From a virus: DNA of 64,000 nt. Both the position numbers and the translations under genes were made by a program. Numbering within the stretch: the stretch's first letter is position 1; each line of letters opens with the position of its first letter. Below are positions 1-64,000 of the stretch, piece after piece. The notes beneath the pieces are model-generated. The model saw nothing but the letters and a program-made list of their open reading frames with translations. It ran no database searches and had not been told where the DNA came from. The stretch spans positions 1-64,000 of the IMG/VR virus record IMGVR_UViG_3300009177_000034; one strand, written 5' to 3'.

Positions 1-294
1 GAAGAAGTCGTGCCGCATCGAGCGCGGGATGCGCTCCGCGAAGGGGCGGGCGCACGCCGCGCAGGCCCCGGGGCGCGCGTCCTTCTTCGGAATCCAGACC
101 ACCACCTTGGGGGCCGTCTCCACCCGGCACCCCATCGCCTCGAACATCAGGCGGGCCAGGCGCTCGACGCGCGCCCCCTTCGCGCTGGCGCGCTGGTGGG
201 CCGAGCGGCGCGGCGCGGAGACACCCGCCGCCCATCCCAGCGTCGCCAGCGTCGCCGCCAGCGCGGCGTCGGGGACGACCAGGCGCGGGGTCAT
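1..294 (-). CDS. Partial nuclease-like protein (runs off left edge)
   Basis: The frame opens with ATG at 294, overlapping the stop of the upstream membrane peptide (ATGA), and stays open to base 1, giving the first 98 residues. A basic N-terminus is followed by RVERLARLMFEAMGCRVE, then a hydrophobic strand (KVVVWIPKK), a CAAC pair and RHDFF at the cut. A helix rich in R/E, a charged strand and a HDFF-type motif recall small PD-(D/E)XK or Holliday-junction-resolvase-like nucleases, but the diagnostic acidic residues lie outside the window. It sits at the end of the replication and recombination operon, where a resolvase would fit. The function is an inference; the coding call is firmer. Confidence 0.6.
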   Translation of the reverse strand, partial: MTPRLVVPDAALAATLATLGWAAGVSAPRRSAHQRASAKGARVERLARLMFEAMGCRVETAPKVVVWIPKKDARPGACAACARPFAERIPRSMRHDFF

Positions 295-392
295 GAGCGG
301 CCCCAGCCCATGCGCCAGAGCATCCCCGCGACGACCAGCAGCCCGAGGACGGCCCAGCCGAGTTGCCACCACGCCCGGACGCGCGGCCTCAT
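291..392 (-). CDS. Small single-pass membrane protein
   Basis: This 33-residue ORF is coupled at both ends by ATGA overlaps, to the HNH gene upstream and the nuclease-like gene downstream. It has a basic start (MRPRVRAWW) and one hydrophobic helix (LGWAVLGLLVVAGMLW), so a single N-in transmembrane peptide is predicted. No family is recognised. The exact tiling between neighbours is the main reason to believe it is translated. Confidence 0.5.
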   Translation of the reverse strand: MRPRVRAWWQLGWAVLGLLVVAGMLWRMGWGRS

Positions 393-829
393 CGCAGCGT
401 CGCCAGGATGGCGGCCTCGTCGGGCCTTGGTGGCCGGCCAAAGCCGCGCTCCTCGACCACTAGGCCTTGGCCCCAGAGCCTGCCGTAGAAGCGTCCGTCG
501 CCGTGCGCGTGGATGACGAGCTTCTGGGTCTCCACGGTGCCGAACGTCTTGAGGTCGTGGCAGGGGCGACAAATTATGGACACGTTGTCCCAGCTATCGG
601 CTCCCCCGCGCCCTGTCGGGGTCGCGTGCTCCGGGTCCAAGATGCCCAGGCGTGTCCCGCACCACTCGCACCGACCGCGGGCCCGCACAAGGATGAGCCC
701 CAGCAGCGCGCGCCACCCCTTGACGGACAGCGCGGGCCGGCCCGTGACGCGCGGCCCGCCGGCGGCCCGGCGCTTCGCCGCCGCCCGGCCCAGGCGCGCC
801 CCCGAGCGCCGCATCGCGGTCCGTCGCAT
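389..829 (-). CDS. HNH endonuclease
   Basis: This 146-residue protein has a basic N-terminus and then a classic HNH fold: RCEWCG, DPEHATPTGRGG, a DNVSIICRPCH segment and a C-terminal tail. The paired CxxC motifs would hold a structural zinc and the HNH residues would cut DNA. ATG at 829 is preferred because proteins of this kind commonly begin MRRT or MKRT; GTG at 847, one base past the upstream stop, is possible. It is the first of three successive HNH genes between the small membrane gene and the 292-residue protein. A free-standing homing nuclease or a packaging-type HNH are both possible, and its position away from terminase favours the former. Confidence 0.8.
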   Translation of the reverse strand: MRRTAMRRSGARLGRAAAKRRAAGGPRVTGRPALSVKGWRALLGLILVRARGRCEWCGTRLGILDPEHATPTGRGGADSWDNVSIICRPCHDLKTFGTVETQKLVIHAHGDGRFYGRLWGQGLVVEERGFGRPPRPDEAAILATLR

Positions 830-848
830 GGGCCCCGAGCGCCGCACG

Positions 849-1376
849 TCAGGCCCGCCGCCGCTTAGGGTTACGAAACTTCCCATCTGGGCCTCGGACT
901 ACGTGCCCCTCGTCAAGCGCATGGCGACCAGCGCTCGCGTGCACCCGAAGGTTCTCTGGGCGGTTGTCAGAGCGCCCCTCGTAGGAGTCATCAACGTGAT
1001 GCACTACCTCGCGGGGCAGAAGCGAGCGCCCGAGGACCCGGACCATGACAAGCCGATGCTCTAGTACTCTTCGGCCGCCCCGACCCGGCTCCACCTTGAC
1101 GGCAATGTAGCCGTCCCCGCGGCGATGGCGCCCTGTCACCGTTTTTCGGTAACAGACCATGCACCGCCTGGTTGGGTTGCGGCGAAGTCGATGCGGACGC
1201 ACCGTCAACCGCGCGCCACAGTCTACGCAAGTCGATGGACTTCGCTCCCTCCTGAGGCCCTGGTTAGCGCACGACCGAGAACAGAACGAGCGACGACTAG
1301 CTGCTGAACGCTGACGATATACCCCACGGCCACACGAGGAGCACGGGACCATCTCGCCCCGCTTAGGGTTTGGCAT
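849..1376 (-). CDS. Zinc-finger HNH homing endonuclease
   Basis: The 175-residue protein starts with zinc-binding segments (PCSSCGRGVY, FCSRSC, CVDCGARL, CMVC) and ends with an HNH_3-type core, LEHRLVMVRVLGR followed by EVVHHVDD and NRPENLRVH. This is the usual layout of free-standing phage homing endonucleases, with N-terminal DNA-binding zinc modules and a C-terminal nuclease. The ATG at 1376 follows an AAGAAG ribosome site. The 12-bp coding string AACCCTAAGCGG occurs at both its start and its end. Its base composition is visibly less GC-rich than the structural genes, consistent with separate acquisition. Confidence 0.85.
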   Translation of the reverse strand: MPNPKRGEMVPCSSCGRGVYRQRSAASRRSFCSRSCANQGLRRERSPSTCVDCGARLTVRPHRLRRNPTRRCMVCYRKTVTGRHRRGDGYIAVKVEPGRGGRRVLEHRLVMVRVLGRSLLPREVVHHVDDSYEGRSDNRPENLRVHASAGRHALDEGHVVRGPDGKFRNPKRRRA

Positions 1377-1388
1377 TCTTCTTGGCCA

Positions 1389-1889
1389 TCAGGCCGGCTC
1401 GCCAGACGCAAAGTTCGGGCGCGCGAACTCCCCGAACAGTCGCCGCGCCGCTGTGTCGTAGGCGCGCGCGGCGTCCTCCTCCGTGGCGTGATAGCCGAGG
1501 CTTATCTTGCGGCCATCAACCACGATGGCCGCCACCCATGGCCGCGCCCACGTCGCCCGACATGCGTGCAACCAGACGCCTTTATATCGACTCGTTCCTC
1601 CGCGCTTCCCGCGACTGTTTGCTTGGTTCTGGCTTGGGGTGGCGGGCCGCATATTCTCACGTCGACAGTCCAGGCCGTCTCCGTTCCGGTGATCGACCAT
1701 CGCGCAGCCAGGCATCAGCAGTTTATGGAGGTAGATGAGTCGTCGTGGCTGCGTCCCTGGGATAGTTGCCTGCGCGTACCACCCGCGCCCGTTGCTCGCG
1801 CGGAGCGGGTGCCACCGATAGGCCAACGTCAGGGCGGCGTCGTCCTCGTCTACCTGCGCCACGAGGCCCCTGGTCAACGGAATAATCAC
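1389..1889 (-). CDS. HNH endonuclease with AP2 DNA-binding domain
   Basis: The 166-residue protein has an N-terminal HNH_3-like core (IYLHKLLM, VDHRNGDGLDCRRENMR, NQANS) and a C-terminal AP2 domain (SRYKGVW, VAAIVVDGRKISLGYHATEEDAARAYD). AP2-HNH proteins are mobile phage endonucleases. GTG at 1889 forms a GTGA overlap with the upstream gene; longer in-frame starts would run deep into that gene. It is a second cousin of the AP2-HNH protein beside the small terminase gene at 54711-55247. Confidence 0.88.
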   Translation of the reverse strand: MIIPLTRGLVAQVDEDDAALTLAYRWHPLRASNGRGWYAQATIPGTQPRRLIYLHKLLMPGCAMVDHRNGDGLDCRRENMRPATPSQNQANSRGKRGGTSRYKGVWLHACRATWARPWVAAIVVDGRKISLGYHATEEDAARAYDTAARRLFGEFARPNFASGEPA

Positions 1890-2764
1890 TGCGCCTCGCT
1901 CCGGGCCAGGTCGCCCATGAAGGCGGCGATCTCCTGCTGCGTCCGTTCTGGACTCGGCTTCCATCCCTTCTTCTCGGCGTCCGTCCGGACATCAACCGCC
2001 ATCCCTTTCACGAAGAGCACCAGCACATAGAGCATCGAGTCTGTATCGTAGGCCACGCGGGCGGCCTCAAACACCTCCTGAACCTCGGGCGCCACGTCGG
2101 GCGACAGCGCCTTCAACGTCCGCTCAAACCACGCCGCGTCCACCGACAGCTTCGCCTCGCCGCCCGCACTGTCCTTGGGGCCGCCGCCCTTGTTCAGCAC
2201 CCGGTTGACCTCGCGCTGCAGGTCCTCCAGGGACAGCGCCTTCGCCCGCTTGACCCAGGCGCGCCAGTCGTCGACCTTCGCGCCGCTGGTGCCGGGGATG
2301 ACGCCCTGGGCGTCCAGGCCCAGGACGGGGGCCAGGATGGCGGCCTTGGCGATGCCCAGTTCGGCCAGCGCCCGCCGGCACTCGACGCGCTCCTTCCGGC
2401 CGTCGGCCTGCTCGATCCGCGCCAAGCCGGTCAGCACGTCCAGGCGCTTCTTGAGGGCGGCGTAGCTGTAGCCGAACCGCTGGGAGAAGTAGTCGCCGGC
2501 GCTCTGGTAGTGCAGGCGCACGAACAGGCGGTCCCGCAGGACGGCGTCGGCGGCCTCCAGGAAGTCCACCGACTCGGCGCCCATCTGCTTCGTCAGCTTC
2601 GACAGGGCGCGGTCCAGCGCGATGTGCTTGGCGACGGTGCTGCCGTCAGGCAGTCGCACGCGCTCCTCCTTGTCAAGCGGGGACGCTGGCCGGCCATTTC
2701 CCGCCGCCGCCTTCTTGTCGCCGTTATTGCTGACGCGCTTCCGGGCGCTTCGCTTTGTCGGCAT
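1886..2764 (-). CDS. Conserved phage protein of unknown function
   Basis: The 292-residue protein starts at ATG 2764 after a GGGTGGT-like ribosome site and overlaps the upstream HNH gene by about 40 bases. A lysine-rich N-terminus (PTKRSARKR) is followed by alpha-helical sequence. Residues about 75-110 (YQSAGDYFSQRFGYSY, KKRLDVL) resemble the helical region that precedes HNH cores in some bacterial proteins, but no HNH motif follows. It lies at the distal end of the replication operon. A DNA-binding or accessory replication role is only a guess. Confidence 0.75.
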   Translation of the reverse strand: MPTKRSARKRVSNNGDKKAAAGNGRPASPLDKEERVRLPDGSTVAKHIALDRALSKLTKQMGAESVDFLEAADAVLRDRLFVRLHYQSAGDYFSQRFGYSYAALKKRLDVLTGLARIEQADGRKERVECRRALAELGIAKAAILAPVLGLDAQGVIPGTSGAKVDDWRAWVKRAKALSLEDLQREVNRVLNKGGGPKDSAGGEAKLSVDAAWFERTLKALSPDVAPEVQEVFEAARVAYDTDSMLYVLVLFVKGMAVDVRTDAEKKGWKPSPERTQQEIAAFMGDLARSEAQ

Positions 2765-3260
2765 GACGACCACCCTTTCGTGGGGCGCGACCGAGCGCAT
2801 ACTCCAGCGGCCAGCCCGCCTCGATTCTGTACCGTAACGCCTGCTTCGACAGGCCGACGCGACGCGCCCAGGCCGACAGGTGCATCGTCTTGCCTCGAAA
2901 CGACAGCAGCGTCAGGCCCCGCCGATTGGCCCCCTGCTCCATCCACGTCGCCCAGTGGCAGTTCCCTGGCTCGTACCCCAGGCCGCCGTGGAACCGCTCC
3001 AGCGTGTGCGCCAACGACGGGCGGGGCCCCATGTCGGCCAGGAACAGCCCGAAGTCGAGCCAGCGGCTACAGACAGTGACGCCCCGCCCACCGTAGTTCT
3101 TGAATCCCGTGGCGTTAGGGTTCCGGCACCTGGACAGCATCGCCATCCATGACCTATAAGTCGGCGTCGCGGCCTGGCCCCCGGACGCGGCGTGGCCATG
3201 CCGTAGCCTGGGCAACCGGCCTACCCCTTGTCGCCCGACCGCCGGCTTCGGCTTCGCCAT
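2724..3260 (-). CDS. YGGRG-family homing-endonuclease-like protein
   Basis: The 178-residue protein has the core RCRNPN, NYGGRGVTVC, W..F..FLADMGPRPS, LERFHGGLGYEPGN and HWATWMEQ, then an HTH-like tail (LSAWARRVGLSKQALRYRIEAGWP). The LDR-D-GNYxPxNxRWAT block looks like a degenerate HNH motif; proteins of this type are common, mobile and poorly characterised in phages. Start ATG 3260 follows AGGAGG at 5-6 bases. Related copies in this window are at 9212-9835, 34658-35167 and 45926-46426. Nuclease activity is inferred from family resemblance. Confidence 0.8.
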   Translation of the reverse strand: MAKPKPAVGRQGVGRLPRLRHGHAASGGQAATPTYRSWMAMLSRCRNPNATGFKNYGGRGVTVCSRWLDFGLFLADMGPRPSLAHTLERFHGGLGYEPGNCHWATWMEQGANRRGLTLLSFRGKTMHLSAWARRVGLSKQALRYRIEAGWPLEYALGRAPRKGGRHADKAKRPEARQQ

Positions 3261-3268
3261 GGGGCCTC

Positions 3269-3961
3269 CTATCCGGGCCGCCGCTCGCTCTCCCCGGGCA
3301 CCGACACCACGGTCGCCCAGGCGCGGAGGCGGTCGACGATGCGGTCCGAGAAGCGCTCGCGCATCTGGGCCACCGTCAGGTTGGTGGTGAAGATCGTCGG
3401 CAGCCGCTCGGCCTCACGGTGCCACACAATCTCGTCGAAGAACGTCTGAATCAGGCCGCCGGGCGGGGCGTACTCCGTGCCCACGTCGTCCAGGACCAGC
3501 ACGTCGAGCGTCTTGACCTCGGCCAGCGCCCGCGGCCGCGTCTCGGGCCCGAGCAGCGCCCCGCACAGGGACGGGAAGTACCAGAGGCGCCCCGAGTCGA
3601 GCCAGCGCAGGGCCGCGCACGCCGCGTAGGTCTTGCCGAGCCCCGTCTTGCCGGCCAGCACCAGGGCGCGCCCCCGCCCGCAGTCGCTGTGGTCCCGGTG
3701 GTTGCCGTACCCCACGAACGCCTTCGCGGCCTGGATGGCGGGGAACTCCGCGGCCCGCTCGAACGTGGCCTCGTGGAACAGGGCCGGGATGCCGAGGGTC
3801 CGCAGGCGCTCCTGGAGCCGGATGGCCGCCCGGACCTCGCGGTCCCGCGCCTGCGCCCGCTCGATCTCGGGCGACGCGGCGGCCACGTGCTGCCCGATGC
3901 GCTCCATGATGTGCCCCAGGCGTTCAGGGTCCTCGTCGTCGCTGCTGCGTCGCATGCTCAT
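3269..3961 (-). CDS. DnaC/IstB-type helicase loader ATPase
   Basis: This 230-residue AAA+ ATPase has Walker A (GKTGLGKT, residues 104-111), Walker B (VLVLDD, about 154-159), a TTN sensor-1 motif (192-194) and an RERFSDRIVDRL segment that supplies the arginine finger. The length and motif spacing fit phage DnaC-like loaders, which place the replicative helicase on single-stranded DNA with an initiator protein. It is coupled by ATGA to the upstream HTH protein, the likely initiator partner. No helicase gene is in the window, so it probably loads a host helicase or one encoded beyond the left edge. Confidence 0.9.
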   Translation of the reverse strand: MSMRRSSDDEDPERLGHIMERIGQHVAAASPEIERAQARDREVRAAIRLQERLRTLGIPALFHEATFERAAEFPAIQAAKAFVGYGNHRDHSDCGRGRALVLAGKTGLGKTYAACAALRWLDSGRLWYFPSLCGALLGPETRPRALAEVKTLDVLVLDDVGTEYAPPGGLIQTFFDEIVWHREAERLPTIFTTNLTVAQMRERFSDRIVDRLRAWATVVSVPGESERRPG

Positions 3962-4767
3962 AGGTCCACCTTTCCGTAGGTTTGGCCCTCCCAGGCCCGA
4001 GCGATGGCGCCGCCTATCGCGCCGTTCGGCTTCTCCTTGACGGTCCGGTCCGCCCGCATGAGCCAGTTCTCCAGGAAGCGCCGGGTCGCCTTCCGCCCCT
4101 CCCGTTTCGCCCAGCGGTGGGCCTTCGCCAGTTCAAGCTCGACGGCGACGCCCGCGAAGGCGGGCTCGGTCAGCAGGCCCAGGCGCCACTCGTCGTCCGT
4201 CTCGACCTTCTTCGTCGCGGGGGTGGCCGTTGCCGTGGTCGTCGAAGCGCCTGGAGGGGGTGCCTGCCCGCCGGGTTCGCCCGCGATTTTATCGTCGGGC
4301 GAAAGAAGAGGTATTCCTTCCTGAGTATTCCTTGTGGTGAGTATTCCTTTGTCCGCCTGCCTGTCATACCTGCCCATGACTGGGGGGCGTGGCCTCGCGC
4401 CTGGGGGGCGCGCCTCCCTCCTCGACTCGTCGTCCGGCTCGGCGTCACGCGGACGGACCGAGTTGACAACGTAGGTGTTCGGTCGGCCCTCGGCCTTCCC
4501 AGAGTCGGCGTGCAGCATACCGGCCTGGACGAGTTCAGCCAGCGCCCGCTGTACTTGCCGCGTTGAAGAACTGACGGCGGAAGCGATGGACCGGATGGAC
4601 GGCCAGGACATGCCGCCCGCGTCGGCGCGTCGCTTGAGGTACAGGTAGGTGAGTTTGGCGTAGATGCTGACCGGCTGGTCGAACACCTCGTCCTCGGCCC
4701 AGAAGTATCCACGCATGCGGATGGTGGTCGTGATGCCGATTGCGGAAGGTGGGGTCGTGGCGCTCAT
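3958..4767 (-). CDS. Winged-helix replication initiator-like protein
   Basis: The 269-residue protein starts at ATG 4767 behind a strong AGGAGGG site. The N-terminal half is a winged helix-turn-helix typical of phage replication initiators (KLTYLYLKRRAD, SWPSIRSIASAVSSSTRQVQRAL, ELVQAGMLH). A proline- and threonine-rich linker leads to a helical C-terminus. It is followed directly by the DnaC-like loader (ATGA overlap), the usual order for an initiator-loader pair. A promoter-like sequence (4892-4921) lies upstream, so it probably heads the replication transcript. A plain transcriptional regulator is the alternative. Confidence 0.8.
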   Translation of the reverse strand: MSATTPPSAIGITTTIRMRGYFWAEDEVFDQPVSIYAKLTYLYLKRRADAGGMSWPSIRSIASAVSSSTRQVQRALAELVQAGMLHADSGKAEGRPNTYVVNSVRPRDAEPDDESRREARPPGARPRPPVMGRYDRQADKGILTTRNTQEGIPLLSPDDKIAGEPGGQAPPPGASTTTATATPATKKVETDDEWRLGLLTEPAFAGVAVELELAKAHRWAKREGRKATRRFLENWLMRADRTVKEKPNGAIGGAIARAWEGQTYGKVDL

Positions 4768-4891
4768 CAGGCGCCCTCCTTTCAGGGCTGCGGGTTGGGA
4801 AGATAAGGCGGGGCCCCTACGTAGAGAGGAAAGGCTCCCCCGTCGAGGCTTAGGGTGCGACCTGCCGGCCGCGATCCCGCCCGCCGATGTG

Positions 4892-4921
4892 ACAATAGGC
4901 TCGACTGACAACAACCGTCAA
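4892..4921 (-). promoter_or_regulatory. Sigma70-like promoter upstream of initiator-like gene
   Basis: On the minus strand TTGACG (4921-4916) is separated by 18 bases from TATTGT (4897-4892). The -35 box contains the TGA stop of the gene ending at 4918. It reads toward the initiator-like gene through a leader of about 120 bases. Confidence 0.55.
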
Positions 4922-5271
4922 GCGGTTGTCGCGGTCGCCCCCGCCAGGACGGCCCGGGCGTGCGTGTAGGTCCGATGCAAACGCGGTAGGTCGGGCACGC
5001 CGTCGCCGAGCGCGGCCCGGCCGAAGGTGTCGAGGGCGCCCAGCAGGTCCGTCAGCGCCGCGGCCAGGCGGTCGTAGTCGTCCAGCTTGGCCCGCTCGCG
5101 CAGCAGGAACTCGGCCATCGCCGCATAGGTCGCCCGCTCCGCCTCCCAGGTGCCGTAGGCCGCCGCGGCCAGCAGCGGCCAGGCGCGGCCCAGGTGGCCG
5201 GCGATGGCTTCGGTCCCGCGGACGCGCGCCCACTCTGCCCGCAGCGCGGCCTCGACGGCGGGGGGCGTCAC
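4918..5271 (-). CDS. Small helical protein, unknown function
   Basis: The 117-residue protein starts at GTG 5271, coupled by GTGA to the 58-residue ORF upstream. The sequence is almost entirely helical and alanine/leucine-rich (AALRAEWARVRG, LLRERAKLDDYDRLAAAL). No motif identifies it. Its stop lies inside the -35 box of the next promoter, so it closes the recombination transcript upstream of the replication genes. Confidence 0.7.
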   Translation of the reverse strand: MTPPAVEAALRAEWARVRGTEAIAGHLGRAWPLLAAAAYGTWEAERATYAAMAEFLLRERAKLDDYDRLAAALTDLLGALDTFGRAALGDGVPDLPRLHRTYTHARAVLAGATATTA

Positions 5272-5444
5272 GGGCGACGCTTGATGACGACGCTGTAGCG
5301 GGCGTTCGGGACGGGCACCGCGCCAATCCGCAGCATGTCGGCGATGGCCTGGGCCAGGGCGGCCTGCCGCGCCAGGCGCGGGGTGAACGGGGTGCGCGTG
5401 AGCCGGATGTCGATGGCCAGCACGGGCGTGGGTTTGCCCTTCAT
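5268..5444 (-). CDS. Small basic protein, 58 residues
   Basis: ATG 5444 follows GGGAGG at a good distance, and the stop overlaps the next start (GTGA). The product begins MKGKPTPVLAIDIRL and ends VVIKRRP. No family is recognised. A real ribosome site and precise coupling to both neighbours (it starts inside the end of the exonuclease gene) support translation. Confidence 0.65.
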   Translation of the reverse strand: MKGKPTPVLAIDIRLTRTPFTPRLARQAALAQAIADMLRIGAVPVPNARYSVVIKRRP

Positions 5445-6169
5445 CGGAGGCCTCCCTGTCGCAGGTTGCCCTCGGCGGCGATCCGCACGTAGGGGTCAAG
5501 GTCGGGCTGGCGAAGGAGCCAGCGCAGGTAGTCCTGGGGCACGTCCGCGAACCGCTGGCCGCGGTGCTTGCCGAAGGGCAGCACGACCGGGATGCGCGCG
5601 GCCTCCGAGCAGCGCCACAGCGTGCGCCAGTCGGTGATGCGCTCGTCGCGGGCGTCGGCCTGCTCCTGTGCCGCCTCGATGGCCAGCAGGATCTCGGCCA
5701 GGATTATGTGACAGTGCCGCACGTCGGTGCGCGCCCCGTGCCCGTGCTCGGCGCGCGTCGCGCGGGCGACCTCAGGGGCGTGCGCGTACAGCAGCGCGCC
5801 CAGACTGTAGCTGTCCGTCTCGCCCATGTCCGGCCAGCAGTAGCGCGCCAGCGCCAGCGTGTCGATGCGCCGCACGGGCGGCGATCCGATGACGGCAATA
5901 TCAAAGTCGACGTTGTGCGCGATGACATACTCGGTGCCCTCGGGCAGCTTGAACGTCGTCCAGGGTTCACAGTCGCGCACGTCTGCGTCGGTGATGTGGT
6001 GGATGGCCATCGCTCCGAAGTCGATGCGTTTCTCGGGGTTGTAGCGGGAATAGAACTCCTCGACAACCTCCAGCGTCGCAATGTCCTTGAGACGTAGCCA
6101 GGCGATCTCGACTGGCCGCGCGCCTGGCCCTCGGCCGGTCGTTTCTGTGTCGAGGATGATCGCGCTCAT
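5441..6169 (-). CDS. DnaQ/ExoX-like 3'-5' exonuclease
   Basis: The 242-residue protein starts at ATG 6169 (ATGA coupling). It has the DEDDh exonuclease motifs: LDTETTG (residues 6-12), AHNVDFD and HGARTD, which fits HxAxxD. The C-terminus (PFGKHRGQ, QDYLRWLLRQ) matches the GKYKG-type module often fused to ExoX-like nucleases. It should remove nucleotides from 3' ends, in proofreading or end processing during recombination. It lies between the small HTH-like protein and the replication genes and belongs to the same transcript as RecT and the PD-(D/E)XK nuclease. Confidence 0.92.
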   Translation of the reverse strand: MSAIILDTETTGRGPGARPVEIAWLRLKDIATLEVVEEFYSRYNPEKRIDFGAMAIHHITDADVRDCEPWTTFKLPEGTEYVIAHNVDFDIAVIGSPPVRRIDTLALARYCWPDMGETDSYSLGALLYAHAPEVARATRAEHGHGARTDVRHCHIILAEILLAIEAAQEQADARDERITDWRTLWRCSEAARIPVVLPFGKHRGQRFADVPQDYLRWLLRQPDLDPYVRIAAEGNLRQGGLR

Positions 6170-6336
6170 GTGGCCGTCCACCGCGTGACGCCACGCCCGA
6201 TGCGTTGCACATGGCGGCGAGAGATACCGTACGCGCCCATGATCTCGTAGCGGGGCACACCGGCCGCGACGGGACAGCGAGGGGCATGTCGGTAGTAGGC
6301 CGGTCCACTGACGAGACGCGGGCATGGGCACATCAT
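6166..6336 (-). CDS. Small HTH-like protein
   Basis: The 56-residue ORF begins with two overlapping ATG codons at 6336 and 6333 and is coupled to both neighbours. It has an N-terminal CPCPRLVSG segment and a C-terminal helix pair (YEIMGAYGISRRHVQRIGRG) resembling the recognition part of a helix-turn-helix. A DNA-binding role is possible but unproven. Confidence 0.6.
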   Translation of the reverse strand: MMCPCPRLVSGPAYYRHAPRCPVAAGVPRYEIMGAYGISRRHVQRIGRGVTRWTAT

Positions 6337-6416
6337 GGGTGGATCAGCAGGGCGACCACGAGCGCCACGAGACACGTCAGGAGCAGCAGCCCGTAGGCCA
6401 GGACCTCGCCGCTCAT
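6333..6416 (-). CDS. 27-residue membrane peptide
   Basis: MSGEVLAYG is followed by one hydrophobic helix (LLLLTCLVALVVALLI) and a short tail. Start and stop both overlap neighbouring genes (ATGA), so it is translationally coupled. No function is assigned. Confidence 0.45.
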   Translation of the reverse strand: MSGEVLAYGLLLLTCLVALVVALLIHP

Positions 6417-6556
6417 GTCGCCGCCCGGCCTCTGTCGGTCGCGGCAGGCTTCGGCGTGCGGTTCCAGAGGCGGGCCCGGTCACGCCGGCGCTTCGCCCCG
6501 CGCCCCCGCCGCGTCGGTGGGCGCGAGCGGCCTACGTCGCGCTCGGGCAGCTTCAT
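6413..6556 (-). CDS. Arginine-rich small protein
   Basis: This 47-residue, strongly basic ORF (RRGRGAKRRRDRARL) starts at ATG 6556, which overlaps the upstream stop, and ends in the start of the membrane peptide. Such basic peptides may bind nucleic acid. Nothing more can be said. Confidence 0.45.
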   Translation of the reverse strand: MKLPERDVGRSRPPTRRGRGAKRRRDRARLWNRTPKPAATDRGRAAT

Positions 6557-6894
6557 GCGGGCTCCTTGGTGGGGGTGAGCAGGGCATCGTAGCCGCACGT
6601 ACACGGATCATCGGAAGCGGGGAAGCTCGCGCACGATGGCCGGTGGGACGTGTATTCCCAGTAGGTGTCGCGTTCCTTCCGCAGCGCGGCCTCCCGCGCC
6701 TCGGCCGCTTCTGAACGGGCCATCCACTTCATCCCTGCGGCCTCGGCCTGTGCGGGCGACGGGAGCGCCTCCAACTTCTCCACGTGCGCCGCCACGAGGG
6801 CTAGGTCGGCGTCGTACTGCGCGCCGCACGAGAAGGGCATGGCTAATTGCGCTCGGCCCAGCCGCTCCAGCGCCGCCGCGATCTCGGGCGTCAT
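6553..6894 (-). CDS. Small phage protein with CxCG motif
   Basis: The 113-residue ORF starts at ATG 6894 behind a GAGG site. The middle is a charged helix (EAAEAREAALRKERDTYWEY) and the end carries cysteines in HRPSCASF and DPCTCGYDALL, a pattern frequent in short early phage proteins. It lies immediately downstream of the coiled-coil gene of the recombination module. Function unknown. Confidence 0.6.
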   Translation of the reverse strand: MTPEIAAALERLGRAQLAMPFSCGAQYDADLALVAAHVEKLEALPSPAQAEAAGMKWMARSEAAEAREAALRKERDTYWEYTSHRPSCASFPASDDPCTCGYDALLTPTKEPA

Positions 6895-6910
6895 CGCGTC
6901 CTCGGCTCGA

Positions 6911-7618
6911 TCATGCCGACACGCTCCGGACGGTCCGGGACACGGCCTTGACGCCGGGGATGGCCAGGTGCCCCTTGAGCGCCCGCGCCTGGGCGTCGAG
7001 GAACTGCTGGTTCGGCAGCAGCGCCTCGACCGGCTGCGCGCCCGCGGCGACGGCCTGGATCAGCGCCCACAGGTTCTCGACCTCCGCCGCCCACGCCTCC
7101 CGGGTCGAGATGCCCTCGACGCGGACGGGCGGGCGCACCGCCGACGGGGTGAACACGATGGGCGGCGGGCCGGCCAGGACCGCGGCGGCCGCCTCGGGTT
7201 TGCCCTCCGCCTCCAGCGCCAGGGCCCCGCGCATCTGCGCCTCCTCGCTCGCCCGCTGCGCCAGGATGGCGGCGTCCCGGGCGGCGGCCTTGGCCCGGGC
7301 GCGCTCGGCCTCATCCCAGGCGTCCATCTTCGCCTTCACGTCGCGCTCCGCTTCTTCGAACGGGTCCCGGACGAGCTTCTTCTGGGCGACGGCGATGCGG
7401 TGCGCGGCATGGGCCGCCCGCACGATGGGGTCGAAGATTTCGTCCACCTGCTTCTCGCCCGCCTTGATGGCGCGCAGCAGCGCCCCGGCCTGCCGGTAGC
7501 TGTCGGCGGTGGTGATCTCGACGGCGGCGGCCTGGCCGCTGATGGTCTCGCCCTGCTTGGCGAGCCCGGTGGCGACGGGCGGCAGGGGCGTGAGGGCCTC
7601 GGGGGCGGGTGGGGTCAA
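6911..7618 (-). CDS. Coiled-coil recombination-module protein
   Basis: The 235-residue protein begins at ATG 7618 and overlaps the stop of the PD-(D/E)XK nuclease gene. Residues about 40-125 form a long charged helix (FDPIVRAAHAAHRIAVAQKK, EAERDVKAKMDAWDEAERAR). Proteins with an FDPIxxAxHxAH...W helix commonly sit next to RecT and exonuclease genes in phages and are of unknown function. Its place in the RecT, nuclease, coiled-coil order supports an accessory recombination role. Confidence 0.7.
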   Translation of the reverse strand: MTPPAPEALTPLPPVATGLAKQGETISGQAAAVEITTADSYRQAGALLRAIKAGEKQVDEIFDPIVRAAHAAHRIAVAQKKLVRDPFEEAERDVKAKMDAWDEAERARAKAAARDAAILAQRASEEAQMRGALALEAEGKPEAAAAVLAGPPPIVFTPSAVRPPVRVEGISTREAWAAEVENLWALIQAVAAGAQPVEALLPNQQFLDAQARALKGHLAIPGVKAVSRTVRSVSA

Positions 7619-8193
7619 TGGGTGCCTCGATCCTGGAGCGCCCTGTAAACGAGGAGGGCGGCGAAGAAGGTTTGCTCGGCGGCCTGGGCCTCGGCCGTCA
7701 GGTCGTGGAGGGCGAAGGTGCCGTTCTTCCGAAGCTGGACCACGAACACCGAGGACACGGGGGCCTCAGGGTGCGTGTCGTTCCACAGGCGCCAGTAGGC
7801 CGCGAGTTGGAAGCGGGCCGCCCACAGGTCTGGGTGGTCGGTGAACTTCCAGTCGATGAGGACCGTCGGCAGGCGGCCCAGGGTTCCCACGCGATCCAAG
7901 TGGCCGACATATCCCCACGCCGGATGGAGCAGACGGTGCTCGCTGGCGATGGCCTTGTGCTGCGTCTCGCGCACGAAGGCGCGGTAGCCGTCCAGGCCCG
8001 GTCGCACCTCGGGGTGGACGCTGGCCTCGTCGAGGCGCCCCGCGGCGTCCAGTTCGCACGCCTTGTGCACCGCCGTGCCGAGGGCCGCCGCGCGCTCCCG
8101 GCTCGGGCCCTGGCTCCAGCCGGTCCAGCCCAAACCCGTCGCGGTCAGAATCTCGCTGACTCTCGGGTAGGCGACGCCGTCAATCTCGATCAC
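7615..8193 (-). CDS. PD-(D/E)XK exonuclease (RecB/Cas4-like)
   Basis: The 192-residue protein starts with GTG 8193, coupled by GTGA to recT. It carries the fold's pieces in order: GTAVHKACEL (motif I helix), YVGHLDRVG with the catalytic D, PTVLIDWKF with the D-xK pair, and RFQLAAYWRL (QxxxY-like motif). It would produce the single-stranded tails on which the adjacent RecT annealing protein acts, as in other two-gene phage recombination systems. Confidence 0.9.
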   Translation of the reverse strand: MIEIDGVAYPRVSEILTATGLGWTGWSQGPSRERAAALGTAVHKACELDAAGRLDEASVHPEVRPGLDGYRAFVRETQHKAIASEHRLLHPAWGYVGHLDRVGTLGRLPTVLIDWKFTDHPDLWAARFQLAAYWRLWNDTHPEAPVSSVFVVQLRKNGTFALHDLTAEAQAAEQTFFAALLVYRALQDRGTH

Positions 8194-9215
8194 AGTTCCC
8201 CCGCGACCTCCTTCAACCGGATGATGAACCGCTCGGCCTGCTCGGCGTCCAGCGCCGTGCTGGTCGTCTGCCCGAACTCCGCCAGGAGGATGCGCTTCGT
8301 CTCCCCCTTCTTGACCTTGTCGACGAGGCGCGACAGGCGGAAGTAGGCCAGCATATGCTCCTGCGTCATGCCGGCCGTCTCGAACAGTTGTCCGTTGATG
8401 GTGAACTGGGTGCGGGCCGGCTCGGGCTCGGGGGCGGGCGGCGGGTCGTCGTCGACCGGCGCCCGGCTCACCAGCGCGAGGCCCTTCCCGGTGCCCGACG
8501 GCGCGTCGAGGATGACCGTCTCCGTCGTCGCCTTGCGCTCCTGGGCCTGGCGGATCGACTCGGCCAGCGGCGCCGTCAGGTCGGGCTCGTCCACCGCGCG
8601 CGGCATGAAGCCGTCCGTCGCCGGCGCCGCCGTGGTGGCGGCGACCTCGTCCGCGCCCGCGGGGGCCCGCGCGTCCCCTAACTCGCCCTCGGTATAGACG
8701 GGCACCCCGCCCACCGCCTCCAGACAGAACCACTTCACCCCGTTGCTCATCGCACGGCAGAACTTCATGTTGCGCGGGAACTTCACGTGGGGGCTGTTCG
8801 CGCGGTTCAACCCGGCCATGACAACGTCGGCCTGCTCGTAGCGCGACACGCCCAGCGATTCGCGCTTGCCGTTGACCACTTCGAAGAACTCGATCTCGCA
8901 CACGTCGGCGGTATGCTCCCGGATGCGGTAGTCGTACTTGCCCGACCGCTTGATGATGGCCCCGAGGGTGACGGCCGCGACCTCCGGGTGCCCCTCGACC
9001 ATGTGGATGGACAGCATGGCCTGGATGGGTTTGAGGCCCAACTCCTGCCCGTAGAGCATCTTCACGATGGCCTGGCTTTGGGCCTTCACGTCGGGGAAGA
9101 ACCCGCTCTTGACAAACACCTCGCTCAGGCCCGCAACGGAGAATCCGCTCTCGCCGAGCGCGACCTCGACGGCGTCTCGCTTGGCTGGCATCGTCCCGCC
9201 GTTCTCCTCGGTCAT
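8190..9215 (-). CDS. RecT-family single-strand annealing protein
   Basis: The 341-residue protein starts at ATG 9215 (ATGA with the upstream HNH-like gene); MPAKRD eight codons later is an alternative. Residues about 20-180 match RecT proteins: QAIVKMLYGQELGL, PIQAMLSIHMVEGHPEV, IIKRSGKYDYRI, and a long segment ending KFCRAMSNGVKWF. An acidic proline-rich linker precedes a short C-terminal helical domain. It should anneal complementary single strands made by the adjacent nuclease. The C-terminal extension is longer than in minimal RecT proteins. Confidence 0.9.
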   Translation of the reverse strand: MTEENGGTMPAKRDAVEVALGESGFSVAGLSEVFVKSGFFPDVKAQSQAIVKMLYGQELGLKPIQAMLSIHMVEGHPEVAAVTLGAIIKRSGKYDYRIREHTADVCEIEFFEVVNGKRESLGVSRYEQADVVMAGLNRANSPHVKFPRNMKFCRAMSNGVKWFCLEAVGGVPVYTEGELGDARAPAGADEVAATTAAPATDGFMPRAVDEPDLTAPLAESIRQAQERKATTETVILDAPSGTGKGLALVSRAPVDDDPPPAPEPEPARTQFTINGQLFETAGMTQEHMLAYFRLSRLVDKVKKGETKRILLAEFGQTTSTALDAEQAERFIIRLKEVAGEL

Positions 9216-9835
9216 GGCTTCATGCTCCTGCTCCTGACGGCGACTGTGAGGGCATCGGCGACAGACCAGCCGCGGGTGAGCCTGTGCCGGATGGTGGCCA
9301 CGAGTAGGCCTTGACGCCTGGCCCACTCGGTGAGACAGTGCGTCTCCTCGCCCAGGGTCAGGAGTCGGTTGGTTCGCTTGTTCTGCCCCTGCTCGCGCGT
9401 GGTCGCCCATCGGACGTTCCCTGGCGCGTACGGGCCGCTCTGGTCCGGGTATCGGTCCAAGGAGTGCTGGGCGGAGGGGCGGGGCCCTACGGCCCGAAGG
9501 AAGGCGGAAAAGTCGCGCCAGTCAGGGCAGACGGAGATGCCGCGCCCGCCGTAGTTCGCGTAGGACTTGTTGCGCGGGTTGGTGCATCGCTGGACCATCC
9601 GTTCCCATGTCTGATACTCGGCTGTTTTGGCGTGCTCTCGGCTGTGCCCGTGACGGGTCGACCTCTCGATGGTGGCGCATCCACACGAACGCGAGAGGCC
9701 TCGGATGAGATGAGTGTGCTGGACCAGCGACTCGGTCCCACACGCGCATCGGCAGAGCCATCGTACCTGTTTGCGCCGCTTCTCAGGTGCCGCCCGCGAC
9801 AGCACCGTCCAGCGCCCGACCACCTGGCCGATCAT
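9212..9835 (-). CDS. YGGRG-family homing-endonuclease-like protein with zinc finger
   Basis: The 207-residue protein has an N-terminal zinc-binding module (WLCRCACGTESLV, SCGCATIER), a middle core (RCTNPRN, NYGGRGISVC, LDRYPDQSGPYAPGN, RWATTREQ) and an HTH-like tail (LTEWARRQGLLVATIRHRL). It is the fullest version of the family in this window. It lies directly upstream of recT with an ATGA overlap, inserted into the recombination operon. DNA cleavage and homing are inferred. Confidence 0.82.
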   Translation of the reverse strand: MIGQVVGRWTVLSRAAPEKRRKQVRWLCRCACGTESLVQHTHLIRGLSRSCGCATIERSTRHGHSREHAKTAEYQTWERMVQRCTNPRNKSYANYGGRGISVCPDWRDFSAFLRAVGPRPSAQHSLDRYPDQSGPYAPGNVRWATTREQGQNKRTNRLLTLGEETHCLTEWARRQGLLVATIRHRLTRGWSVADALTVAVRSRSMKP

Positions 9836-10023
9836 GGCGGCGGGACCTCGGGTGTTGGGGGTGGCGGCTTCCGCTTCGGGCGCGCGACGGTGAGCATCTG
9901 GACGCGGGCCGTGGCGAAGTCCAGGGTTTGACGGAGGAGGAACAGGGCCATCGCGTCGAGGGGGCGGTCCAGGGCGGCCTTCGCGGTCGCCAGGGCGTGC
10001 AGGGCCTCTGCCTTGGGTGTCAC
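9832..10023 (-). CDS. 63-residue protein, first gene behind promoter 10088-10116
   Basis: GTG 10023 is preceded by GGGCAGG, and its stop overlaps the next start. The product has one helix (ALHALATAKAALDRPLDAMA) and a basic proline-rich tail (RPKRKPPPPTP). It is the first ORF after the promoter at 10088-10116, so it heads the recombination transcript. No family is recognised. Confidence 0.65.
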   Translation of the reverse strand: MTPKAEALHALATAKAALDRPLDAMALFLLRQTLDFATARVQMLTVARPKRKPPPPTPEVPPP

Positions 10024-10087
10024 CGGGGGACCTGCCCTTTCTGTCGGGTCGCCTGTCCCGACGCGCGACTACTCAGGCGAGGGCGCC

Positions 10088-10116
10088 ATCGTGCGCCCTG
10101 ATTGTCAGCGTGTCAA
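10088..10116 (-). promoter_or_regulatory. Sigma70-like promoter of recombination operon
   Basis: On the minus strand TTGACA (10116-10111), 17-base spacer, CACGAT (10093-10088). The spacer begins CGCTGACAA, identical to the promoter at 61536-61564. A GGGCGC...GCGCCC inverted repeat overlaps and follows the -10 box. Confidence 0.6.
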
Positions 10117-10129
10117 GGGCGGTGGGGCC

Positions 10130-10351
10130 CTAGACCAGGCGCGCGTGCGGAAAGGGCCCTTCGACCAAGCGGGCGCCTTGGAAGGGGCCTTCCACTAGAC
10201 GAGCGTGCGCGAATGGGCGGGGGCAGTCGAGGCAGTCGCAGCCCTCGCCGTGGGGCATCAGGGTCGCGCGGTACTTGCCCGCTGGGGTCGCTGGGCGCGT
10301 CCAGATGGTGGTCTTGGCTGCCGCCTGCCGGGTGCTGCGTGTGTTCTTCAT
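10130..10351 (-). CDS. 73-residue protein with C-terminal ARLVEGPF repeats
   Basis: ATG 10351 lies 6 bases after the -10 box of the promoter at 10358-10386, so it may be translated from a leaderless mRNA. The N-terminus is basic (MKNTRSTRQAAAKTT), a CDCLDC motif sits mid-way, and the end consists of nine-residue repeats (ARLVEGPFQ, ARLVEGPFP, HARLV). No family is recognised. The clear promoter and position as first gene argue it is real and early-expressed. Confidence 0.6.
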   Translation of the reverse strand: MKNTRSTRQAAAKTTIWTRPATPAGKYRATLMPHGEGCDCLDCPRPFAHARLVEGPFQGARLVEGPFPHARLV

Positions 10352-10357
10352 GTCCCC

Positions 10358-10386
10358 ATAGTGCGCTCTTGTTGTCGATATGTCAA
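10358..10386 (-). promoter_or_regulatory. Sigma70-like promoter, possibly leaderless
   Basis: TTGACA (10386-10381), 17 bases, CACTAT (10363-10358) on the minus strand, followed after six bases by the ATG at 10351. The spacer starts TATCGACAA, matching the TTGACA-N4-GACAA pattern of three other promoters here. Confidence 0.65.
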
Positions 10387-10450
10387 CATGGAGATTGGCG
10401 ACACGGCGGAGCCGCCTGTGATCGGCCCCGCCGCTGCCTGCCCTCGCAAG

Positions 10451-10470
10451 GGTGGCGCCCAGGCGCCACC
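10451..10470 (-). terminator. Perfect hairpin after lysis operon
   Basis: GGTGGCGCC and GGCGCCACC flank a two-base loop, a perfect 9-bp stem 14 bases beyond the stop of the last lysis-region ORF. There is no clear U-run, so termination may depend on the stem alone or on Rho. It separates the late operon from the promoter at 10358-10386. Confidence 0.5.
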
Positions 10471-10483
10471 AGCGACAACGAGC

Positions 10484-10633
10484 CTACGTCGGCTTGGCGG
10501 CCCGCGCAAGACGCGCGCGCTCGGCCCGATGAAAGACGCAGGCGCAGAGCGGGCCATGCGGCGGGGCCTCGCGCGCGGGCGGCGGCGGCGGGGCGACCCC
10601 GCGGCGGGGCGGCGGCGGGGGCGGCTTCTTCAT
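10484..10633 (-). CDS. 49-residue proline-rich peptide
   Basis: ATG 10633 overlaps the stop of the SleB-type hydrolase gene (ATGA). The product starts MKKPPPPPPRRG and ends with a short CACVFHRAERARL helix. Low-complexity composition and high GC make chance opening possible; coupling is the only positive evidence. Confidence 0.35.
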   Translation of the reverse strand: MKKPPPPPPRRGVAPPPPPAREAPPHGPLCACVFHRAERARLARAAKPT

Positions 10634-11082
10634 GCCACCAGGAACTCGTGCCGGCCCTCGACCAGCGTCACGCGGGCGGCGTCGTACCACGCGGGCAGGT
10701 CGCCCAGGCGCCGCCCCGCGCGCGTCGCCGCGGGGTTGAGATAGAACAGCGCCCCGCCCGTCGGGTCGGCCTCCAGGCGCCAGTAGGCGAGACTGGCCGC
10801 GCGCCACGCCGCCTCCCACGAGGCCGGCGCGATGGCCGCCAGGCGCGCCGCGCGCGGGCCGGCGTAGTCGGCGTTCCAGGCGCTAAACTGCCGGGGGGCG
10901 AGGCACACCTGGACGATGCCGTCGCCCTGCGCGTCCATCCGGTTGCGGATGACCCACGCCACCGCCACTTGGCCACGCGGCGACTCCGACTCGGCCTCTA
11001 GCAGGACAGTCGCCGCGTAGAGCAGCAGGCCAGGCCAGGTCCGCGGGTCGGCCAGCGGGGGCAGCGGGAGGAGGCCGGCCAT
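10630..11082 (-). CDS. SleB/CwlJ-type cell wall hydrolase (endolysin candidate)
   Basis: The 150-residue protein carries the Hydrolase_2 (SleB/CwlJ) pattern: an N-terminal LLEAESESPRGQVAVAWVIRNR with the likely catalytic glutamate, then a QFSAWN segment, helical AWRAASLAYWRL and a final ALFYLNP...GRHEFL block. SleB-type enzymes cleave peptidoglycan glycan strands. No signal peptide is evident, so export would need a holin or similar. Start ATG 11082 shares one base with the upstream stop (TGATG). Together with nearby membrane proteins it marks the lysis region. Confidence 0.85.
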   Translation of the reverse strand: MAGLLPLPPLADPRTWPGLLLYAATVLLEAESESPRGQVAVAWVIRNRMDAQGDGIVQVCLAPRQFSAWNADYAGPRAARLAAIAPASWEAAWRAASLAYWRLEADPTGGALFYLNPAATRAGRRLGDLPAWYDAARVTLVEGRHEFLVA

Positions 11083-12353
11083 CAGCGGGTCTCCAGGAGC
11101 AGCCCCGTGGGCACGCGGACCAAGAAGGCGTCGAGGCGGTCGCTCCCGTGGTTCGCCGTCCAGACGAACCACTCGCCCGTCGCATCCAGGTTGCCCTTCG
11201 GCAGCTTGCGGTAGTCGTCGCCCCCGCCCGGGGCGTCCAGGTCCACCAGGTTCGGCGCGATCACTACGGCCTCGCACTGGCCGTCGAGGCGGAACCCGAG
11301 AATCTCGTTGTTGCGGGGCTGGCGCTTCCGGTTGGCCCCCGAGCCCACCACGAACTGGCCGTCGGGGCCACCCGGCTGCGCGTTGGCGTGACTGATGTGG
11401 TTGAGGTCAGCGTTCCAGTTCGCCCCCTCGTAGACGACGCGCCCCTGCGGCGCCTGGGCCTCGTCGAGCATCCAGAGGCGCACGGCGTTCGGCTGGCCGT
11501 TCCAGTTGTCGGCGGCGACCATGTAGCCGAAGCCCAGGTCGGAGTGGCCGCCCGCGCCCTTGGGGTCCGTCAGCACGCGCTGGGTCCCGGCCCAGAGGTC
11601 CACGATGACGTTGTCCTCGCCCTCCAGGCCGTCGACGTTCTCCTTGATCACCAGGTAGCGCCCGCTCTTGTCAAGCTGACACTCGTCGTAGGGCCCCCGG
11701 GCGGGGAGGAACACGAAGGCCGTCTCGGGCGGGCGCCCCTCGTAGTAGACGAGGCTCCCGATGGCCGCGTTCGGCTCGACGGCCTCCTTCACCGTCGCGC
11801 TATGGACCCGCCCGTCGGCGCTGCTGTGCCACTGACGGAGGCGCTTCGACAGCGCGCGGTAGGGCGTGATGTCGACGGCGGCCACCACCGTCGTGACGGC
11901 CCGGTCCAGCACGTCGACGCGGTAGAGATGCTCGTCGTCCATGGCGAACAGGAGGTAGGGGTCCGTCGCGTGCCAATACCAGTTCTCCGCCGTCTGCCAT
12001 GACAGCGGATGCGACGCGGGGAACACCGGCCCGAGCGGCTCCACCTGGCCGCTGGCCTTGTCGACCTTGTAGAGCGATGGTCCCGCGCCGCCACGGTTGC
12101 GCTCGATGCCGAGCAGCACCAGGAGATGGCTCAGGCCCGCGTGCGCGTTGATCCGGCGCCAGTAGGAGTAACCCACGTCCCACAGCGCGTCCTGGCCGGC
12201 CATGTCCGACGGGTGGGTGAGGCGGATGCCGAGCGTGCCGTAGGGCGCGGGGAACTCGAAGGGGCCGCGGTCGGGGAGCGTCATCTGACACGGCGGGCGC
12301 ACGTCGCGCACACTGGGCGCCTCGCGGAATCCGCCGGGGTTCGGCATGGGCAC
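11082..12353 (-). CDS. Beta-propeller (WD40/TolB-like) protein
   Basis: The 423-residue protein is built of repeated beta-strand blocks such as LSHLLVLLGIERN, HLYRVDVLDRAVTTV, RYLVIKENVDG and GEFVWTANHGSD-like ends, the look of TolB or oligogalacturonate-lyase-type propellers. Histidine-rich spots (HSDLGFG, LNHISHANAQ) resemble metal or substrate sites of the lyase relatives. There is no clear signal peptide. It sits between the small paralogous proteins and the endolysin candidate, so it is expressed late. It may bind or cut a surface polysaccharide, or be a virion component; neither is shown. Confidence 0.7.
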   Translation of the reverse strand: MPMPNPGGFREAPSVRDVRPPCQMTLPDRGPFEFPAPYGTLGIRLTHPSDMAGQDALWDVGYSYWRRINAHAGLSHLLVLLGIERNRGGAGPSLYKVDKASGQVEPLGPVFPASHPLSWQTAENWYWHATDPYLLFAMDDEHLYRVDVLDRAVTTVVAAVDITPYRALSKRLRQWHSSADGRVHSATVKEAVEPNAAIGSLVYYEGRPPETAFVFLPARGPYDECQLDKSGRYLVIKENVDGLEGEDNVIVDLWAGTQRVLTDPKGAGGHSDLGFGYMVAADNWNGQPNAVRLWMLDEAQAPQGRVVYEGANWNADLNHISHANAQPGGPDGQFVVGSGANRKRQPRNNEILGFRLDGQCEAVVIAPNLVDLDAPGGGDDYRKLPKGNLDATGEWFVWTANHGSDRLDAFLVRVPTGLLLETR

Positions 12354-12447
12354 GGCGGCCGACGACCCGCGCGCCGGGAAGGCGGCCCGCCGAGGCGGTG
12401 GACTGCCCTCGACGGGGCCCGACGCGGGGGCCGCCGACCTGTCGGAG

Positions 12448-12699
12448 CTAGCGGTTGCGCTGCGCCTGCGGGTTGTTCGGGTCCGGGGTGCCCCCGCCCG
12501 GCGTGTTGTCGGTGACGGCCTGCGCCCACTGCGTCGCCTTGCTGTCCATCTCGGTGGCGAGCGCCTGGAGGGCCGCCGGGTCGTTCGCCGCGTCCCGCAC
12601 CTGCTGCGCGAACCCGCGCATCAGGGCCTCCACGGCGTTGCCCGCGTTGGTCATGCCGGTGACGGAGGTCTTCAAGCGGTCGATGTCGGCCTGGGCCAT
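12448..12699 (-). CDS. Small helical late protein, paralogue of next gene
   Basis: The 83-residue protein starts at ATG 12699 behind AGGGAG. It is helical (MAQADIDRLKTSVTGM) with a C-terminal ALQALATEMDSKATQWAQA segment that aligns with ALTALSEQMAATTARWTQA in the neighbouring gene 12723-12935. The two look like a tandem duplication. Function unknown. Confidence 0.7.
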   Translation of the reverse strand: MAQADIDRLKTSVTGMTNAGNAVEALMRGFAQQVRDAANDPAALQALATEMDSKATQWAQAVTDNTPGGGTPDPNNPQAQRNR

Positions 12700-12722
12700 A
12701 GTGGTGTCTCCCTTCGGAGGGG

Positions 12723-12935
12723 TTAGGGTTGGGTGGCGGCGTCGGCCGCCTGCGTCCACCGGGCGGTCGTCGCGGCCATCTGCTCGGACAGCGCCGTCAG
12801 GGCCGCACGGTCGGTGCCGAGGGCGTCGATCTTGCCGACCAGGTCGACGAGCACCAGGCGCAGGGCCTCTAGCTGCTCGGTGGTCGGCGGCAAGGGGGGC
12901 TCGAACTTGACGTGGTGATAGACGTGGATGTCCAT
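12723..12935 (-). CDS. Small helical late protein, paralogue of previous gene
   Basis: The 70-residue protein starts at ATG 12935 behind GGGAGG (MDIHVYHHVKFEPPLP). A helix with LEALRLVLVDLVGKIDALG is followed by the conserved tail ALSEQMAATTARWTQA shared with 12448-12699. The conserved QM/EM...W spacing suggests the same structural role, possibly in an envelope or lysis complex. Confidence 0.7.
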   Translation of the reverse strand: MDIHVYHHVKFEPPLPPTTEQLEALRLVLVDLVGKIDALGTDRAALTALSEQMAATTARWTQAADAATQP

Positions 12936-12960
12936 AGGGTCCTCCCCCGCATAGTGCAGC

Positions 12961-13104
12961 CTACAGGCGGCCAGTGACAAGCAGGATGACGAGGATCAGG
13001 ACGACGAGGCCGACGGCGCCGCCGCCGAGGACCGGGCCGCCGTAGTGCCAGCCCGGCACCGCGAAGAGCAGGACGACGATGAGCAGGACCCAGAGAATGT
13101 TCAT
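12961..13104 (-). CDS. DUF3309-like two-helix membrane protein
   Basis: The 47-residue peptide has two hydrophobic helices (ILWVLLIVVLLFAV and VGLVVLILVILLVT) around a WHYGGPVLGGG turn, matching the small DUF3309-type proteins found in bacteria. ATG 13104 is coupled by ATGA to the upstream membrane peptide. A holin-like role is possible given its place in the lysis region. Confidence 0.7.
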   Translation of the reverse strand: MNILWVLLIVVLLFAVPGWHYGGPVLGGGAVGLVVLILVILLVTGRL

Positions 13105-13262
13105 TTGCCCAGCACCCCGCTATACCCCAGCACAATCACCAGCGACCAGAAGGCCAGGCCCGCGGCGACCAGGCGGTTCCAGTAGGGCTGGATCGGCGGC
13201 ATCGTCGCGAGCACGAAGCAGACGAACGCGAACACCATCAGGATCATGGGCACGGGTGCCAT
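13101..13262 (-). CDS. Small two-helix membrane protein (holin candidate)
   Basis: The 53-residue ORF begins MAPVPMILMVFAFVCFVLA and has a second helix (AAGLAFWSLVIVLGY). The gene follows the secreted protease gene and is coupled to the DUF3309-like gene. Size, two helices and location fit a small holin, but no family signature is seen. Confidence 0.6.
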   Translation of the reverse strand: MAPVPMILMVFAFVCFVLATMPPIQPYWNRLVAAGLAFWSLVIVLGYSGVLGK

Positions 13263-13277
13263 GGAGTCCCCCTGTTG

Positions 13278-14882
13278 TCAGCGTGGCACGGACGCGCGCA
13301 CGACGCCGTCCAGGGACAGCGTCACCGTGCTGGCCGTGACCTCGCACCGGAGCGTGAAGGTCGAGCCCGCGGGGCACGGCGTGGTGCCGAGCGGGCACTT
13401 CGTCGGGTTCGGCACCGGCGCCAGGGCGCCGAGCGGGGTGGCCACCACCAGCGTCGTGCCGGTCAGGCGGGAGATGCGGAGGCCGCTGGTCCCGCCCCAC
13501 AGGCGCGCGCAGCGGTAGCCGGGCACGTCGACCTCGTACCTGGCGCCGGCGAGGCCGCGGTGCACGAAGGGCGTCGTCACGTCCGCACTGCCCGGCGGCG
13601 GCGGGGGCGGCGGTGGGGGTGGCGGCGGCGGCGGGGGCGGGGCGACGGCGCCGCCGATGACAACCTCGGCCCCCGCGCTCGGCGACGCGCTCCGCACCTC
13701 GACGGTGATCTGGCTCACCGGGTCCGTCCAGGGCACGCCGACGGGCAGCGGGGAGCCCGGCGCGCCCACGCCCGGGGTCATGTCGAGGAGGAAGATGCCG
13801 TTGCTGCTGCCGCCCGTCTGCAGATGCACCAGCGTCCCGCCCGGGATGGTGTTCCCCGCGTTGACGCCGCGGTACTCCAGGTAGAGGGCGTCCCCGGTGC
13901 CGGTGCGCCGCAGTTCCAGGGCGCTCGCGTTCGTCTCGTAGGGCAGCAGGCGATAGGTCCCCGCCGTCACGACGCGCGGCTGCACCCACCCGGCGATCTT
14001 CTTCTGGGCCGCGTTCGGGTGGAGCGCGGCGCCGCCCATCACGTCGGCGGTGTCGCCGTACTCGCTCGTCGCGCAGCCCGAGGCCTTGAGCGGGACCGTG
14101 CCGCATTGCATCGAGTGCGAGTGCCACCAGCCGAGGTTGTGCCCGAGTTCGTGGAGCGACAGCATGGCGTAGGCCGTCGAGCCGTTGATCCACGCGCTCG
14201 ACGGGTTGCCGCCGACGGTGCCCAGGCCAGCCCAGGGGCACGCGGCGCTCGACGGCTGCGCGTAGAGCTTGTGCATGTAGCGCGACAGGTCCACGCCGGC
14301 CGCGCGCGCCGCCGCGTCGGCCTTGCTGGCGTTGCCCCAGTAGTCGCAGGCCCCCGACGTGGCCGCGATGGCGAACGGCCCGACCGCCGTGACGGCCATG
14401 TCGAGGGCGCCGTAGGAGACCTCGCGATAGAACCGCGTGATCTCCGCCGCAGTTCCGGCGACGGCGGCGGGGGAGCGGGCGAGGTTCGGCTTGTCGGCGT
14501 AGTCGAGCAGGATCAGCACGACGGCGTGCGTGCCCCCGACGAGGCCGAGCGTCTGGGCGGCGCCGCCGGCGCGCTGGACGAGCGGGACGACGGTCCACTT
14601 CGGGCCCGGCTCGCGCGTGATGCGGACGCGGTCCCCGGACTGAAAGCGCGTGTCCGCCGCCGTGGTGCGGCGGAACACGAAGCAGCCGCCCGTGTCGGGG
14701 CAGACGCTGTAGACGTAGTGGCCGCCGCCGTGGCCGTCGTCAACGTGGAGCACGCGCACGACGCCGTCCAGGGTGACGCCGACCGGGGCCGCGGCCACCC
14801 GGGCGGGCGCCGCGGGGGCCACCGCCGGGGTGGCGAGGGCGCCCAGGAGCAGCAGCAGGCCCGCGAGCGCCTCGGCCCTCAT
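13278..14882 (-). CDS. Secreted metzincin-like zinc metalloprotease
   Basis: The 534-residue protein starts at ATG 14882 with a Sec signal peptide (MRAEALAGLLLLLGALATPA). The catalytic domain has the metzincin zinc site HELGHNLGWWH (H244, E245, H248, H254) and a Met-turn YGDTADVMGG (M282), closest to the gametolysin (M11) and reprolysin pattern. A run of about sixteen prolines near residue 415 links it to a C-terminal domain of beta strands with paired cysteines. The product should be exported and cut proteins outside the cytoplasm. It lies in the lysis region beside a DUF3309-like peptide and a holin candidate. A virion-borne or host-surface target is equally possible. Confidence 0.88.
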   Translation of the reverse strand: MRAEALAGLLLLLGALATPAVAPAAPARVAAAPVGVTLDGVVRVLHVDDGHGGGHYVYSVCPDTGGCFVFRRTTAADTRFQSGDRVRITREPGPKWTVVPLVQRAGGAAQTLGLVGGTHAVVLILLDYADKPNLARSPAAVAGTAAEITRFYREVSYGALDMAVTAVGPFAIAATSGACDYWGNASKADAAARAAGVDLSRYMHKLYAQPSSAACPWAGLGTVGGNPSSAWINGSTAYAMLSLHELGHNLGWWHSHSMQCGTVPLKASGCATSEYGDTADVMGGAALHPNAAQKKIAGWVQPRVVTAGTYRLLPYETNASALELRRTGTGDALYLEYRGVNAGNTIPGGTLVHLQTGGSSNGIFLLDMTPGVGAPGSPLPVGVPWTDPVSQITVEVRSASPSAGAEVVIGGAVAPPPPPPPPPPPPPPPPGSADVTTPFVHRGLAGARYEVDVPGYRCARLWGGTSGLRISRLTGTTLVVATPLGALAPVPNPTKCPLGTTPCPAGSTFTLRCEVTASTVTLSLDGVVRASVPR

Positions 14883-15067
14883 GCCACCCGCCGCAGGCCG
14901 CGCGCGTACTGGTTGTCCTCGCGGAGCCGCACGTTCTCCTCCAGCAGACTCACGCACTTGAGGCGCCAGTAGTCGGCCAGGTCCAGGGCGATCTCGATGT
15001 TCGACCGGCGCGCGGGCGGCGCCGGCGTCACCGGCCGCCCGGGCTGGCCCCGCCCCGCCTGGTTCAC
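14879..15067 (-). CDS. Small coiled-coil protein
   Basis: The 62-residue protein starts at GTG 15067 (GTGA coupling) and ends in the start of the protease gene. A basic proline-rich head is followed by an amphipathic helix (LADYWRLKCVSLLEENVRLRED). A structural or regulatory partner of the adjacent genes is conceivable. Confidence 0.6.
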   Translation of the reverse strand: MNQAGRGQPGRPVTPAPPARRSNIEIALDLADYWRLKCVSLLEENVRLREDNQYARGLRRVA

Positions 15068-15369
15068 GAGCGGGTCCGCCGCTCCGCCGTGGGCGGCGGG
15101 GCCAGGGGCGGCATCGGGACGGGCGGGAGGTCGGCCAGCACCGCGAGCGCCTGGTCCACGCTCATGTCGAGCATGGCCTGCGCGGCGGCCTTCTGCGCGG
15201 GCGTCGCCGCGGGGTGGTCGTTCAGGCGGCCGAGCAGGTCCTTCCACATGTCCAGCAGCGCGGCGTAGGCGTTGAGGGCCATCGGACGGATCGTGGTATA
15301 CCCCTCGCCGAGCAGCTTCATGGCGGGGCCGATCAGTTGGAGCGCACCGAGGATCGCGGCAATGCTCAT
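15064..15369 (-). CDS. Small late protein with N-terminal hydrophobic helix
   Basis: ATG 15369 follows a strong TAGGAGG. The 101-residue product begins MSIAAILGALQLIGPAMKLLGEG, one amphipathic or membrane-associated helix, then DMWKDLLGRLNDHP and a proline-rich end. It is the first minus-strand gene downstream of the antisense HNH insertion. Function unknown; a lysis-accessory role fits the location. Confidence 0.65.
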   Translation of the reverse strand: MSIAAILGALQLIGPAMKLLGEGYTTIRPMALNAYAALLDMWKDLLGRLNDHPAATPAQKAAAQAMLDMSVDQALAVLADLPPVPMPPLAPPPTAERRTRS

Positions 15370-15423
15370 AGGGGCCTCCTATGCTAGGTTGTCCGGGCGA
15401 TGGCGGGCCACGCACGGCGTCCA

Positions 15424-15861
15424 ATGTCGGAGCGCTTCTGGGCGAAGGTCGATAGGAACGGCCCCCTGCATCCCGTCCTCGGCACGTCGTGCTGGCTCTG
15501 GATGGGGGCGCAAGACCGAGGCGGCTACGGACGGCTTGGTCGGCCAGGAAAGCACGGGGGCACTGTCTTGGCGCACCGATATAGCTTTGCCCTGCACGGC
15601 GGCAGCGAAGAACTCCTTGTGCTCCACCGATGCGATAGGCCCGCCTGCGTGAACCCCTCCCACTTGTTCAGCGGGACCGACGCCGACAACCTCGCGGATG
15701 CGCTGTCGAAAGGGCGTGCTTCTTGTCTCCGGTTGGCCGCCATCACCCACTGCCCGCGAGGACACGAGTACTCCTCGGAGAACATCTACCGGAGCCCCAG
15801 GAACCAGAGTCGCGCATGCCGCCAGTGTCGCCGCGCCCGCGATCTGGCCCGACCTCGGTGA
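15424..15861 (+). CDS. HNH homing endonuclease on the plus strand
   Basis: The 145-residue protein runs against all neighbours. It begins [14 protein letters not shown] and has an HNH_3 core ([37 protein letters not shown]) followed by a zinc-like pair ([18 protein letters not shown]). The ATG at 15400 is possible, but related proteins usually begin MxxRFWxKV. It fills the gap between the lipoprotein gene and the downstream late gene, so it is a free-standing homing gene inserted between genes. Expression must come from its own plus-strand signals. Confidence 0.88.
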
Positions 15862-15866
15862 GGGCG

Positions 15867-16232
15867 TCACTTTTTAGAATCCACCACCGAGCGGAGGGCG
15901 ACATACCGCGACTCCAGGGTGGCAAGCTGCCCGTCCACGGTCGCGCGGGCGGCCGCGTCCGGGCCGCTGCGGACGGCGCGCCACTGGGTCGTGAGGGCGG
16001 GGAGCGCCGTCTTGGCGCCGGCGACGTAGGCGTTCCAGGCCGTCACTTCGGCGGGCGTGACCTTGTTCGCCGCGCTCAGGGCCACATAGTCGGCCTGGGT
16101 CGTGACGATGCCGGTGGCGAGCGTCAGCAGGCGGTCGTCGGCCGTCGGGGCCGGCGGCGTCGACAGCGACGCGCAGCCGACGACGATGAAGGCCAGGGCC
16201 AGCAGCACGGGGAGCAGGAGGAGTCGACGCAT
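15867..16232 (-). CDS. Lipoprotein (outer spanin candidate)
   Basis: The 121-residue protein starts at ATG 16232 behind AAGGAG. It has a lipoprotein signal peptide (MRRLLLLPVLLALAFIVVGC) with a lipobox ending in Cys20, then a helical soluble part (AEVTAWNAYVAGAKTALP). Export and lipidation are well supported. A lipoprotein near a cell wall hydrolase and membrane proteins could be an outer-membrane spanin subunit, which would imply a Gram-negative host, but no sequence match to spanins is claimed. Confidence 0.8.
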   Translation of the reverse strand: MRRLLLLPVLLALAFIVVGCASLSTPPAPTADDRLLTLATGIVTTQADYVALSAANKVTPAEVTAWNAYVAGAKTALPALTTQWRAVRSGPDAAARATVDGQLATLESRYVALRSVVDSKK

Positions 16233-16345
16233 GGCGGGGTTCTCCTTCGCCCAGTCGGGCGGGTTGAAGGCGGAGTGGTGCCACCAGTAGACCCGACGCG
16301 GGGGCCCGGCAACAGGGGACCTTAGTCCACCGTCGCCTGGCCCCC

Positions 16346-16750
16346 TCACGGCCCCTTCGGTCCGATCTGCTTTTGCAGGTCCGCGATCCGGTCTTTCGTT
16401 TCCTGCTGGGTCGGTTCCTTGATCGAGGCGTACGCCTGCGAGGCGTTCCAGCGCGCCATGATCTCCACCGCCAGCACCGGGGCCACCGCCGCCTTGACTT
16501 CCGGGGCCAGGTCCGGGCTGGTCTTGACGTACTCCAGGATGGCCTCCGGTGACTTCGGGTGCAGCCGGGGGTTGGTCACCGAGTACATCGTCGCGGCGAC
16601 AACGAAGCCGTACACGCCGCCCATCGCGAGTTCGAACCACGTCGCCGTCCGGTTCAGTTGGTAGGCGCCCGAAAACCCGCTGATGAACGCCAGCACGTGC
16701 AGCGCGATCTCTTGCAGGGTGACGGTCTGGATGGATTCACGGAGGGTCAT
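16346..16750 (-). CDS. Membrane protein with two helices (holin candidate)
   Basis: The 134-residue protein begins MTLRESIQTVTLQEI, with hydrophobic stretches IALHVLAFISGFSGAY and MGGVYGFVVAATMYSV, then a soluble charged tail (AVEIMARWNASQAYASI, DRIADLQKQIG). Two transmembrane segments plus a cytoplasmic or periplasmic tail fit a holin or inner spanin. It is the second gene of the lysis region. Confidence 0.65.
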   Translation of the reverse strand: MTLRESIQTVTLQEIALHVLAFISGFSGAYQLNRTATWFELAMGGVYGFVVAATMYSVTNPRLHPKSPEAILEYVKTSPDLAPEVKAAVAPVLAVEIMARWNASQAYASIKEPTQQETKDRIADLQKQIGPKGP

Positions 16751-16760
16751 GCGCGGCCTT

Positions 16761-17621
16761 TCATCGCGGGCGGGTCGTCGACCGCGTGTCCGTCTCGGTG
16801 CCGCCGCCGCTCGGGTTGAAGCCGCCGGGCGACGGCGGGGCATAGATCACTTGCGGCGTCGGCGCCGTGAGCCGCGCCATGAGCGGCGCGCCGATCAGGG
16901 CGACGATGAGCCCGCCCACGGCGAGGAGGATCGCCACCGTCGAGGAGATGCCCTCGCTTTTGCCGGTGTTCGTCGACTGCGTGCGCGCCATGGCCTCGAC
17001 GAGCCCCTGGAGCTTATCCATCTGCGGGTCGACGACCGTCTGCTTCCCCTTGCCCTCGGACAGCGCGAGTTCGATGGCCTGCAGGCGCTTGGTGGTGTCG
17101 TTGTACTGCGCGGAACTGCGCGCCTCCGCCGCCAGGGCCGTGTCGGAGACCTGCTTCTGGAGCGTCGTGGCCACGTCCGTCGTCTGCGCCGCGAGCGTCG
17201 AGATGGCCAGGTTGGCCGCCGTCGTGGCCTTCGCCACGTCCTCGCGGTCGACCTGGCGGATGCTGTCCAGGCGGCCCGCCTCCGCGTGCAGGAGCTTGTT
17301 CTGGAAGTCCTCGCGCATGGTGGCGATTTGGGTCTCAAGCTGGGCGCGCAGCAGGAGCAGTTCCTTGGTGTGCGCGTGCTGGAGGTCCGAGATTTCCCGG
17401 TCCTTTTCGCGCAGGTCGTCCTGGCGGCGCACCGCCGCCTCGTTCAGGGCAATGACGTTCGCGGTCGGATCGATGACGGGATTCCCCAGGAAGTCCACCC
17501 CTTGGCCGTGGGGCGGGACGGTGACGGTGCCCCGCGGCGCCGGCGGCGGCGTGCGCGTCATCGCGCGGCGGACCGCGCTGGGCGGCGCGTCGTCTGGCTT
17601 CGTCTCCCGTCGTCGGCTCAC
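16761..17621 (-). CDS. Coiled-coil protein with C-terminal membrane anchor
   Basis: GTG 17621 follows GGGGAC. The 286-residue protein has a proline-rich N-terminus, a long coiled coil from about residue 55 to 215 (VRRQDDLREKDREISDLQHA, ELLLLRAQLETQIATMREDF) and a transmembrane helix near residue 230-255 (STVAILLAVGGLIVALIGA). It opens the envelope and lysis region after the last fibre gene. A long coiled coil bridging from a membrane anchor recalls spanin-like or injection-related proteins; this is inference. Confidence 0.7.
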   Translation of the reverse strand: MSRRRETKPDDAPPSAVRRAMTRTPPPAPRGTVTVPPHGQGVDFLGNPVIDPTANVIALNEAAVRRQDDLREKDREISDLQHAHTKELLLLRAQLETQIATMREDFQNKLLHAEAGRLDSIRQVDREDVAKATTAANLAISTLAAQTTDVATTLQKQVSDTALAAEARSSAQYNDTTKRLQAIELALSEGKGKQTVVDPQMDKLQGLVEAMARTQSTNTGKSEGISSTVAILLAVGGLIVALIGAPLMARLTAPTPQVIYAPPSPGGFNPSGGGTETDTRSTTRPR

Positions 17622-17706
17622 CTCGGGCCGTCCCCTGGGCGCTGCGGTCGCGGTGCCGCCCCTAGCATAGCGGCCCGGCCGCGGCGGGCCCCTATTCCAC
17701 GTGCCG

Positions 17707-18258
17707 TCACCCGGCCTCCGCCGCGAAGGTGGCGACGCGGTGCTGCACCGTCGAGGCCCCCGGCGTCAGGACGAAGAAGCCGACGGCCCCCGTGCACACC
17801 TGGCCGACCGCCGCGGCGAGTTGCACCTGGTTCAGCGTCAGCGACACGGCCGCGCCGAGGGCCTCGGCCTCCAGGGCGAACGGCACGTGCGGCGTGGGGT
17901 TGGCCACCCGCGCCGCCCGGAGGACCTGCTCCCGCCCGTTGACGACCTCGGCGATGCGGACGAGCGGGCTCCCGCCGGCCTGGCGGTAGACGGTCAGGAA
18001 GTTCAAGGGGTCCTGATAGCGGAGCAGCAGGCCGAAGCGGGGCCCCTGGGCCACGTCGCCGCACGTGAAGCGCGCCCGGACCGTCTGGTCCGCCGTCGCC
18101 ACGTCCAGGCGGAGGGCGACGTGGAGGCCCGGGCGCGGCCAGGTCTCGGCGGCCCCCTGGTGGATCGCGTACCCCCCGAGGGGCACCGTCCAGTCGGTCG
18201 CGAGGGGGCCGTCGGGGCGGTCGAAGAAGTCGGCGACGAGGCGGGGCGCTGGCGGCAT
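17707..18258 (-). CDS. Jelly-roll (LamG/DUF1080-like) virion protein
   Basis: ATG 18258 follows GGAGAGGG. The 183-residue protein has the pattern of a concanavalin-like lectin domain: FFDRPDGPLATDWTV, WPRPGLHVALRL, RFGLLLRYQDPLNFLTVYR and VGFFVLTPGASTVQH. Such domains bind carbohydrate and occur as accessory fibre or tail proteins. As the last gene of the tail block it may decorate the fibre and contact the host surface. Confidence 0.7.
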   Translation of the reverse strand: MPPAPRLVADFFDRPDGPLATDWTVPLGGYAIHQGAAETWPRPGLHVALRLDVATADQTVRARFTCGDVAQGPRFGLLLRYQDPLNFLTVYRQAGGSPLVRIAEVVNGREQVLRAARVANPTPHVPFALEAEALGAAVSLTLNQVQLAAAVGQVCTGAVGFFVLTPGASTVQHRVATFAAEAG

Positions 18259-18273
18259 GGGGTCGCCCTCTCC

Positions 18274-20919
18274 CTAGCGTTCGGGGCGGATGGTCTGCAG
18301 CGAGGGCCCCTGGGTGGCCCGGCGCTCGACACCCCCCGTCCGCGGCAGCGTGGCGCCCCGCTCCACCTCGACCAGCCCGGGCACGCCCGGCGCCGTGGGC
18401 GCGAGACTGACGAGCTTGCCCTTCGGCGTCAGCGTGGCGTCGACCTCGGGGTAGAACTTCGTGGTGGGGTCGAGTGTCGGCAGCCCTTTCGCGTCCCAGG
18501 CGACGATAAAGCGCCCGCCATCGGCGAGCGCCCCGGGCCGGGGCACGGGCGGATACGTCAGCGCGCGGAGGGCCCGCTCGGCCGGGGGTGGCGCGTCGCG
18601 CGTGTAGAGCATGTCGGGCCGCAGCAGGTGCCAGTACCGCTCCCCGGCGTGGCTCGGGGTGCCCGCATGGGCGGGGTCCGGGTCCTCGGGCAGAAACTCG
18701 TCGAGCACGAGGCGCTTCGGATTCGTCGGCGTGTCGTCGGCGTGCGTCACCAGCGCGATGCGGCGCGTGGCCCCCGTCGTCAGGTTCGACAGCAGCGCCT
18801 CGCGCCACTGCTCGCTGAATGCCGCGCCGAGGGGCTGATACGACCGATACCACAGCGCGTGGGACAGGCTCGCGCTCAACACCCGCTGCTCGGGCGAGGA
18901 GAACCGACGCAGCTCGACCCACCAGCCGCTCTCGGCCGTCCCGCCCGCGGCCAGCGGCACCACCTTGTGCGTATCCAGGTCGACGGACCAGGCGCTCATC
19001 CAGCTTCGGGCGAGGCCCGCGCCCGTCGGCGTGTAGGACTTGAACGCGAGCAGAATGACGCGCCCGAGGGCCAGCGTGGGCGCCTGGCCGGGCGTGGCGG
19101 GCCGCAGGCGCCCGGGCACGTAGAAGCCCGAGAAGGCAATTCCCGTGGTGCGCTCGGTGATGGTCTCGTGTTGGGTCACGGTCAGATGCGCGTTGTAGTA
19201 GCTGGCGGCCAGCGTGTCGGCCGAGTCCGAGTAGTAGCCGTCCCCGAGGTTGGCGTCGCTGGCGTGCCCGTTCATGTGCGTCAGCGCGGTGCTGGGCCCG
19301 GGGTACTGGCCCCGATAGACCAGCGTCTCGTCGCGCGTGGCAAACCAGCGCTTGGTCAGGTCCGGGCCCATGGGCGCCTCGCCCAGGGCCGCGAGCAGGG
19401 CGGGATCGACGCACACGTCCGCGCGCGCATAGGTGCGCTCCGCCGCCCAGGCCACGGTGGGCGTCGTCAAGGGGGTCACGGCGGGGTCGACAAACGCCCC
19501 GGTGCCGAAGCTGACGCCCCCCAGCCCCGCCCCGCCGATGGTGCCCGTGTGGACCGTGCCCTCGTACCCGTCGGGAGCGGTCGCCATGGCGACCGGCAGG
19601 AACTCCCACACGCCCCCCTCGAACGGGGCCCAGCGCCCGGCGGGCCAGCGGGACGGATCGAAGGTCCGCGTCTGCGTGGTGTCGGTGGTGACCGGGACGC
19701 GGTCGACCGTCGCGCTGCCCACGGCGAGCAGGTTGCGCACGGTATCGGTGAGCGTGGCGTCGACCGCCGTTTTCCACAGCACCGTGCCCGTCGTGCCATT
19801 GATGAGGAACAGGTGGCGCTCGTCGGGCTCCAGGCGCACGGTGCTCGCGACGCCCGGCGCGACGACGCCCGTGGGGATCGGCGTCGTGACCGCCCACAGG
19901 TCGACGGTCACGGTATAGATCAGGTCATGGGCGTCGTTCAGCGTGACGCCGAGCATGTGGGCGCTCGGCTGCTTGAACAGCGGCGGCCCGTAGGGCGCAA
20001 ACCGGGCTTCGGTCAGCCGCACCGGCCACGTCGCCGTCACGGCATAACTCGCGGGGTTCTGGGGATCATCCCCCACCGTTGTCGTCCGCGCGTCGGTCAC
20101 GTCCACGTCTGCGCCGAGCAGGCCCAGGCCGTCGGCGGGGACCGGCGTATGGCCCGCATCGCTCAAAGTCTCCGGCCACGCGCGCGGCGTCGTGACTTCG
20201 GTCGCGACCTCGGTCACGGTCAGGCGGGTGCGCGTGCGCGTGCCGGTCGCCGTGCCCGTCAGCGTGAGCAGCAGCGGCTCTTTGTCCCACGGGTGCTCCG
20301 TCCGCACGTAGCTCACCGCGCCGACGCGCGCGCCTTGCGGCTTGTTGGGCGTGCGCGCCAGCGTGAACACGCTGTAGGTGTCGGACGGCCCCGCCCAGCG
20401 CGCGACGAACGACGCGCCGTCCGTGCCCCATTGCACGAAGTCGAAGCCCGGAAAGAGGTCGCTCGTCCGCGCGTCCATGAACTCCCGCACGGTGGGGGCC
20501 GGGCCGCCGCCCGTCGCGCCGGCCATGCGGAGGGGTTGGACGGTGCGCGCGTTGCGAAACCAGACCGTCCCGTCCACCTGGTGGATGAAGATCTCCTCGA
20601 CGAGGGGGTCCGTGACCGCCCCGAGCGGCGGCACGGGCATCCCACGGCGGGCCTCGTGCTTCAGGACGAGCCGCCGCCGCGGCGTCCGCGTCGTGGCCCC
20701 CGGCGGGCGGCTGTAGAGGACGGGCACCTGGTCGCCGGCCTCGATGCCCTTCGCCACCCCGCTGGTGCGGAGGGCGTCGCCGCCCACCAGCACGTCGCCG
20801 TCGCCCAGGACGGCCTGCACCGGCTCCGTCTTGACGAAGGGGACCTTGCGCTTGCCCAGGATGTAGTCCAGGGCCGCGGTGATCGCGGCCGTCAGGTTCG
20901 GGCTGTCGCCGCTCGCCAT
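18274..20919 (-). CDS. Large tail-associated structural protein
   Basis: The 881-residue beta-rich protein begins MASGDSPNLTAAITAALDYI. Long strings of strand-forming sequence (EEIFIHQVDGTVWFRN, RLVLKHEARRGMPV, RHLFLINGTTGTVLW) and many aromatic and threonine residues resemble tail or baseplate proteins. No catalytic motif is visible. It follows the small OB-like gene and precedes the lectin-like gene, at the distal end of the tail operon, where fibres and receptor-binding proteins lie. Confidence 0.65.
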   Translation of the reverse strand: MASGDSPNLTAAITAALDYILGKRKVPFVKTEPVQAVLGDGDVLVGGDALRTSGVAKGIEAGDQVPVLYSRPPGATTRTPRRRLVLKHEARRGMPVPPLGAVTDPLVEEIFIHQVDGTVWFRNARTVQPLRMAGATGGGPAPTVREFMDARTSDLFPGFDFVQWGTDGASFVARWAGPSDTYSVFTLARTPNKPQGARVGAVSYVRTEHPWDKEPLLLTLTGTATGTRTRTRLTVTEVATEVTTPRAWPETLSDAGHTPVPADGLGLLGADVDVTDARTTTVGDDPQNPASYAVTATWPVRLTEARFAPYGPPLFKQPSAHMLGVTLNDAHDLIYTVTVDLWAVTTPIPTGVVAPGVASTVRLEPDERHLFLINGTTGTVLWKTAVDATLTDTVRNLLAVGSATVDRVPVTTDTTQTRTFDPSRWPAGRWAPFEGGVWEFLPVAMATAPDGYEGTVHTGTIGGAGLGGVSFGTGAFVDPAVTPLTTPTVAWAAERTYARADVCVDPALLAALGEAPMGPDLTKRWFATRDETLVYRGQYPGPSTALTHMNGHASDANLGDGYYSDSADTLAASYYNAHLTVTQHETITERTTGIAFSGFYVPGRLRPATPGQAPTLALGRVILLAFKSYTPTGAGLARSWMSAWSVDLDTHKVVPLAAGGTAESGWWVELRRFSSPEQRVLSASLSHALWYRSYQPLGAAFSEQWREALLSNLTTGATRRIALVTHADDTPTNPKRLVLDEFLPEDPDPAHAGTPSHAGERYWHLLRPDMLYTRDAPPPAERALRALTYPPVPRPGALADGGRFIVAWDAKGLPTLDPTTKFYPEVDATLTPKGKLVSLAPTAPGVPGLVEVERGATLPRTGGVERRATQGPSLQTIRPER

Positions 20920-20920
20920 G

Positions 20921-21160
20921 TCACGGCCCCCCTAGCAGGGTATATTTGCCGCCCGTCGACTTGACCAGGTGCACGACCATCCCGGCCTGCATCGGCTGGT
21001 CTGTCGCGGGCTGGACGAGCACGATGAGGCCCTCGACCCGGCAGTAGACGCTGCCGTCGACGCGCAGTTCGGTGACGACGCCCGTCCGCACGATCTGATT
21101 TTGCTTCGCGACGAGCGCCTGCACCGCGCCCGTGAGCGTCGTCGACGTGCGGGCGGCCAT
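20921..21160 (-). CDS. Small OB-fold-like tail protein
   Basis: The 79-residue protein starts at ATG 21160, sharing a base with the stop of the Ig-repeat protein. Alternating strands (GVVTELRVDGSVYCRVEGLIVLV, AGMVVHLVKSTGGKYTLLGG) resemble the small OB or spike-type domains found in tail hubs. It may plug or extend the hub made by the upstream protein. Confidence 0.6.
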   Translation of the reverse strand: MAARTSTTLTGAVQALVAKQNQIVRTGVVTELRVDGSVYCRVEGLIVLVQPATDQPMQAGMVVHLVKSTGGKYTLLGGP

Positions 21161-24100
21161 CAGAGCGTCCCCGTCGGCGTCCAGGCCAGCGCGCGCATGT
21201 CCTTGGTGAAGGCCGGCGGGGTGGCGCCCTCGTCGTAGGTCAGCGTCAGGGTCTGCAGCAGGGCGGGCGGCAGCGGCAGCGGGTCGCCGGCGCCGTCGAC
21301 GACGCCCGTGAACTGGACGATGGAGCCGCGCCGCACCCACGGGATGTTCACCCCCACGAAGGACAGTTCGACCTGCCACAGGCCCGACGTGGCCCGCAGT
21401 TGCGCCAGGATGAACTGGAGGTCGTCCATGTCGAGGTTCTCGTTCTCGTAGCTGACGGCCTCGGCGCCGAGCGCGCTGCTGATCCGGGCCACGAGCGTGA
21501 AGCGGTCGGGCTCGTCCTCGGGCCCGCCCTCGACGGTGATGTGGGCCCGGGTGGTGACGGCCTTGTAGGTGATGCTGTCGAGGGGTTGGAAGAAGGCCGT
21601 CACCGTGAAGGTGGCCGAGTCCTCGGTCCAGACCACCGTCCCGTCGGCCACCGTCCCGCTCACCGGCCAGGCCGGCGTCGTGGGGCCCGTCGTGCCCGGC
21701 GTCGACGCGCGGAAGAACTGGCCGGCCCCGACGCGGACGGTGTCGCCCGCGGCGTAGACCGTGCCCCCCGCCCAGGCCCCGCGGCTGGCCGTGACCAGGC
21801 CGCGGCTCACCGTGCGGCCGGCCCCCGGGGTGTAGGTGAAGGTGCCCGGGACCACCAGGTGCTCGGGCCCGGGCGTCACGGCCACGGCCGTGAGCGCCGC
21901 GTCCAGGAGGGCCCCGGTCGCCATGGGGCTCGGCGGGTCCCAGCGAATCTCGGGCTCCAGCAGGCCCAGGGTGTCCGTGACGCTCGCGCCGATGCTGACG
22001 ACCTGCGTCGTCTCGACGGCCTTGTAGCGCGTCAGGTCGTCGGGCGTGAACGTCAGCGTGATCTCGATGCCGGTCTGGAGGGCCCACTCCACGGTGAAGT
22101 CGGTCACGCTGGTCGGCGCCGCCGGGTCCGAGGCGTCGGGCCAGTCGGGGGCCCCGCCGCCGCTGGTGCCGGCCGCCGCCACGCGCCAGACGCGCCCGCC
22201 GCCGCCGACGGAGTCGCCGCTGCTGTAGACCGTCCCCGGCTCCCACCCGCGGCTGGCGGCGACGAGGCCGTAGCTGACCAGGGTCCCCGGCCCGGGGCTG
22301 TAGGCGTAGGTGCCGCTGACCGGCAGGTGCGCCTCGTCGTCGGGCACGGGGTCGTCATGCGGGATGGTGGGGTCCACGGCCAGGGCGTTGCACGCCGGCG
22401 CGAGGGGGCCGTCGAGGCCGATGGGCCCCGGCGTCCAGCGCAGGTCGGGGGTCAGCAGGTCCGAGGCGTCCTCGTCGTCCATGTCCGTGACGTTGATGCT
22501 CTGCTCGGCCGTGACGACCTTCCAGGTGGCGGCGTCCTCAGGGTAGAAGGTGACGCGGAGGGTGATGTCGCTGGCGTTCACCTGCCAGACGACCGTCCCG
22601 TCCGGGACACTGGGCGTCGGCGGGAAGGTGCCGCTGCCCGGCGGGGTCTCAACCGGCGCGGCGGGCCAGGCGGGGGCGCCGCCGCCCGAGGTCCCGGGCA
22701 CCGCGGCGCGCCAGACGCGCCCGGCGGCCGCCACGGAGTCGCCGCTCGCATAGACCGTGGCCGCCTCCCACCCGCCGCGGCTGGCCATCACCAGGCCGGG
22801 GCCCGCGATGGTGTCGAACGGCAGGCTGTACTCGAAGGTGCCGTAGACCGGCAGGTGCGCGGCGTCCGGGGTGACGGCCGAGGCGTTGCAGGCCGCGTCG
22901 AGGGTGTCGCCCAGGTGGACCGCCCCGGGCACCCAGCGAATCTCGGGCGCCTTGAGGCCCAGGCCCTCGCCCATGCGGACGTAGCGGGACTCCGTCGCCC
23001 CGCGGTAGACCGTCGTGTCGTCGGGGACGAAGAAGGCCTGGAGGACGAACGAGTCCGAGTCCTCGATCCACGTCACCGTGCCGTCGGCGACGGGCACGGC
23101 CGGGTCGGGCAGGACGCGGACCGGCCAGGCGGGCGGGCCGCCGCCGCTCGTGCCGCCCGTCGTCGCCCGGAAGAACTGGCTCCCGCCCGCGGAGACCTGG
23201 TCGCCGCTGGCGTAGATGGTGTCGGCCTCCCAGGCCGGCGCGCCGACGAGGCCCAGGTCGGCGACGGTGCCCGCCGGCGGGCCGAAGGTGAAGGTCCCGG
23301 GGACGATGGTGGCGGCCGGGTCCGGGGTGACGGCGAGGGCCTGGAAGCACTCGGGCGGCAGCGGCTGGCCCGCCGCCACCTCGCTCGGGGGGTCCCACCG
23401 GATCTCGGGTTCGATCAGCGAGCCGAAGCCGTCGATGGTGATGCTCGCCTCCGCCGTGACGGTCTTCCAGCGCGTCGTGTCGGCGGGGGTGAAGGTGGCC
23501 GTCAGGGTGATGTCGGTCATGTTCACGGCCCACTCGACGGTGCCGTCCGACACGCTGGGCGTCGGGGGAAAGGTCCCGCTGTCGGGCGGGGTCTCGACGG
23601 GGAGCGGCGGCCAGTCCGGGGGCCCGCTGCCCGACGTGCCGGGGGTGGTCACGCGCCAGACGCGCCCGTCGGCGCTCACGGACTGGCCCGACTTGTAGAT
23701 GGTGTCCGCCGCCCAGGGGCCCTTGCTCGCCACGATGGCGGCGGGGTCGGCGAGGGTCTCGGGGCCGGGGCTGTAGGCGAACTCGCCGGCCACGGGCAGG
23801 TGCGCGTCGTCGGGCGTCACGGCGGTGGCGTTGCAGGCCGGGGCGAGGGGTTCGCCGACGCTCACGGTGCCCGGCTCCCACCGAATCTCGGGCTCCAGCA
23901 GGCCCGCCCCCGGGGCGCTGTGGAAGGCGTGCACGGCCTCGGCCGAGGCGTAGACGGCGGGGTCGTCCGGGGTGAAGGTCGCCGTCACCAGGAACGAGGC
24001 GGAGTCGTCCTCCCAGGCCACCGTGCCGTCGCCGATGCCGTCGACGTGCCCCTCGGCGTCGGCCGTCGGCCAGGCCGGCTCGGCCCCGCCGCTCGTCCCG

Positions 24101-24525
24101 GGCGTCGTCGCGCGCCAGACGCCGACGCCGCCGCTGACGCGGTCGCCGCTGGCGTAGACCGTGCCCGGGGCCCAGGCCCCCTTGTTGGCGCTGACGAGCG
24201 CCGCGCCGGCCAGCGTGCCGGGGCCGGGCGCGTACGCGAAGGCCCCCGGGACGACCGTGTGCGCGGCGTCCGGGGTGACGGCGATGGCGTTGAGGGCGGG
24301 GTCAATGGGTTTGCCCGTGGCGAGCGCGTCGCTCGGCGGGTCCCAGCGAATCTCGGGCTCGATCAGGGTGGCCGGGTCCTTCGTGCCCGTGACGCCGGCC
24401 CCGGTCCCCCCGCTGATCACCCCGCCCGGGCGCTGCCCCGACCCCATCGTCTCGTCGCGCTGCACCAGCGCCCAGGCCGCCGTCCCGCGCAGGTCGGGGT
24501 CCTTGATGGACTCCAGCTTCTCCAC
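21160..24525 (-). CDS. C-terminal Ig-repeat part of giant tail protein (downstream of frameshift)
   Basis: This frame continues the tail hub protein after an apparent -1 shift near 24525; a separate start at ATG 24447 is also possible. It holds six repeats of about 180 residues, each opening with PEIRW- or PDLRW-type blocks (EPEIRWDPPS, APEIRWVPG, TPDLRWTPG). Each repeat has an Ig-like frame (AVTPDAAHTVVPGAF, then TATFTPDD) interrupted by a second module (TVYASGDRVS, RATTPGTSGG, DGTVAWEDD). A non-repeat C-terminus (LDMDDLQFILAQLRA) ends the protein. Repeats of this sort are adhesive and usually extend a tail tip or fibre. Confidence 0.8.
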   Translation of the reverse strand: MEKLESIKDPDLRGTAAWALVQRDETMGSGQRPGGVISGGTGAGVTGTKDPATLIEPEIRWDPPSDALATGKPIDPALNAIAVTPDAAHTVVPGAFAYAPGPGTLAGAALVSANKGAWAPGTVYASGDRVSGGVGVWRATTPGTSGGAEPAWPTADAEGHVDGIGDGTVAWEDDSASFLVTATFTPDDPAVYASAEAVHAFHSAPGAGLLEPEIRWEPGTVSVGEPLAPACNATAVTPDDAHLPVAGEFAYSPGPETLADPAAIVASKGPWAADTIYKSGQSVSADGRVWRVTTPGTSGSGPPDWPPLPVETPPDSGTFPPTPSVSDGTVEWAVNMTDITLTATFTPADTTRWKTVTAEASITIDGFGSLIEPEIRWDPPSEVAAGQPLPPECFQALAVTPDPAATIVPGTFTFGPPAGTVADLGLVGAPAWEADTIYASGDQVSAGGSQFFRATTGGTSGGGPPAWPVRVLPDPAVPVADGTVTWIEDSDSFVLQAFFVPDDTTVYRGATESRYVRMGEGLGLKAPEIRWVPGAVHLGDTLDAACNASAVTPDAAHLPVYGTFEYSLPFDTIAGPGLVMASRGGWEAATVYASGDSVAAAGRVWRAAVPGTSGGGAPAWPAAPVETPPGSGTFPPTPSVPDGTVVWQVNASDITLRVTFYPEDAATWKVVTAEQSINVTDMDDEDASDLLTPDLRWTPGPIGLDGPLAPACNALAVDPTIPHDDPVPDDEAHLPVSGTYAYSPGPGTLVSYGLVAASRGWEPGTVYSSGDSVGGGGRVWRVAAAGTSGGGAPDWPDASDPAAPTSVTDFTVEWALQTGIEITLTFTPDDLTRYKAVETTQVVSIGASVTDTLGLLEPEIRWDPPSPMATGALLDAALTAVAVTPGPEHLVVPGTFTYTPGAGRTVSRGLVTASRGAWAGGTVYAAGDTVRVGAGQFFRASTPGTTGPTTPAWPVSGTVADGTVVWTEDSATFTVTAFFQPLDSITYKAVTTRAHITVEGGPEDEPDRFTLVARISSALGAEAVSYENENLDMDDLQFILAQLRATSGLWQVELSFVGVNIPWVRRGSIVQFTGVVDGAGDPLPLPPALLQTLTLTYDEGATPPAFTKDMRALAWTPTGTL

Positions 24526-26021
24526 ACCACCTTGACCAGCAGCGGCCCCATCGGCTGGTAGCTCTTGGTCTCCAGGGTGCTGTCCACCAGGTTGCCGACG
24601 CCCGACTGGGTGCCCGCGTCCTCCCGCTTCTTGGTCAGCGTCGCCGAGCCCGTCAGGAAGCGGAGGGCGTCGTAGGCGTGCCCGGTCTCGGCGCTCTCGA
24701 TCCGGTCCCAGGTGCGGCCCCCGGAGACGGAGACGTAGCCCCACGTCACGCTCTCCTCGCTCAGACAGAGCGGCTGGTTCTTGAGCGCGCCCGTGACGGG
24801 GTCCACGTCGGACGGCTCCCAGGTGAGCGTCTTGCGCGTCTCCCCGGTCTTTTCCGTGCGGCCGCCGAGGGGGCCCTGCTCGGCGGCGCGCCCGAACGTC
24901 TCCTTCACCTGGTCGAGCATGAGGTCGCCGGCCGTCCGGTAGGTCGTCGTCTCGATCACCGTGGCCAGCAGCGCGCCGTCCGTGCCGTAGGACTTGTTCT
25001 CCGACACCGTCACATACGTGGCCGAGCGGCGCGGGTCCAGCGGCGGCGGCCCGGGCTCCTCGGCCCAGGCCAGGGTGCCGTCGACGATGGTGACGCCCGC
25101 GCCCAGGGCCACGGGCTCGACGGCGCCGCTCGTGCCGGCCGTGTGCACGACGACAATCTGGTCCGTCGACAGGCGGAGGCGGTCCCCGACGGCGTAGGCC
25201 GTCAGCGGGGCCCACGGCAGCGGCTCGGCGACGGGCGCGACATCGGCGAGGAGCGGGCGCCCGTCCGGGCCCGCGCGCATCGGGGCCAGCGGCGCCGACG
25301 CGGCGGGCGTCGGGGGCGGCAGCGGGATGCCCCGCCGCGCCCCCGTCAGCGTCACCAGGCCGACCCGCGGCGTCCGGAACTTGTGGACCGTCAGCGCCCC
25401 GATGCGGCCCTCGCGCAGGGTGAACGTGTTGAACGCGGGCGCGACCGGGGCCAGGGTGCGCGGGCGGCACACGAGCACGCTGCCCTCCACGATCACGTCG
25501 ACGCCCAGCGCCTCCGTCTGGTTCCAGGGTTCGACGAGGTCGCGCACCAGGTCCAGGCAGCGGCCGACGGCGTCGAAGCGGTCGCGGATGACGTAGTCGC
25601 GGCACTCCCACGCCAGCGTCAGGCCCGCGGCGGTGCAAATCTCGCGGGCCACGTCCGAGGCCCGGTAGTACCCGACCCGCTGCTCGACGGTGTTCGTCCC
25701 CGAGACCGTCGTCGCGGGGGCGCTCGCGAGGTACTGGACGGCGTAGGTGCGCTCCTGGAGGCGCCACATTTGGTCCCGCCCGGTCACGCGCGCGGTCAGG
25801 CCGTCCGGGTCCAGGGCCAGGTGGTAGTGGTCGACGCTGCCGCCCTCGATCAGGCGCACCAGGTAGGCCACGCCGTCGCGGAGGAAGCCGGCGTCGAGCG
25901 TCACGCGGTCCTGGGCGGAGGCCGCGCGGAACACGTCCGCCGTGGGCAGGTCCGCCGTGTAGGCGTCGGCGGGCAGGGCCAGCGAACTCTCGACGGTGAA
26001 GGCGCGCGGATGCAGGTCCAT
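24417..26021 (-). CDS. Tail hub/Gp37-like protein, N-terminal part before frameshift
   Basis: ATG 26021 overlaps the upstream stop (TGATG). Good coding runs from residue 1 to about 499 and then turns into arginine/serine/tryptophan-rich nonsense until the stop at 24417, while the -1 frame becomes good coding. The head (FLRDGVAYLVRLIEGGSV, TGRDQMWRLQER, YYRASDVAREICTAAGL, DRFDAVGRCLDLVRDLV) looks like siphovirus Gp37-type tail proteins that form the hub below the tape measure. The full product would be about 1,620 residues. Confidence 0.8.
   Translation of the reverse strand: MDLHPRAFTVESSLALPADAYTADLPTADVFRAASAQDRVTLDAGFLRDGVAYLVRLIEGGSVDHYHLALDPDGLTARVTGRDQMWRLQERTYAVQYLASAPATTVSGTNTVEQRVGYYRASDVAREICTAAGLTLAWECRDYVIRDRFDAVGRCLDLVRDLVEPWNQTEALGVDVIVEGSVLVCRPRTLAPVAPAFNTFTLREGRIGALTVHKFRTPRVGLVTLTGARRGIPLPPPTPAASAPLAPMRAGPDGRPLLADVAPVAEPLPWAPLTAYAVGDRLRLSTDQIVVVHTAGTSGAVEPVALGAGVTIVDGTLAWAEEPGPPPLDPRRSATYVTVSENKSYGTDGALLATVIETTTYRTAGDLMLDQVKETFGRAAEQGPLGGRTEKTGETRKTLTWEPSDVDPVTGALKNQPLCLSEESVTWGYVSVSGGRTWDRIESAETGHAYDALRFLTGSATLTKKREDAGTQSGVGNLVDSTLETKSYQPMGPLLVKVVWRSWSPSRTPTCAGRRPGRWCSATRRWGRGSARAG
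24517..24534 (-). other. Apparent -1 frameshift or 1-base deletion in giant tail gene
   Basis: On the minus strand the string AAGGTGGTGTGGAGAAG reads K-V-V-W-R in the upstream frame and G-G-V-E-K in the continuing frame. Protein quality switches here from one frame to the other. No classic slippery heptamer is present. A missing base (for example V-L-E-K restored by one nucleotide) or natural gene breakage is as likely as programmed slippage. Confidence 0.65.
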
Positions 26022-26848
26022 CAGGGCCGCTTGGTGGCGACGGCCACGGGGTGCTGGAGGTCCTCATCGAACGCCTCGCGCAGGCGCCGGGGCAGCACCG
26101 CCCACGAGAGCCAGAGGGGCGGGATCGCGGGCGCGACGCGCCAGCCGAGCGGGAAGGAGCGGACGAAGCTGGTGGGCTGGACGGTCCAGGCCAGCGGGCA
26201 CTCGACCGCGAAGGGGCTGTCGATGGCCCACGTGAGCCAGAACGTCGCCGGCGCCAGGCCCGCCCACTCCACCGGGGCCCCGACGGTCAGAGCGAGCGGG
26301 ACCGCCGCGCCCGCCGCCTCCAGGGGGAGCGCGCTCAGCAGGCGTGGCGTGGCGAGGGCCTCCCACGCCAGGGCGGCCCCCGCGGCGCGCTGGCCGCCCC
26401 AGGCCAGGGGGGTCGTGGCGCGCTGGACGAGGGCCCCGGTCCAGGCCAGGGGCACCCGGGCGCCCGCCGTCACCCCGCCGACGGCCTCGACCGGCAGCCC
26501 GGCCCCCGTGGCGACGAGGGCCACGACGCTGGCGTAGGCCAGCGGGAGCGTCACCGCCACGCCCACCGCGCCGCCCGACCCCAGGCCCAGCGTCGCGCGC
26601 AGGGCCAGCGCGCGGGTCCACTCGGTGGGGAGCGCGACGCGCGCGGCCAGCGACCCCAGGCTCGCCAGCGGGAGGGGCGCCCGCGCGGCGAGGCCGCCCG
26701 CCCAGGCCGCCGGCAACGCGGCCGTGACCCGCAGGGCGACGCCCGCCAGGCCCACGACGGGGGCGCCCTGATACCAGGTCGAGAAGCCGGGGCTCCCCGA
26801 GACCAGGACGGGGGCCCCGCGATACCATGCCGCGAACGCGTCCGCCAC
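26021..26848 (-). CDS. Repetitive ALPLAW-type virion protein
   Basis: The 275-residue protein begins MADAFAAWYRGAPVLVSG. The body is a string of short repeats centred on LPxxW/LAW followed by small residues (AALPAAWAGGLAARA, VALPTEWTRALALRA, ARVPLAWTGALVQRA), each about 20-25 residues, probably repeating beta strands. Its place directly before the hub gene suggests a tail or baseplate component. No homologue is recognised. Confidence 0.6.
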   Translation of the reverse strand: MADAFAAWYRGAPVLVSGSPGFSTWYQGAPVVGLAGVALRVTAALPAAWAGGLAARAPLPLASLGSLAARVALPTEWTRALALRATLGLGSGGAVGVAVTLPLAYASVVALVATGAGLPVEAVGGVTAGARVPLAWTGALVQRATTPLAWGGQRAAGAALAWEALATPRLLSALPLEAAGAAVPLALTVGAPVEWAGLAPATFWLTWAIDSPFAVECPLAWTVQPTSFVRSFPLGWRVAPAIPPLWLSWAVLPRRLREAFDEDLQHPVAVATKRP

Positions 26849-26863
26849 GACGGGGGCGCTCCT

Positions 26864-28081
26864 TTACGTCACCGTGAGGTTGTCCCACCAGACGCGGAAC
26901 TCCCCCTGCTGCCGCTTGAACCGATGGACGGCGACGGCCCCCGCCCGCCACGCCGTGAACGGCACCGTGATGGTCTGCCAGGCGGTCCCCGCCGCCGCGG
27001 CCACGGCCACGTCGGCCAGCAACCCGATGTCCGCGTTGGCCTTGACGAGCACCTGCGGCCGCAGCGCCGCGCCGGGGTCGGCCTCCAGGCGACAGTCCAG
27101 GGTCAGCGTCCGCGCGCCCGCGCTGACGCCCACGAGGATGCCCTCCAGCATGCCGTACTCGTATTGCACCTGGCTCGGGGGCGTCGGGTTGCCGGTGCTG
27201 TCGTCGCGCTGCGACTTGTTGATCCACTTGCCCTTCGGGTTCCCCGTCCAGGAGCCGATCCCCACGCTGGTGCCCCCGCCCGCGAACAGCCCGCCCGGAT
27301 CGCCGTCCGGGTAGCCCGTGGGGCCCCCCGCGCTTTGCAGGAGCGGCAGCGTGTCGTTCATCCGCACGCCCCGCAGGCCCCCGCCGCATTGACAGGTGAG
27401 CGCCGCGTCGCGCGGCGGGTTGTCCGGCGTCGGGAGCGCGGCATCCACTTTCAATTCGAGGCCAATGGCGCACGTGATCCCGGAGGTGCCAAAGGTGCCC
27501 GTCGGGCTCAGGTCGAGCGTGGCATGCGCGCGGAACATCGCGCCGAGTGACAGCCCCACACCCGCAATGACCGGCAGCGCCGCCCAGCCGGCCGTGCTAT
27601 TCGTCCACGTGGCGCTCACGTTGTCCAGCGCCGCGAGGATGGCCACGTTGCGGGCGGCGCCGACCGCCGCCAGCGTCACCGTCGGCGCCGTCGTCGCCGC
27701 TTGCGTCGTGCTCACCGCCTGCACCACGCCCTGGTTGGTCGTCTGGTCGAGGGTCAACGGCGCCCGCAGCACGGCCAGATTCGCGATGGTTTGCGCGACC
27801 CCGCCAAAGTCCGCCGTCAGCACACCCGCCGCCGCCGAGGCCGCGACCCCACGAAACGCGGTCAGGCGATGCCCCGCTGCCGCACTGGCGCGCGTGGCGA
27901 TCTGCGTCCACGTCACGTTGAGCCCGTTCGTCCCCGTCAGCGTCGGGGTCCCCGCCGCCGCGACCGCATTCGCGACAAAGACGAGGTACAGCGCCCCGCT
28001 CACGGGTGTGATGCTGTTGCTGGCGAGCGTGGTCCCGCTCCCGGTTTGCGTGTCGACCTGGACCGGAAACGTCGCCGCCAT
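26864..28081 (-). CDS. Tail-tip structural protein
   Basis: The 405-residue protein begins MAATFPVQVDTQTGSGTTL. The N-terminal half is threonine/alanine-rich beta structure (YLVFVANAVAAAGTPTLTG). A middle glycine-rich part (GGPTGYPDGDPGGLFAGGG) precedes a C-terminal jelly-roll-like domain (ITVPFTAWRAGAVAVHRF, VWWDNLTV) that resembles carbohydrate-binding modules. It lies among several tail-tip genes and may contact receptors. Confidence 0.62.
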   Translation of the reverse strand: MAATFPVQVDTQTGSGTTLASNSITPVSGALYLVFVANAVAAAGTPTLTGTNGLNVTWTQIATRASAAAGHRLTAFRGVAASAAAGVLTADFGGVAQTIANLAVLRAPLTLDQTTNQGVVQAVSTTQAATTAPTVTLAAVGAARNVAILAALDNVSATWTNSTAGWAALPVIAGVGLSLGAMFRAHATLDLSPTGTFGTSGITCAIGLELKVDAALPTPDNPPRDAALTCQCGGGLRGVRMNDTLPLLQSAGGPTGYPDGDPGGLFAGGGTSVGIGSWTGNPKGKWINKSQRDDSTGNPTPPSQVQYEYGMLEGILVGVSAGARTLTLDCRLEADPGAALRPQVLVKANADIGLLADVAVAAAAGTAWQTITVPFTAWRAGAVAVHRFKRQQGEFRVWWDNLTVT

Positions 28082-29431
28082 TCAATTCGTGTCCCAGGTG
28101 TTGCTCGTTTCAAGCACGACGACGCTATTCGCGGCCCCGGCGTTATCGGCCACGGCCTTGACCACGACAAACGTCTTGCCCGCGTACACCCCGGACCCCG
28201 AGAAGGTGTCCCCGTCGGTGAAGTTGGCGATGGCGTGCAACGGATACCAGAACCCGCGCAGCCGCCCGCGAAGGGTCGCCGACGCCTCGTTGATCCACAC
28301 CGGGCTCAGCCAGAGCCCGCCATCGGCCCCGTTCGGAAACTGGACCGTGCCATTCATCGAAGTCCCACTAGAGGACTTGGCCACGTCGCCGGTGAAGCCG
28401 ACGGAGATGCCCCCCCCCAGGCCGGTATACGCGCGATCCATATACTTCCCGGCCTGAACCTGCGTCATCGTACTGTGAAGGACCGCGAGGCACTGGGCCG
28501 AGGTCGCGGAGTTTTCGGTGGCCTGGCCCGCCACGATGTTGCGGTAGCTGTCGTTCGGCACCAGACTGTAAATGTCCCCGAAGGCGTGCCCGTAGTAGCG
28601 ACCGGCCAAGTCCCCCGAGGAGATGAACAGGTAGCACGTCCGGTCGTCGGCCAGGATCGTGTAGGCCCGCGCCGTGGCATCCGTCGGCGTCGCAACGGAC
28701 TTGCGAATGAACGTCAGCGCCGTCGTGGGAAACGGCCCGGTCCCTGTCGACAGCGCGCTCATGGTTTCGTAGCCGACCAGGCGCGCCTCCTTGGTCGTCC
28801 CCGCGCCAGGGCCGTTGTCGTTGATCTCAAAGAACACGAGATTGCCGCCGCCCTGCTGATAGGCGCAAATGTTCCCGGTGGGGCCATACGCCTGCGTCCA
28901 GCCGGTGATAGTCGCGTACTGCACCAGCGGGTTCGTCGTCCAGGACCCGGCGGTGAAGCGCACGCGCACCCAGTAGACGGTGACGCTGTTGACGGCGCGC
29001 GTGGCCCAGTCGCTCGGGATCGTCCACGTGACCGAGCCGTCCGCCGTGAGCCCCGTGGTTCCGTCGGCCACGGTGAGCGCGGTCCACGCGGTGCCGTTCC
29101 AGTACTCCCACGCCAGCGTCACCGCCGCGTTCTGGACCCCGGGCGTCGCGAGCTTGAGCTTGAGCCGGTCAAAGCGGGACGACAGCCCAAAGTAGGCTTC
29201 GTCCACCGTCACGGTCGGGCCCTGGAACAGCGCGAACGTCCCCGCGTTCGCCGCCGTGGCCTGGCTGCGCGCCTTGAGGGTGTGGTCGACGAACGCCGCC
29301 CCGGAGACCGCCGTGAACAGCGAATTGATGATGAGGCACCCGTTCAACGCCGTCAGCAGCGTCCCCGCCGTGGACGACGGGCCCGCCGGCGCCCCGGTAT
29401 CCGTCGAGCGAAACAGGATCGGCGAGGGCAT
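28082..29431 (-). CDS. Tail-tip structural protein
   Basis: The 449-residue protein begins MPSPILFRSTDTGAPAG. It carries a WEYWNGTAWTALTVADGT block typical of phage structural beta domains, and then aromatic-rich sequence (YWVRVRFTAGSW, GFWYPLHAIANF). It ends one base before the start of the next gene. Codon usage is slightly less GC-extreme than the head genes. A role in the distal tail is inferred from operon position only. Confidence 0.62.
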   Translation of the reverse strand: MPSPILFRSTDTGAPAGPSSTAGTLLTALNGCLIINSLFTAVSGAAFVDHTLKARSQATAANAGTFALFQGPTVTVDEAYFGLSSRFDRLKLKLATPGVQNAAVTLAWEYWNGTAWTALTVADGTTGLTADGSVTWTIPSDWATRAVNSVTVYWVRVRFTAGSWTTNPLVQYATITGWTQAYGPTGNICAYQQGGGNLVFFEINDNGPGAGTTKEARLVGYETMSALSTGTGPFPTTALTFIRKSVATPTDATARAYTILADDRTCYLFISSGDLAGRYYGHAFGDIYSLVPNDSYRNIVAGQATENSATSAQCLAVLHSTMTQVQAGKYMDRAYTGLGGGISVGFTGDVAKSSSGTSMNGTVQFPNGADGGLWLSPVWINEASATLRGRLRGFWYPLHAIANFTDGDTFSGSGVYAGKTFVVVKAVADNAGAANSVVVLETSNTWDTN

Positions 29432-29434
29432 CGC

Positions 29435-30415
29435 CTACACCGTCGTCCCGGCCAGGGCCAGCGACCAGGTCGTGTTCAGCGCGGGGGCGCCGGCCGCGAG
29501 GGCGAGCTTGATCCAGACGCCGACCGCCTCGCCCGCCGCGAGTTGCGCGCCCGCGGGGGTCTGGGCCGCGGACGAGAACGTCCCCACGCCGCTCGCCAGC
29601 GCGACCAGGCGCGTGTTGGCGCCGTTGGTGCCCGTGCCGTCGTTCGTGGTCTCCAGCGTGAACGTCACCAGCGTGGACGGGTCCGCGCTCTCCGTGACCG
29701 TCGCCCCGAGCAGGGCGAGCGTGGCATGGCAGTTCTTGAAAAACACCTTCTCGTGCAGCGCCCGCGCCGCCCCGCCGGGCGCGTCGGCGGCGGCGCCGTA
29801 GAAGATGCGGCGGACCGTCAGCGCCTCGTTCGGGGCCTTCTCGAAGAAGAACCCCTCGGCGAGGCGGAACGTGCTGGTCGCATCTGGCGGGGTCGTCCAG
29901 GCGCTGCTCACCGTGGCGAGCCGCGCGGGGCCACCGTAGCCGATGACCTGGCGCACCTGCCCGGCGCCCGTGCCGCCCGTGAGGCGGATGATCTGCCCGC
30001 GGTAGGCGTCGTCGACGGCCGAGGCGCCCGCGTCGAGCGTGATGTCGGCGGCGCTCCCCGCCGTCGCCGTGTTGCTCCGGACCGCCGTCTGATTCTCGAC
30101 GGCCACGTTCCCCGCGCACGTCCCGCTTTTCACCGCCTTGAGGAGCCGCTCCATCGTCGCCGTGTAGACGACCGGCGTCAGCCCGGTCAGGGTTTTGACC
30201 TCGGTCTGGAGCGCCCCGCCCGCGTCCCGATAGGTGACGGTGACGGTGGGGGTGGTGTCGGCCGCGCTGTCGCTGACAAGTTGGACGCTGCCGCTCACGT
30301 CGACGAACACCACGCGCACGCCCAGCGCGATGGCCCCGCCGATGGCGGTCGTCACGTCGTCCTCGGGCATGACAGCCGAGCCATAGAGGCGGAGGTCGCG
30401 GAGAAGAATGCTCAT
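29435..30415 (-). CDS. Tail structural protein
   Basis: The 326-residue protein begins MSILLRDLRLYGSAVMPEDD at ATG 30415, behind GGAG. Strand-rich sequence (VQLVSDSAADTTPTVTVTYR, GQIIRLTGGTGAGQVRQVIG) resembles proteins of the baseplate periphery. It sits between the Fn3-like gene and the 449-residue protein. No specific family is recognised. Confidence 0.62.
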   Translation of the reverse strand: MSILLRDLRLYGSAVMPEDDVTTAIGGAIALGVRVVFVDVSGSVQLVSDSAADTTPTVTVTYRDAGGALQTEVKTLTGLTPVVYTATMERLLKAVKSGTCAGNVAVENQTAVRSNTATAGSAADITLDAGASAVDDAYRGQIIRLTGGTGAGQVRQVIGYGGPARLATVSSAWTTPPDATSTFRLAEGFFFEKAPNEALTVRRIFYGAAADAPGGAARALHEKVFFKNCHATLALLGATVTESADPSTLVTFTLETTNDGTGTNGANTRLVALASGVGTFSSAAQTPAGAQLAAGEAVGVWIKLALAAGAPALNTTWSLALAGTTV

Positions 30416-30449
30416 GGGCGGGGCTCCTTGTGGCGGCGCGCGGCGCCGC

Positions 30450-31181
30450 TCATTCGACAAACTCGATGGCGGCCAGGCGCGGATTGTAGCGGGCGTCGGC
30501 CGCGGCGGGGGCCACGCGCCCGATCCACAGGAACGCCCACCCGCCCGGCGGCACGGCCCCGAGCAGGACCGGGTTGCGCGACAGCGTCCCGCTGACACCG
30601 TAGGTCGGGGCGGCGCCCCCGGTGGTGTTCGCGGCGGGCGGCACGCCGGCGGTGGCCGCGCTGCCGTCGTCCTCGACGGTGACGCTGCCGCTCCCCGCGG
30701 GGGCGGCGATCAGCGTGGCCCCGCTGTAGGTCCCCGGCGCCAGGGTGCGGTAGAGGCGGTAGCCCGACGCCCCCGGCACGGCGGCCCAGGTCCAGGTGAT
30801 CACCTTCGTCGGGTCGTCCAGCGACACCGACACCTCGCCGCTGGCGACCGTCTCGCCCGCCCCGTTGAGGGCCGTGACGACGGCGCCCACCAGGGCCACG
30901 GCGGCCCAGACGCCCCCCGCGCCCGTCGCCGACAGGACGGCCCCGAGGCCCGTCGGGGGCGACAGCGTCCCGGTGTCGAGGCCGATCCGCAACTGGCTCG
31001 CCCCGTCGTTGAGGCCCGTGGCCTTGATGCGCGCCTGCCAGGTCGACGGCCACGCCTCGTCGCCCGTGTTGCGGATGCCGAGCTTGAACGGCGTGTCGGT
31101 GCTGCCGCCGAGCAGTTCGGGGAGTTCCTTCCCGGGGATCGGCGTGCCGCCGTCGCTGTCGTAGAACGTGGCGTTTCGCAT
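30450..31181 (-). CDS. Fn3-containing tail protein
   Basis: The 243-residue protein begins MRNATFYDSDGGTPIPGKEL. Residues about 120-175 (WTWAAVPGASGYRLYRTLAPGT and SGSVTVEDDG) match a fibronectin type III fold. Fn3 domains decorate virions and bind host surfaces weakly. The upstream leader contains the GCATCCTAGC element shared with other genes. Confidence 0.65.
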   Translation of the reverse strand: MRNATFYDSDGGTPIPGKELPELLGGSTDTPFKLGIRNTGDEAWPSTWQARIKATGLNDGASQLRIGLDTGTLSPPTGLGAVLSATGAGGVWAAVALVGAVVTALNGAGETVASGEVSVSLDDPTKVITWTWAAVPGASGYRLYRTLAPGTYSGATLIAAPAGSGSVTVEDDGSAATAGVPPAANTTGGAAPTYGVSGTLSRNPVLLGAVPPGGWAFLWIGRVAPAAADARYNPRLAAIEFVE

Positions 31182-31195
31182 CAGCGTGTCTCCGC

Positions 31196-31205
31196 GCTAG
31201 GATGC
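31196..31205. repeat. GCTAGGATGC 10-mer (copy 1)
   Basis: Exact GCTAGGATGC on the plus strand, about 15 bases upstream of the Fn3 gene start. Copies 2 and 3 are at 34644-34653 and, inverted, 35131-35140. See findings. Confidence 0.6.
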
Positions 31206-31287
31206 ATCGGCCTATGCCCGCCCGCCAAGGAACGCCGTCGACGGGTTGGACGCGAGCGCGGAAGGACCGAATCGGCGCCTCCAAAAC

Positions 31288-32580
31288 TCAACGTGGCCAC
31301 CGCTGGCCTCCCATGTGAGCGTAGCGGTCTTTCAGGCAGATGAGATGGGCCTCGATGTAGGGGCACGCGTTGTCGCGGTGCCACTGGGACGGGTAGATCT
31401 CCTGCACGCGACTCTCCGCGAAGCGCGCGGTCAGCGCGGGCACATACCTGGCGAACGCTGGGTCTGTCACGTACAGGAAGCTGTTCTTCACGTAGTACGC
31501 GCAATGGGTCGGGTCCTGGAACGCCCCCTGCCCGAGCGCGGACGGCGTCATTGACAGGAACCATCCGCCGGGCGCGAGCACGCGCCACGCCTCGTTGAAA
31601 ACGTGGATCTTGTCAGGAATGTGCTCCAGCGCGTCGTGGGCCCGGAGCACCCCCACGCTGCTGTCCGCCAGCGGCCAGCGGCCGCGCAGGTCGGCGACGA
31701 TGCCACCCGGCGTCGGGGTCACATCGAGCGGCACGAAGCCCGGCGCCGGGTCCAGGCCCCCGCACAGGTCGACGCAGGCCAGGCCCGCGTCGCGCGCGCC
31801 CTTGACGGCCAGCGGCCAGACGTGGCGGTTGTAGACGGCCTCCGTCCACTGCCGGATCTCGGCGTTCCGCGTCGCCACCGCGTTGCCGCCGTGCACCCGG
31901 TACAGGTAGAGCGGGCGCGGGATGCGCTCGATGCGCTGGCCCGCCAGGTAGCCGCGGCACAGGAGGTCGTGGTCGTCGGCGAAGGGCAGGGCGCGGTCGT
32001 GGCCGCCGACGGCGGCGTAGGCGGCGCGCGTCCAGGCGCGGACGTGGTTCGGCGCCCAGTCGACGTAGCGGAGGTTCTGGGGCGTCACCGGCGGCGCCGC
32101 CATCGCGACGAGCGCATGCCCCGCGTACGTCATGGGATAGGACGCCCACCCGAAGTCCGCGCTGTAGGTGTTCGGGGCCCAGGTGCCGTGGTGGAACTCG
32201 GCGAAGTCGCTGTAGACCACGTCCGCCCCCGCGCCGAGGGCGGCCACCACGTCCGCGAGGGCGTCGGGCGTCAGCAGGTCGTCGGCGTCGAGTTCCAGGA
32301 AGATCGCGCCCGCCGCCTGCTGACAGCAGGCCTGCTTGAGGGCGCCGACCCCCTGGAGGTCGGGCGGCGCCGGCCAGGTCCGCACGCGCGCGTCGCGCGT
32401 GATCTCGGCGGGCAGCACGCCGCCGTGGTTGGTCAGGACCAGCCACTCCCAGTGCGCGTAGGTCTGGCGGCGGAGCGACTGCCAGGCCTCGGCCACGAAG
32501 GCGTTCCCCGCGGCGTGGAGCGGGGTGATCACCGACACGAGCGGGCCGGCGGGCCGCGTCCCGTTGCGCCGCGCGCCCAT
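31288..32580 (-). CDS. Glycosyltransferase family 2 fused to SAM methyltransferase
   Basis: The 430-residue protein starts at ATG 32580 (TGATG). Residues 14-230 are a GT-A glycosyltransferase: VSVITPLHAAG, a nucleotide-sugar site ELDADDLLTPDAL (D98-D100) and a later ADDHDLLCRGYLAG segment. Residues 265-430 are a class I methyltransferase (DLCGGLDPAPGFVPLDV, HDALEHI at 315-321, EAWRVLAPGGWFLS). The fused enzyme should add and then methylate a sugar. It lies inside the tail-fibre operon, so the acceptor may be a tail fibre or host surface glycan. Confidence 0.88.
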   Translation of the reverse strand: MGARRNGTRPAGPLVSVITPLHAAGNAFVAEAWQSLRRQTYAHWEWLVLTNHGGVLPAEITRDARVRTWPAPPDLQGVGALKQACCQQAAGAIFLELDADDLLTPDALADVVAALGAGADVVYSDFAEFHHGTWAPNTYSADFGWASYPMTYAGHALVAMAAPPVTPQNLRYVDWAPNHVRAWTRAAYAAVGGHDRALPFADDHDLLCRGYLAGQRIERIPRPLYLYRVHGGNAVATRNAEIRQWTEAVYNRHVWPLAVKGARDAGLACVDLCGGLDPAPGFVPLDVTPTPGGIVADLRGRWPLADSSVGVLRAHDALEHIPDKIHVFNEAWRVLAPGGWFLSMTPSALGQGAFQDPTHCAYYVKNSFLYVTDPAFARYVPALTARFAESRVQEIYPSQWHRDNACPYIEAHLICLKDRYAHMGGQRWPR

Positions 32581-32699
32581 CAGGCGCCACCCCCGGCCGC
32601 GAGGGCCGCGTCGAGGGCGGCGCGATGCGGGACGGCCCGCGGCGGCGTCCCGGGCCACGGCTGGGGCGCGACCGAGGCCAAGGGGACCGGCTCGGGCAT
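32580..32699 (-). CDS. 39-residue proline-rich peptide
   Basis: ATG 32699 follows GGGAGGA, and the stop overlaps the next start (TGATG). The product (MPEPVPLASVAPQPWPG) is too short to assign. It lies between the collagen-like fibre and the glycosyltransferase fusion. The ribosome site supports translation. Confidence 0.5.
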   Translation of the reverse strand: MPEPVPLASVAPQPWPGTPPRAVPHRAALDAALAAGGGA

Positions 32700-32717
32700 C
32701 GTGGGGTGTCCTCCCTT

Positions 32718-34625
32718 TTACGGCGCGCGGAACGCGAGCATCGTCGACACGATTTGGGTGATGTCGCTCGTCGCCGCGCCCTGGCCGGTGAACTTGACCG
32801 TCGTCGTGCTCGTCCAGTCAATCCCCGTCAACGCGGTCTGCCCGATGACGCGCTCCAGCGCGTTCGCGCCGCTCAGGCTTCGGAACACCGTCCCGAACAC
32901 GCGCGCGCTCGTCGCGCCCACGTAGACGATCCGGACATCAACGAGGAGAAACCCGTTCGCAGGCGCCGTCGTCACCGTGTTCAGCACAATCTCCGTGCCG
33001 CCGACGACGAGCTTCATCGTTTTTGTGTTCGCGTTGTTCGCGACCTGGAGATTCGCCACGACGTGCAGCCCGCTATCGGTCACGAGCGTGTTCGCCGGGA
33101 CCGTCCAGGTATGCAGCGTCGTTTCGACGGTCGTCCCGTTCGCCACGCTCGCGCCAGAGATGTACCCCCGCGTCGTGACCGTGATCGCGGGGTCGGCGCC
33201 CGAGATGACGATGCCGCCCGCGCCGGTCAGGACCACGGGCGGATGATCCAGCGTCGTCCCGGTCATCGTCAGGCCCGTCCCGAGCGTGATCTCCTGCGGG
33301 TCGCCCGCCCCCCCGGCGCTGCCGCGGCCGAGGAGCTTACTCGCCGCCGAGACATCCTGGATCTTGGCATACGTGACCGTGTTACTCGGGATCTGGCTCG
33401 CGGCGATTGAGTCCGTCAGCCCCGAGAATAACGTCGTGCCGGCGCCCCCCTGCGGCCCGGTCAACCCCTGCGGGCCCTGCGCGCCCGTGGCGCCCGCCGC
33501 CCCCTGAGCGCCCTGCGGGCCCGTCGCGCCCACGACGCCCTGGGCTCCCTGAGCGCCGGGGCTGCCGGTCGTGCCGGTGGCCCCCTGCGGCCCCGCGGCG
33601 CCTTGCGCGCCCGTGGCGCCCGCGTCGCCCTGGGAACCCGCCGCCCCCGCCGCGCCTTGCGGACCCGCCGTGCCCTGCGCGCCCGTGGCCCCCTGAGGGC
33701 CGGCGGCGCCCTGGGGGCCCTGGGGGCCGGTGCTCCCGGTCGTGCCGGTCGCGCCCTGCGCCCCGGTCGCGCCCGCGTCCCCCTGCGGCCCCGCGGCGCC
33801 GACCGCACCCTGTGGGCCTTGCGGGCCCGTCGCGCCCGTGGCCCCGAGGGCGCCCTGCGCGCCGGTCGCCCCGGCCGCGCCCTGGGGGCCCGTCGACCCC
33901 ACGGCGCCCTGCGGCCCGGCGACGCCCTGGGTGCCCTGCGCGCCCGCGCTGCCGACGCTCCCGGGTGCGCCCTGCGGACCCGCCGCCCCCTGGGCACCCG
34001 CCGCGCCGCCGGCCCCCTGCGGGCCGGTGCCGCCTGGCCCCCCCTGCGGTCCCGCCGTCCCCTGCGGACCCTGGGCGCCGCCGCCCTCGCCGTCGCCGCC
34101 CCCGCTGGCGCCCTGCGGCCCCTGCGCGCCGGGCGACCCTTGCGGCCCCTGCGGGCCGGGCGGGGGCACGGGCGGCGTCCAGGCCAGGGCGGCCAGCGGC
34201 ACCGTGCCCGTGTAGTCCTGGCCGCGGAGGACGGCAATCGCCAGGATCTCCAGGTCCAGCGTGTACTCGTAGAGTTCGGGCATGCCCCGCGCCTTGACAG
34301 GGCTCCACGTCTCGATGCGGACCGTGCAGTCGTTGCCCTCGCTGTCCTGGAGGCGCCAGGCCTCGCCGCGGAGCGCGTCGTTCCAGTCCATGTCACGGAC
34401 CACGTCGACGTTGAGCCACTGCGTTCCCGACTCCAGGTGGATGACGGCGTCGCGCGCGTGCTTGCCGAACTCCTGCGTCGTGACGCTCCCGCCGAGGCCC
34501 CGGTACTTCGCCTGCCGCTTCGGCCACACGAAGCCGTAGCTCGTCGGGTCCGTCGTCAGCGTGACGGAGCGGCCCAGGGTGCCGAGGGCGGTCAGGATCA
34601 CGGTGCCGCGGGTGGGGATGGCCAC
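32718..34625 (-). CDS. Tail fibre with collagen-like triple-helix shaft
   Basis: GTG 34625 follows AGGAGG at 10 bases. The 635-residue protein has an N-terminal attachment domain of about 140 residues ([37 protein letters not shown]), then about 250 residues of Gly-X-Y repeats rich in GPQG and GAQG, and a beta-rich C-terminal domain ([19 protein letters not shown]). Collagen-like shafts are usual in phage fibres. It follows the tape measure protein, the place of a distal tail or fibre gene. The C-terminus is the likely tip domain. Confidence 0.85.
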
Positions 34626-34643
34626 TAAGACCGTGCCTCCTGC

Positions 34644-34653
34644 GCTAGGATGC
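34644..34653. repeat. GCTAGGATGC 10-mer (copy 2)
   Basis: Exact match on the plus strand, at the left border of the plus-strand endonuclease and 19 bases upstream of the fibre gene start. Confidence 0.65.
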
Positions 34654-34657
34654 GGCC

Positions 34658-35167
34658 ATGCGACAACGACCGCTCGCCTATCGGCGGTACTGGCTCATGC
34701 GCGCGCGATGCGAGAATCCCCGCAACAATCGCTTCCGCCTCTATGGTGCGCGCGGCATCACAGTCTGCGCCGAATGGCGCGCCGACTACGCGGCCTTCCT
34801 GCGTGACATGGGGCCGTGTCCGTCGCGCGCGCACTCGCTCGACCGGATCGACCCGGACGGCAACTACGAGCCCGGAAACTGTCGCTGGGCGACGGCGACG
34901 GAGCAGGCCCGCAACCACCGGAACGCGCGGCTCCTGACGCATGACGGGCAGACGCGCTGCCTCGCCGAGTGGGCCGAGCACGTCGGCCTGTCGACGGGGA
35001 CGCTCTGGTATCGACTGCGTGCCGGGTGGCCGCTGGCGCTCGCGCTGTCGGCCCCGCTCGGGGCCGTGCGGCACGAGATCCCCGTCGAGGTCCGGCGGGC
35101 GGCGGGACGGGCAGGAGCGCGGGCGCGGTGGCATCCTAGCTCCTCTGTCTCTCGGCATCCAAGCTAG
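34658..35167 (+). CDS. YGGRG-family homing-endonuclease-like gene on plus strand
   Basis: The 169-residue protein runs against the operon. It has the family core ([58 protein letters not shown]) and an HTH-like tail ([22 protein letters not shown]). It fills the gap between the tape measure gene and the fibre gene and overlaps the last 32 bases of the former. Inverted GCTAGGATGC/GCATCCTAGC copies flank it at 34644 and 35131. Free-standing homing is inferred. Confidence 0.82.
35131..35140. repeat. GCATCCTAGC 10-mer (inverted copy 3)
   Basis: Inverse of copy 2 at the right border of the plus-strand endonuclease; it contains the TAG stop of the tape measure gene. The two copies face each other as a perfect inverted repeat. 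Confidence 0.65.
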
Positions 35168-38108
35168 ACATCAGGCGGCTCGTGAACTTGGCGTAGATCG
35201 AATCGGCCATCTTCGACGTGCCCGCGGTGATCTTGGCGTCGGCGTCGGAGAGGAAGGTATCGAGGACGCCGAGCGCGCCGCTGAGCCCTTGGCCGAGGCC
35301 GTCGGACAGGGCCGCGCCTGCGCCCGCGCCCAGTTGCCCGAAGTTCGTCTCGACCTTGTCCGTCGCGGTGTTGATCTTGTTGAGTTCGCTGACGATGTCG
35401 TTGGTGGCGGCGCCCACCTTCGACCCGATGCCCGCGCCGGCCACCCCGACCTGGCCGAGGCTGCTGGCCGCGGCGCCCGCGGTGTTGGGGATGCCCGCTA
35501 GGTCGTTACCCAGCTTGTCCATCATGGTCGCGGACATGGACTTGAAGGTCTGGCCCTTGGCCGTCATGTCCGCGATGGCGGCCCCCATCTTGTGCATGTT
35601 GGCGATGTCCGCCTCGCTGGCGCTGCCACCCCTCTGCAGGGTGGCGAGGGTCTTGGCGGCGGCCAGGCGCTGCTGCTCGAACGACTGCTCCATGCCGGCC
35701 AGGGACATCATCTTCTGCCCCTTGGCCGCCAGCCCCGCGATGCCGATGTCCAGGGCGGCCTTGGCCGACGCGGCCACGCTGGCCTGCAGGGCCCTGACGG
35801 CGGTGGCCCACTTCGTCTCGGCCTCGATCCGCTTCTTGGACCCAGCCTCGTAGTTCTGGGTCTGCGCGGCCATGAAGGCGACGGACGCCGCCTCGCTGGC
35901 CCCCTGCATCGCCGCCGTGCGGTCGAACAGGGCCTGCTCCAGCGCCAGCTTCGCCTCGAACGCCTGCTTAGCGAACCCGATGCGCTGATCCGCCGACAGT
36001 TTCTCGTTGCTGGCCTGGGCGTCCAGGAAGCCGATGTGCTTCTGCGCGCTGACCGCTCCCATGGACGCCAGGCTGTCGTAGTAGCCGGCGGCCTTGGCCT
36101 GAAGCTGGCCGTACATGGCGAACGCCTGCTCGGCATACTGGCGGCGCTGCGCCTGCGACAGGTTCTCGTCCTGGGCGGCGCGCTGCAGCCGGGACAGTTG
36201 CCCGGCGTAGTCGGCCTCCCCCATCGCCGCCTTGTGGGCGTAGGTCGCCACGTCGAGCGCCACCGACTCCGCGGCGCGGGCGCGGCGGTCGGCCACGATG
36301 GCGGCGTCGTCGGCCCGCAGCGCCGCCGCCGTCCGCTGCGACAGCGCGATCCGCGTGTTCTCCGTCTGCGTGTCGAGCGCGACCAGGGCCGCCGCGGCCG
36401 CGGTGCGCTCGGGCAGGGTGCTCTCGGGCGCGGCGAGCTTCGTCTGGAGGGCCGCGCGCTGGGCGGCGGCCACAGCCTCGATGCCCGCCAGTTCCGCCGC
36501 CGTCGTCGCCAGGATGCCGGCCCGGCGCTGCTCCTGGTAGGCGGCGAACCCGCGCTCGCTCTCGCCGAAGAACGCGGCGTCGGCGGCGGCGGCCTGGTGC
36601 GCGGCCTCGACGCTGGCGGCGGCGGCCTGGGCGGCGCCCGTCGCGCGCGCGGCGTTGAGGCCGGCCAGCTTCTCCGTCTGCGCGATGTCGGCCAGTGTCG
36701 CGGCCGTCTTGGCGGCGGCGGCGGCCTCCTCGACGGCGCGCACCGCCGTCGTCGTGGCGACCTTGGCGGCCCCCGCCGTGCGGACGCCGGCGACCTCCTT
36801 GCTCCGGAGGGTCTCCTTGAGGTCCGCCAGTTGCCGCTCGGCCGCGGCCTCGGCGGCCTGGGCCTTCGCGGGGTCGCCCCCGACCCACTTCAACTGCTCG
36901 GCGGCCACCTTGGCCTTGGCCGCGGCGACGGCGACCTCGGCCTCCTTGATGAGGCCCGCGATCCGCGACGCGCTGCCCTTCGCGGCGACGGCGGCCTCCT
37001 CCGCGTCGGCGGCGGCCAGGCGCTTGATGTTGGTGATCTGCTCGTCGTAGAGGCGGGCCACCTCCTCCAGCGACTGCGCCCGCTTGATGTCGCCGCCGAT
37101 GGCGGCGTTGCGCGCCGTCAGTTCCGCGCGCTCGGCGGCCAGCGCGTCCTTGATCCGCAGCAGCGAGCCGAGGTAGCCGGTGTTGGCCTCGATGGCCAGC
37201 TTGACCTTCGTGGCCGTCGTCCCCATCACGGTGTCGATGAGGTTCGACGCGGCGGCCAGGGCCATCTGCGCGATGGTGGCGCCCTCGACCTCGCCCTTGC
37301 CGAGCTTGGCGTTGGTGGCGAAGTCGCTGAGGGCGCGGGTGCCCGCCGTCAACGCGGCGGTCGCCATCGTGGTGTCCTTCGTCAGCGTGGCGAACGCGAT
37401 GTCCCGCGTCGCCTGGTTCGCCTCCTCCGCCTTGGCGATGAACAGGCCGAGGGCGATGGCCGCGCCGCCCATCGCGAGGCCGGTGCCCAGCGTCGCCAGG
37501 CTCATGCCCGACAGCGACGCCGCCACGCCCCGGATGGCGCCGCCCGCGGGGCCCAGGCCGCCGACGAGGGGCAGGGCGGCGCCCGCGACCTTCCGGAGGC
37601 CGTCCGCGGAGATGGCCGCGGCCTGGCCCGCCGACGCCAGCGCCGGGCCCGCCTGGCGCACCGGGCCCATGAAGGCCTCGAACTGCTGCTTGGCCCGGCC
37701 CGCCTCGATGTTGGCCTTGCCGAAGGACGACCCGAGCACCTGGAGCTTGGCGGCCTGCGTGCCGACGAAGGCGTTGTGCTCGCGCATCGTCCGGGCGAGC
37801 GCGTCCTCCGACCCCGTGAGGGCCTTGGCGCGGGCGGCGGCCTCGTCGTAGGCGCTGCCCAGGGCCTTCGTCGCGGGCACCGCGGCGCCGACGGCGGTCC
37901 CCGCGGCCTTGCCCGCCGTGCCCAGGGCCTCGGCGGTCGCGCTGGCGCTGGCCGTGACGGCGGCGGTGGCCTTGCTCGCCTCCGCGGCGACGGCCCCCGT
38001 GAGGGCCTTGGACGTGTCGAGGACGCGGGCCTTGGTGGCCTGGTACTGCTTGTCGTCGCCCGAGAATCGGACGATGGCAACGGCGAGTTCCTGGCCCTCA
38101 CCGGCCAC
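35136..38108 (-). CDS. Tape measure protein
   Basis: The 990-residue protein is the longest uninterrupted helical ORF. It begins at GTG 38108 with a strand-rich head (QELAVAIVRFSGDDKQY), then coiled-coil and alanine-rich helices, a hydrophobic stretch (GMSLATLGTGLAMGGAAIALGLF) and long EAAxxKA helical repeats. Length, alanine content and place directly after the frameshifted chaperone pair are diagnostic of a tape measure. At the usual 1.5 angstrom per residue it would predict a tail near 150 nm. Confidence 0.92.
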   Translation of the reverse strand: MAGEGQELAVAIVRFSGDDKQYQATKARVLDTSKALTGAVAAEASKATAAVTASASATAEALGTAGKAAGTAVGAAVPATKALGSAYDEAAARAKALTGSEDALARTMREHNAFVGTQAAKLQVLGSSFGKANIEAGRAKQQFEAFMGPVRQAGPALASAGQAAAISADGLRKVAGAALPLVGGLGPAGGAIRGVAASLSGMSLATLGTGLAMGGAAIALGLFIAKAEEANQATRDIAFATLTKDTTMATAALTAGTRALSDFATNAKLGKGEVEGATIAQMALAAASNLIDTVMGTTATKVKLAIEANTGYLGSLLRIKDALAAERAELTARNAAIGGDIKRAQSLEEVARLYDEQITNIKRLAAADAEEAAVAAKGSASRIAGLIKEAEVAVAAAKAKVAAEQLKWVGGDPAKAQAAEAAAERQLADLKETLRSKEVAGVRTAGAAKVATTTAVRAVEEAAAAAKTAATLADIAQTEKLAGLNAARATGAAQAAAASVEAAHQAAAADAAFFGESERGFAAYQEQRRAGILATTAAELAGIEAVAAAQRAALQTKLAAPESTLPERTAAAAALVALDTQTENTRIALSQRTAAALRADDAAIVADRRARAAESVALDVATYAHKAAMGEADYAGQLSRLQRAAQDENLSQAQRRQYAEQAFAMYGQLQAKAAGYYDSLASMGAVSAQKHIGFLDAQASNEKLSADQRIGFAKQAFEAKLALEQALFDRTAAMQGASEAASVAFMAAQTQNYEAGSKKRIEAETKWATAVRALQASVAASAKAALDIGIAGLAAKGQKMMSLAGMEQSFEQQRLAAAKTLATLQRGGSASEADIANMHKMGAAIADMTAKGQTFKSMSATMMDKLGNDLAGIPNTAGAAASSLGQVGVAGAGIGSKVGAATNDIVSELNKINTATDKVETNFGQLGAGAGAALSDGLGQGLSGALGVLDTFLSDADAKITAGTSKMADSIYAKFTSRLMSSLDAERQRS

Positions 38109-38927
38109 GGGGGGTCCCCTGGCGGAAGCCCTGCGCGTTGAGGAAGGCGTGGATGCGCTCCGGGGGCACGCGCTGGGCCCCGGCCCGGTGCGCGGGCGCC
38201 GGCGGCTCGTCGCGCGCCAGCGTGGCCCAGGCGGCCAGGCGCTCGCGGCGCGCCTCCAGCGACAACCAGACGAACCCTGCCGTCACGGCCTCCTCCGGGC
38301 GCGCGCGCGCCACGTTGCGCTCGTGGGCGTCGAGCATGGCCCGCACGAACCGGCTGGACTTGTCGAGCATGTACTCCCAGGTCCAGCCGAACGCCGCCGC
38401 GGCGGCCGCTAGGTCGTCAAAGAGGCCGAGGCCCCCGAGTTGTCCCCCGGCACCGTAGGCGGTGCCGGCACCGTAGGGCGGGCGCCCCCCTCCAGCTTCT
38501 CCCGCAGCGCCCACAGGTCCCGCAGGGGCGGGCAGTCGCCGTGGTCGCACGCCTCGGCGCACGGCTTGTCGCGCCCGTCGAGCATGCGCCCCAGGGTCTC
38601 GACCAGCGGGGGCGGCTCGGAGGAGAGCGTGGCCTGGAAGAAGTCCAGGCGCGTGCGGTACGGCATGTCCGCCAGGACCGCGTCCGTCAGCGTCGGGCAC
38701 AGGAGCTTGAGGCTTTCGCCCAGGCGCTCGCTGTGCTCGGCCACCGATAGCTCGGTCCCCGCCGGCGGGTTGTCGAGTTCCAGGAGGCGCAGCACCTCCC
38801 GCTGCGGCATGTCGACGATGCTCCGGACCGGATAGGAAACCACCGGGTCTCCATACAGCACAACGCCGCGGGGCTCCGGGCGCAGCACCCGGAGGTCCCG
38901 CAACACCCGCGGCGTCGACTCGGCCAT
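38098..38927 (-). CDS. Tail assembly chaperone, frameshifted long form (GT-like)
   Basis: The -1 product shares residues 1 to about 160 with the short form, then continues in the alternative frame (LGGLGLFDDLAAAAAAFGWTW, DAHERNVARARPEEAVTAGF) and ends inside the tape measure start. This is the conserved arrangement of lambda-type G and GT genes, where a minority of ribosomes slip. The extension is good helical coding sequence without a plausible independent start. Confidence 0.75.
38409..38927 (-). CDS. Tail assembly chaperone, short form (G-like)
   Basis: The 172-residue protein begins MAESTPRVLRDLRVLRPEPR and is helical and acidic (MPQREVLRLLELDN, EHSERLGESLKLL). It stops at 38409, just after entering the overlap with the -1 frame. 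Position between the tail tube and tape measure genes plus the overlapping second frame identify the chaperone pair. It binds and delivers the tape measure during tail assembly in related phages. Confidence 0.85.
   Translation of the reverse strand: MAESTPRVLRDLRVLRPEPRGVVLYGDPVVSYPVRSIVDMPQREVLRLLELDNPPAGTELSVAEHSERLGESLKLLCPTLTDAVLADMPYRTRLDFFQATLSSEPPPLVETLGRMLDGRDKPCAEACDHGDCPPLRDLWALREKLEGGARPTVPAPPTVPGDNSGASASLTT
38442..38448 (-). promoter_or_regulatory. Candidate -1 slippery heptamer GGGGGAC
   Basis: In the short-form frame the codons are G-GGG-GAC at 38448-38442. Slippage by one base keeps GGG in the P site and gives a weak match in the A site. A second GGGGGCC-like stretch lies nearby, at 38431-38437. 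The site is inside the overlap, about 30 bases before the short-form stop at 38409. Confidence 0.45.
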
Positions 38928-38930
38928 CTG

Positions 38931-39797
38931 CTAGGCCGCGGCCTCGCCCATGGTGCCGAACTCGTTGGCGGCATCCGAGGGCCAGACCATGAACGTGACG
39001 GTGATCAGGCGCTGCTGCGTCGGGTGGAACGGGATCTTGGTCTCCGACGCCGCCGGCGACGCCTCGGGGAACACGAAGATGTCGTTGGGGTCCGTCGACT
39101 CCTCGCCGCCCTTGATCTTCACGATGCGGAGTTCCTTGGACAGGGTCCGCACCGACAGGCCGACGCGATTCTTGAACGTCAGCAGGCCCACGCCCGGCGT
39201 CAGCGTGGCCGCCGTCCAGGTGAGGGTGGCCGCCGTCTTGGTCGTGGCGATGGCGTCCCCCGTGCTCGCCTTCGGGGTCAGGGTCAGGACGGTCGCCGAC
39301 GTGGCCGCCGCCGAGACGAGCGGGTGGGGCAGCGCCACGGAGTAGTCCGTGCCCGCGACGCCGCCCGACTTGTTGATGGCGTGGACCAGGTTCAGCAGCG
39401 ACGCCGCCGCCGTGGCGCCCATCAGGACCTCGCCCTCCAGCGGCGTGAGCGCCGACTGGAACGTATAGGTCTTGTCGCCGATGACCACGGTATCGCCGTC
39501 CGTCACCTGGACGCCCGACGAGGTCAGGGTGCCCGTGGGCATCCCGCTCCGGATGGCGTTGACCAGGCCGACGGCGAACTTCGACACGCTGATCTCCGCC
39601 AGCGGCACCTCGACCGTCACGCCCGCCCCCGACACGACGGCGTCGAGCGGGGTGTCGCCCGCCTGGGCGCCCTTGAGTTCGGTGACGCGCGTGGCGATGT
39701 TGAGCATCACGTCCTCGCCCAGATACCCGAGGCTCACGCCGTCGAAGTACACGTTGGCCGGGCCCGCCTCTAGTGCATGCCGATCTACGCCTTCCAT
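38931..39797 (-). CDS. Major tail protein (tail tube) with inserted domain
   Basis: The 288-residue protein follows GGGGGTAGG at ATG 39797. The N- and C-terminal parts (AGPANVYFDGVSLGYLGED, PFHPTQQRLITVTFMVWPSD) look like a tail-tube subunit. The middle, residues about 95-200, is an added domain (DTVVIGDKTYTFQSALTP, EGEVLMGATAAASLLNLVHA) also present in the 41503-42210 product. Such insertions often face outward on the tube and bind surfaces. Position before the chaperones is canonical for the tail tube. Confidence 0.85.
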   Translation of the reverse strand: MEGVDRHALEAGPANVYFDGVSLGYLGEDVMLNIATRVTELKGAQAGDTPLDAVVSGAGVTVEVPLAEISVSKFAVGLVNAIRSGMPTGTLTSSGVQVTDGDTVVIGDKTYTFQSALTPLEGEVLMGATAAASLLNLVHAINKSGGVAGTDYSVALPHPLVSAAATSATVLTLTPKASTGDAIATTKTAATLTWTAATLTPGVGLLTFKNRVGLSVRTLSKELRIVKIKGGEESTDPNDIFVFPEASPAASETKIPFHPTQQRLITVTFMVWPSDAANEFGTMGEAAA

Positions 39798-39800
39798 GGC

Positions 39801-40214
39801 CTACCCCCTTACGTCGCGCGGGATGCCGCGGACGTTCTGCAGCGCGACCAGCCACGCTGGACGCGGACGCATGCGCGCCGTGCCAAGTTCAAGAAGCAGC
39901 ACATACCCCGCGGCGACGGCGCTCGTCACGCCCGCCCGCACCACCCGCCGGAATCCCGCGCCCGTCCCCGTCGCCGCCACGCTGTGAATCAGCGTCCGCA
40001 GGTCGGGCGACGGCGGCTCCCCGGGCGCGCTGGCCTTGTGGAAGCGCCCCGGGTTGGCGCGGCGATACCCCCGCCCGCCCGCCGGCGCCGTCTGCATCAG
40101 GCGCTGCACCTCGTCGGCGTAGAAGGCGCCCATCTGGTCCAGGACGCGGGCCGCCCGCGCCGCCGTCGTGGGCTCAAAGCCGGGCGCCACGCGGAACTCC
40201 CAGGTGGCCGCCAT
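39801..40214 (-). CDS. HK97 gp10-like tail completion protein
   Basis: The 137-residue protein ends with the family's marker region (YVLLLELGTARMRPRPAWLV), where a hydrophobic strand leads to a GT-RM-RPA motif. The N-terminal helix (AARVLDQMGAFYADEVQRLM) is typical. HK97 gp10-like proteins cap the tail or form the head-tail neck. The gene order connector, gp10-like, terminator-like, tube supports the call. Confidence 0.82.
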   Translation of the reverse strand: MAATWEFRVAPGFEPTTAARAARVLDQMGAFYADEVQRLMQTAPAGGRGYRRANPGRFHKASAPGEPPSPDLRTLIHSVAATGTGAGFRRVVRAGVTSAVAAGYVLLLELGTARMRPRPAWLVALQNVRGIPRDVRG

Positions 40215-40651
40215 CAGGCCACCGCCGCCACGAGGTCGAAGGCCAGCACGTTGAACTGGAGCGTCTTGCGGACGATGGTCGGGTCGGGCTCGATGGTGTC
40301 GCGCTGGCTCGCCAGGTGGAGCGCGCACACGTTGAGGCCCGGCGTCGGCATCGGCGCCAGGCCGGCCTCGGCGCTGGCCGTCTGGTCGAGCAGCGTCGCC
40401 ACGCGCGCGGCGATGGCCTCCGCCGCGTCCAGGTCGTGGGCCCACACGTCGAGCGTGAACGAGGCCTCCACCCGCGGCAACTGCTCGTAGGGGTGGAAGG
40501 CCGTGTCCATGTAGGTGACGGAGGGCACCTGGACCGCCATCCGCACGAAGCGGTGGAACACCGCCGGGCCGCCCAGGAGGACCACCAGGGCCGGGTCGCC
40601 CACGAGGCGCATCCGCAGGGCCGTCCGCAGCGCCGTCATCGTCGGCACCAT
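40214..40651 (-). CDS. Tail terminator-like protein (DUF3168 type)
   Basis: The 145-residue protein begins MVPTMTALRTALRMRLVGDP, with central strands (FTLDVWAHDLDAAEAIAARVATLLDQ) as in tail terminator/completion proteins such as SPP1 gp17. It is coupled by TGATG overlaps to both neighbours. The role as the ring that caps the tail is inferred from fold-like features and synteny. Confidence 0.75.
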   Translation of the reverse strand: MVPTMTALRTALRMRLVGDPALVVLLGGPAVFHRFVRMAVQVPSVTYMDTAFHPYEQLPRVEASFTLDVWAHDLDAAEAIAARVATLLDQTASAEAGLAPMPTPGLNVCALHLASQRDTIEPDPTIVRKTLQFNVLAFDLVAAVA

Positions 40652-41055
40652 CAGACCACCTCCAGCGGCAGCCACGCGGTGGCCAGCACCGCGGTGGCCA
40701 GCAGCGGGCCGACGGCGATGCGCTCGCACTCGACGAGCAGGTGGCTCGGGCCCAGGTCGTCATGGACCAGGCGCACGAAGGCGGCCAGGTAGGTGACGCC
40801 CTCGACGTGGAGCCGGTCCTGGACCTGCACCGGGGCGCCCAGCAGGAACAGCGCGCGGCAGCCCGCCACGACGCGCAGGCCGGCCTCGCCCTGGGGCGAC
40901 GCGCCGGTCAGCGCGGACAGGCGACAGGGCACGCCCGCGGCCAGGGGGAGGAAGTCCCGGCGCGTCACGCCCGTGGCCGAGGGCACCACGTCGAGGGCCC
41001 GGAGGACGGTGGCCCGGTGCGTCAGGAGGTCCGCGATCTCGTCGCCGAGGCGCAT
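40651..41055 (-). CDS. Head-tail stopper-like protein
   Basis: The 134-residue protein begins MRLGDEIADLLTHRATVLRA and continues as beta structure (VPCRLSALTG, GVTYLAAFVRLVHDDLGPSHLL). Its size and its place between the connector and the tail terminator-like gene suggest a stopper of the neck. Sequence support is weak, so synteny carries the call. Confidence 0.65.
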   Translation of the reverse strand: MRLGDEIADLLTHRATVLRALDVVPSATGVTRRDFLPLAAGVPCRLSALTGASPQGEAGLRVVAGCRALFLLGAPVQVQDRLHVEGVTYLAAFVRLVHDDLGPSHLLVECERIAVGPLLATAVLATAWLPLEVV

Positions 41056-41501
41056 CAGCGGTGGTCCCCCTCCAGGACGGTGCGCGGGCTGCCGCTCCGG
41101 TTGTCGAACAGGCCGGGCCGCAGCGACAGCGGAATCCAGTCCGCGTTCCCCCGGAGGCGCTCGACATCGCTCCGCGAGATGCCGCCCGCCGTCGGGAACT
41201 GGTGCAGCAGGCTGCCCGCGCCCCCGCGCTCCAGGAGCCAGTCGATGCGCGCCTGGACCTCGCTGGCCGCCCAGTAGCTCACGGACACGTCGCCGGCCGA
41301 GCGCGAGGCGTAGCGACTGGAGGCGAGATAGGCCACCGTAAGCGCCCCGGCGGCGGCGAGCCAGACGTTGTCCTCCTCCTGGAGGAGGAGGAAGTCGAGT
41401 TCGCCGTCATCGAACAGCGGGTGCGCGCTGTCGGTATCGCGAATCAGAAATCTGACCTGGTCGCGCGGCGCCGTCAGGGCCGGGTCATAGGTCCACGGCA
41501 T
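41055..41501 (-). CDS. Head-tail adaptor (gp6-like connector)
   Basis: The 148-residue protein opens with RDQVRFLIRDTDSAHPLFDDGELDFLL-type sequence, a hallmark of siphovirus head-tail connectors that dock under the portal. A helical second half (AAGALTVAYLASSRYASRSAG) follows. Start ATG 41501 lies two bases from the upstream stop. It should form the adaptor ring below the portal. Confidence 0.85.
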   Translation of the reverse strand: MPWTYDPALTAPRDQVRFLIRDTDSAHPLFDDGELDFLLLQEEDNVWLAAAGALTVAYLASSRYASRSAGDVSVSYWAASEVQARIDWLLERGGAGSLLHQFPTAGGISRSDVERLRGNADWIPLSLRPGLFDNRSGSPRTVLEGDHR

Positions 41502-41502
41502 G

Positions 41503-42210
41503 CTAGCCCCGGAAGGCGCGGTAGAGGCGGGCGGTCCAGGTGCGCGCGGCGCCCGTGATGGTCTGGGCCCCCGACACGGAGACGCTGGCGAACGACAGGT
41601 GCGTGGAGGCCTCCGTCGTGGCGACGGTCGTGCCGGCGGCGCGCGCCGTCAGCAGGATCGTATGGGCCACGACCGGGCCCGCGGACACCAGCGGGTGCGC
41701 CGCGGCGACCTGGTAGTCGGTCCCGAGCACGCCCCCGGCCCTGTTGATCGCGCGCGACAGGTTCAGCAGCGTGGCGTCGGCGCTGGCGCCGATCAGCACC
41801 TCGCCCTCGGCGGGCGTCAGGGCCGTGGCCTTGAACGTGTAGGTCGTGGTCCCGATGGTCACGGTGTCGTTGGCCGTCGGCACGACGGTGTCAGACGTGA
41901 GCAGGGCCGTCGCCACCGTCGGCAGGAGCGTGTTGCGGAACGTCAGGCGCACCAGGTCGGCGCCCTGGCCCGCGGTGCCCACGACCTCCAGGCCCGCCTC
42001 CAGGTCGGCCGGCGGGAAGAACACCGGGCGCACCCAGCGCGAGACGACGGCGCCGGGGAGGGCCACGTCGACGGTGCCCTCGGCCTGGGCGGCCAGCACG
42101 GGGGGCGTCACCGAGACGACCGACGCGAGCGCGCGCGCCGCGGGGTAGCCGAACAGGTAGCCGTGGCGGCCGTAGTGCCGCGCCTGCCGGTCAGTGAACA
42201 GGTTGCTCAT
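41503..42210 (-). CDS. Structural protein sharing a domain with the tail tube
   Basis: The 235-residue protein begins MSNLFTDRQARHYGRHGYLF. Residues about 110-205 (DTVTIGTTTYTFKATALTP, EGEVLIGASADATLLNLSRA, NRAGGVLGTDY) repeat the inserted domain of the tail tube protein. Between the capsid-region genes and the connector, it is probably a minor capsid or neck-decorating protein. The duplicated domain may give both structures the same adhesive surface. Confidence 0.7.
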   Translation of the reverse strand: MSNLFTDRQARHYGRHGYLFGYPAARALASVVSVTPPVLAAQAEGTVDVALPGAVVSRWVRPVFFPPADLEAGLEVVGTAGQGADLVRLTFRNTLLPTVATALLTSDTVVPTANDTVTIGTTTYTFKATALTPAEGEVLIGASADATLLNLSRAINRAGGVLGTDYQVAAAHPLVSAGPVVAHTILLTARAAGTTVATTEASTHLSFASVSVSGAQTITGAARTWTARLYRAFRG

Positions 42211-42622
42211 CGCCCCTCCGCTTCACTTTGCCGCCGCCCTTGCCCTTGGTGGCGCCGGCGGGTTCGAGGCCGCCCTGGCCGTCCAGGACGAGCGGGGGCG
42301 TGTCGGCGGCGTCCAGGTCGGCGTCCGTCGCCTCCCGCATCCACCGGGCCGCGATCAGCGTGGCGACGTTGCGCCAGCCGTCCCAGTCCACGACCGTGCC
42401 CACCGCGAGCGTCTCGCCCTCATGGAGGAACGGGCGGAGCACGACGCCGAAGCGCGCCGCGTCGACCAGGCCCTCGGCGGTCGGGCGGAGCCAGCGCCCC
42501 TCGATGAGCCGCTGGCCGTTGCGCCAGGCCTCGACCGTGGCCGCGGGCACCCGGTCGCCGCCCTGATACTGCCGGCCGCCCTCCTGAAAGGGGCGGCCGA
42601 CGACGTAGAACTGCGCGCCCAT
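42191..42622 (-). CDS. Head-associated small protein
   Basis: The 143-residue protein starts MGAQFYVVGRPFQEGGRQYQ at ATG 42622. Beta-like blocks (RLIEGRWLRPTAEGL, ALAVGTVVDWDGWRN-type) precede a basic tail (TKGKGGGKVKRRG). It overlaps the start of the next gene by about 20 bases. A decoration or accessory head role is suggested only by the neighbouring capsid gene. Confidence 0.6.
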   Translation of the reverse strand: MGAQFYVVGRPFQEGGRQYQGGDRVPAATVEAWRNGQRLIEGRWLRPTAEGLVDAARFGVVLRPFLHEGETLAVGTVVDWDGWRNVATLIAARWMREATDADLDAADTPPLVLDGQGGLEPAGATKGKGGGKVKRRGDEQPVH

Positions 42623-42624
42623 CG

Positions 42625-43596
42625 CTAGGCGATGACGTTGGACCAGAAGTAGGCCAGTTCCGGGGCCACGACCTTGTTGCTGACCGCCGTCTCCGCCTCG
42701 ATGCGCTCCGCGCCGAGCCCGAGGAGCGGGATCGGGATGCGGTAGGTGGCCACGGTGGTGCCGAGGCCGCCGCTGACGCCCTTCCAGACGAACTGGTAGC
42801 CGGCGGACGGGGCCAGGAGCGAGGGCGACTGGGCCGCGTAGGCCAGCAGGGCATGCTTGCCGAAGGCGAAGTCGTAGGTCTCGACGGCGGCGCCCTCGTT
42901 GTTGGTGGCCTTGATGGCCTTCGCCACCAGGACGCGCTCGACCCCGAACAGCGCGGCCAGCACCGAGTCCGTCACCATCGTCGGCGCCGCGGGGCTGCTG
43001 CTGTACTTGATCCGGTCGATGATGTCGGGGTGGTCCAGGAGGGCGTTGTAGACGCCGAAGCCCAGGACCAGGGTGTTCGGCTCGTAGCCCGTCTGGCCCA
43101 GGATCAGGGCCTTCGCCGCGCGCACGTTGCCGATGGGGTTCGACGTGGCGTAGCTGTCCCAGTTGACGGCGGTCGTGTCGTCGGTGCCCCAGACGCCCGT
43201 CTTGAAGAACTCCTCGGCCCACTGCAATTCCATGCGGAGCAGGAGCTTGCCCGCCACGAACTCCGCGGCGTCGCGGTCCATGTCCAGGGGCTCGTCCGCG
43301 TTGGCGCGCTCCTGGGGGCCCACGTCCTTGTGGAACGCCATGACCTCGGCCATGTAGCTCCCGTACGACAGCCGGTAGCCGCCGCCCGCGCTCTCCGTCA
43401 GCGAGGCGCGCGGCTTCGCATCGTCCCGCAACCAGTCGTTCCGGTTGTAGATGCGGTACATGTCGCTTTTCTTGTCGACAAGCACGCGCGGGAAGACCTT
43501 CGCGGCGATGAACTGTTCCGCGTTCTGGGTGTACTTGACGCTGATCTGCGTCAGGACGCGGTCGATGTGAAGCTGCTGAACTGTCGGCTGCGGCAT
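42625..43596 (-). CDS. Major capsid protein
   Basis: The 323-residue protein follows a strong AAGGAGG and begins MPQPTVQQLHIDRVLTQISV. It has the composition and length of an HK97-fold capsid: an E-loop-like segment (SDMYRIYNRNDWL), a spine helix (MDRDAAEFVAGKLLLRMEL) and the P-domain-like sequence (PNTLVLGFGVYNALLDHP). The order protease, scaffold, decoration, capsid, connector is canonical. No N-terminal prodomain cleavage site is obvious. Confidence 0.88.
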   Translation of the reverse strand: MPQPTVQQLHIDRVLTQISVKYTQNAEQFIAAKVFPRVLVDKKSDMYRIYNRNDWLRDDAKPRASLTESAGGGYRLSYGSYMAEVMAFHKDVGPQERANADEPLDMDRDAAEFVAGKLLLRMELQWAEEFFKTGVWGTDDTTAVNWDSYATSNPIGNVRAAKALILGQTGYEPNTLVLGFGVYNALLDHPDIIDRIKYSSSPAAPTMVTDSVLAALFGVERVLVAKAIKATNNEGAAVETYDFAFGKHALLAYAAQSPSLLAPSAGYQFVWKGVSGGLGTTVATYRIPIPLLGLGAERIEAETAVSNKVVAPELAYFWSNVIA

Positions 43597-43693
43597 GAGA
43601 GGCCTCCTTGAGGATCAAGGCGGCTCCCACCGCGGCGTCGGCTCGACGGCTCCGGGGTGCGGGTGTGGAAGCGGGCTTGCTCGGGACCGGGGT

Positions 43694-43909
43694 CTAGTGG
43701 CTCAGGCTACGCCATTTCTCCGCGATAGCGGTGATGCCGCGCACATGGCGCAGCAGGTCGTGGGTCAAGTCCCGTCGCTCGGGCGACAGGGTGCCCGACC
43801 GCAGCGACGCCTCGGCCTGGCGCTCCATCTCCCAGGCCTGCTCGCCAAAGCTGAGCATCGGGAGCAGCGGGCGCAGGGCCCGGGCCGGCGCGGGCGGTGC
43901 CGTGGCCAC
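43694..43909 (-). CDS. Small head-region helical protein
   Basis: GTG 43909 follows GGAGGGG. The 71-residue product has a proline-alanine start and a helix (GEQAWEMERQAEASLRSG, LTHDLLRHVRGITAIAEKW). It lies between the decoration protein and the capsid gene. A chaperone-like or structural role is possible. Confidence 0.6.
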   Translation of the reverse strand: MATAPPAPARALRPLLPMLSFGEQAWEMERQAEASLRSGTLSPERRDLTHDLLRHVRGITAIAEKWRSLSH

Positions 43910-43923
43910 TGGGAACCCCTCCG

Positions 43924-44292
43924 CTAGGCCCCGCGCGGGACCGCGCAGTTGATGAGGACCGTGGCGATCTCGCCCGCGGCCCCCGCGCCCTGCATCACCT
44001 GGCCCACCGGGGTCCCCGAGACCGCGGCCTGGCCGTCGACGCTGTGCGCGATGCGGTTCCCCGCCACGAGGGCGGCGTTGGCGCTGACCTTCGTGATGCC
44101 CTCGTAGCAGACGTTCGCCGCCTGCCCGACGTTCGGCGTGTCCTGGAGGACCCCGATGGTGTCGTCGGTGGTGGCCGAGACGAGGCCGACGGTGTTCTCG
44201 CCGGTCAGCTTGACGAACTTGAACTGGTGGAGGCGCAGGTCCTCCGACGCGGTGACGGCGACCAGACGCTGCTGCGGGCCTTCGTATGCCAT
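43924..44292 (-). CDS. Capsid decoration protein (DUF2190-like)
   Basis: The 122-residue protein begins MAYEGPQQRLVAVTASEDL and has the beta pattern of capsid-cement proteins (FKFVKLTGENTVGLVSATTD, IGVLQDTPNVGQAANVCYEG, GQVMQGAGAAGEIATVLI). DUF2190-type proteins sit on the capsid surface and stabilise it. The placement just before the major capsid gene supports this. Confidence 0.8.
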   Translation of the reverse strand: MAYEGPQQRLVAVTASEDLRLHQFKFVKLTGENTVGLVSATTDDTIGVLQDTPNVGQAANVCYEGITKVSANAALVAGNRIAHSVDGQAAVSGTPVGQVMQGAGAAGEIATVLINCAVPRGA

Positions 44293-44325
44293 AGGGCTCC
44301 CCTTTCAGTCGTGAAGGCGCACGCC

Positions 44326-45408
44326 CTAGTGGCGGGCCCGCTGCTCGTCGACGTAGCGCTTGTAGAGGTCCGGGTGGGCCTTCGTCACCTGGTCGACGGC
44401 GGCGCTGTAGTCCAGCTTGCCGTCGGCCTTGGCGATGAGGCCCTGGGCCTTGGCGTCGATCTCGCTCCAGGCATCGCCCGTGCCGCCGCCGCTCTGGTCC
44501 GAGCCGGCGGCCTTGAAGAGGCCCGCGGCGATCATGCCCGCGTCGGCGGCGCGCAGCAGTTCGGTGACGCGCTTGGCCACGTCGGGGGACAGCTTCTCGT
44601 CGATCTCGCGGAGGACCGCGTGGTCGTCGTCGGCCTTGATCGGCAGGCCCTTGAACGTCGCGCACTTGGCCACGTACTCGGCGGTGAGGCGCGCGTCCTT
44701 CTCGGCCTTGGCGATGCCCTCCACGACCTCCAGGCGCTTCTTCAATTCCACGCTCTCGGCGGTGGCGTCGTCGAGGCGCTTCTGGATGTCGTCCGGGGCG
44801 GGGGTCTTGTCAGTCTCGGTGGCGGCCATGGGGTCTCCCTTCATCGTGACGGCGGGGATGGCGTGGGGCGCAGCGTTGGGGTCCGGATTCAGCGGTTGCG
44901 GGACGGCCAGCGGCTGCACCAGCGCGGGGTCCACCGGGCCCTTGCCGCGCACGGCCAGGAACGACTCCAGCATCTGCGTCAGCTTGCCCAGCGCGTCGGC
45001 GAGCCAGGCGCCCTCGGTCGCGGGCACCGCCTTGTCGTCCTTCGGCTCCTTGGGCGGGTCGGCCTTCGGCGCCTCGGGGGGCGTCTCGACGGCGGCCGCC
45101 TTCGGCGCCTCGGGCGGGAACGGCTCCGCCTTCTTGACGCCGAGCTTCTCCATCGTCTGGTCGAACAGGGCCCGGAACCCGGACACCTTGGCGATCATCT
45201 CGGGCGTGGCGACAGGGGTCGGCTCGGTCATGGCGGCGTCCCTCTTGAACAGCACAACGTGAGCGCCCTCGCCGGTGGCGGAGTCTATCGAGGCCCCCCG
45301 GTCGACGAGGTCGATCCGCTGGTAGCGGAGGTTCGTGAGGCGGCGCGCCTTGCGCGGGCCCTTCGGAAGGGTATTGACGTGCACGCCGTCCACGGTCGGC
45401 TGGGGCAT
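44326..45408 (-). CDS. Head scaffold protein
   Basis: The 360-residue protein begins MPQPTVDGVHVNTLPKG, has an XkdF-like continuation (YQRIDLVDRGASI, GAHVVLFKRD), a long acidic/proline-rich and helical middle (TPEMIAKVSGFRALFDQTM, ELKKRLEVVEGIAKAEKDA) and a C-terminus (AWSEIDAKAQGLIAKADGK, YKRYVDEQRARH) usual for scaffolds downstream of the protease. It should direct procapsid assembly and then be removed. Its MPQPTV start is shared with the capsid protein. Confidence 0.82.
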   Translation of the reverse strand: MPQPTVDGVHVNTLPKGPRKARRLTNLRYQRIDLVDRGASIDSATGEGAHVVLFKRDAAMTEPTPVATPEMIAKVSGFRALFDQTMEKLGVKKAEPFPPEAPKAAAVETPPEAPKADPPKEPKDDKAVPATEGAWLADALGKLTQMLESFLAVRGKGPVDPALVQPLAVPQPLNPDPNAAPHAIPAVTMKGDPMAATETDKTPAPDDIQKRLDDATAESVELKKRLEVVEGIAKAEKDARLTAEYVAKCATFKGLPIKADDDHAVLREIDEKLSPDVAKRVTELLRAADAGMIAAGLFKAAGSDQSGGGTGDAWSEIDAKAQGLIAKADGKLDYSAAVDQVTKAHPDLYKRYVDEQRARH

Positions 45409-45872
45409 CAGGCTACCTCGCAGCGGAGCGTCAGCGGCGCCAGGTCGTCGTCCTCGGGCATCTCCACGATCTTCACGTCGGCCCCGCCCTCGACGCTGAA
45501 CATCAGGCGGTCCCCGCGCACCACCCGCTGGTAGGTCGCCTCGGGCACCTCGTAGCCCACGAAGTGGCCGACCGGGAGGACGCCGTCGGGGATGCCGAGG
45601 GCCTTGATCTTCTCGGGGGTGAAGGCCATCGACTCGATCAGGCGCGACTGGGCGACGCCCTCGTGCATCTCGCCGCCCAGGCCCACGCCCTTGAGGACGA
45701 AGTCGTAGGCGGCCTCCTCGATGTCCTCGGGTTCCGTCACGTCGCCCTGCTTGTCAACGAAGACCTTCCCGTCACGGGTGCGACTGATAATGGCCCACCC
45801 CCAGACGCGACGAGGCGATGCGGATTTGAACACTACGTCGAGTTCCCAGGCTACGGAGACTGGAGTTGGCAT
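45408..45872 (-). CDS. XkdF-like prohead protease
   Basis: The 154-residue protein shows the XkdF serine-protease pattern: VWGWAIISRTRDGKVFVDKQ, GDVTEPEDIEEAAYDFVL, GGEMHEGVAQSRLIESMAF and GVLPVGHFVGYEV. It should cleave the scaffold and itself after procapsid assembly. ATG 45872 is taken; GTG 45887 is an alternative. It directly precedes the scaffold gene. An inverted repeat (CACTCTAGAGAGTG) lies just upstream near 45894-45907. Confidence 0.88.
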   Translation of the reverse strand: MPTPVSVAWELDVVFKSASPRRVWGWAIISRTRDGKVFVDKQGDVTEPEDIEEAAYDFVLKGVGLGGEMHEGVAQSRLIESMAFTPEKIKALGIPDGVLPVGHFVGYEVPEATYQRVVRGDRLMFSVEGGADVKIVEMPEDDDLAPLTLRCEVA

Positions 45873-45925
45873 GTGATCTGACAGCACGCTACCACACTCT
45901 AGAGAGTGGACTACTACTCCTCGTG

Positions 45926-46426
45926 CTACTCCAGGGCGTCCTGCCGCATGGGGCGCCGCCGGTTTCGAGCCTGCTCTGCCCGTGTTGCCCAGCGAAGGTT
46001 CCCCGCCTCGTACCCCCGGCCATTGTCGACGCGGTCAAGCGTATGAGCCGGGGAGGGGCGCGGGCCGACGTGGGCGAAGAACGTCTCGAAGTTGAGCATG
46101 GCTGGCGCCACGGCAATCCCGCGTCCGGCGTAGTCTTTCGCCTGCGGATGGTCTGGGCGACACCGTCGGATCATATTCTGGTGGGCCAGGTACTCCGGGA
46201 GGCGGCTCCCTCCGTAGCGGAGCGAGCGTTCTCGGGTCAACTCCAGGCTGGCGCAGCCGCACGAGGTTGTGTGGCCGCTTTTGAGGTTGCCCTGGTCGAC
46301 GATGCGCTCGTTCCCGCAGGCGCACCGCACCTGCCACGTCTTGAGATAATGCGGCCGCGTCGGACCGGCGCCGACAACAGTCAGCCGGCCAAACGTGCTG
46401 CCCACCTCGACGGCGTCGGACCGCAC
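45926..46426 (-). CDS. YGGRG-family homing-endonuclease-like protein
   Basis: The 166-residue protein has an N-terminal zinc module (TWQVRCACGNERIV, TTSCGCASLEL) and the family core (MIRRCRPDHP, DYAGRGIAVAP, LDRVDNGRGYEAGN, LRWATRAEQARN) but no HTH tail. It separates the small gene 46434 from the protease gene, within the head module. Same-strand placement makes it a likely passenger. The missing tail may mean a shorter target-recognition part. Confidence 0.8.
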   Translation of the reverse strand: MRSDAVEVGSTFGRLTVVGAGPTRPHYLKTWQVRCACGNERIVDQGNLKSGHTTSCGCASLELTRERSLRYGGSRLPEYLAHQNMIRRCRPDHPQAKDYAGRGIAVAPAMLNFETFFAHVGPRPSPAHTLDRVDNGRGYEAGNLRWATRAEQARNRRRPMRQDALE

Positions 46427-46433
46427 TGGCGCG

Positions 46434-46694
46434 CTACTCCAGGGCCGACCGGGGCACCGTCACGCTCCGGGGGCGCCCCGTCGCGTCGACGACCCGGACC
46501 CGCCGCCCGCGCCCGCTCACGCGGGTCACCGTGCCGGCGAGGCCGGCCGCCCAGGCCAGCGACGGGCGGAGGGCGTTGGCTGCGGGCAGGGTCACCGCGC
46601 CGCCCCGCACGTCCGCCTCGGCCTCTGCCGCCGCCACCGGGTCTGTCATGCGTCTGAGTCTACGCTGCGGCGCGTACGAAGCGGGCGCGTTCAT
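46434..46694 (-). CDS. Small protein of the head module
   Basis: The 86-residue reading begins MNAPASYAPQRRLRRM; an internal ATG at 46649 (MTDPVAAAEAEAD) would give 71 residues, and the start is unsettled. The rest is strand-like (GTVTRVSGRGRRVRVVDATG, SVTVPRSALE). It lies just after the MuF gene. Function unknown. Confidence 0.5.
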   Translation of the reverse strand: MNAPASYAPQRRLRRMTDPVAAAEAEADVRGGAVTLPAANALRPSLAWAAGLAGTVTRVSGRGRRVRVVDATGRPRSVTVPRSALE

Positions 46695-46706
46695 TCAGCG
46701 CTCGAT

Positions 46707-48503
46707 TCACTCGGCTCTGGCCCGCGGCTCCAGCACCAGCGAGCACCGGCAGTTCTGGGTGATAATGCCACCGGCCATGTAGAACCCATCCCCCGTCTGG
46801 AGGTTGTAGACCGGCCCATGGAACGCATACGCCTCGACCATGCGAACGCGATCCGGCTCTACGTCGGTGGCCTCTCGGAGAATGCGCTCGCCCAGCGCCT
46901 CGGCGTCTCGCGCAGCGTCATCGCCCGACGGCTGGCCGCCCACGGGATACCGCGGCGCTCCCAGAGCGAGGCGGAGCGGCTCAAGTGGCAAGGCATGACC
47001 CCCGCGCAACGCCAGCGCCAGGTCCGCGCAGCGCACGCCGCGGCCACAGGGCGCACGGTCCCGCTGGCGACCAAACTGCGACTCGCGGCGACTCGGGAGG
47101 CTCGGGCACAGTTCGGAAGCGCGGAGGAGGCGCGCCTCGCGGGGATGCTCCAGCAGCGAGGCGTCGTCGTGACCCCGCAGCGAGCCATCGGCCCATATAA
47201 CTGCGACCTGGGAGCCGGCCCCGTCGCCGTGGAAGTCTTCGGCGGCAACTGGCACACGCGTGGGCGGCGCTACGCGCGCCAAGCGGAGCGCACGCGCCAC
47301 ATCCTCAATGCGGGCTGGCATCTCCTCGTGGTGGTCGTGACACGAGCGGCCCCACTGACGGAGGCGACTGCTGATTACGTCGCTGCCTACGTGGAGGCGG
47401 CCCGCCTGGACCCAGCCGCCCGGCGTGAGTATCGGATGGTTCGGGGTGCAGGCCAGACGCTTACCGCTGGCGGTGCGGAGGATGACCATATCGCCCTGGT
47501 AGATGCGGGCACTCGTCGCCGCAATCCGCGAACCGGGCGCTACGAGCGCGTCACCCGGTAGGCAGTTCGGATGCGCCGGCGGGCCCTCAGGGAACGCCTG
47601 GCCGATGGGGCGCGTCTCGCCGTCCAGTTCCCGGCACCGCTCGCAGGCGCTCGCGTCCTGGATGCGCCAGACCTGGACGTGGTCGGGCGGCAGCAGGTCG
47701 AGGGCGTCCAGGACCGCCCACCCCTCCACCAGGCCGGCCTGCGCCGCCGCCCACGTCTCCGTCGCGGCAATGGTCAGCGTCCGGGCGGCCCGGAGTTCCT
47801 CGCCGTAGACGGCCAGGGCCGCGCGAATCTGCGGGCGCGACAGGCGACCGTCCGCCAGGAGGCGCGTGCGCTCGGCCTGCAGCGCCGCCGCCTGGGCCTC
47901 CGTCAGGCCGACCATCGTCCGGAGTTCGGCCGCCGTCTCCTCGACGGACAGGCCGGCGCGGATGCTGCCCGCGATCACGGCGCGGATGGCCGCGCGCGTG
48001 CCCGCCGTCACCTCGGCCACCGCGGCGGCCGCGCGCCGCTCGGCCCAGTCCGCGGCGGCGGCGCGGACGATGGCCAGGTCGGCCGCCTCGGTCCCGTCGG
48101 GCCCGCCGTCGTGCCGGGCGCCGGCGCGGAGGGCCGTCAGGAAGGCCGCGCCCAGGGCCACGACCAGGCCGGCCAGCAGCGCCCGCTCATGCTCCTGCCA
48201 CGGCAGGTCGTCCACCTGGGCGTCCGTCAGGTCGGCCTCCGGGGAGTCGAGCCAGGCGCGCACGCGCTGCTCGGAGAACTGCTCGCGCAGTTGCGTCACG
48301 GCGGCCTGGTAGGTGGCGGCCACGTCGCGCTCCGCCCGCTGCGCGGCCCGCTCCAGGGCGGCCACGAGGGCGGGGTTGTCGGCCTTCGCCAGGTGCGCGT
48401 CCGCGAGGTCGAGGAAGCGGTCCAGCGCCGCCAGCAGCGGCGCCAGGCTCACGCGAGGAGTTGCCACGGGCATCATCCGACCCGGGCTTCTTTCTTCACT
48501 CAC
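46707..48503 (-). CDS. MuF-type head morphogenesis protein, split by an intein
   Basis: The 598-residue precursor has a helical MuF domain (residues 20-313) ending PPAHPN and, after an intein, the extein tail CRCSLVLEPRARAE. HPNCRC is the hallmark end of SPP1 gp7/MuF proteins, so residues 314-584 are an insertion that splices out. MuF proteins join the portal and are packed with it inside the procapsid. Start GTG 48503 overlaps the portal stop; ATG 48476 is possible. The mature protein would be 327 residues. Confidence 0.92.
   Translation of the reverse strand: MSEERSPGRMMPVATPRVSLAPLLAALDRFLDLADAHLAKADNPALVAALERAAQRAERDVAATYQAAVTQLREQFSEQRVRAWLDSPEADLTDAQVDDLPWQEHERALLAGLVVALGAAFLTALRAGARHDGGPDGTEAADLAIVRAAAADWAERRAAAAVAEVTAGTRAAIRAVIAGSIRAGLSVEETAAELRTMVGLTEAQAAALQAERTRLLADGRLSRPQIRAALAVYGEELRAARTLTIAATETWAAAQAGLVEGWAVLDALDLLPPDHVQVWRIQDASACERCRELDGETRPIGQAFPEGPPAHPNCLPGDALVAPGSRIAATSARIYQGDMVILRTASGKRLACTPNHPILTPGGWVQAGRLHVGSDVISSRLRQWGRSCHDHHEEMPARIEDVARALRLARVAPPTRVPVAAEDFHGDGAGSQVAVIWADGSLRGHDDASLLEHPREARLLRASELCPSLPSRRESQFGRQRDRAPCGRGVRCADLALALRGGHALPLEPLRLALGAPRYPVGGQPSGDDAARDAEALGERILREATDVEPDRVRMVEAYAFHGPVYNLQTGDGFYMAGGIITQNCRCSLVLEPRARAE
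46752..47564 (-). mobile_element. Class 1 intein in MuF gene
   Basis: Codons for residues 314-584 hold the intein. It begins CLPGDALVAPG (Cys1), has a block B motif (CTPNHPILT with the TxxH pattern), a middle segment (RIEDVARAL, AEDFHGDG) and a block F/G end (VYNLQTGDGFYMAGG, IITQN) followed by Cys+1. The penultimate residue is Gln rather than the usual His. There is no in-frame endonuclease domain of recognised type; the nuclease gene is on the opposite strand. Total length is 271 residues. Confidence 0.9.
46818..47561 (+). CDS. Vsr/DUF559-like homing endonuclease, antisense to the intein
   Basis: The 247-residue ORF on the plus strand lies wholly inside the intein DNA, and its stop codon abuts the first intein codon. 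It has an N-terminal HTH (YVGGLSENALAQRLGVSRSV) and a Vsr-like nuclease core (QQRGVVVTPQRAIGPYNCDL, VAVEVFGGNWHTRGR, HILNAGWHLLVVVVT) with likely catalytic D and H, ending RRNPRTGRYERVTR. Phage homing endonucleases with this core are known to me; the antisense, near-complete overlap with an intein is unusual. Both strands are open for 744 bases. Confidence 0.88.
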   Translation: MERIRLDHANAIRLYVGGLSENALAQRLGVSRSVIARRLAAHGIPRRSQSEAERLKWQGMTPAQRQRQVRAAHAAATGRTVPLATKLRLAATREARAQFGSAEEARLAGMLQQRGVVVTPQRAIGPYNCDLGAGPVAVEVFGGNWHTRGRRYARQAERTRHILNAGWHLLVVVVTRAAPLTEATADYVAAYVEAARLDPAARREYRMVRGAGQTLTAGGAEDDHIALVDAGTRRRNPRTGRYERVTR

Positions 48504-50511
48504 TTACTGGCATCGAACTCGTGGGCCTGGGCGACGATGGTACCGCCAGCGCCACATAAATCGGCCTGTCGCCGTCGGCCTTGCCAACCTTAACCTCCTT
48601 CCAACGCACGTTCCCAATCGGTGACTCGGACGGAACGAACGCCGCATCCGCTACCCAGGCCCGCTTGATCCACTCTGGCGGGATGTCGCCCTTGATCTTC
48701 AGCGCCGTCCGCTTCCCGGTCTGTGCTGGGTCCTCTACGATTCGGTGTTTCTCCGACGCGGGGACATGCACTTCCAAGACAACCGCTGTCGCGTTCTCGG
48801 CCGAGTGCTGCGCCGCGTACGTAGCGAACGCGACAGCGGTCTGATGATCGTGCGCGAGGAATACGTGCCCCGTCTCCGTACCAGGCCACGCCTGCCCCGC
48901 CTTATCACCCTTGAGCCCGGTCGAGAGAATCGACGCAAGGTTGGCGCTACTCGTCCCATGCGTACCGATGATCGCGCCGGCTCCGCCCCCGCTCCCGGAG
49001 GAAAACTCCCCGGTGCTGGCGTCGTGGTTCGGGTTGCCCTCCTTGCGGACGACGACCGACGCGGCGACGGCCTGGCGCAGTTCGCGGACGGCCCGCACGA
49101 ACTCCCGCCGCTCCGCGTGGTAGGCCCAGGCCGGCGCGGGCCCCGCGGCCTTGGCGATCTCGCCCTTGTCCCGCGTCGGCAGCTTCGCCGCGGCCATCAG
49201 CGCCGCCTCTAGCTCGGGCTCGGGGAATAATTCCATCCCGGCCCCGGACAGTTGGCCGATGAAGGCGCCCAGTTCCGACAGGTTCGGGGTGTCGATGGCG
49301 CCGTGGGCCAGCTTCGGCATCCGCTCGGAGCCCCACCCGTTGAGCGCCATCAGGCGCGGGATGGCGTGGCGGTTGAACACCTCGGCGATGGTGTCCAGGA
49401 ACGACGCCAGGGCCAGGCCGAACAGGCGGGCCTTGTTCTCGTGCAGCGAGAACGACCCCGTGCCCTCGTGGCCGACGAGGATGAAGTCGGCCAGGACGGT
49501 CATGGCGATGCGCTGCTCGTAGCGGCCGATGATCTCGGTCGTGTCGTACTGCCGGCGCGAGCCCGTCGACAGCAGGGAGAACTCCAGCCAGTGCGGCAGG
49601 ACCGCCCCCTCCTGCTCGTCGCGGCGCACCGAGCGGACGAACGTCTCGATCTTGTCCTTGAGCGCGTTGGCGTCGGGCGTCCCGGTCCAGATGTCGGGGC
49701 CGAGGGCCTTGCCGGTCGTCGGGTCCGTCTTGATTTGGGCCACGGGGTAGCCGGCCAGGTCGCGCTCCAGGCCGATGGCCTCGTACTCCTGGACGCGCTT
49801 CGCCAGGAACCACGAGCGGTAGGCGCCGCGCAGGATGCTGCGGCCCTCCGGGTTGCCCTTCCACGACGTGGGGCGGAACAGCAGCGACTTCTCGACGGGC
49901 AGCGTGACGATCTGGAACTTCGGCGGGGCCAGTTGCACCATCGCCTGGACGCCGCCCTCCTCGTCGAACTCCCAGTGCAGCAGCGAGTCCTGGGCGCGCG
50001 TGCTGATCTTGCGCCAGCCGATGCGGCCGTCGCCGTAGCGGCTGCGGCGCGTCGGGTCCGGGTCCTCGGCCAGGCGGCGCTTGTAGACGATCTCCGCCCA
50101 GTGCCAGCCGTAGGGCAGCATCGACAGCACCTCGGCGATGAGGTCCGCCCACGTGATATTCATATCGTCCAGGCACGAGTTCACGAACTGCGCGCGCAAC
50201 TGGTCGCCCACGTCGGCGCTGGCCGCGTCGACCCGCCACGTCACCTGGCGCACGAGGTACTCGATGGCGAACAGCATCGCGTTGACCACGGCGTCGTTCT
50301 CCCGCATCTCGCGGTAGACGACCGCGGCCTGGCGCCCCTGGAGGACGCGCAGGAACTCCTCGACGACGTAGCCCGAGTAGCGCTTGAGGCCGGTGGAGCC
50401 TAGCTCGATGAACGGGTTGGTCGGGGCGTAGCCCGAGACGACGCCCGGCGTCGGGTCGGCGGGCACGACGACGCCCGGGGGCAGCGGCCCGCCGTTCGTG
50501 CTAGACGGCAT
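48496..50511 (-). CDS. Portal protein with C-terminal ADP-ribosyltransferase-like domain
   Basis: The 671-residue protein has a Mu/SPP1-type (DUF935-like) portal domain over about 1-480 (YREMRENDAVVNAMLFAIEY, YGWHWAEIVYKRR, GIRLERDLAGYP-like core, FILVGHEGTGSFSL). A glycine/serine linker (NPNHDASTGEFSSGSGGG) leads to a compact domain near residues 510-640: GTHGTSSANLASIL, VFLAHDHQTAVAFATYA, VVLEVHVPA, IKGDIPPEWIKRA. These fit an ADP-ribosyltransferase-like (ART-PolyVal/KptA-like) fold, inferred by eye. The C-terminal region is visibly AT-richer than the portal core. The 12-fold portal would carry twelve copies. Confidence 0.9.
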   Translation of the reverse strand: MPSSTNGGPLPPGVVVPADPTPGVVSGYAPTNPFIELGSTGLKRYSGYVVEEFLRVLQGRQAAVVYREMRENDAVVNAMLFAIEYLVRQVTWRVDAASADVGDQLRAQFVNSCLDDMNITWADLIAEVLSMLPYGWHWAEIVYKRRLAEDPDPTRRSRYGDGRIGWRKISTRAQDSLLHWEFDEEGGVQAMVQLAPPKFQIVTLPVEKSLLFRPTSWKGNPEGRSILRGAYRSWFLAKRVQEYEAIGLERDLAGYPVAQIKTDPTTGKALGPDIWTGTPDANALKDKIETFVRSVRRDEQEGAVLPHWLEFSLLSTGSRRQYDTTEIIGRYEQRIAMTVLADFILVGHEGTGSFSLHENKARLFGLALASFLDTIAEVFNRHAIPRLMALNGWGSERMPKLAHGAIDTPNLSELGAFIGQLSGAGMELFPEPELEAALMAAAKLPTRDKGEIAKAAGPAPAWAYHAERREFVRAVRELRQAVAASVVVRKEGNPNHDASTGEFSSGSGGGAGAIIGTHGTSSANLASILSTGLKGDKAGQAWPGTETGHVFLAHDHQTAVAFATYAAQHSAENATAVVLEVHVPASEKHRIVEDPAQTGKRTALKIKGDIPPEWIKRAWVADAAFVPSESPIGNVRWKEVKVGKADGDRPIYVALAVPSSPRPTSSMPVSE
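48498..48984 (-). other. ART-like domain fused to portal
   Basis: Sub-gene segment coding residues 510 to the end. The HGTS start with a following helix, a beta strand ending in VFLAHD and a helical AVAFATYAAQ resemble the NAD-binding half of ADP-ribosyltransferases. The usual glutamate near the C-terminus cannot be assigned with certainty. GC content is lower than in flanking genes. Confidence 0.55.
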
Positions 50512-50680
50512 GGCCGACGTGCCGGTCCCGGTACTCGGCCAGGCGGACCAGGACGCGGACGGCCGCCGTGCTGACGGTGACGACGCGCCGCTCGGGGTCG
50601 TAGCGCACGCGCCCGAGCACCTCGTCGTCGAGCCAGGCCGGCTCGCGGGCCTCCAAATACTCGTTCGGCGTCACGATCAC
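50501..50680 (-). CDS. Small protein between terminase and portal
   Basis: The 59-residue frame starts at GTG 50680 (or GTG 50674) and stops in the portal start (TCTAGC). The sequence (IVTPNEYLEAREPAWLDDEV, TVSTAAVRVLVRLAEYRD) has acidic and helical parts. Poor ribosome sites lower confidence. Short ORFs at this position are common in head modules. Confidence 0.5.
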   Translation of the reverse strand: MIVTPNEYLEAREPAWLDDEVLGRVRYDPERRVVTVSTAAVRVLVRLAEYRDRHVGHAV

Positions 50681-50699
50681 GCCGGGCGCCGGGGCCGCA

Positions 50700-53291
50700 C
50701 TAGATGCTGCCCCGCCAGTTGTCGCGCAGGAGGGCGACCGGGAAGCCGGTCGTGTCGGGGCCGCGGAGCAGTTCGGCGGCGAAGGCCTGGACGACCGCGT
50801 CGCCGTCGTCGGTGGAGCGCTCCTCGCCGGTCTCTCGCTTGATGCGCTTGATCACGTCGTCCTTGCTCTCCACCTGAATCTTGCCGCCCGACATGACCCG
50901 CCAGCGGGGCGCGGTCAGGTCCCCGGTTAGCCTATCATCCGGGGGCAGCGCGACCGTAGGACCAAACGCGGGGTCCAGGCGCTCGCGCAGGCCCCACCAG
51001 GCGGCGGAGCGGAGGTTGGCGAAGCCCAACTCTCCAGAGCGGTCCAGAGCCTCGCACTTCGCCGACGCCGTGAAGGCGACGACGGAGGCCGAGCGGGCCA
51101 GCGCGTAGTCCTCGGCGATCTGCTCGCGGACGCGGTGGAACACGCCCGCGCCGATGCCCGTGCTGTCGACGATGCCCCGGCCGCCGCGGGCGCGGAGGAC
51201 GCCCAGGAGCGCCCCCGCCGTCACCATCGTGTCGCGGCGGGGCAGGCGGCGGAGGGCGGCCAGCACGTCGCCCGCGCGCAGGGCCAGGACGCTCCGGTCG
51301 GCCTGCTCGCCCTCGCCCCCCACGTCGCACCCCACCGCCGTCAGGGCGCCCGTGTCGGGGTCGCCGCCGCCCTCGCGCCAGGCGTGCCACCGCTCGTTGG
51401 CCGCCTCGATCCAGGCCAGCGGGACGACGCCGTCCGTCTCGCTGGCCGCGAACTCGCCCAGGACGCGGTTGGCGTAGACGGGGGAGGTCGCGCCCCACTG
51501 CTCGGCGCGCATCCGCGCCCACTCCGCCGACATGCGGCCCGAGGCGATGGTCTCGTCCCGCGTGATGTGGCGCGTCCACCAGTCGTCGTAGCCGGCGCGG
51601 CGGGCGTGGATGTCGTAGAAGCGCCCGTGGGGTTCGCCCGGGGTCGAGATGATCAGCGCCAGGGCCTCGCGCCCGGTGTCCTGGCCGGCGCCGCTGAACG
51701 CGCCCTCGGCGGCGTCGAAGGTCTCGCTGCGGATGGTCTTCGCCTCGTCGAAGATGTAGAGCATGTGGTCGGCGTGGGCCCCCTCGATCAGGGCCGGCTC
51801 GTCGCTGGCCACGGCGAAGGCGGCGCCGCCCGACAGCTTGAGCGACATGCCGGTCAGTTCCAGGTGGCGGTCGAACGGCGCGCGGCCGATGACCTCCCAG
51901 CGGAGGCGGCGGGCCCACTTGTGGACCTCGGGCCAGAGGTAGCGCTCCAACTGTCTCCAGACGGAGGCCGTCGAGACGCACTTCCAGTCCAGGCCCTCGC
52001 GCGTCAGGGCGAACCACAGGATGGCCTGCGCGGCCATCGCCGTGTTGTGCGTGACGATGCCGTCGTTGCAGAGGTAGAGGCCGTCGGGCGCGTCGACGGT
52101 GATGCACCGCTGCGCGGCCGCGCCCGCGGGGGCGATGGCGGCGATCCATCGTTGGAGGTATCGCTTCTGCGAGACGAACCGCATCCGCTCCCGCTTCCGC
52201 TCGACCAGGACCCAGTCGCCCGCCGGCATCGTGAGCCGAACGTTGTAGACGGGCCCGTAGGCGTTGCGCGTCTCGCTCCGTCGGGCTTTCCCGCCGAGGG
52301 ACCGCGCGAGCCATGCGACCCCGTCCGCGAGCGCCGGACTGACCGAGTTGTAGACGAGTTGGCCCTCCCGCGTGACCCAGCCGTCCGTATCCAGGAGCCC
52401 GCGCAGCATCGCTTCGCGGTGCGGGCGGGCGTTTTCAAGGTAGACCCGGGGGATGAACTTGGTGTGCGAGCCGCACTCGTACAGCCCGAGGGTCCGCAGC
52501 CCGGGCAGCAACCCGTGGACCCAGACGCCGCCCGCCGCCACCGGCCGGAGGACATACCCCGCCGCCTCGATTTGCCGGTGGATCTCCTTGTCACGCGCGT
52601 GCATGTAGCCCGTGCGTCGCCCCCCGTCGCCCAGCCAGGTGCCGAGGGTATAGGGGTCAACGGGCACCCACCTGGGCGGATAGTCCCACCCTGTGACGGG
52701 GATATGAAAACGACGCGCGCGACCGATCCCGTTGGAGCGGGTGACTCCCGAGGCGCTGAGGGCCTCGGTCGTGAACGTCTGCCACGGGGGAGGCCGCCCC
52801 GACCAGTCGGAGGACGTGCCACGCTGGACGGCCCACTCGTGCTCGGCTGAGCAGAGGGTCGAGGCGCCGTCGTCGAACGTCACGCGATAGACCGGGCGCA
52901 CGCCCCACGGCCACACCGCCATGACGCGCACCGGCTGGCCTGATGACCCGAACACGCGGTCCCCGACCTGGAGGTCGCCGAAGCGCCGCCGTCCGTCGGG
53001 CGTGTCAATGTCAAGGTCGTCTGGTTGGGCCTTCCCCGGCCCGTGCGGCCCGCGGACGGCGGCCCGGCGCGCCGTCACCAGGTGGCGGAGGATGTCGCGC
53101 TGGTAGGCCGTCTGGCCCTCGCCGCGGAGCCAGGTGAACGCCTCGTCGGTGAACGCCACCGGGTCCCGGCGCCAGCGGGCCATCTGCTGGGCGTGCGACT
53201 CGCCCTCGGCACGGAGGGCGGCGCGCCGCTGGCGCTCGGCGCGGAGTTCCTCGGCCGTCGGGGGACCGTACCAGGCGGGCGGGCGGCTCAT
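50700..53291 (-). CDS. Large terminase subunit, split by an intein
   Basis: The 863-residue precursor begins MSRPPAWYGPPTAEELRAER at ATG 53291. Walker A is split as GPHGPGK and T by a 329-residue intein (residues 88-416). After splicing, the ATPase has Walker B (MLYIFDEA, about 512-516 in the precursor) and a downstream nuclease domain (AVGCDVGGEG, DSTGIGAG, DDGDAVVQAF). The mature enzyme of about 534 residues packages DNA into the head. Without splicing the Walker A motif is broken, so splicing is required for packaging. Confidence 0.95.
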   Translation of the reverse strand: MSRPPAWYGPPTAEELRAERQRRAALRAEGESHAQQMARWRRDPVAFTDEAFTWLRGEGQTAYQRDILRHLVTARRAAVRGPHGPGKAQPDDLDIDTPDGRRRFGDLQVGDRVFGSSGQPVRVMAVWPWGVRPVYRVTFDDGASTLCSAEHEWAVQRGTSSDWSGRPPPWQTFTTEALSASGVTRSNGIGRARRFHIPVTGWDYPPRWVPVDPYTLGTWLGDGGRRTGYMHARDKEIHRQIEAAGYVLRPVAAGGVWVHGLLPGLRTLGLYECGSHTKFIPRVYLENARPHREAMLRGLLDTDGWVTREGQLVYNSVSPALADGVAWLARSLGGKARRSETRNAYGPVYNVRLTMPAGDWVLVERKRERMRFVSQKRYLQRWIAAIAPAGAAAQRCITVDAPDGLYLCNDGIVTHNTAMAAQAILWFALTREGLDWKCVSTASVWRQLERYLWPEVHKWARRLRWEVIGRAPFDRHLELTGMSLKLSGGAAFAVASDEPALIEGAHADHMLYIFDEAKTIRSETFDAAEGAFSGAGQDTGREALALIISTPGEPHGRFYDIHARRAGYDDWWTRHITRDETIASGRMSAEWARMRAEQWGATSPVYANRVLGEFAASETDGVVPLAWIEAANERWHAWREGGGDPDTGALTAVGCDVGGEGEQADRSVLALRAGDVLAALRRLPRRDTMVTAGALLGVLRARGGRGIVDSTGIGAGVFHRVREQIAEDYALARSASVVAFTASAKCEALDRSGELGFANLRSAAWWGLRERLDPAFGPTVALPPDDRLTGDLTAPRWRVMSGGKIQVESKDDVIKRIKRETGEERSTDDGDAVVQAFAAELLRGPDTTGFPVALLRDNWRGSI
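52044..53030 (-). mobile_element. Class 3 LAGLIDADG intein in TerL
   Basis: Residues 88-416 of the precursor start with Ala (AQPDDLDIDTP) instead of Cys/Ser. Block B is CSAEHEW (Trp153), block F YLCNDG (Cys408), block G IVTHN (Thr414, Asn416) followed by Thr+1. This W-C-T triplet and a nonnucleophilic first residue define class 3 splicing through Cys408. The middle has two LAGLIDADG motifs (TLGTWLGDG and LRGLLDTDG, near residues 215-223 and 296-304), so it is a full homing intein. The insertion in Walker A is a favoured site. Confidence 0.9.
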
Positions 53292-53497
53292 GCGCGGGCC
53301 TCTGGCCTCACCAAGCGCCACCCGCGGCCATGACAGCCGGGGCAGACGCGCATCGCCGCCGTCGGCAGGCCCAGGTGGCAGGGCATCGAGTCCATCCGCT
53401 CCCGCCCCAGGCGCCCGCAGCCGACGCACCAGGCCTCGCGGCGGAGGGGCGGGGGGTCATGGGAGCCCGGTGAGGAGGACGCGGCGGACGAGGGCAT
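53288..53497 (-). CDS. Small zinc-finger protein
   Basis: The 69-residue frame starts at ATG 53497, within the previous gene, and ends in the terminase start (ATGA). It has CVGCGRLGRERM and a CPGCHGRGWRL pair, a four-cysteine zinc site that recalls DnaJ-like fingers. It may bind nucleic acid or a terminase partner. Confidence 0.55.
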   Translation of the reverse strand: MPSSAASSSPGSHDPPPLRREAWCVGCGRLGRERMDSMPCHLGLPTAAMRVCPGCHGRGWRLVRPEARA

Positions 53498-53897
53498 CCG
53501 GGGCGTCGCGCGGGGCCCAGAGGCGGTAGCCGCCCACGTACACCATCTGCCCGCGTATCGGCACCAACAGCGCCGGCGGCATCAGGCCGGCGAAGCGGTT
53601 GGAGGCGGGGAGCGGGTTGGCGAACTCTGACGCCGAAGCGTAAAACCCGCCGCCCAGGCCCACGTTCCGCTCCGCGGGGTCATAGCTCAGGCCCGACGGC
53701 TCGGGCGGCCAGGCGAAGGGCTCGTCCGTTGGGGGCGGGGGCGGCGGCGGCGGGGGCGGCACCACCACGGGCGGCCCCACCGGCTCCACGCGCGGCACCG
53801 GGCCAGTCCCCTCGATGAGGATGCTGTCCGCGTCCACGTCGCGCACGAAGCGCACGAAGCCGTCAATCTGCATCCGCCAGGTGACGGGGTCGCTCAT
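53457..53897 (-). CDS. Polyproline structural-type protein
   Basis: The 146-residue protein begins MSDPVTWRMQIDGFVRFVRD and contains a run of ten prolines, followed by LSYDPAERNVGLGGGFYASA and VPIRGQMVYVGGYRLW. Two folded parts seem linked by the proline rod. No family is recognised. It lies between TerS and TerL. Confidence 0.6.
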   Translation of the reverse strand: MSDPVTWRMQIDGFVRFVRDVDADSILIEGTGPVPRVEPVGPPVVVPPPPPPPPPPTDEPFAWPPEPSGLSYDPAERNVGLGGGFYASASEFANPLPASNRFAGLMPPALLVPIRGQMVYVGGYRLWAPRDAPDALVRRVLLTGLP

Positions 53898-54112
53898 GCC
53901 GTCCTCGGCACCCGGCGCTGGGCGGGCTCGTCGGTGCGGACCCGCTGGCGCTCCGTCGTCGCGGGGTGGCGGCGGGCGTAGTCGGCCGTCACCAGGCGCC
54001 CGGTCTTCGAACTGCGGTAGACGGTGATCCGCCGCTTCTCCGGGCTGCGGCGGCGCGTCCGGGCGTGGGACCGGGCGGCGCGGGGTTGCCGGCGCGTCGG
54101 CTTGGTCGGCAT
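53894..54112 (-). CDS. Small basic protein with TGRLV-ADYARRHPATT motif
   Basis: The 72-residue ORF has an Arg-rich head and the segment YRSSKTGRLVTADYARRHPA, a pattern I associate with small phage proteins often found near packaging genes. A DNA-binding or terminase-accessory role is possible; there is no direct evidence. Confidence 0.6.
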   Translation of the reverse strand: MPTKPTRRQPRAARSHARTRRRSPEKRRITVYRSSKTGRLVTADYARRHPATTERQRVRTDEPAQRRVPRTA

Positions 54113-54125
54113 GGGCAGGCTCCTT

Positions 54126-54320
54126 TCAGGGGACCTCGGGGGCGGCCAGCTTGCCGACCCCGGCGCAGGTGCGGCGGCCCGGGCGGCGCGGGTCGGTGTG
54201 CGGCGGCAGCAGGGCGGAGGGCACCGTCAGCGGGAACACCCGCCGACACTCGGGGCAGCGGCCGTGGCCGGGCGGGGGCGCCTTCGGCCGCGGGGGTGGC
54301 GTCGCGCCGGGGCGGCTCAT
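54126..54320 (-). CDS. Small zinc-ribbon protein
   Basis: The 64-residue ORF is coupled by ATGA to TerS. It carries GRCPECRRVF, a histidine (PPHTDPRR) and RRTCAGVGK, suggesting a single zinc site. Function unknown. Confidence 0.55.
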   Translation of the reverse strand: MSRPGATPPPRPKAPPPGHGRCPECRRVFPLTVPSALLPPHTDPRRPGRRTCAGVGKLAAPEVP

Positions 54321-54718
54321 GGGGCGACCTTGGCCCAGAGCGTCTCCCAGGCGGCTAGCTCGTCGTCGGTCAGCTTCGTCAGGTCCGGGCGCTGGCCCAC
54401 GAAGCCGGAAAGCTCCGTCTTGTCCTTGCGGCCCCAGCGGTCGGTGGCCCGCCGCTCCAGCCACCACTGCAGCGCCTTGGCGTCCTTCTCGCCGAACTTC
54501 ATCATCCGGCCGACGGCGAGGATCTCGGCGTCGAGTTCTGCGTCAAGCACTGCTTGGCGAAACGCCTCATATATCGCGCCCTTCCGATGCATCCACTTCG
54601 ACATGGTCGTGGGGTCTAACCCCACGCGCTGGGCGGCGATTTCCCGGAAGTTCCCAGCGCGCAGGTAGCGCACAATCTTTTCCACCAACTCGGGCGTGCA
54701 ACGGGTTGGCCTACCCAT
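54317..54718 (-). CDS. Small terminase subunit (HTH)
   Basis: The 133-residue protein has an N-terminal HTH of the TerS type (TPELVEKIVRYLRAGNFREI, RVGLDPTTMSKWMHRKGAI) and a helical body (FGEKDAKALQWWLERRATDRW). TerS binds packaging sites and regulates TerL. The neighbouring genes (AP2-HNH upstream, TerL downstream) fit the packaging module. The ATG is clear. Confidence 0.88.
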   Translation of the reverse strand: MGRPTRCTPELVEKIVRYLRAGNFREIAAQRVGLDPTTMSKWMHRKGAIYEAFRQAVLDAELDAEILAVGRMMKFGEKDAKALQWWLERRATDRWGRKDKTELSGFVGQRPDLTKLTDDELAAWETLWAKVAP

Positions 54719-55247
54719 CGGGGACCTCGTTCAGCCGGGCGTAGTCACCGAAGCGCCGACGGGCCGCCCTGTTGTAGGCGCGCGCGGCCTCCGCCTCGGT
54801 GGCGAAGGTGCCGACGGAGCGGGTCTGGAGACGCGCCTCCCAACGGCCAGACGCACGCTGGCGGACGCCCAAGAACCGACTCGCCCGGCCACGGGTGAGA
54901 CTGTCGCGCCGCCCTGCGAGATTCTGGCTCCGGGTGGCCAGGCGCAGATTGGCGCTCCGGTTATCCACCACCATGTCGGCCTCGCGGTGTTCGCGGTGGT
55001 CCACGTCCTCCCGCCGCCGTAGCCGTCGGCCGAGCTTGGCTTCTAGCAACACGCGATGCACCCAGGCCATCGGGCCCCCACGGCGCCCCGTCCGCACATG
55101 CGCGACTGCGTACACTCGGGCCACACTGCCGTCCCGGCGGCGCACCACGCTGGCGCAGGCCTTCCCGAGGCCAGCGGCAGCCAGGATCGCGGGCGCGTCG
55201 TCGTCCAGGAGCATCGTGTAGCCCCTCGTCAGAGAAACCTCAACCAC
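54711..55247 (-). CDS. HNH endonuclease with AP2 domain next to TerS
   Basis: The 178-residue protein starts at GTG 55247. A central HNH_3 core (WVHRVLLEAKLGRRL, VDHREHREADMVVDNRSANLR) is followed by an AP2 domain (SRFLGVRQRASGRWEARLQ, EAARAYNRAARR). HNH proteins next to terminase genes can aid packaging, but the AP2 tail and the related gene at 1389 indicate a mobile nuclease. Its stop overlaps the start of TerS. Confidence 0.86.
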   Translation of the reverse strand: MVEVSLTRGYTMLLDDDAPAILAAAGLGKACASVVRRRDGSVARVYAVAHVRTGRRGGPMAWVHRVLLEAKLGRRLRRREDVDHREHREADMVVDNRSANLRLATRSQNLAGRRDSLTRGRASRFLGVRQRASGRWEARLQTRSVGTFATEAEAARAYNRAARRRFGDYARLNEVPDG

Positions 55248-55659
55248 GGGTGTCCACCAGAGGCCGGGCGGCGTCCAGGGCCGCCCAGGGCACCACGAGG
55301 GCGCCCTCCCGGAAGGGCGTCAGGCGCGCGATGACGACCTGGCTCTCACTCTCGCCGACGATGCGGGTCGGGACGAGCGTCACGATCTGGTAGCCGAAGC
55401 GGGCCAGGCGGGTCGCCTCGGTCGGGGTGAGCCACCACGCCAGGCCGGCCAGCGATCGGCAGGCGCTCCCCAGGTGCTCGCCCGGGAAGGCGCGGAGCGG
55501 GACGGAGGCGAGCGACCAGCCGAGTTCCTCCCAGAACGGACGGGGGCGCGGCGGGGCGTCGCCGTCCTCGGCGTCCGACCAGCGGCGCGAGAAGCCGGGG
55601 CGGAAGGGCCCGCGCCCCTCGGCGTCCTGGACCCGCCAGACGGGGGCGAGCCTATCCAT
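55240..55659 (-). CDS. Conserved small phage protein
   Basis: The 139-residue protein begins MDRLAPVWRVQDAEGRGPFR and contains GFSRRWSDAEDGDA, LGSACRSLAGLAWWLTPTEA and TRLARFGYQIV. This arrangement of a GPFRPG-like head and a PTEA-T-L-FGYQIV tail is recurrent in phage hypothetical proteins. It lies just before the AP2-HNH and TerS genes. Function unknown. Confidence 0.7.
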   Translation of the reverse strand: MDRLAPVWRVQDAEGRGPFRPGFSRRWSDAEDGDAPPRPRPFWEELGWSLASVPLRAFPGEHLGSACRSLAGLAWWLTPTEATRLARFGYQIVTLVPTRIVGESESQVVIARLTPFREGALVVPWAALDAARPLVDTRG

Positions 55660-55801
55660 AGGCGTCCACGAGGCCGCAGGCGGCGGCGGCGAGGCAGACG
55701 AGGGCGGCCCAGCCCCAGGGGTCCTCCTCCCGGTCGGTCCAGGCCGAGACCACCAGGCAGACGACGCCGACGCCGCCCGTGACGAGCCAAAAGGCCTTCA
55801 C
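55652..55801 (-). CDS. Two-helix membrane peptide
   Basis: GTG 55801 is coupled by GTGA to a 14-residue ORF. The product (KAFWLVTGGVGVVCLVVSAW, WAALVCLAAAACGLV) has two membrane helices around a charged loop (TDREEDPWG). It is 49 residues. Its role is unknown. Confidence 0.6.
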   Translation of the reverse strand: MKAFWLVTGGVGVVCLVVSAWTDREEDPWGWAALVCLAAAACGLVDAYG

Positions 55802-55842
55802 CGTCCGGGCCCCCCACGCCTGGCGTTCAGTCGGTCAGTCAT
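55798..55842 (-). CDS. 14-residue leader-like peptide
   Basis: ATG 55842 overlaps the upstream stop (ATGA) and its own stop overlaps the GTG of the membrane peptide (GTGA). The peptide MTDRLNARRGGPGR may act only to couple translation. Very short, so uncertain. Confidence 0.3.
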   Translation of the reverse strand: MTDRLNARRGGPGR

Positions 55843-55985
55843 GGCCGCTTGTCCGGGGCGTCCTTGGCGCGCGGCGGCGGCGGACGGCGGGCGCCGGGCA
55901 CGACCCGCCCGGGGCGCTGCGAGGAGGCCGCGGCACTCGACCGGCGCCGTCGTCGCGCCCCCCGTCGCCCGGGCGTCGTCTGCAC
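55839..55985 (-). CDS. Basic 48-residue peptide
   Basis: GTG 55985 follows GAGGGG. The product (QTTPGRRGARRRRRSSAAA) is arginine-rich and low complexity. It starts eleven bases after the methyltransferase gene. The ribosome site is the best evidence. Confidence 0.4.
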   Translation of the reverse strand: MQTTPGRRGARRRRRSSAAASSQRPGRVVPGARRPPPPRAKDAPDKRP

Positions 55986-55995
55986 CGGCGGCCCC

Positions 55996-57312
55996 TCATG
56001 CCAGGGTCGGGGTCAGGCCCATGCCGGCCAGGCGCTCCAGCACCACCGCCACGTAGCGCGGCTCGATCTCCAAGCCGTAACACCGGCGGCCCAACTGCTG
56101 GGCGGCGACGAACTGCGACCCGCTCCCCGCCATGGGCTCGTAGGCCAGTTCCCCCGGGCGCAGGTGGTTCAGGATCGGCTGGGCGAACAGGGCGACGGGT
56201 TTCTGCGTCGGGTGCGCCCCATCGCGCTCGCGGCCCATCTCCCACACCGTGTCCTGGTCCCGGCCGCGCAGCCACACGCAGCGCCGGCCGCGAATCCACC
56301 CGTAGAAGCACAGTTCGTGGCGCCAGTGGTAGTCGCCGCGGCCCATGATCAGCGACGGCTTCACCCAGATGATCTGCCGGTGGATCAGGATGTCGGCAGC
56401 GGCGGCGGCGGCGGCGAAGAAGGTGCCCTGCGTGAGCATCGGGTGCCAGAGGTAGAAGGCCGGGTTGGGGCACAGCACCGGCACGGCGGTGCGGATGACG
56501 GCCTCCAGGAACGCCTGCAGGCGAGGGCCGTCCACCTCGTCGTTCTGCATCTGCTCGCTGGGCCGCCGGCTGTAGTCCGTCACGCCCGCCGCGTCGCCCG
56601 TGCGCTTGGCGTTGCCGCGACGCCGCGAGTTGGCGATGTTGCCGTAGTCCACGCCGTAGGGCGGGTCGGTGTTCATCAGGCCCGCGCGCTCGTCGCCCAT
56701 CAGGGCGGCCACCTCCTCGGCGCTCGTGGCATCCCCGCAGCGCAGGCGATGCGCGCCGATGACCCACGTCTGCCCGCGCGCCGTGTTCCACTTGCGCTGC
56801 AGGACCTCCGCCTGCTCCAGCAACGGGCCGGGGTCGTCCTCGACGGTCTCCTCCGGGGCGAGCCCGCGCAGCAGGTCGTCGATGTCGTCCTGGTCGTAGC
56901 CGGTGCCGGCCAGCCCGTCCTGCGCGGCGAGGTCGGCGAGCATGGCGGCCAGGCCTGCGTCGTCCCAGCCGCCCACCTCGCTGAGCCGGTTGTCGGCGAT
57001 GAGGTAGGCCTCGGCATCGGCATCCGTCTCGAAGCTGACGCCCCGCAGCACGGGCACGAGCCAGGCATCTCCTTCCACCCGGATGCGCGCTGGCGCCGGC
57101 CCGCCCGCGGCCTTGCGCTGCTGCAGGGCGTCTAGCCGGCCACCCCCCGCTACCAGCCGCCCGGTGCGCTCGTTGACCAGCAAGGGCGCCACGAAGCCGA
57201 AGCGGTCGAGGGAGGCCCCGAGCGCGGCGAGGTCGTGAGCCTTAGGGTTCCGCGGCGCGCGCACGATGGCCGCCAGGTCCATGTACTCCACACGCGGCGC
57301 GCTCGTCGTCAT
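55996..57312 (-). CDS. ParB-domain DNA methyltransferase (paralogue 1)
   Basis: The 438-residue protein starts at ATG 57312 (ATGA). Residues 1-110 form a ParB/Srx-like domain (ASLDRFGFVAPLLVNERTGR, LVAGGGRLDALQQRKA). The C-terminal part is a beta-class DNA methyltransferase with DPPY at 216-219 and the SAM motif YEPMAGSGSQFVAAQQLGRR near the end. Such enzymes modify cytosine-N4 or adenine-N6. With its neighbour it may protect phage DNA from host restriction. Confidence 0.92.
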   Translation of the reverse strand: MTTSAPRVEYMDLAAIVRAPRNPKAHDLAALGASLDRFGFVAPLLVNERTGRLVAGGGRLDALQQRKAAGGPAPARIRVEGDAWLVPVLRGVSFETDADAEAYLIADNRLSEVGGWDDAGLAAMLADLAAQDGLAGTGYDQDDIDDLLRGLAPEETVEDDPGPLLEQAEVLQRKWNTARGQTWVIGAHRLRCGDATSAEEVAALMGDERAGLMNTDPPYGVDYGNIANSRRRGNAKRTGDAAGVTDYSRRPSEQMQNDEVDGPRLQAFLEAVIRTAVPVLCPNPAFYLWHPMLTQGTFFAAAAAAADILIHRQIIWVKPSLIMGRGDYHWRHELCFYGWIRGRRCVWLRGRDQDTVWEMGRERDGAHPTQKPVALFAQPILNHLRPGELAYEPMAGSGSQFVAAQQLGRRCYGLEIEPRYVAVVLERLAGMGLTPTLA

Positions 57313-58532
57313 GCCAGCGCCGGCGTGAGGCCGAGGCCCTGCAGCCGCTCCAGGATCACGGCGACATACCTGGGCTCGATCTCCAGGCCATAGCAGCGGC
57401 GGCCCGACTGCTCGGCCGCCACCAGCGCCGTGCCGCTCCCGCTGAAGGCGTCCGCGACCACGTCGCCGACAGCGCTGTAGCTGTCGAAGAGGTCGGCCCA
57501 CATTTGCAGCGGCTTCGGGCACGGGTGGTACGGGCTCAGCGACCCCATGCCTTCCGCGCGTTGCGGCGGCACCGGGTGGTCGAACACGTCGTTGGCCCTT
57601 CCTCGCAGCCACCCCTCGCCGAAGAACAGCACCGGCTCCCAGCACCACCAGCGCGACACCTTGCCGTTTGTCATCGCGTTGGTCTTGGTCCACGGCGCGA
57701 CATGGTAGGGGTCGAACCAGCGCAGCCAGGAGGCTAGGTTGACGCAGCCAGGGGTGACGATCTGTCGGGCCGTCACGCCCTGCCACTGGCCGAACCAGGC
57801 CCGCGTGAACGCCTCGTAGGCGCGCACGTCCTTGTCGTCGCCCGTCGTGCCGCCGCCGTAGTCCTTGCCGACGTTGTAGGGCGGGTCCGTGGCGAGCAGA
57901 GCGCCGCGCGCGCCGTCCATCAGGCGGGCGACATCGGCTGCCTGGGTGGCGTCACCGCACAGCACGCGATGGCGACCCACGGTCCACAGTTGCCCGGGCT
58001 CGGTGCGCCACTTGGCCTGCAACTCCCCGGCGCGGTCGAGGTCGACGCCCGGGTCCTCCGTCCCGTTGGCGCTGTGCCCGAGGTCGCGCAGCAGCGCGTC
58101 CACGTCGTCCTGCTCGTAGCCGGTGCCTGGCAGGGCGTCCTGGGCGGCCAGGTCCGACAGCAGCGCCCCGAGGCCGGCCGCATCCCACCCGCCCAACTCG
58201 ACCAGGCGGTTGTCCGCCACCAGGTAGGCCTCGGCCTCGGCGTCGGTGGCGAAGCTGACGCCGCGCAGGACCGGGACGAGCCAGGCGTCACCCTCGACCC
58301 GGATGCGCGCAGGCGGGGCCCCGCCGCTGGCCTTGCGCTGCTGGAGGGCGTCCAGGCGCCCGCCGCCGGCGACCAGCCGGCCCGTGCGCTCGTTCACCAG
58401 GAGCGGGGCGACGAAGCCGAAGCGGTCCAGGGAGGCCGACAGGGCCGAGATGTCATGGGACTTCGGGTTCCTGGGCGCCCGGACTATCGTGCCCAGGTCC
58501 ATGTATTCGACTCTCGGCTGCTGGTCAGGCAC
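57309..58532 (-). CDS. ParB-domain DNA methyltransferase (paralogue 2)
   Basis: The 407-residue protein starts at GTG 58532 and overlaps the endonuclease gene stop by eight bases. It shares nearly all of the first 150 residues with the downstream paralogue (ASLDRFGFVAPLLVNERTGR). It has DPPY at 216-219 and a SAM motif (ADAFSGSGTALVAAEQSGRR). The target-recognition parts between these motifs differ, so the two enzymes likely modify different sequences. Confidence 0.92.
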   Translation of the reverse strand: MPDQQPRVEYMDLGTIVRAPRNPKSHDISALSASLDRFGFVAPLLVNERTGRLVAGGGRLDALQQRKASGGAPPARIRVEGDAWLVPVLRGVSFATDAEAEAYLVADNRLVELGGWDAAGLGALLSDLAAQDALPGTGYEQDDVDALLRDLGHSANGTEDPGVDLDRAGELQAKWRTEPGQLWTVGRHRVLCGDATQAADVARLMDGARGALLATDPPYNVGKDYGGGTTGDDKDVRAYEAFTRAWFGQWQGVTARQIVTPGCVNLASWLRWFDPYHVAPWTKTNAMTNGKVSRWWCWEPVLFFGEGWLRGRANDVFDHPVPPQRAEGMGSLSPYHPCPKPLQMWADLFDSYSAVGDVVADAFSGSGTALVAAEQSGRRCYGLEIEPRYVAVILERLQGLGLTPALA

Positions 58533-59040
58533 GGGCTCGGCGCTCCAACTTGAGGGCCTTCGACGCTTCGTAGTCTTGGCGCTGTCGCGCCCGGGCGTCC
58601 GCACTGGTGGGGACACCTCGCCCGGCCTTGCGGCGCTGAAACGCGACGGCCTGCTCGACCTCGGCTCGCTTGATCCGCACATGCTCGCGGATGGCCTCCA
58701 ACACCACGAGGGCTTGGCCATGCGTGTAGATGAGGTTCCAGGCTCCGCTCCCTGCCTTCGCGTGGCCCTTGTAGGCCGAGCTTCGGAAGGTCAGATGGCC
58801 ACCGCCGAACCTCGCCCGAATCTCATGGAGGATCGCCGGGTCCCGTTGCGTGAACGCCGCTGAGATGAAGAACTCCTCGGGGTGCGTCCGGTCCGTCGAG
58901 TGGGCCTTCCGCCGGTAGATACCGACGGAGCCGTCCCCGTCGAAGAACCCGGCCAGCCAGCGGAGGTCCAGCGGGGCCCGGACGATGGCGGCCAGGTCCA
59001 TGTATTCCACGCGCGGGGTGCCGAGGCCCTCCGTGCTCAT
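58525..59040 (-). CDS. LAGLIDADG endonuclease carrying the start of a methylase gene
   Basis: The 171-residue protein begins MSTEGLGTPRVEYMDLAAIV, whose PRVEYMDLAAIVRAP portion equals the start of the methyltransferase paralogues, then switches at residue 23 to a single LAGLIDADG motif (LRWLAGFFDGDGSVGIY), with ISAAFTQRD and EIRARFGGGHL as in single-motif homing enzymes. It probably dimerises. The N-terminal piece looks like the remnant of a third ParB-methylase gene interrupted by the endonuclease. Confidence 0.85.
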   Translation of the reverse strand: MSTEGLGTPRVEYMDLAAIVRAPLDLRWLAGFFDGDGSVGIYRRKAHSTDRTHPEEFFISAAFTQRDPAILHEIRARFGGGHLTFRSSAYKGHAKAGSGAWNLIYTHGQALVVLEAIREHVRIKRAEVEQAVAFQRRKAGRGVPTSADARARQRQDYEASKALKLERRARA

Positions 59041-59041
59041 G

Positions 59042-59380
59042 TCAGCGGGGCCCCGCGAAGGCGCGCGGCATGCTCTTCGACTCCAGGTGCCGGGCCCGCC
59101 ACTGCGCGGCCACCTGCCGCACGATCACATCGGCGCGATGGTTGGCCGGCCGCGGCGCGCCGCAGCGGACGCACGTCGGGCTCCGCGTGCCGACGGCGCC
59201 GTAGACGGTGAAGAAGTGGCGGCGATGCCCGGGGCAGGGCCGCCCCCGGCGCCCGCCCAGGCCCCAACTCAGGGCGATGTCGGTCAGCGTCGACGACGCG
59301 CCGAGCAGGCCGCACGCCTGGAGGAAGATCAGCACGCGGCGCTGGCGCGCGCGGAGCCGGGCGCGCGCGGCCGGGGTCAT
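59042..59380 (-). CDS. Small zinc-ribbon protein
   Basis: The 112-residue protein has an arginine-rich N-terminal helix (RARLRARQRRVLIFLQACG), the segment TDIALSWGLGGRRG and a TCVRCGAPRPAN zinc half-site. It ends one base upstream of the endonuclease start. A DNA- or RNA-binding role is plausible. Confidence 0.62.
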   Translation of the reverse strand: MTPAARARLRARQRRVLIFLQACGLLGASSTLTDIALSWGLGGRRGRPCPGHRRHFFTVYGAVGTRSPTCVRCGAPRPANHRADVIVRQVAAQWRARHLESKSMPRAFAGPR

Positions 59381-59508
59381 GCGGCGGCCTCCTCGTCGTC
59401 GTCCTCATCCTCGTCGTCGTCCTCGTGGTCGTCGTCGCGGTCGTCATCTGGAGCGGGGCGCGGCGTCGGCGGGACCGGGGCAAAGGCGAGGCGCGGGGTG
59501 ATTGGCAT
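59377..59508 (-). CDS. Small protein with acidic tail
   Basis: ATG 59508 follows GGAGGG. The 43-residue product has a neutral head (MPITPRLAFAPVPPTPRP) and an acidic tail of about 20 Asp/Glu residues. Such tails can mimic DNA or bind basic proteins. First ORF after the hairpin at 59533-59570. Confidence 0.5.
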   Translation of the reverse strand: MPITPRLAFAPVPPTPRPAPDDDRDDDHEDDDEDEDDDEEAAA

Positions 59509-59532
59509 GGCGCCCTCCGATTCTACGGCAGA

Positions 59533-59570
59533 GGGCGGGCCTGACCCGCATGTTGCGGCCAAGCCCGCCC
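59533..59570 (-). terminator. Hairpin after secreted beta-helix gene
   Basis: GGGCGGGC (59533-59540) pairs with GCCCGCCC (59563-59570), and inner CCGCA/TGCGG pairs add stem. It lies between the stop of the 59591-60496 gene and the next start. No U-run is visible, so strength is uncertain. Confidence 0.55.
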
Positions 59571-59590
59571 CCGGGTCAGAGGTTAGCGGC

Positions 59591-60496
59591 CTAGTCGGGG
59601 ATGCAGAGCGCCGGCGTGTTCAGGTGCGTCCCGAGGGGGCAGACGCAGGGCAGGACCACCGGCGGCGGCTCGTTGCGGACGGGCTCGATGCTCAGGCGGC
59701 GCGCCACCAGTTCGGTGTCGCCCGTGATCGCCAGGCCCGTGTGGGGGTGGATTTCGCCGGCCATCGAGAAGATGACCACGTTGTCGAGGGTGCCCGCCTG
59801 CCCGATATGCACGTTGTTGCCGGGCCCGGAGGGCGTCTGGATGAACAGGTCGCGGAGGGTCGCGTTGGTCGGTTCGGTGTTGACCTGGCCGAGTACGTTG
59901 ACGTTGGCCCGCACGCCCGCGCTGTCGGTCTCAATGGTGCCGTCGTGCAGCACGCGGACTTCGCGGACGTTGTAGGTCCCGCCCGCCGTCAGGATCAGGG
60001 TCCCGCCCGCGTTGACGCGGACGATGCCGTAGCAGCCGGGCGCGAGGCTCAGCGTGGCCCCCGCGGCCACGGTGACGTTGGCCGCCGTCTTGACACAGTT
60101 GTCGACGACGTTGACCGTCGGGATGGAGGCCAGGCAGGCCGCCGACGGCGCGAAGTTCCCGGGGCCGACCTGGGTCTGGTCCAGGCAGGTCCCGCCCGCG
60201 AAGATGATCTTGTTCGCCACGCACTTGTCGACGACGGCCCCCGTCCCGAGGAAGATCTGGTTGGCCGTGATCGTGCCCTTGATGATGTTCTTCGCGCCGA
60301 CGTGCACCTCGCCCGTCGGGTTGGTGAGCAGGATGTTGCCCGTCAGGTTCACCGGGCCATTCTCGAAGTCGATGTCGTTCGTGCCCACCAGGATGAAGTG
60401 GCCCCCGCACTCCGGGAGGTTCACCGCGGCCGCCGGGGCCGCCCCCGCCAGGCCGACCAGTAGTGCCAGCATCCCAACCAGTGCTGCTCGTCTCAT
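59591..60496 (-). CDS. Secreted right-handed beta-helix protein
   Basis: The 301-residue protein begins with a Sec signal peptide (MRRAALVGMLALLVGLAGAA) and then shows repeated beta-helix coils (DFENGPVNLTGNILLTN, GEVHVGAKNIIKGTITAN, GTIETDSAGVRANVNV). Several cysteines may form disulfides outside the cell. A ribosome site (AAAGGGAG) and a hairpin 3' to the gene suggest independent expression. A host-altering surface or extracellular protein is likely; a phage structural role is less so because a Sec signal is present. Confidence 0.8.
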   Translation of the reverse strand: MRRAALVGMLALLVGLAGAAPAAAVNLPECGGHFILVGTNDIDFENGPVNLTGNILLTNPTGEVHVGAKNIIKGTITANQIFLGTGAVVDKCVANKIIFAGGTCLDQTQVGPGNFAPSAACLASIPTVNVVDNCVKTAANVTVAAGATLSLAPGCYGIVRVNAGGTLILTAGGTYNVREVRVLHDGTIETDSAGVRANVNVLGQVNTEPTNATLRDLFIQTPSGPGNNVHIGQAGTLDNVVIFSMAGEIHPHTGLAITGDTELVARRLSIEPVRNEPPPVVLPCVCPLGTHLNTPALCIPD

Positions 60497-60783
60497 GTGC
60501 TCCCTTTCCCTTTCCCATCAGGTGAAGTAGCGTCGTCCGTGGCCAGCGCGTCGTCGCCGATTCTCGCCTCCTCCCCCGCCCGCAGCACGACCCCGTCGCG
60601 CCGCAGCGTCGCCTCGACTATGTCCGTGAACTCGCCGCTCCGCACCTGGCGGAGGGCGTCCCGCAGCAGGATGGCCCGCGTCAGCAGCCGGCGCGCCTCG
60701 TCCTGCGAGGCCGCGAGGTCCGCGGCCAGGCGCCGCTCTAGCGCGGCGCTCCGCGCCGCCTCCTGGGCCGCCCCGCGGGTCAT
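60493..60783 (-). CDS. Small helical protein
   Basis: The 96-residue ORF is coupled by ATGA at both ends. The first half is a charged coiled helix (ALERRLAADLAASQDEARRL) and the end is acidic and flexible (GKGKGST). Function unknown; it precedes the secreted protein gene. Confidence 0.6.
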   Translation of the reverse strand: MTRGAAQEAARSAALERRLAADLAASQDEARRLLTRAILLRDALRQVRSGEFTDIVEATLRRDGVVLRAGEEARIGDDALATDDATSPDGKGKGST

Positions 60784-61040
60784 CGCTCGTCGTCCTGCCC
60801 CATCCCGAGCGCCCGCAGGCGCCGCTGGACGGTGGCCTCGCTCAGCATCTTGACGGCCCAGCGGAGGGCCTTGAGTTCCGCCCGGGACCGCTGCATCGCA
60901 TGCGGCCGCTCCAGCCCGTCCCGCACCCGGGCGGCGAGGTAGTCAATCCGCCGCTCGATGGTGTCCAGGAACCGATGGCCCACCAGGTCGTCGGCGGCGA
61001 CGCGCGCCCTGTTATCGCGCACCGGGCTCCCGGGCGTCAA
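60780..61040 (-). CDS. Small helical protein
   Basis: The 86-residue ORF seems to start at TTG 61040, behind GGAG, although other starts are possible. The product is helical and basic (RFLDTIERRIDYLAARVRDG, ALRWAVKMLSEATVQRRLRA). No function is assigned. Confidence 0.55.
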   Translation of the reverse strand: MTPGSPVRDNRARVAADDLVGHRFLDTIERRIDYLAARVRDGLERPHAMQRSRAELKALRWAVKMLSEATVQRRLRALGMGQDDER

Positions 61041-61053
61041 CGGTCGTCTCCGG

Positions 61054-61260
61054 TCATTGCACGTCCACCGTCGCCATCGTCAGGCGGAGGACGGCGTCGT
61101 AGCTGTCGCAGGCCAGCGCGGCCCGCCCGTACTCGTCGGCCGCCTGCGCGAAGCCGGCCCGACGGAGGGCCTTGGTGACACGGCCCACAATACTGAAAAC
61201 GTTTCCATCTTCGCCCGACAGTTGGACCCGGACCTCCGCGGGGGTTGCGGGGGCGCTCAT
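61054..61260 (-). CDS. Conserved small early protein
   Basis: The 68-residue protein (VRVQLSGEDGNVFSIVGRVT, ALRRAGFAQAADEYGRAALA, SYDAVLRLTMATVDV) has the layout of a small family common in phages: an L-G-x-DGNxFxI strand and helices around a YDxxL tail. Function unknown. It is coupled to the gene upstream by ATGA. Confidence 0.7.
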   Translation of the reverse strand: MSAPATPAEVRVQLSGEDGNVFSIVGRVTKALRRAGFAQAADEYGRAALACDSYDAVLRLTMATVDVQ

Positions 61261-61481
61261 GCGCCCGCCTCGATGACGCGGTAGGAGAAGGTGGCGAACG
61301 ACCGGCGGTTGATCGCGTTCAGGCTATCGGCGTGGTTCTGGGCGGCCTTGCGCGACGTGTAGACGCTGACGCGCCCGGCCTCTTTCAGGAGGGCCTCGCG
61401 GGTGCCGGTGACGCCGCCGCTGACGCGGCAGAGGATGTGGAAGGTGCCGGCGTCCTGTTCGGGGATGCGATTCGTGGTCAT
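61257..61481 (-). CDS. Small early protein
   Basis: The 74-residue protein follows AAGGAGCTACAAC with ATG 61481, the first ORF after the 61536-61564 promoter. It contains GTREALLKEAGRVSVYTSRK and RRSFATFSYRVIE. Function unknown. The upstream leader shares GCGCAGCAAGG with the 63761 gene. Confidence 0.7.
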   Translation of the reverse strand: MTTNRIPEQDAGTFHILCRVSGGVTGTREALLKEAGRVSVYTSRKAAQNHADSLNAINRRSFATFSYRVIEAGA

Positions 61482-61535
61482 GTTGTAGCTCCTTGCTGCG
61501 CGGCTTGGCGGCGCCGGCTGCCTGTCGATGTCCTG

Positions 61536-61564
61536 ACTATGCGCCGCTCTTGTCAGCGTGTCAA
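61536..61564 (-). promoter_or_regulatory. Sigma70-like promoter overlapping the stop of the HTH gene
   Basis: TTGACA (61564-61559), 17-base spacer starting CGCTGACAA, CATAGT (61541-61536) on the minus strand. The TGA of the 61561-61899 gene is inside the -35 box. It fires toward the 61257-61481 gene. Confidence 0.7.
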
Positions 61565-61899
61565 GCGCGAACCTTCGGCGGGCGCGCCTTCCCCGCGGGG
61601 CGTCGGGCCCGGCGCTGGCCCGCCCGGGGGGCGCCGCCGGCCTTCGGGTGCTGGCTCGGCTGCCGGTAGTCAGGCTTCCACTCCCAGAGTGTGGCTAGCG
61701 GAATCATGATGCGGTCGCCCAGCATGCGGAACTTCAGGGCGCCGCGGACCGTGGCGTAGCGGGCGGCCTGGCGCGAGACGCCGTGGGCGCGGGCGGCCGC
61801 CGACGCCGTGATGCAGGGCACGCCGTCGACCTGGTAGACGGGCTCCTCGGGCGGCACCTTGCGGCCCCGGGAGAGAGACTTTGTCGCGCTGGTAACCAT
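61561..61899 (-). CDS. HTH excisionase-like DNA-binding protein
   Basis: The 112-residue protein starts at ATG 61899 behind AGAGGAGGAA. The core (VPCITASAAARAHGVSRQAA, YATVRGALKFRMLGDRIMIP) is a MerR/Xis-type winged HTH; the end is basic and proline-rich. It may bend DNA or regulate early transcription. No integrase is in the window, so an excisionase role cannot be judged. Confidence 0.75.
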   Translation of the reverse strand: MVTSATKSLSRGRKVPPEEPVYQVDGVPCITASAAARAHGVSRQAARYATVRGALKFRMLGDRIMIPLATLWEWKPDYRQPSQHPKAGGAPRAGQRRARRPAGKARPPKVRA

Positions 61900-61942
61900 T
61901 GGTTCCTCCTCTGACAAACCTACCCGTCCTGCGACAGGGATG

Positions 61943-62140
61943 CTACTCGGGGGTGTCGACGCGGCGCACCGCCCGACGGCCCCGCACCCAGGCGGCCCAG
62001 GCGGCGACGCGCTCGGCCTCCTCGGGCGTCGCGCAGGCGATCTGATACCCCTTGATGGGGGACCGCACGATCAGCGGCCCGCGGGGACCCTGCCGGCGGG
62101 CGGGGGCCGCGTCCGAGGCGGCGACGGGCTCCGCGTCCAT
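61943..62140 (-). CDS. Small early protein behind a leaderless-type promoter
   Basis: The 65-residue protein starts at ATG 62140, 6 bases after the -10 box of the 62147-62176 promoter. It contains a basic stretch (RRQGPRGPLIVRSPIKGY) and a helix (EEAERVAAWAAWVRG). No ribosome site is clear, so leaderless translation is possible. Function unknown. Confidence 0.65.
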   Translation of the reverse strand: MDAEPVAASDAAPARRQGPRGPLIVRSPIKGYQIACATPEEAERVAAWAAWVRGRRAVRRVDTPE

Positions 62141-62146
62141 GCCGCC

Positions 62147-62176
62147 ACTCTACGGCGTCTGTTGTCGCCCTGTCAA
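62147..62176 (-). promoter_or_regulatory. Sigma70-like promoter, possibly leaderless
   Basis: TTGACA (62176-62171) with a spacer starting GGGCGACAA and -10 TAGAGT (62152-62147, 18-base spacing) on the minus strand. The TGA stop of the 62173-62385 gene is inside the -35 box. ATG 62140 follows after six bases. Confidence 0.62.
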
Positions 62177-62385
62177 TCGCCCTCGATCTTGTCGGCCGCC
62201 CGCGCCAGGACCGCCTGCTCGTCCGGGTCGTCGCCGTCCCAGGGCCACTCGCCGGCCAGGACGAAGCGGGCGGCGCGGGCCAGGAGTTCGCGCTCCTGCG
62301 GCGTCAGGCGAGGGCGGCGGGGCGGCCGGCCCGGCGCCTGGAAGGGGTTCCCGTGGTCGTCCGCCGCGTAGTAGGTGCGGGCCAT
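62173..62385 (-). CDS. Small early protein
   Basis: The 70-residue ORF begins MARTYYAADDHGNPFQAPGR and ends in a helix (ARAARFVLAGEWPWD, AVLARAADKIEGD). ATG 62385 shares a base with the upstream stop. Function unknown. Confidence 0.6.
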   Translation of the reverse strand: MARTYYAADDHGNPFQAPGRPPRRPRLTPQERELLARAARFVLAGEWPWDGDDPDEQAVLARAADKIEGD

Positions 62386-62630
62386 CAGCGTGCCGCCGTC
62401 CACAGGTCGGTGCGGTGGTCGAGGCGGCGCCAGAACACGACGCCCGGCTTGGCCGTGGCCGTCGCGATCTCGCCCTTGTTGCCGGTTTCGCCGAGGCAGA
62501 ACAGTTGCCGGGACGACTTGACCCCCGCGCAGCGTGCCGCCTCGGCCTGGGAGCGGGCGGCGACAATCTCGCGCGTCTGGCCCGCGCTGCGGTAGCTTTG
62601 CCAGCCGTAGACCTTGAGTGGACGCGCCAT
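62385..62630 (-). CDS. Small early protein
   Basis: The 81-residue ORF begins MARPLKVYGWQSYRSAGQTR and contains AGVKSSRQLFCLGETGNKGE. Its neighbours start with TGATG coupling, so it belongs to a tiny-ORF operon. Function unknown. Confidence 0.65.
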   Translation of the reverse strand: MARPLKVYGWQSYRSAGQTREIVAARSQAEAARCAGVKSSRQLFCLGETGNKGEIATATAKPGVVFWRRLDHRTDLWTAAR

Positions 62631-63055
62631 CAGTCGCCCTCCCGGACGCGCTGCCAGAGGAAGTTCCCGGTCGCGCCCTCGCCGGCCATCGCGCGGGCCT
62701 CGGACCAGGCCTTGAAGCACTTGTCGCACAGGCGCTCGGGGTCCCCGGTCACGTCCTTGATGCCGCTCACATGGACACCGCACAGGGCGTGCGCGTAGGG
62801 TTCGGCCGGGACCAGGTGCTCGCGCGCGTTCGTGCGCTGCACGTACCCGATGCTGAGGCCGGGCACCCGAAGCTCCCAGGGCTCGTAGACGCCCAGGCCG
62901 AGGGCCGACTGGGCCTCCCGGATCATGCGGGCGGCGCGCCCGCGGCTCGTCGAGTACTTGACGGCGACCCATCCGGCCTCGTCGGTGTTCTTCCGCTCCA
63001 GCTTGGCGTAGACGGCCAGGCTCGCCATGACGGCCTCGGCGCGGGCGCGGGTCAT
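62630..63055 (-). CDS. Small zinc-binding protein
   Basis: The 141-residue ORF begins MTRARAEAVMASLAVYAKLE. It has LCGVHVSGIKDVTGDPERLC and CDKCF, likely a zinc half-site. It is coupled by ATGA to the upstream gene. A DNA- or protein-binding early function is possible. Confidence 0.6.
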   Translation of the reverse strand: MTRARAEAVMASLAVYAKLERKNTDEAGWVAVKYSTSRGRAARMIREAQSALGLGVYEPWELRVPGLSIGYVQRTNAREHLVPAEPYAHALCGVHVSGIKDVTGDPERLCDKCFKAWSEARAMAGEGATGNFLWQRVREGD

Positions 63056-63456
63056 GGCCGCGGCTCCAGGCGGCCCGCATCGAGCCCGGCCACGTAGTGC
63101 TGCTCCAGCGCCCATGGGTAGGTGCGGCGATGGTCCTGACCGCTCCGCCCGTCGACCACGCCGTCCTGGTAGGCAGCCTGGGCCTCCGGGGTGCGGGCGG
63201 CGCGGGCCGCGTCGAGCGCCATCATCGCCGCCCGGATGGCGGCCGACTCCAGCGCGGCGGCCTCGGCCTCGGGCTGCGTGAGCAGGCCGTAGGCGTGGGC
63301 GTGGGCGCAGGGGCCCGTGACCGTGCGGAGGTTGCCCTCGGCGTCGAAGGTCGCCGTCAGCATCGTGGGCCGCCCGGTGGCGGACGGCAGGCAGAGCGGG
63401 CAGGCGAAGGTGACGGTCGTCGTGATGCGCGGTGGCGGCGGCGGGCGGCGGCTCAT
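63052..63456 (-). CDS. Small zinc-finger protein, paralogue of 63453
   Basis: The 134-residue ORF begins MSRRPPPPPRITTTVTFACP and carries FACPLCLPS...VTGPCAHAHAYG, then a helical tail. The adjacent ORF 63453-63764 has the same FxCPLC...V.GCAHA pattern, so the two arose by tandem duplication. Zinc binding is inferred from the cysteines and histidines. Confidence 0.65.
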   Translation of the reverse strand: MSRRPPPPPRITTTVTFACPLCLPSATGRPTMLTATFDAEGNLRTVTGPCAHAHAYGLLTQPEAEAAALESAAIRAAMMALDAARAARTPEAQAAYQDGVVDGRSGQDHRRTYPWALEQHYVAGLDAGRLEPRP

Positions 63457-63764
63457 CGCTCGCTCTCCCACTTCTCCTCCAGCGTGTCGTAGGCCGCGTC
63501 CTGGCTGTCCTCCCAGGCCGCCTCGCAGGCCTCGATGACGGCCCGGTCCACGGCCTGGGTCATGGCGCGGCCGCCGTCGCCGCGGAGCTTGCCGGCCTGG
63601 AAGGCCTCGGCGTGGGCGCAGCCGACCAGCGTCTCGACGATGGGGCTGCTCGGGACCTCCCCGTCCCAGCGGCCCCGGGGCGTCGGCTCCAGGGTGCCCG
63701 TCACCTCGGGCTCGCTCGCGCAGAGGGGGCAGGTGAAGGCGAAGGTCAGGCCGGGGCGGCTCAT
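63453..63764 (-). CDS. Small zinc-finger protein, paralogue of 63052
   Basis: The 103-residue ORF begins MSRPGLTFAFTCPLCASEPE and has LVGCAHAEAF, then a helix (ACEAAWEDSQDAAYDTLEEK). Coupled by ATGA to both neighbours. A duplicated early zinc protein; function unknown. Confidence 0.65.
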   Translation of the reverse strand: MSRPGLTFAFTCPLCASEPEVTGTLEPTPRGRWDGEVPSSPIVETLVGCAHAEAFQAGKLRGDGGRAMTQAVDRAVIEACEAAWEDSQDAAYDTLEEKWESER

Positions 63765-63958
63765 GCGCCTTGGATCGTGCGGGCGTAGGCCAGCGCACGC
63801 TCCAGGGAGGGGTAGATGATCGCGCTGCCGACGAACTGGCCGGCCTGGTCGTCCCGGACCGTGACCGAGAACCCCGCCTCGATCTGCGCGACGACCGCCG
63901 TGATGCCGACGTTGACGGTGTCGGGGTGGCTTAGCTCTGCGAGGATGATTGACTTCAT
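63761..63958 (-). CDS. Small early protein
   Basis: The 65-residue protein starts at ATG 63958 behind AAGGGGAG and begins MKSIILAELSHPDTVNVGIT. It has an alternating strand/helix pattern (VTVRDDQAGQFVGSAIIYPS). It is the first gene of the operon at the right edge. Function unknown. Confidence 0.7.
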   Translation of the reverse strand: MKSIILAELSHPDTVNVGITAVVAQIEAGFSVTVRDDQAGQFVGSAIIYPSLERALAYARTIQGA

Positions 63959-64000
63959 GGTGTCTCCCCTTGCTGCGCGCCTTGTCGGGGGCGGCTCCCT

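What the first reader, a model, noticed from the sequence alone, without database searches (positions are those of the whole stretch)
13278..14882. Secreted metzincin-like protease in the phage lysis region
A 534-residue ORF has a Sec signal, a HELGHNLGWWH zinc site and a DVMGG Met-turn, then a long polyproline bridge and a C-terminal cysteine-bearing domain. Secreted zinc proteases of this type are unusual for phages. Its location with membrane and lipoprotein genes suggests action on the envelope, on a surface competitor or on an S-layer at or before lysis.
Basis: partly seen in the sequence, partly recalled or inferred. Interest (0 to 1): 0.78.

Follow-up and report, generated by a model that had tools for sequence, protein, structure and literature searches.

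The report
Phage-encoded secreted zinc protease (M11)
A soil-type bacterial virus carries a gene for an exported zinc protease of the gametolysin (M11) family, joined to a domain so far seen only in viral copies, which it probably uses outside the cytoplasm late in infection; such proteases are very rare in known phages and what this one cuts is unknown.

Summary
The ORF is real. It lies on the minus strand (ATG 14882, stop 13278, 534 aa) in a one-directional phage operon and overlaps the upstream gene by 4 bases. It is an M11 (gametolysin-type) metzincin: Pfam PF05548 E=2e-17, 63.7 bits against a cut-off of 21. The zinc ligands H244/H248/H254, E245 and Met-turn M282 are invariant in 20 homologues. 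All four viral copies have a hydrophobic N-terminus, a plain Sec-type signal in three of them. No relative was found in 50,697 phage records. A scan of 2.9 million IMG/VR contigs found three: a related phage (G043, gene in the same place), an unrelated phage (G044) and G045. The window, G043 and G044 proteins form one clade (100/98) and share a ~90-residue C-terminal domain that no sampled bacterial homologue has. This domain resembles tail-gene g29 and, weakly, ConA/LamG lectin folds. G045 looks like a separate acquisition. The lysis link is loose: an endolysin lies 2.2 kb downstream here but on the other side in G043. Best reading, inferred: a late-expressed, Sec-exported protease acting on envelope or matrix proteins at or after lysis. 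The closest precedent is the phage-derived metzincin Mtz of Listeria. New variant of a known kind.

The parts
13278..14882 (-). Whole gene, 534 aa, exported M11-family metzincin with C-terminal beta domain
   Evidence: (PF05548 E=1.9e-17); homologues
14814..14882 (-). Putative Sec signal peptide, residues 1-23 (cleavage site approximate)
   Evidence: Sequence; viral homologues also start with hydrophobic leaders, e.g. MKTFTLLLLLLLLFPGLAHA and MIRLLFILLLLPSLTWA; by eye, no SignalP run
14583..14777 (-). N-terminal small beta domain, residues 36-100 (possible pro-domain); shared with bacterial homologues, shortened in G044
   Evidence: Alignment A3; five strands in model
13983..14549 (-). Catalytic metzincin domain, residues about 112-300
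   Evidence: PF05548 match at 147-308; Foldseek to InhA2, CpaA, adamalysins, fragilysin; PDB profile hits to snake-venom metalloproteinases, MMPs, astacins
14121..14153 (-). Zinc site HELGHNLGWWH, residues 244-254
   Evidence: H244, E245, H248, H254 invariant in 18 and in 20 sequences
14031..14063 (-). EYGD motif and Met-turn DVMGG, residues 274-284
   Evidence: E274 Y275 G276 D277 D280 M282 G283 invariant
13647..13982 (-). Beta-rich domain after the catalytic domain, residues 301-412 (LLDMTPG motif), shared with bacterial M11-like proteins
13593..13640 (-). Polyproline linker, 16 Pro, residues 415-430
   Evidence: Sequence; shorter run in G043, reduced in G044
13281..13592 (-). C-terminal domain, residues 431-534, with conserved Cys in YxCxRL and FTLRC; found only in the viral copies sampled; resembles gene 17707-18258
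   Evidence: (HMM E=5e-9 to the tail-region gene); weak ConA-like fold matches
17707..18258 (-). Tail-region gene g29 (183 aa) carrying a domain related to the protease's C-terminal domain
   Evidence: no Pfam, no PDB, no phage tblastn match
12961..13104 (-). Small membrane protein, DUF3309-like; its G043 counterpart also follows the protease
   Evidence: 22.0 bits, just under cut-off 22.3; G043 copy 77 bits; pair alignment z=10
13101..13253 (-). 50-aa membrane protein directly downstream of the protease
   Evidence: gene call; hydrophobic by sequence
10630..11082 (-). Endolysin (Hydrolase_2 / SleB type)
15867..16232 (-). Putative lipoprotein (lipobox VVGC)
   Evidence: phrog_658 E=2e-4, function unknown; Rz-like spanin family only E=0.05

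Best explanation
The gene encodes an exported M11-family zinc endoprotease of a tailed phage. Shown by sequence: a Sec-type leader, a small N-terminal beta domain, an intact metzincin catalytic domain, a beta domain shared with bacterial M11 exoproteases, a polyproline hinge, and a C-terminal beta domain found only in the viral copies sampled. Inferred: it is made with the late genes, exported by the host Sec system into the periplasm, and acts there and in the surroundings once the cell opens. It would cut envelope or matrix (possibly glycosylated) proteins, with the C-terminal domain holding the enzyme to its target. The gain would be cleaner cell opening and better release or spread of progeny. 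The family identity is nearly certain (about 0.95) and export likely (about 0.85). The release role is a commitment under uncertainty, and the figure below is for that role.
For: PF05548 three times over cut-off; catalytic residues invariant in 20 homologues; M11 match in all four viral copies. Same position after the tail genes and before a DUF3309-type membrane gene in related phage G043, and again among small exported and lipoprotein genes in unrelated phage G044. A 63-67 aa exported neighbour is shared by G043 and G044 (58% identity; z=22.6). The C-terminal domain is conserved across W, G043 and G044, but aligned bacterial homologues end before it. Precedent: the secreted metzincin Mtz of phage origin in Listeria, found beside holin-lysin genes, raises phage lysis and virion release about 5-fold together with its lipoprotein partner (PMC8235301).
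Against: No expression, timing, substrate or activity data. The endolysin is not immediately adjacent in the window or in G043, and its side changes. No Tim-like lipoprotein lies immediately downstream in the window. A relative phage carries an integrase, so expression from a lysogen is possible. The active-site loop is modelled with low confidence (pLDDT 51-57 for residues 261-290).
Confidence: 0.42

Rival explanations
1. Lysogenic-conversion or metabolic cargo: an exoprotease secreted by the infected or lysogenic cell to feed or protect it, taken from a bacterial M11 exoprotease and kept for host benefit.
For: Bacterial homologues are secreted multidomain exoproteases of Burkholderiales, Marinobacterium, Ferrimonas and others. 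Related phage G043 has tyrosine-integrase segments at both contig ends. G045 carries a bacterial-type copy, grouping with bacterial M11.
Against: No integrase found in the window's record (the record may be incomplete). The gene lies inside the late, one-directional operon, not at an end next to an attachment site. A viral-only C-terminal domain suggests long viral use.
Confidence: 0.23
2. Receptor-destroying or superinfection-blocking enzyme: the protease clips outer-membrane or surface proteins that serve as phage receptors, keeping progeny off debris or keeping rival phages out.
For: Exported, with a C-terminal domain resembling one in a tail-region gene of the same phage, which could mean it recognises the same surface target. 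Compatible with position among late genes.
Against: No receptor known; the tail-domain resemblance may be simple domain reuse.
Confidence: 0.15
3. Virion-associated tail protease used at entry, with the C-terminal domain docking on the tail.
For: Shared domain with tail-region gene g29; location next to tail genes.
Against: Sec-type leaders in the viral copies point to export from the infected cell, not cytoplasmic assembly. The MCP-related phage records sampled lack the gene.
Confidence: 0.08
4. Passenger or assembly artefact: a bacterial gene wrongly joined to, or only recently caught by, the phage, without a function for it.
For: Rare: 1 of 43 related records.
Against: Same place in G043, ATGA overlap with the upstream gene, phage-like GC3, viral clade with 100/98 support, catalytic residues kept at about 43% identity.
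Confidence: 0.04

Closest known systems
Bacterial M11-like exoproteases (Burkholderiales, Marinobacterium, Ferrimonas, Zobellella; PF05548)
   Same: Signal peptide, N-terminal beta domain, M11 catalytic domain with identical zinc site and EYGD..DxMG motif, following beta domain with LLDMTPG
   Different: They are longer, mostly 600-900 aa among the Pseudomonadota, with other C-terminal repeat domains; none of those examined has the viral C-terminal domain; chromosomal; 26-37% identity
Eukaryotic gametolysin (MEROPS M11, Chlamydomonas/Volvox)
   Same: Same Pfam family over cut-off; metzincin zinc site and Met-turn
   Different: Cell-wall lysin of algae; only part of the profile (37-190 of 303) is matched
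Mtz-Tim pair of Listeria (phage-derived metzincin plus TIMP-like lipoprotein, PMC8235301)
   Same: Secreted metzincin of phage origin found near holin-lysin genes; proposed to aid lysis
   Different: Mtz comes with a lipoprotein immediately downstream; here the genes immediately downstream are small membrane proteins. Gram-positive host. Sequence relation not tested
Immune inhibitor A (M6) and CpaA (M72) type secreted metalloproteases
   Same: Best PDB fold neighbours of the model; sub-threshold M6 domain match
   Different: M6 model 26.8 bits against cut-off 110.8; M11 fits far better
OgpA of Akkermansia (annotated M11; PMC7518263)
   Same: Metzincin-type zinc site annotated as M11
   Different: O-glycopeptidase proposed by its authors as founder of a new family; not among the top 50 fold matches here

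Membership tests
Peptidase M11 (PF05548, gametolysin) | Profile match over the curated cut-off | tested here: met
   63.7 bits vs 21, E=1.9e-17; viral relatives 37.8, 45.5 and 50.5 bits
Peptidase M11 (PF05548, gametolysin) | Match over the full length of the family model | tested here: inconclusive
   Profile positions 37-190 of 303 only
Peptidase M11 (PF05548, gametolysin) | Zinc-dependent proteolytic activity | not testable with these tools
   Needs purified protein
Metzincin clan MA(M) | HExxHxxGxxH zinc site, conserved in homologues | tested here: met
   Residues 244-254; H244, E245, H248, H254 invariant in 20 sequences
Metzincin clan MA(M) | Met-turn C-terminal to the zinc site | tested here: met
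   M282 invariant
Metzincin clan MA(M) | Metzincin fold | tested here: met
   Foldseek probability 1.00 to InhA2, CpaA, adamalysins, but TM-scores are modest and mean pLDDT is 74
M6 immune inhibitor A | NCBIfam M6 domain cut-off | tested here: not met
   26.8 bits vs 110.8
M12B reprolysin / M12A astacin | Pfam cut-offs | tested here: not met
   11.7-13 bits vs 22-27
Mtz-Tim type phage lysis-enhancing pair | Secreted metzincin near phage lysis genes | tested here: met
   Endolysin 10630-11082 in the same operon
Mtz-Tim type phage lysis-enhancing pair | Lipoprotein gene immediately downstream | tested here: not met
   Downstream are 50-aa and 47-aa membrane proteins; the lipoprotein gene (15867-16232) is 1 kb upstream
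Mtz-Tim type phage lysis-enhancing pair | TIMP-like fold of the partner | not tested
   No structure job spent on it
ConA/LamG-like lectin domain (C-terminal domain) | Jelly-roll fold match | tested here: inconclusive
   Many phage ConA-like hits, probability up to 0.98, but E at least 0.046; domain model pLDDT 64; no PDB sequence match

The most novel reading that the evidence does not exclude
Tailed phages of soil bacteria carry their own lineage of exported M11 metzincins, fused to a viral-only domain that they share with a tail protein. The protease is aimed at the same surface the phage recognises and acts as a receptor-destroying or exit enzyme, a phage counterpart of the receptor-destroying enzymes of animal viruses.
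Probability: 0.12. Interest if true: 0.8.

Novelty: new variant of a known kind. Interest (0 to 1): 0.48.

Why it matters
Phage lysis is usually described with holins, endolysins and spanins, all acting on membrane or peptidoglycan. An exported metzincin kept by at least two unrelated phage types, with active site intact and a viral-only extra domain, suggests that some phages also attack proteins outside the cytoplasm. The only experimental precedent found in the papers searched is the Listeria Mtz-Tim pair. The gene is a compact, testable candidate.

Tried and rejected
Plus-strand reading of the coordinates: no family sense. Tblastn with the window protein, its catalytic domain, the G044 protein and the bacterial L090 protein in 50,697 phage records: nothing. 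Single-protein and first-alignment scans of viral contigs: nothing, probably because the patterns were too specific; alignment A2 then found three and A4 the same three, so the count is a lower bound. Neighbour g17 as a synteny anchor: four contigs share it but no other window gene. Host search by major capsid protein in 398 genomes of the phylum of the best bacterial homologue (Pseudomonadota): none at E<1e-30; host remains unknown. Cysteine switch in the N-terminal domain (CPDTGGC): not conserved in G043, so dropped. Rz-like spanin identity for the lipoprotein 15867-16232: E=0.05 only. Homology of the G043 and G044 lipoproteins: suggestive only (z=3.7, 9 of 2000 shuffles). Papers on gametolysin or M11 in phages: no report of this kind among the papers listed.

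Full report
Observation. The ORF described exists, on the minus strand: ATG at 14882, stop at 13278, 534 aa. It belongs to a one-directional late operon of a tailed phage. Nearly all genes called in the window are on the minus strand. A portal (48496-50511), a major head protein (42625-43596, phrog_1005) and an endolysin (10630-11082, Hydrolase_2) are recognised. The window is part of a 69,373-base IMG/VR record. Long open frames are cheap at this GC content, so the case rests on GC3, the operon overlap and homology.

Family. Pfam places residues 147-308 in Peptidase_M11 at 63.7 bits, cut-off 21. M12 and M10 models stay below cut-off, as does the M6 model. Two alignments, of 18 and 20 sequences, keep H244, E245, H248, H254, the EYGD motif and M282 invariant. 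A profile of the family reaches snake-venom metalloproteinases, MMPs and astacins in the PDB. The AlphaFold model (mean pLDDT 74) matches immune inhibitor A2, CpaA and adamalysins with Foldseek probability 1.00. The TM-scores are modest and the loop around residues 261-290 is poorly modelled, so the fold evidence supports the sequence evidence but does not stand alone.

Distribution. No relative was found in 50,697 annotated phage records with four different queries and no PHROG matches. Of 43 records searched, the window's own and 42 with a related capsid protein, only the window's carries an M11 domain. Alignment-based scans of IMG/VR found three further carriers, all over the M11 cut-off. 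Because these scans use short patterns, three is a lower bound. Five of 300 genomes drawn from the order of the Rhodocyclaceae homologue have M11 proteins of this kind.

The three carriers. G043 (68 kb) is a true relative of the window phage: major head protein 67% and portal 69% identical, head and tail genes in the same order. Its M11 gene lies after the tail genes and is followed, one gene later, by a DUF3309 membrane gene, as here. Integrase pieces at both contig ends suggest a temperate phage. G044 (49 kb) has different head genes but is a phage (terminase, portal and head protease). It carries the M11 gene next to an exported 67-aa protein that is 58% identical to a neighbour of the G043 gene. 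G045 has a phrog_1005 major head protein and a phrog_113 portal and an M11 protein without the C-terminal domain. In the tree the window, G043 and G044 proteins form one clade (100/98), while G045 falls on the side of the bacterial sequences: most likely two acquisitions by phages.

The C-terminal domain. Residues 431-534 align with the ends of the G043 and G044 proteins, with conserved Cys in YxCxRL and FTLRC. Bacterial homologues stop matching before it and continue with other repeat domains. A profile of the domain finds one more protein among 280 from the four phages: g29, a tail-region gene of the window (E=5e-9). Its own predicted fold is of low confidence and resembles ConA/LamG-type domains of phage proteins only weakly. 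Calling it a lectin-like domain is a lead, not a result.

How it most likely works. Hydrophobic leaders on all four viral copies, Sec-type in at least three, make export the simplest reading. Position among late genes points to production late in infection. The enzyme would act in the periplasm and, once the cell opens, on surface or matrix proteins. The Listeria phage-derived metzincin Mtz, which with its lipoprotein partner raises phage lysis and virion release (PMC8235301), shows that such an effect is possible. The window lacks the lipoprotein partner immediately downstream, so it is not filed as a Mtz-Tim pair. Rival readings (host-benefit exoprotease, receptor-destroying enzyme, virion protease, passenger gene) are listed with their tests. 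Nothing here decides between the first three experimentally.

Verdict. A well-supported, rare and apparently functional phage-borne M11 metzincin with a viral-only domain. The lysis-region wording is loose, and substrate and role remain open.

Noticed in passing
50700-53291: Large gene next to the portal carries LAGLIDADG/Hom_end homing-endonuclease domains, probably an intein in a packaging gene.
   Followed up: no
46707-48452: Mu F-like head gene with a weak intein-splicing match at residues 318-564, both below cut-off.
   Followed up: no
48496-50511: Portal protein with a C-terminal extension giving a weak PARP-catalytic match at residues 518-582 (E=0.028) and PHROG families of unknown function.
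   Followed up: no
11082-12311: 409-aa gene without family; 57-59% identical relatives in four viral contigs (L086-L089) that share no other window gene, so it moves between phages.
   Followed up: partly
31288-32580: Glycosyltransferase family 2 plus methyltransferase in one gene within the tail region.
   Followed up: no
55996-57312 and 57309-58502: Two neighbouring, similar genes that by eye look like ParB-like N-terminus fused to a DNA methyltransferase.
   Followed up: no
53457-53897: Proline-rich protein whose C-terminal part is 49% identical to a gene near the protease in G044 and weakly like the exported protein beside the protease in G043: possibly a second accessory gene travelling with the protease.
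   Followed up: partly
59591-60472: Second exported-looking protein (293 aa, hydrophobic leader), no family.
   Followed up: no
L128:15851-16102: Small G044 gene near its protease with a CCxxHDxxY..GG motif, phospholipase-A2-like by eye; Pfam only DUF1353 at E=0.019.
   Followed up: no
L124/L127 (G043 contig ends): Integrase segments at both ends of the G043 contig suggest a complete, circularly permuted temperate genome.
   Followed up: partly
fold search, BFVD: Best viral fold match of the protease is an uncharacterized 603-aa protein of Gaeavirus, a giant virus (E=5.5e-13): M11-like enzymes may also occur in giant viruses.
   Followed up: no
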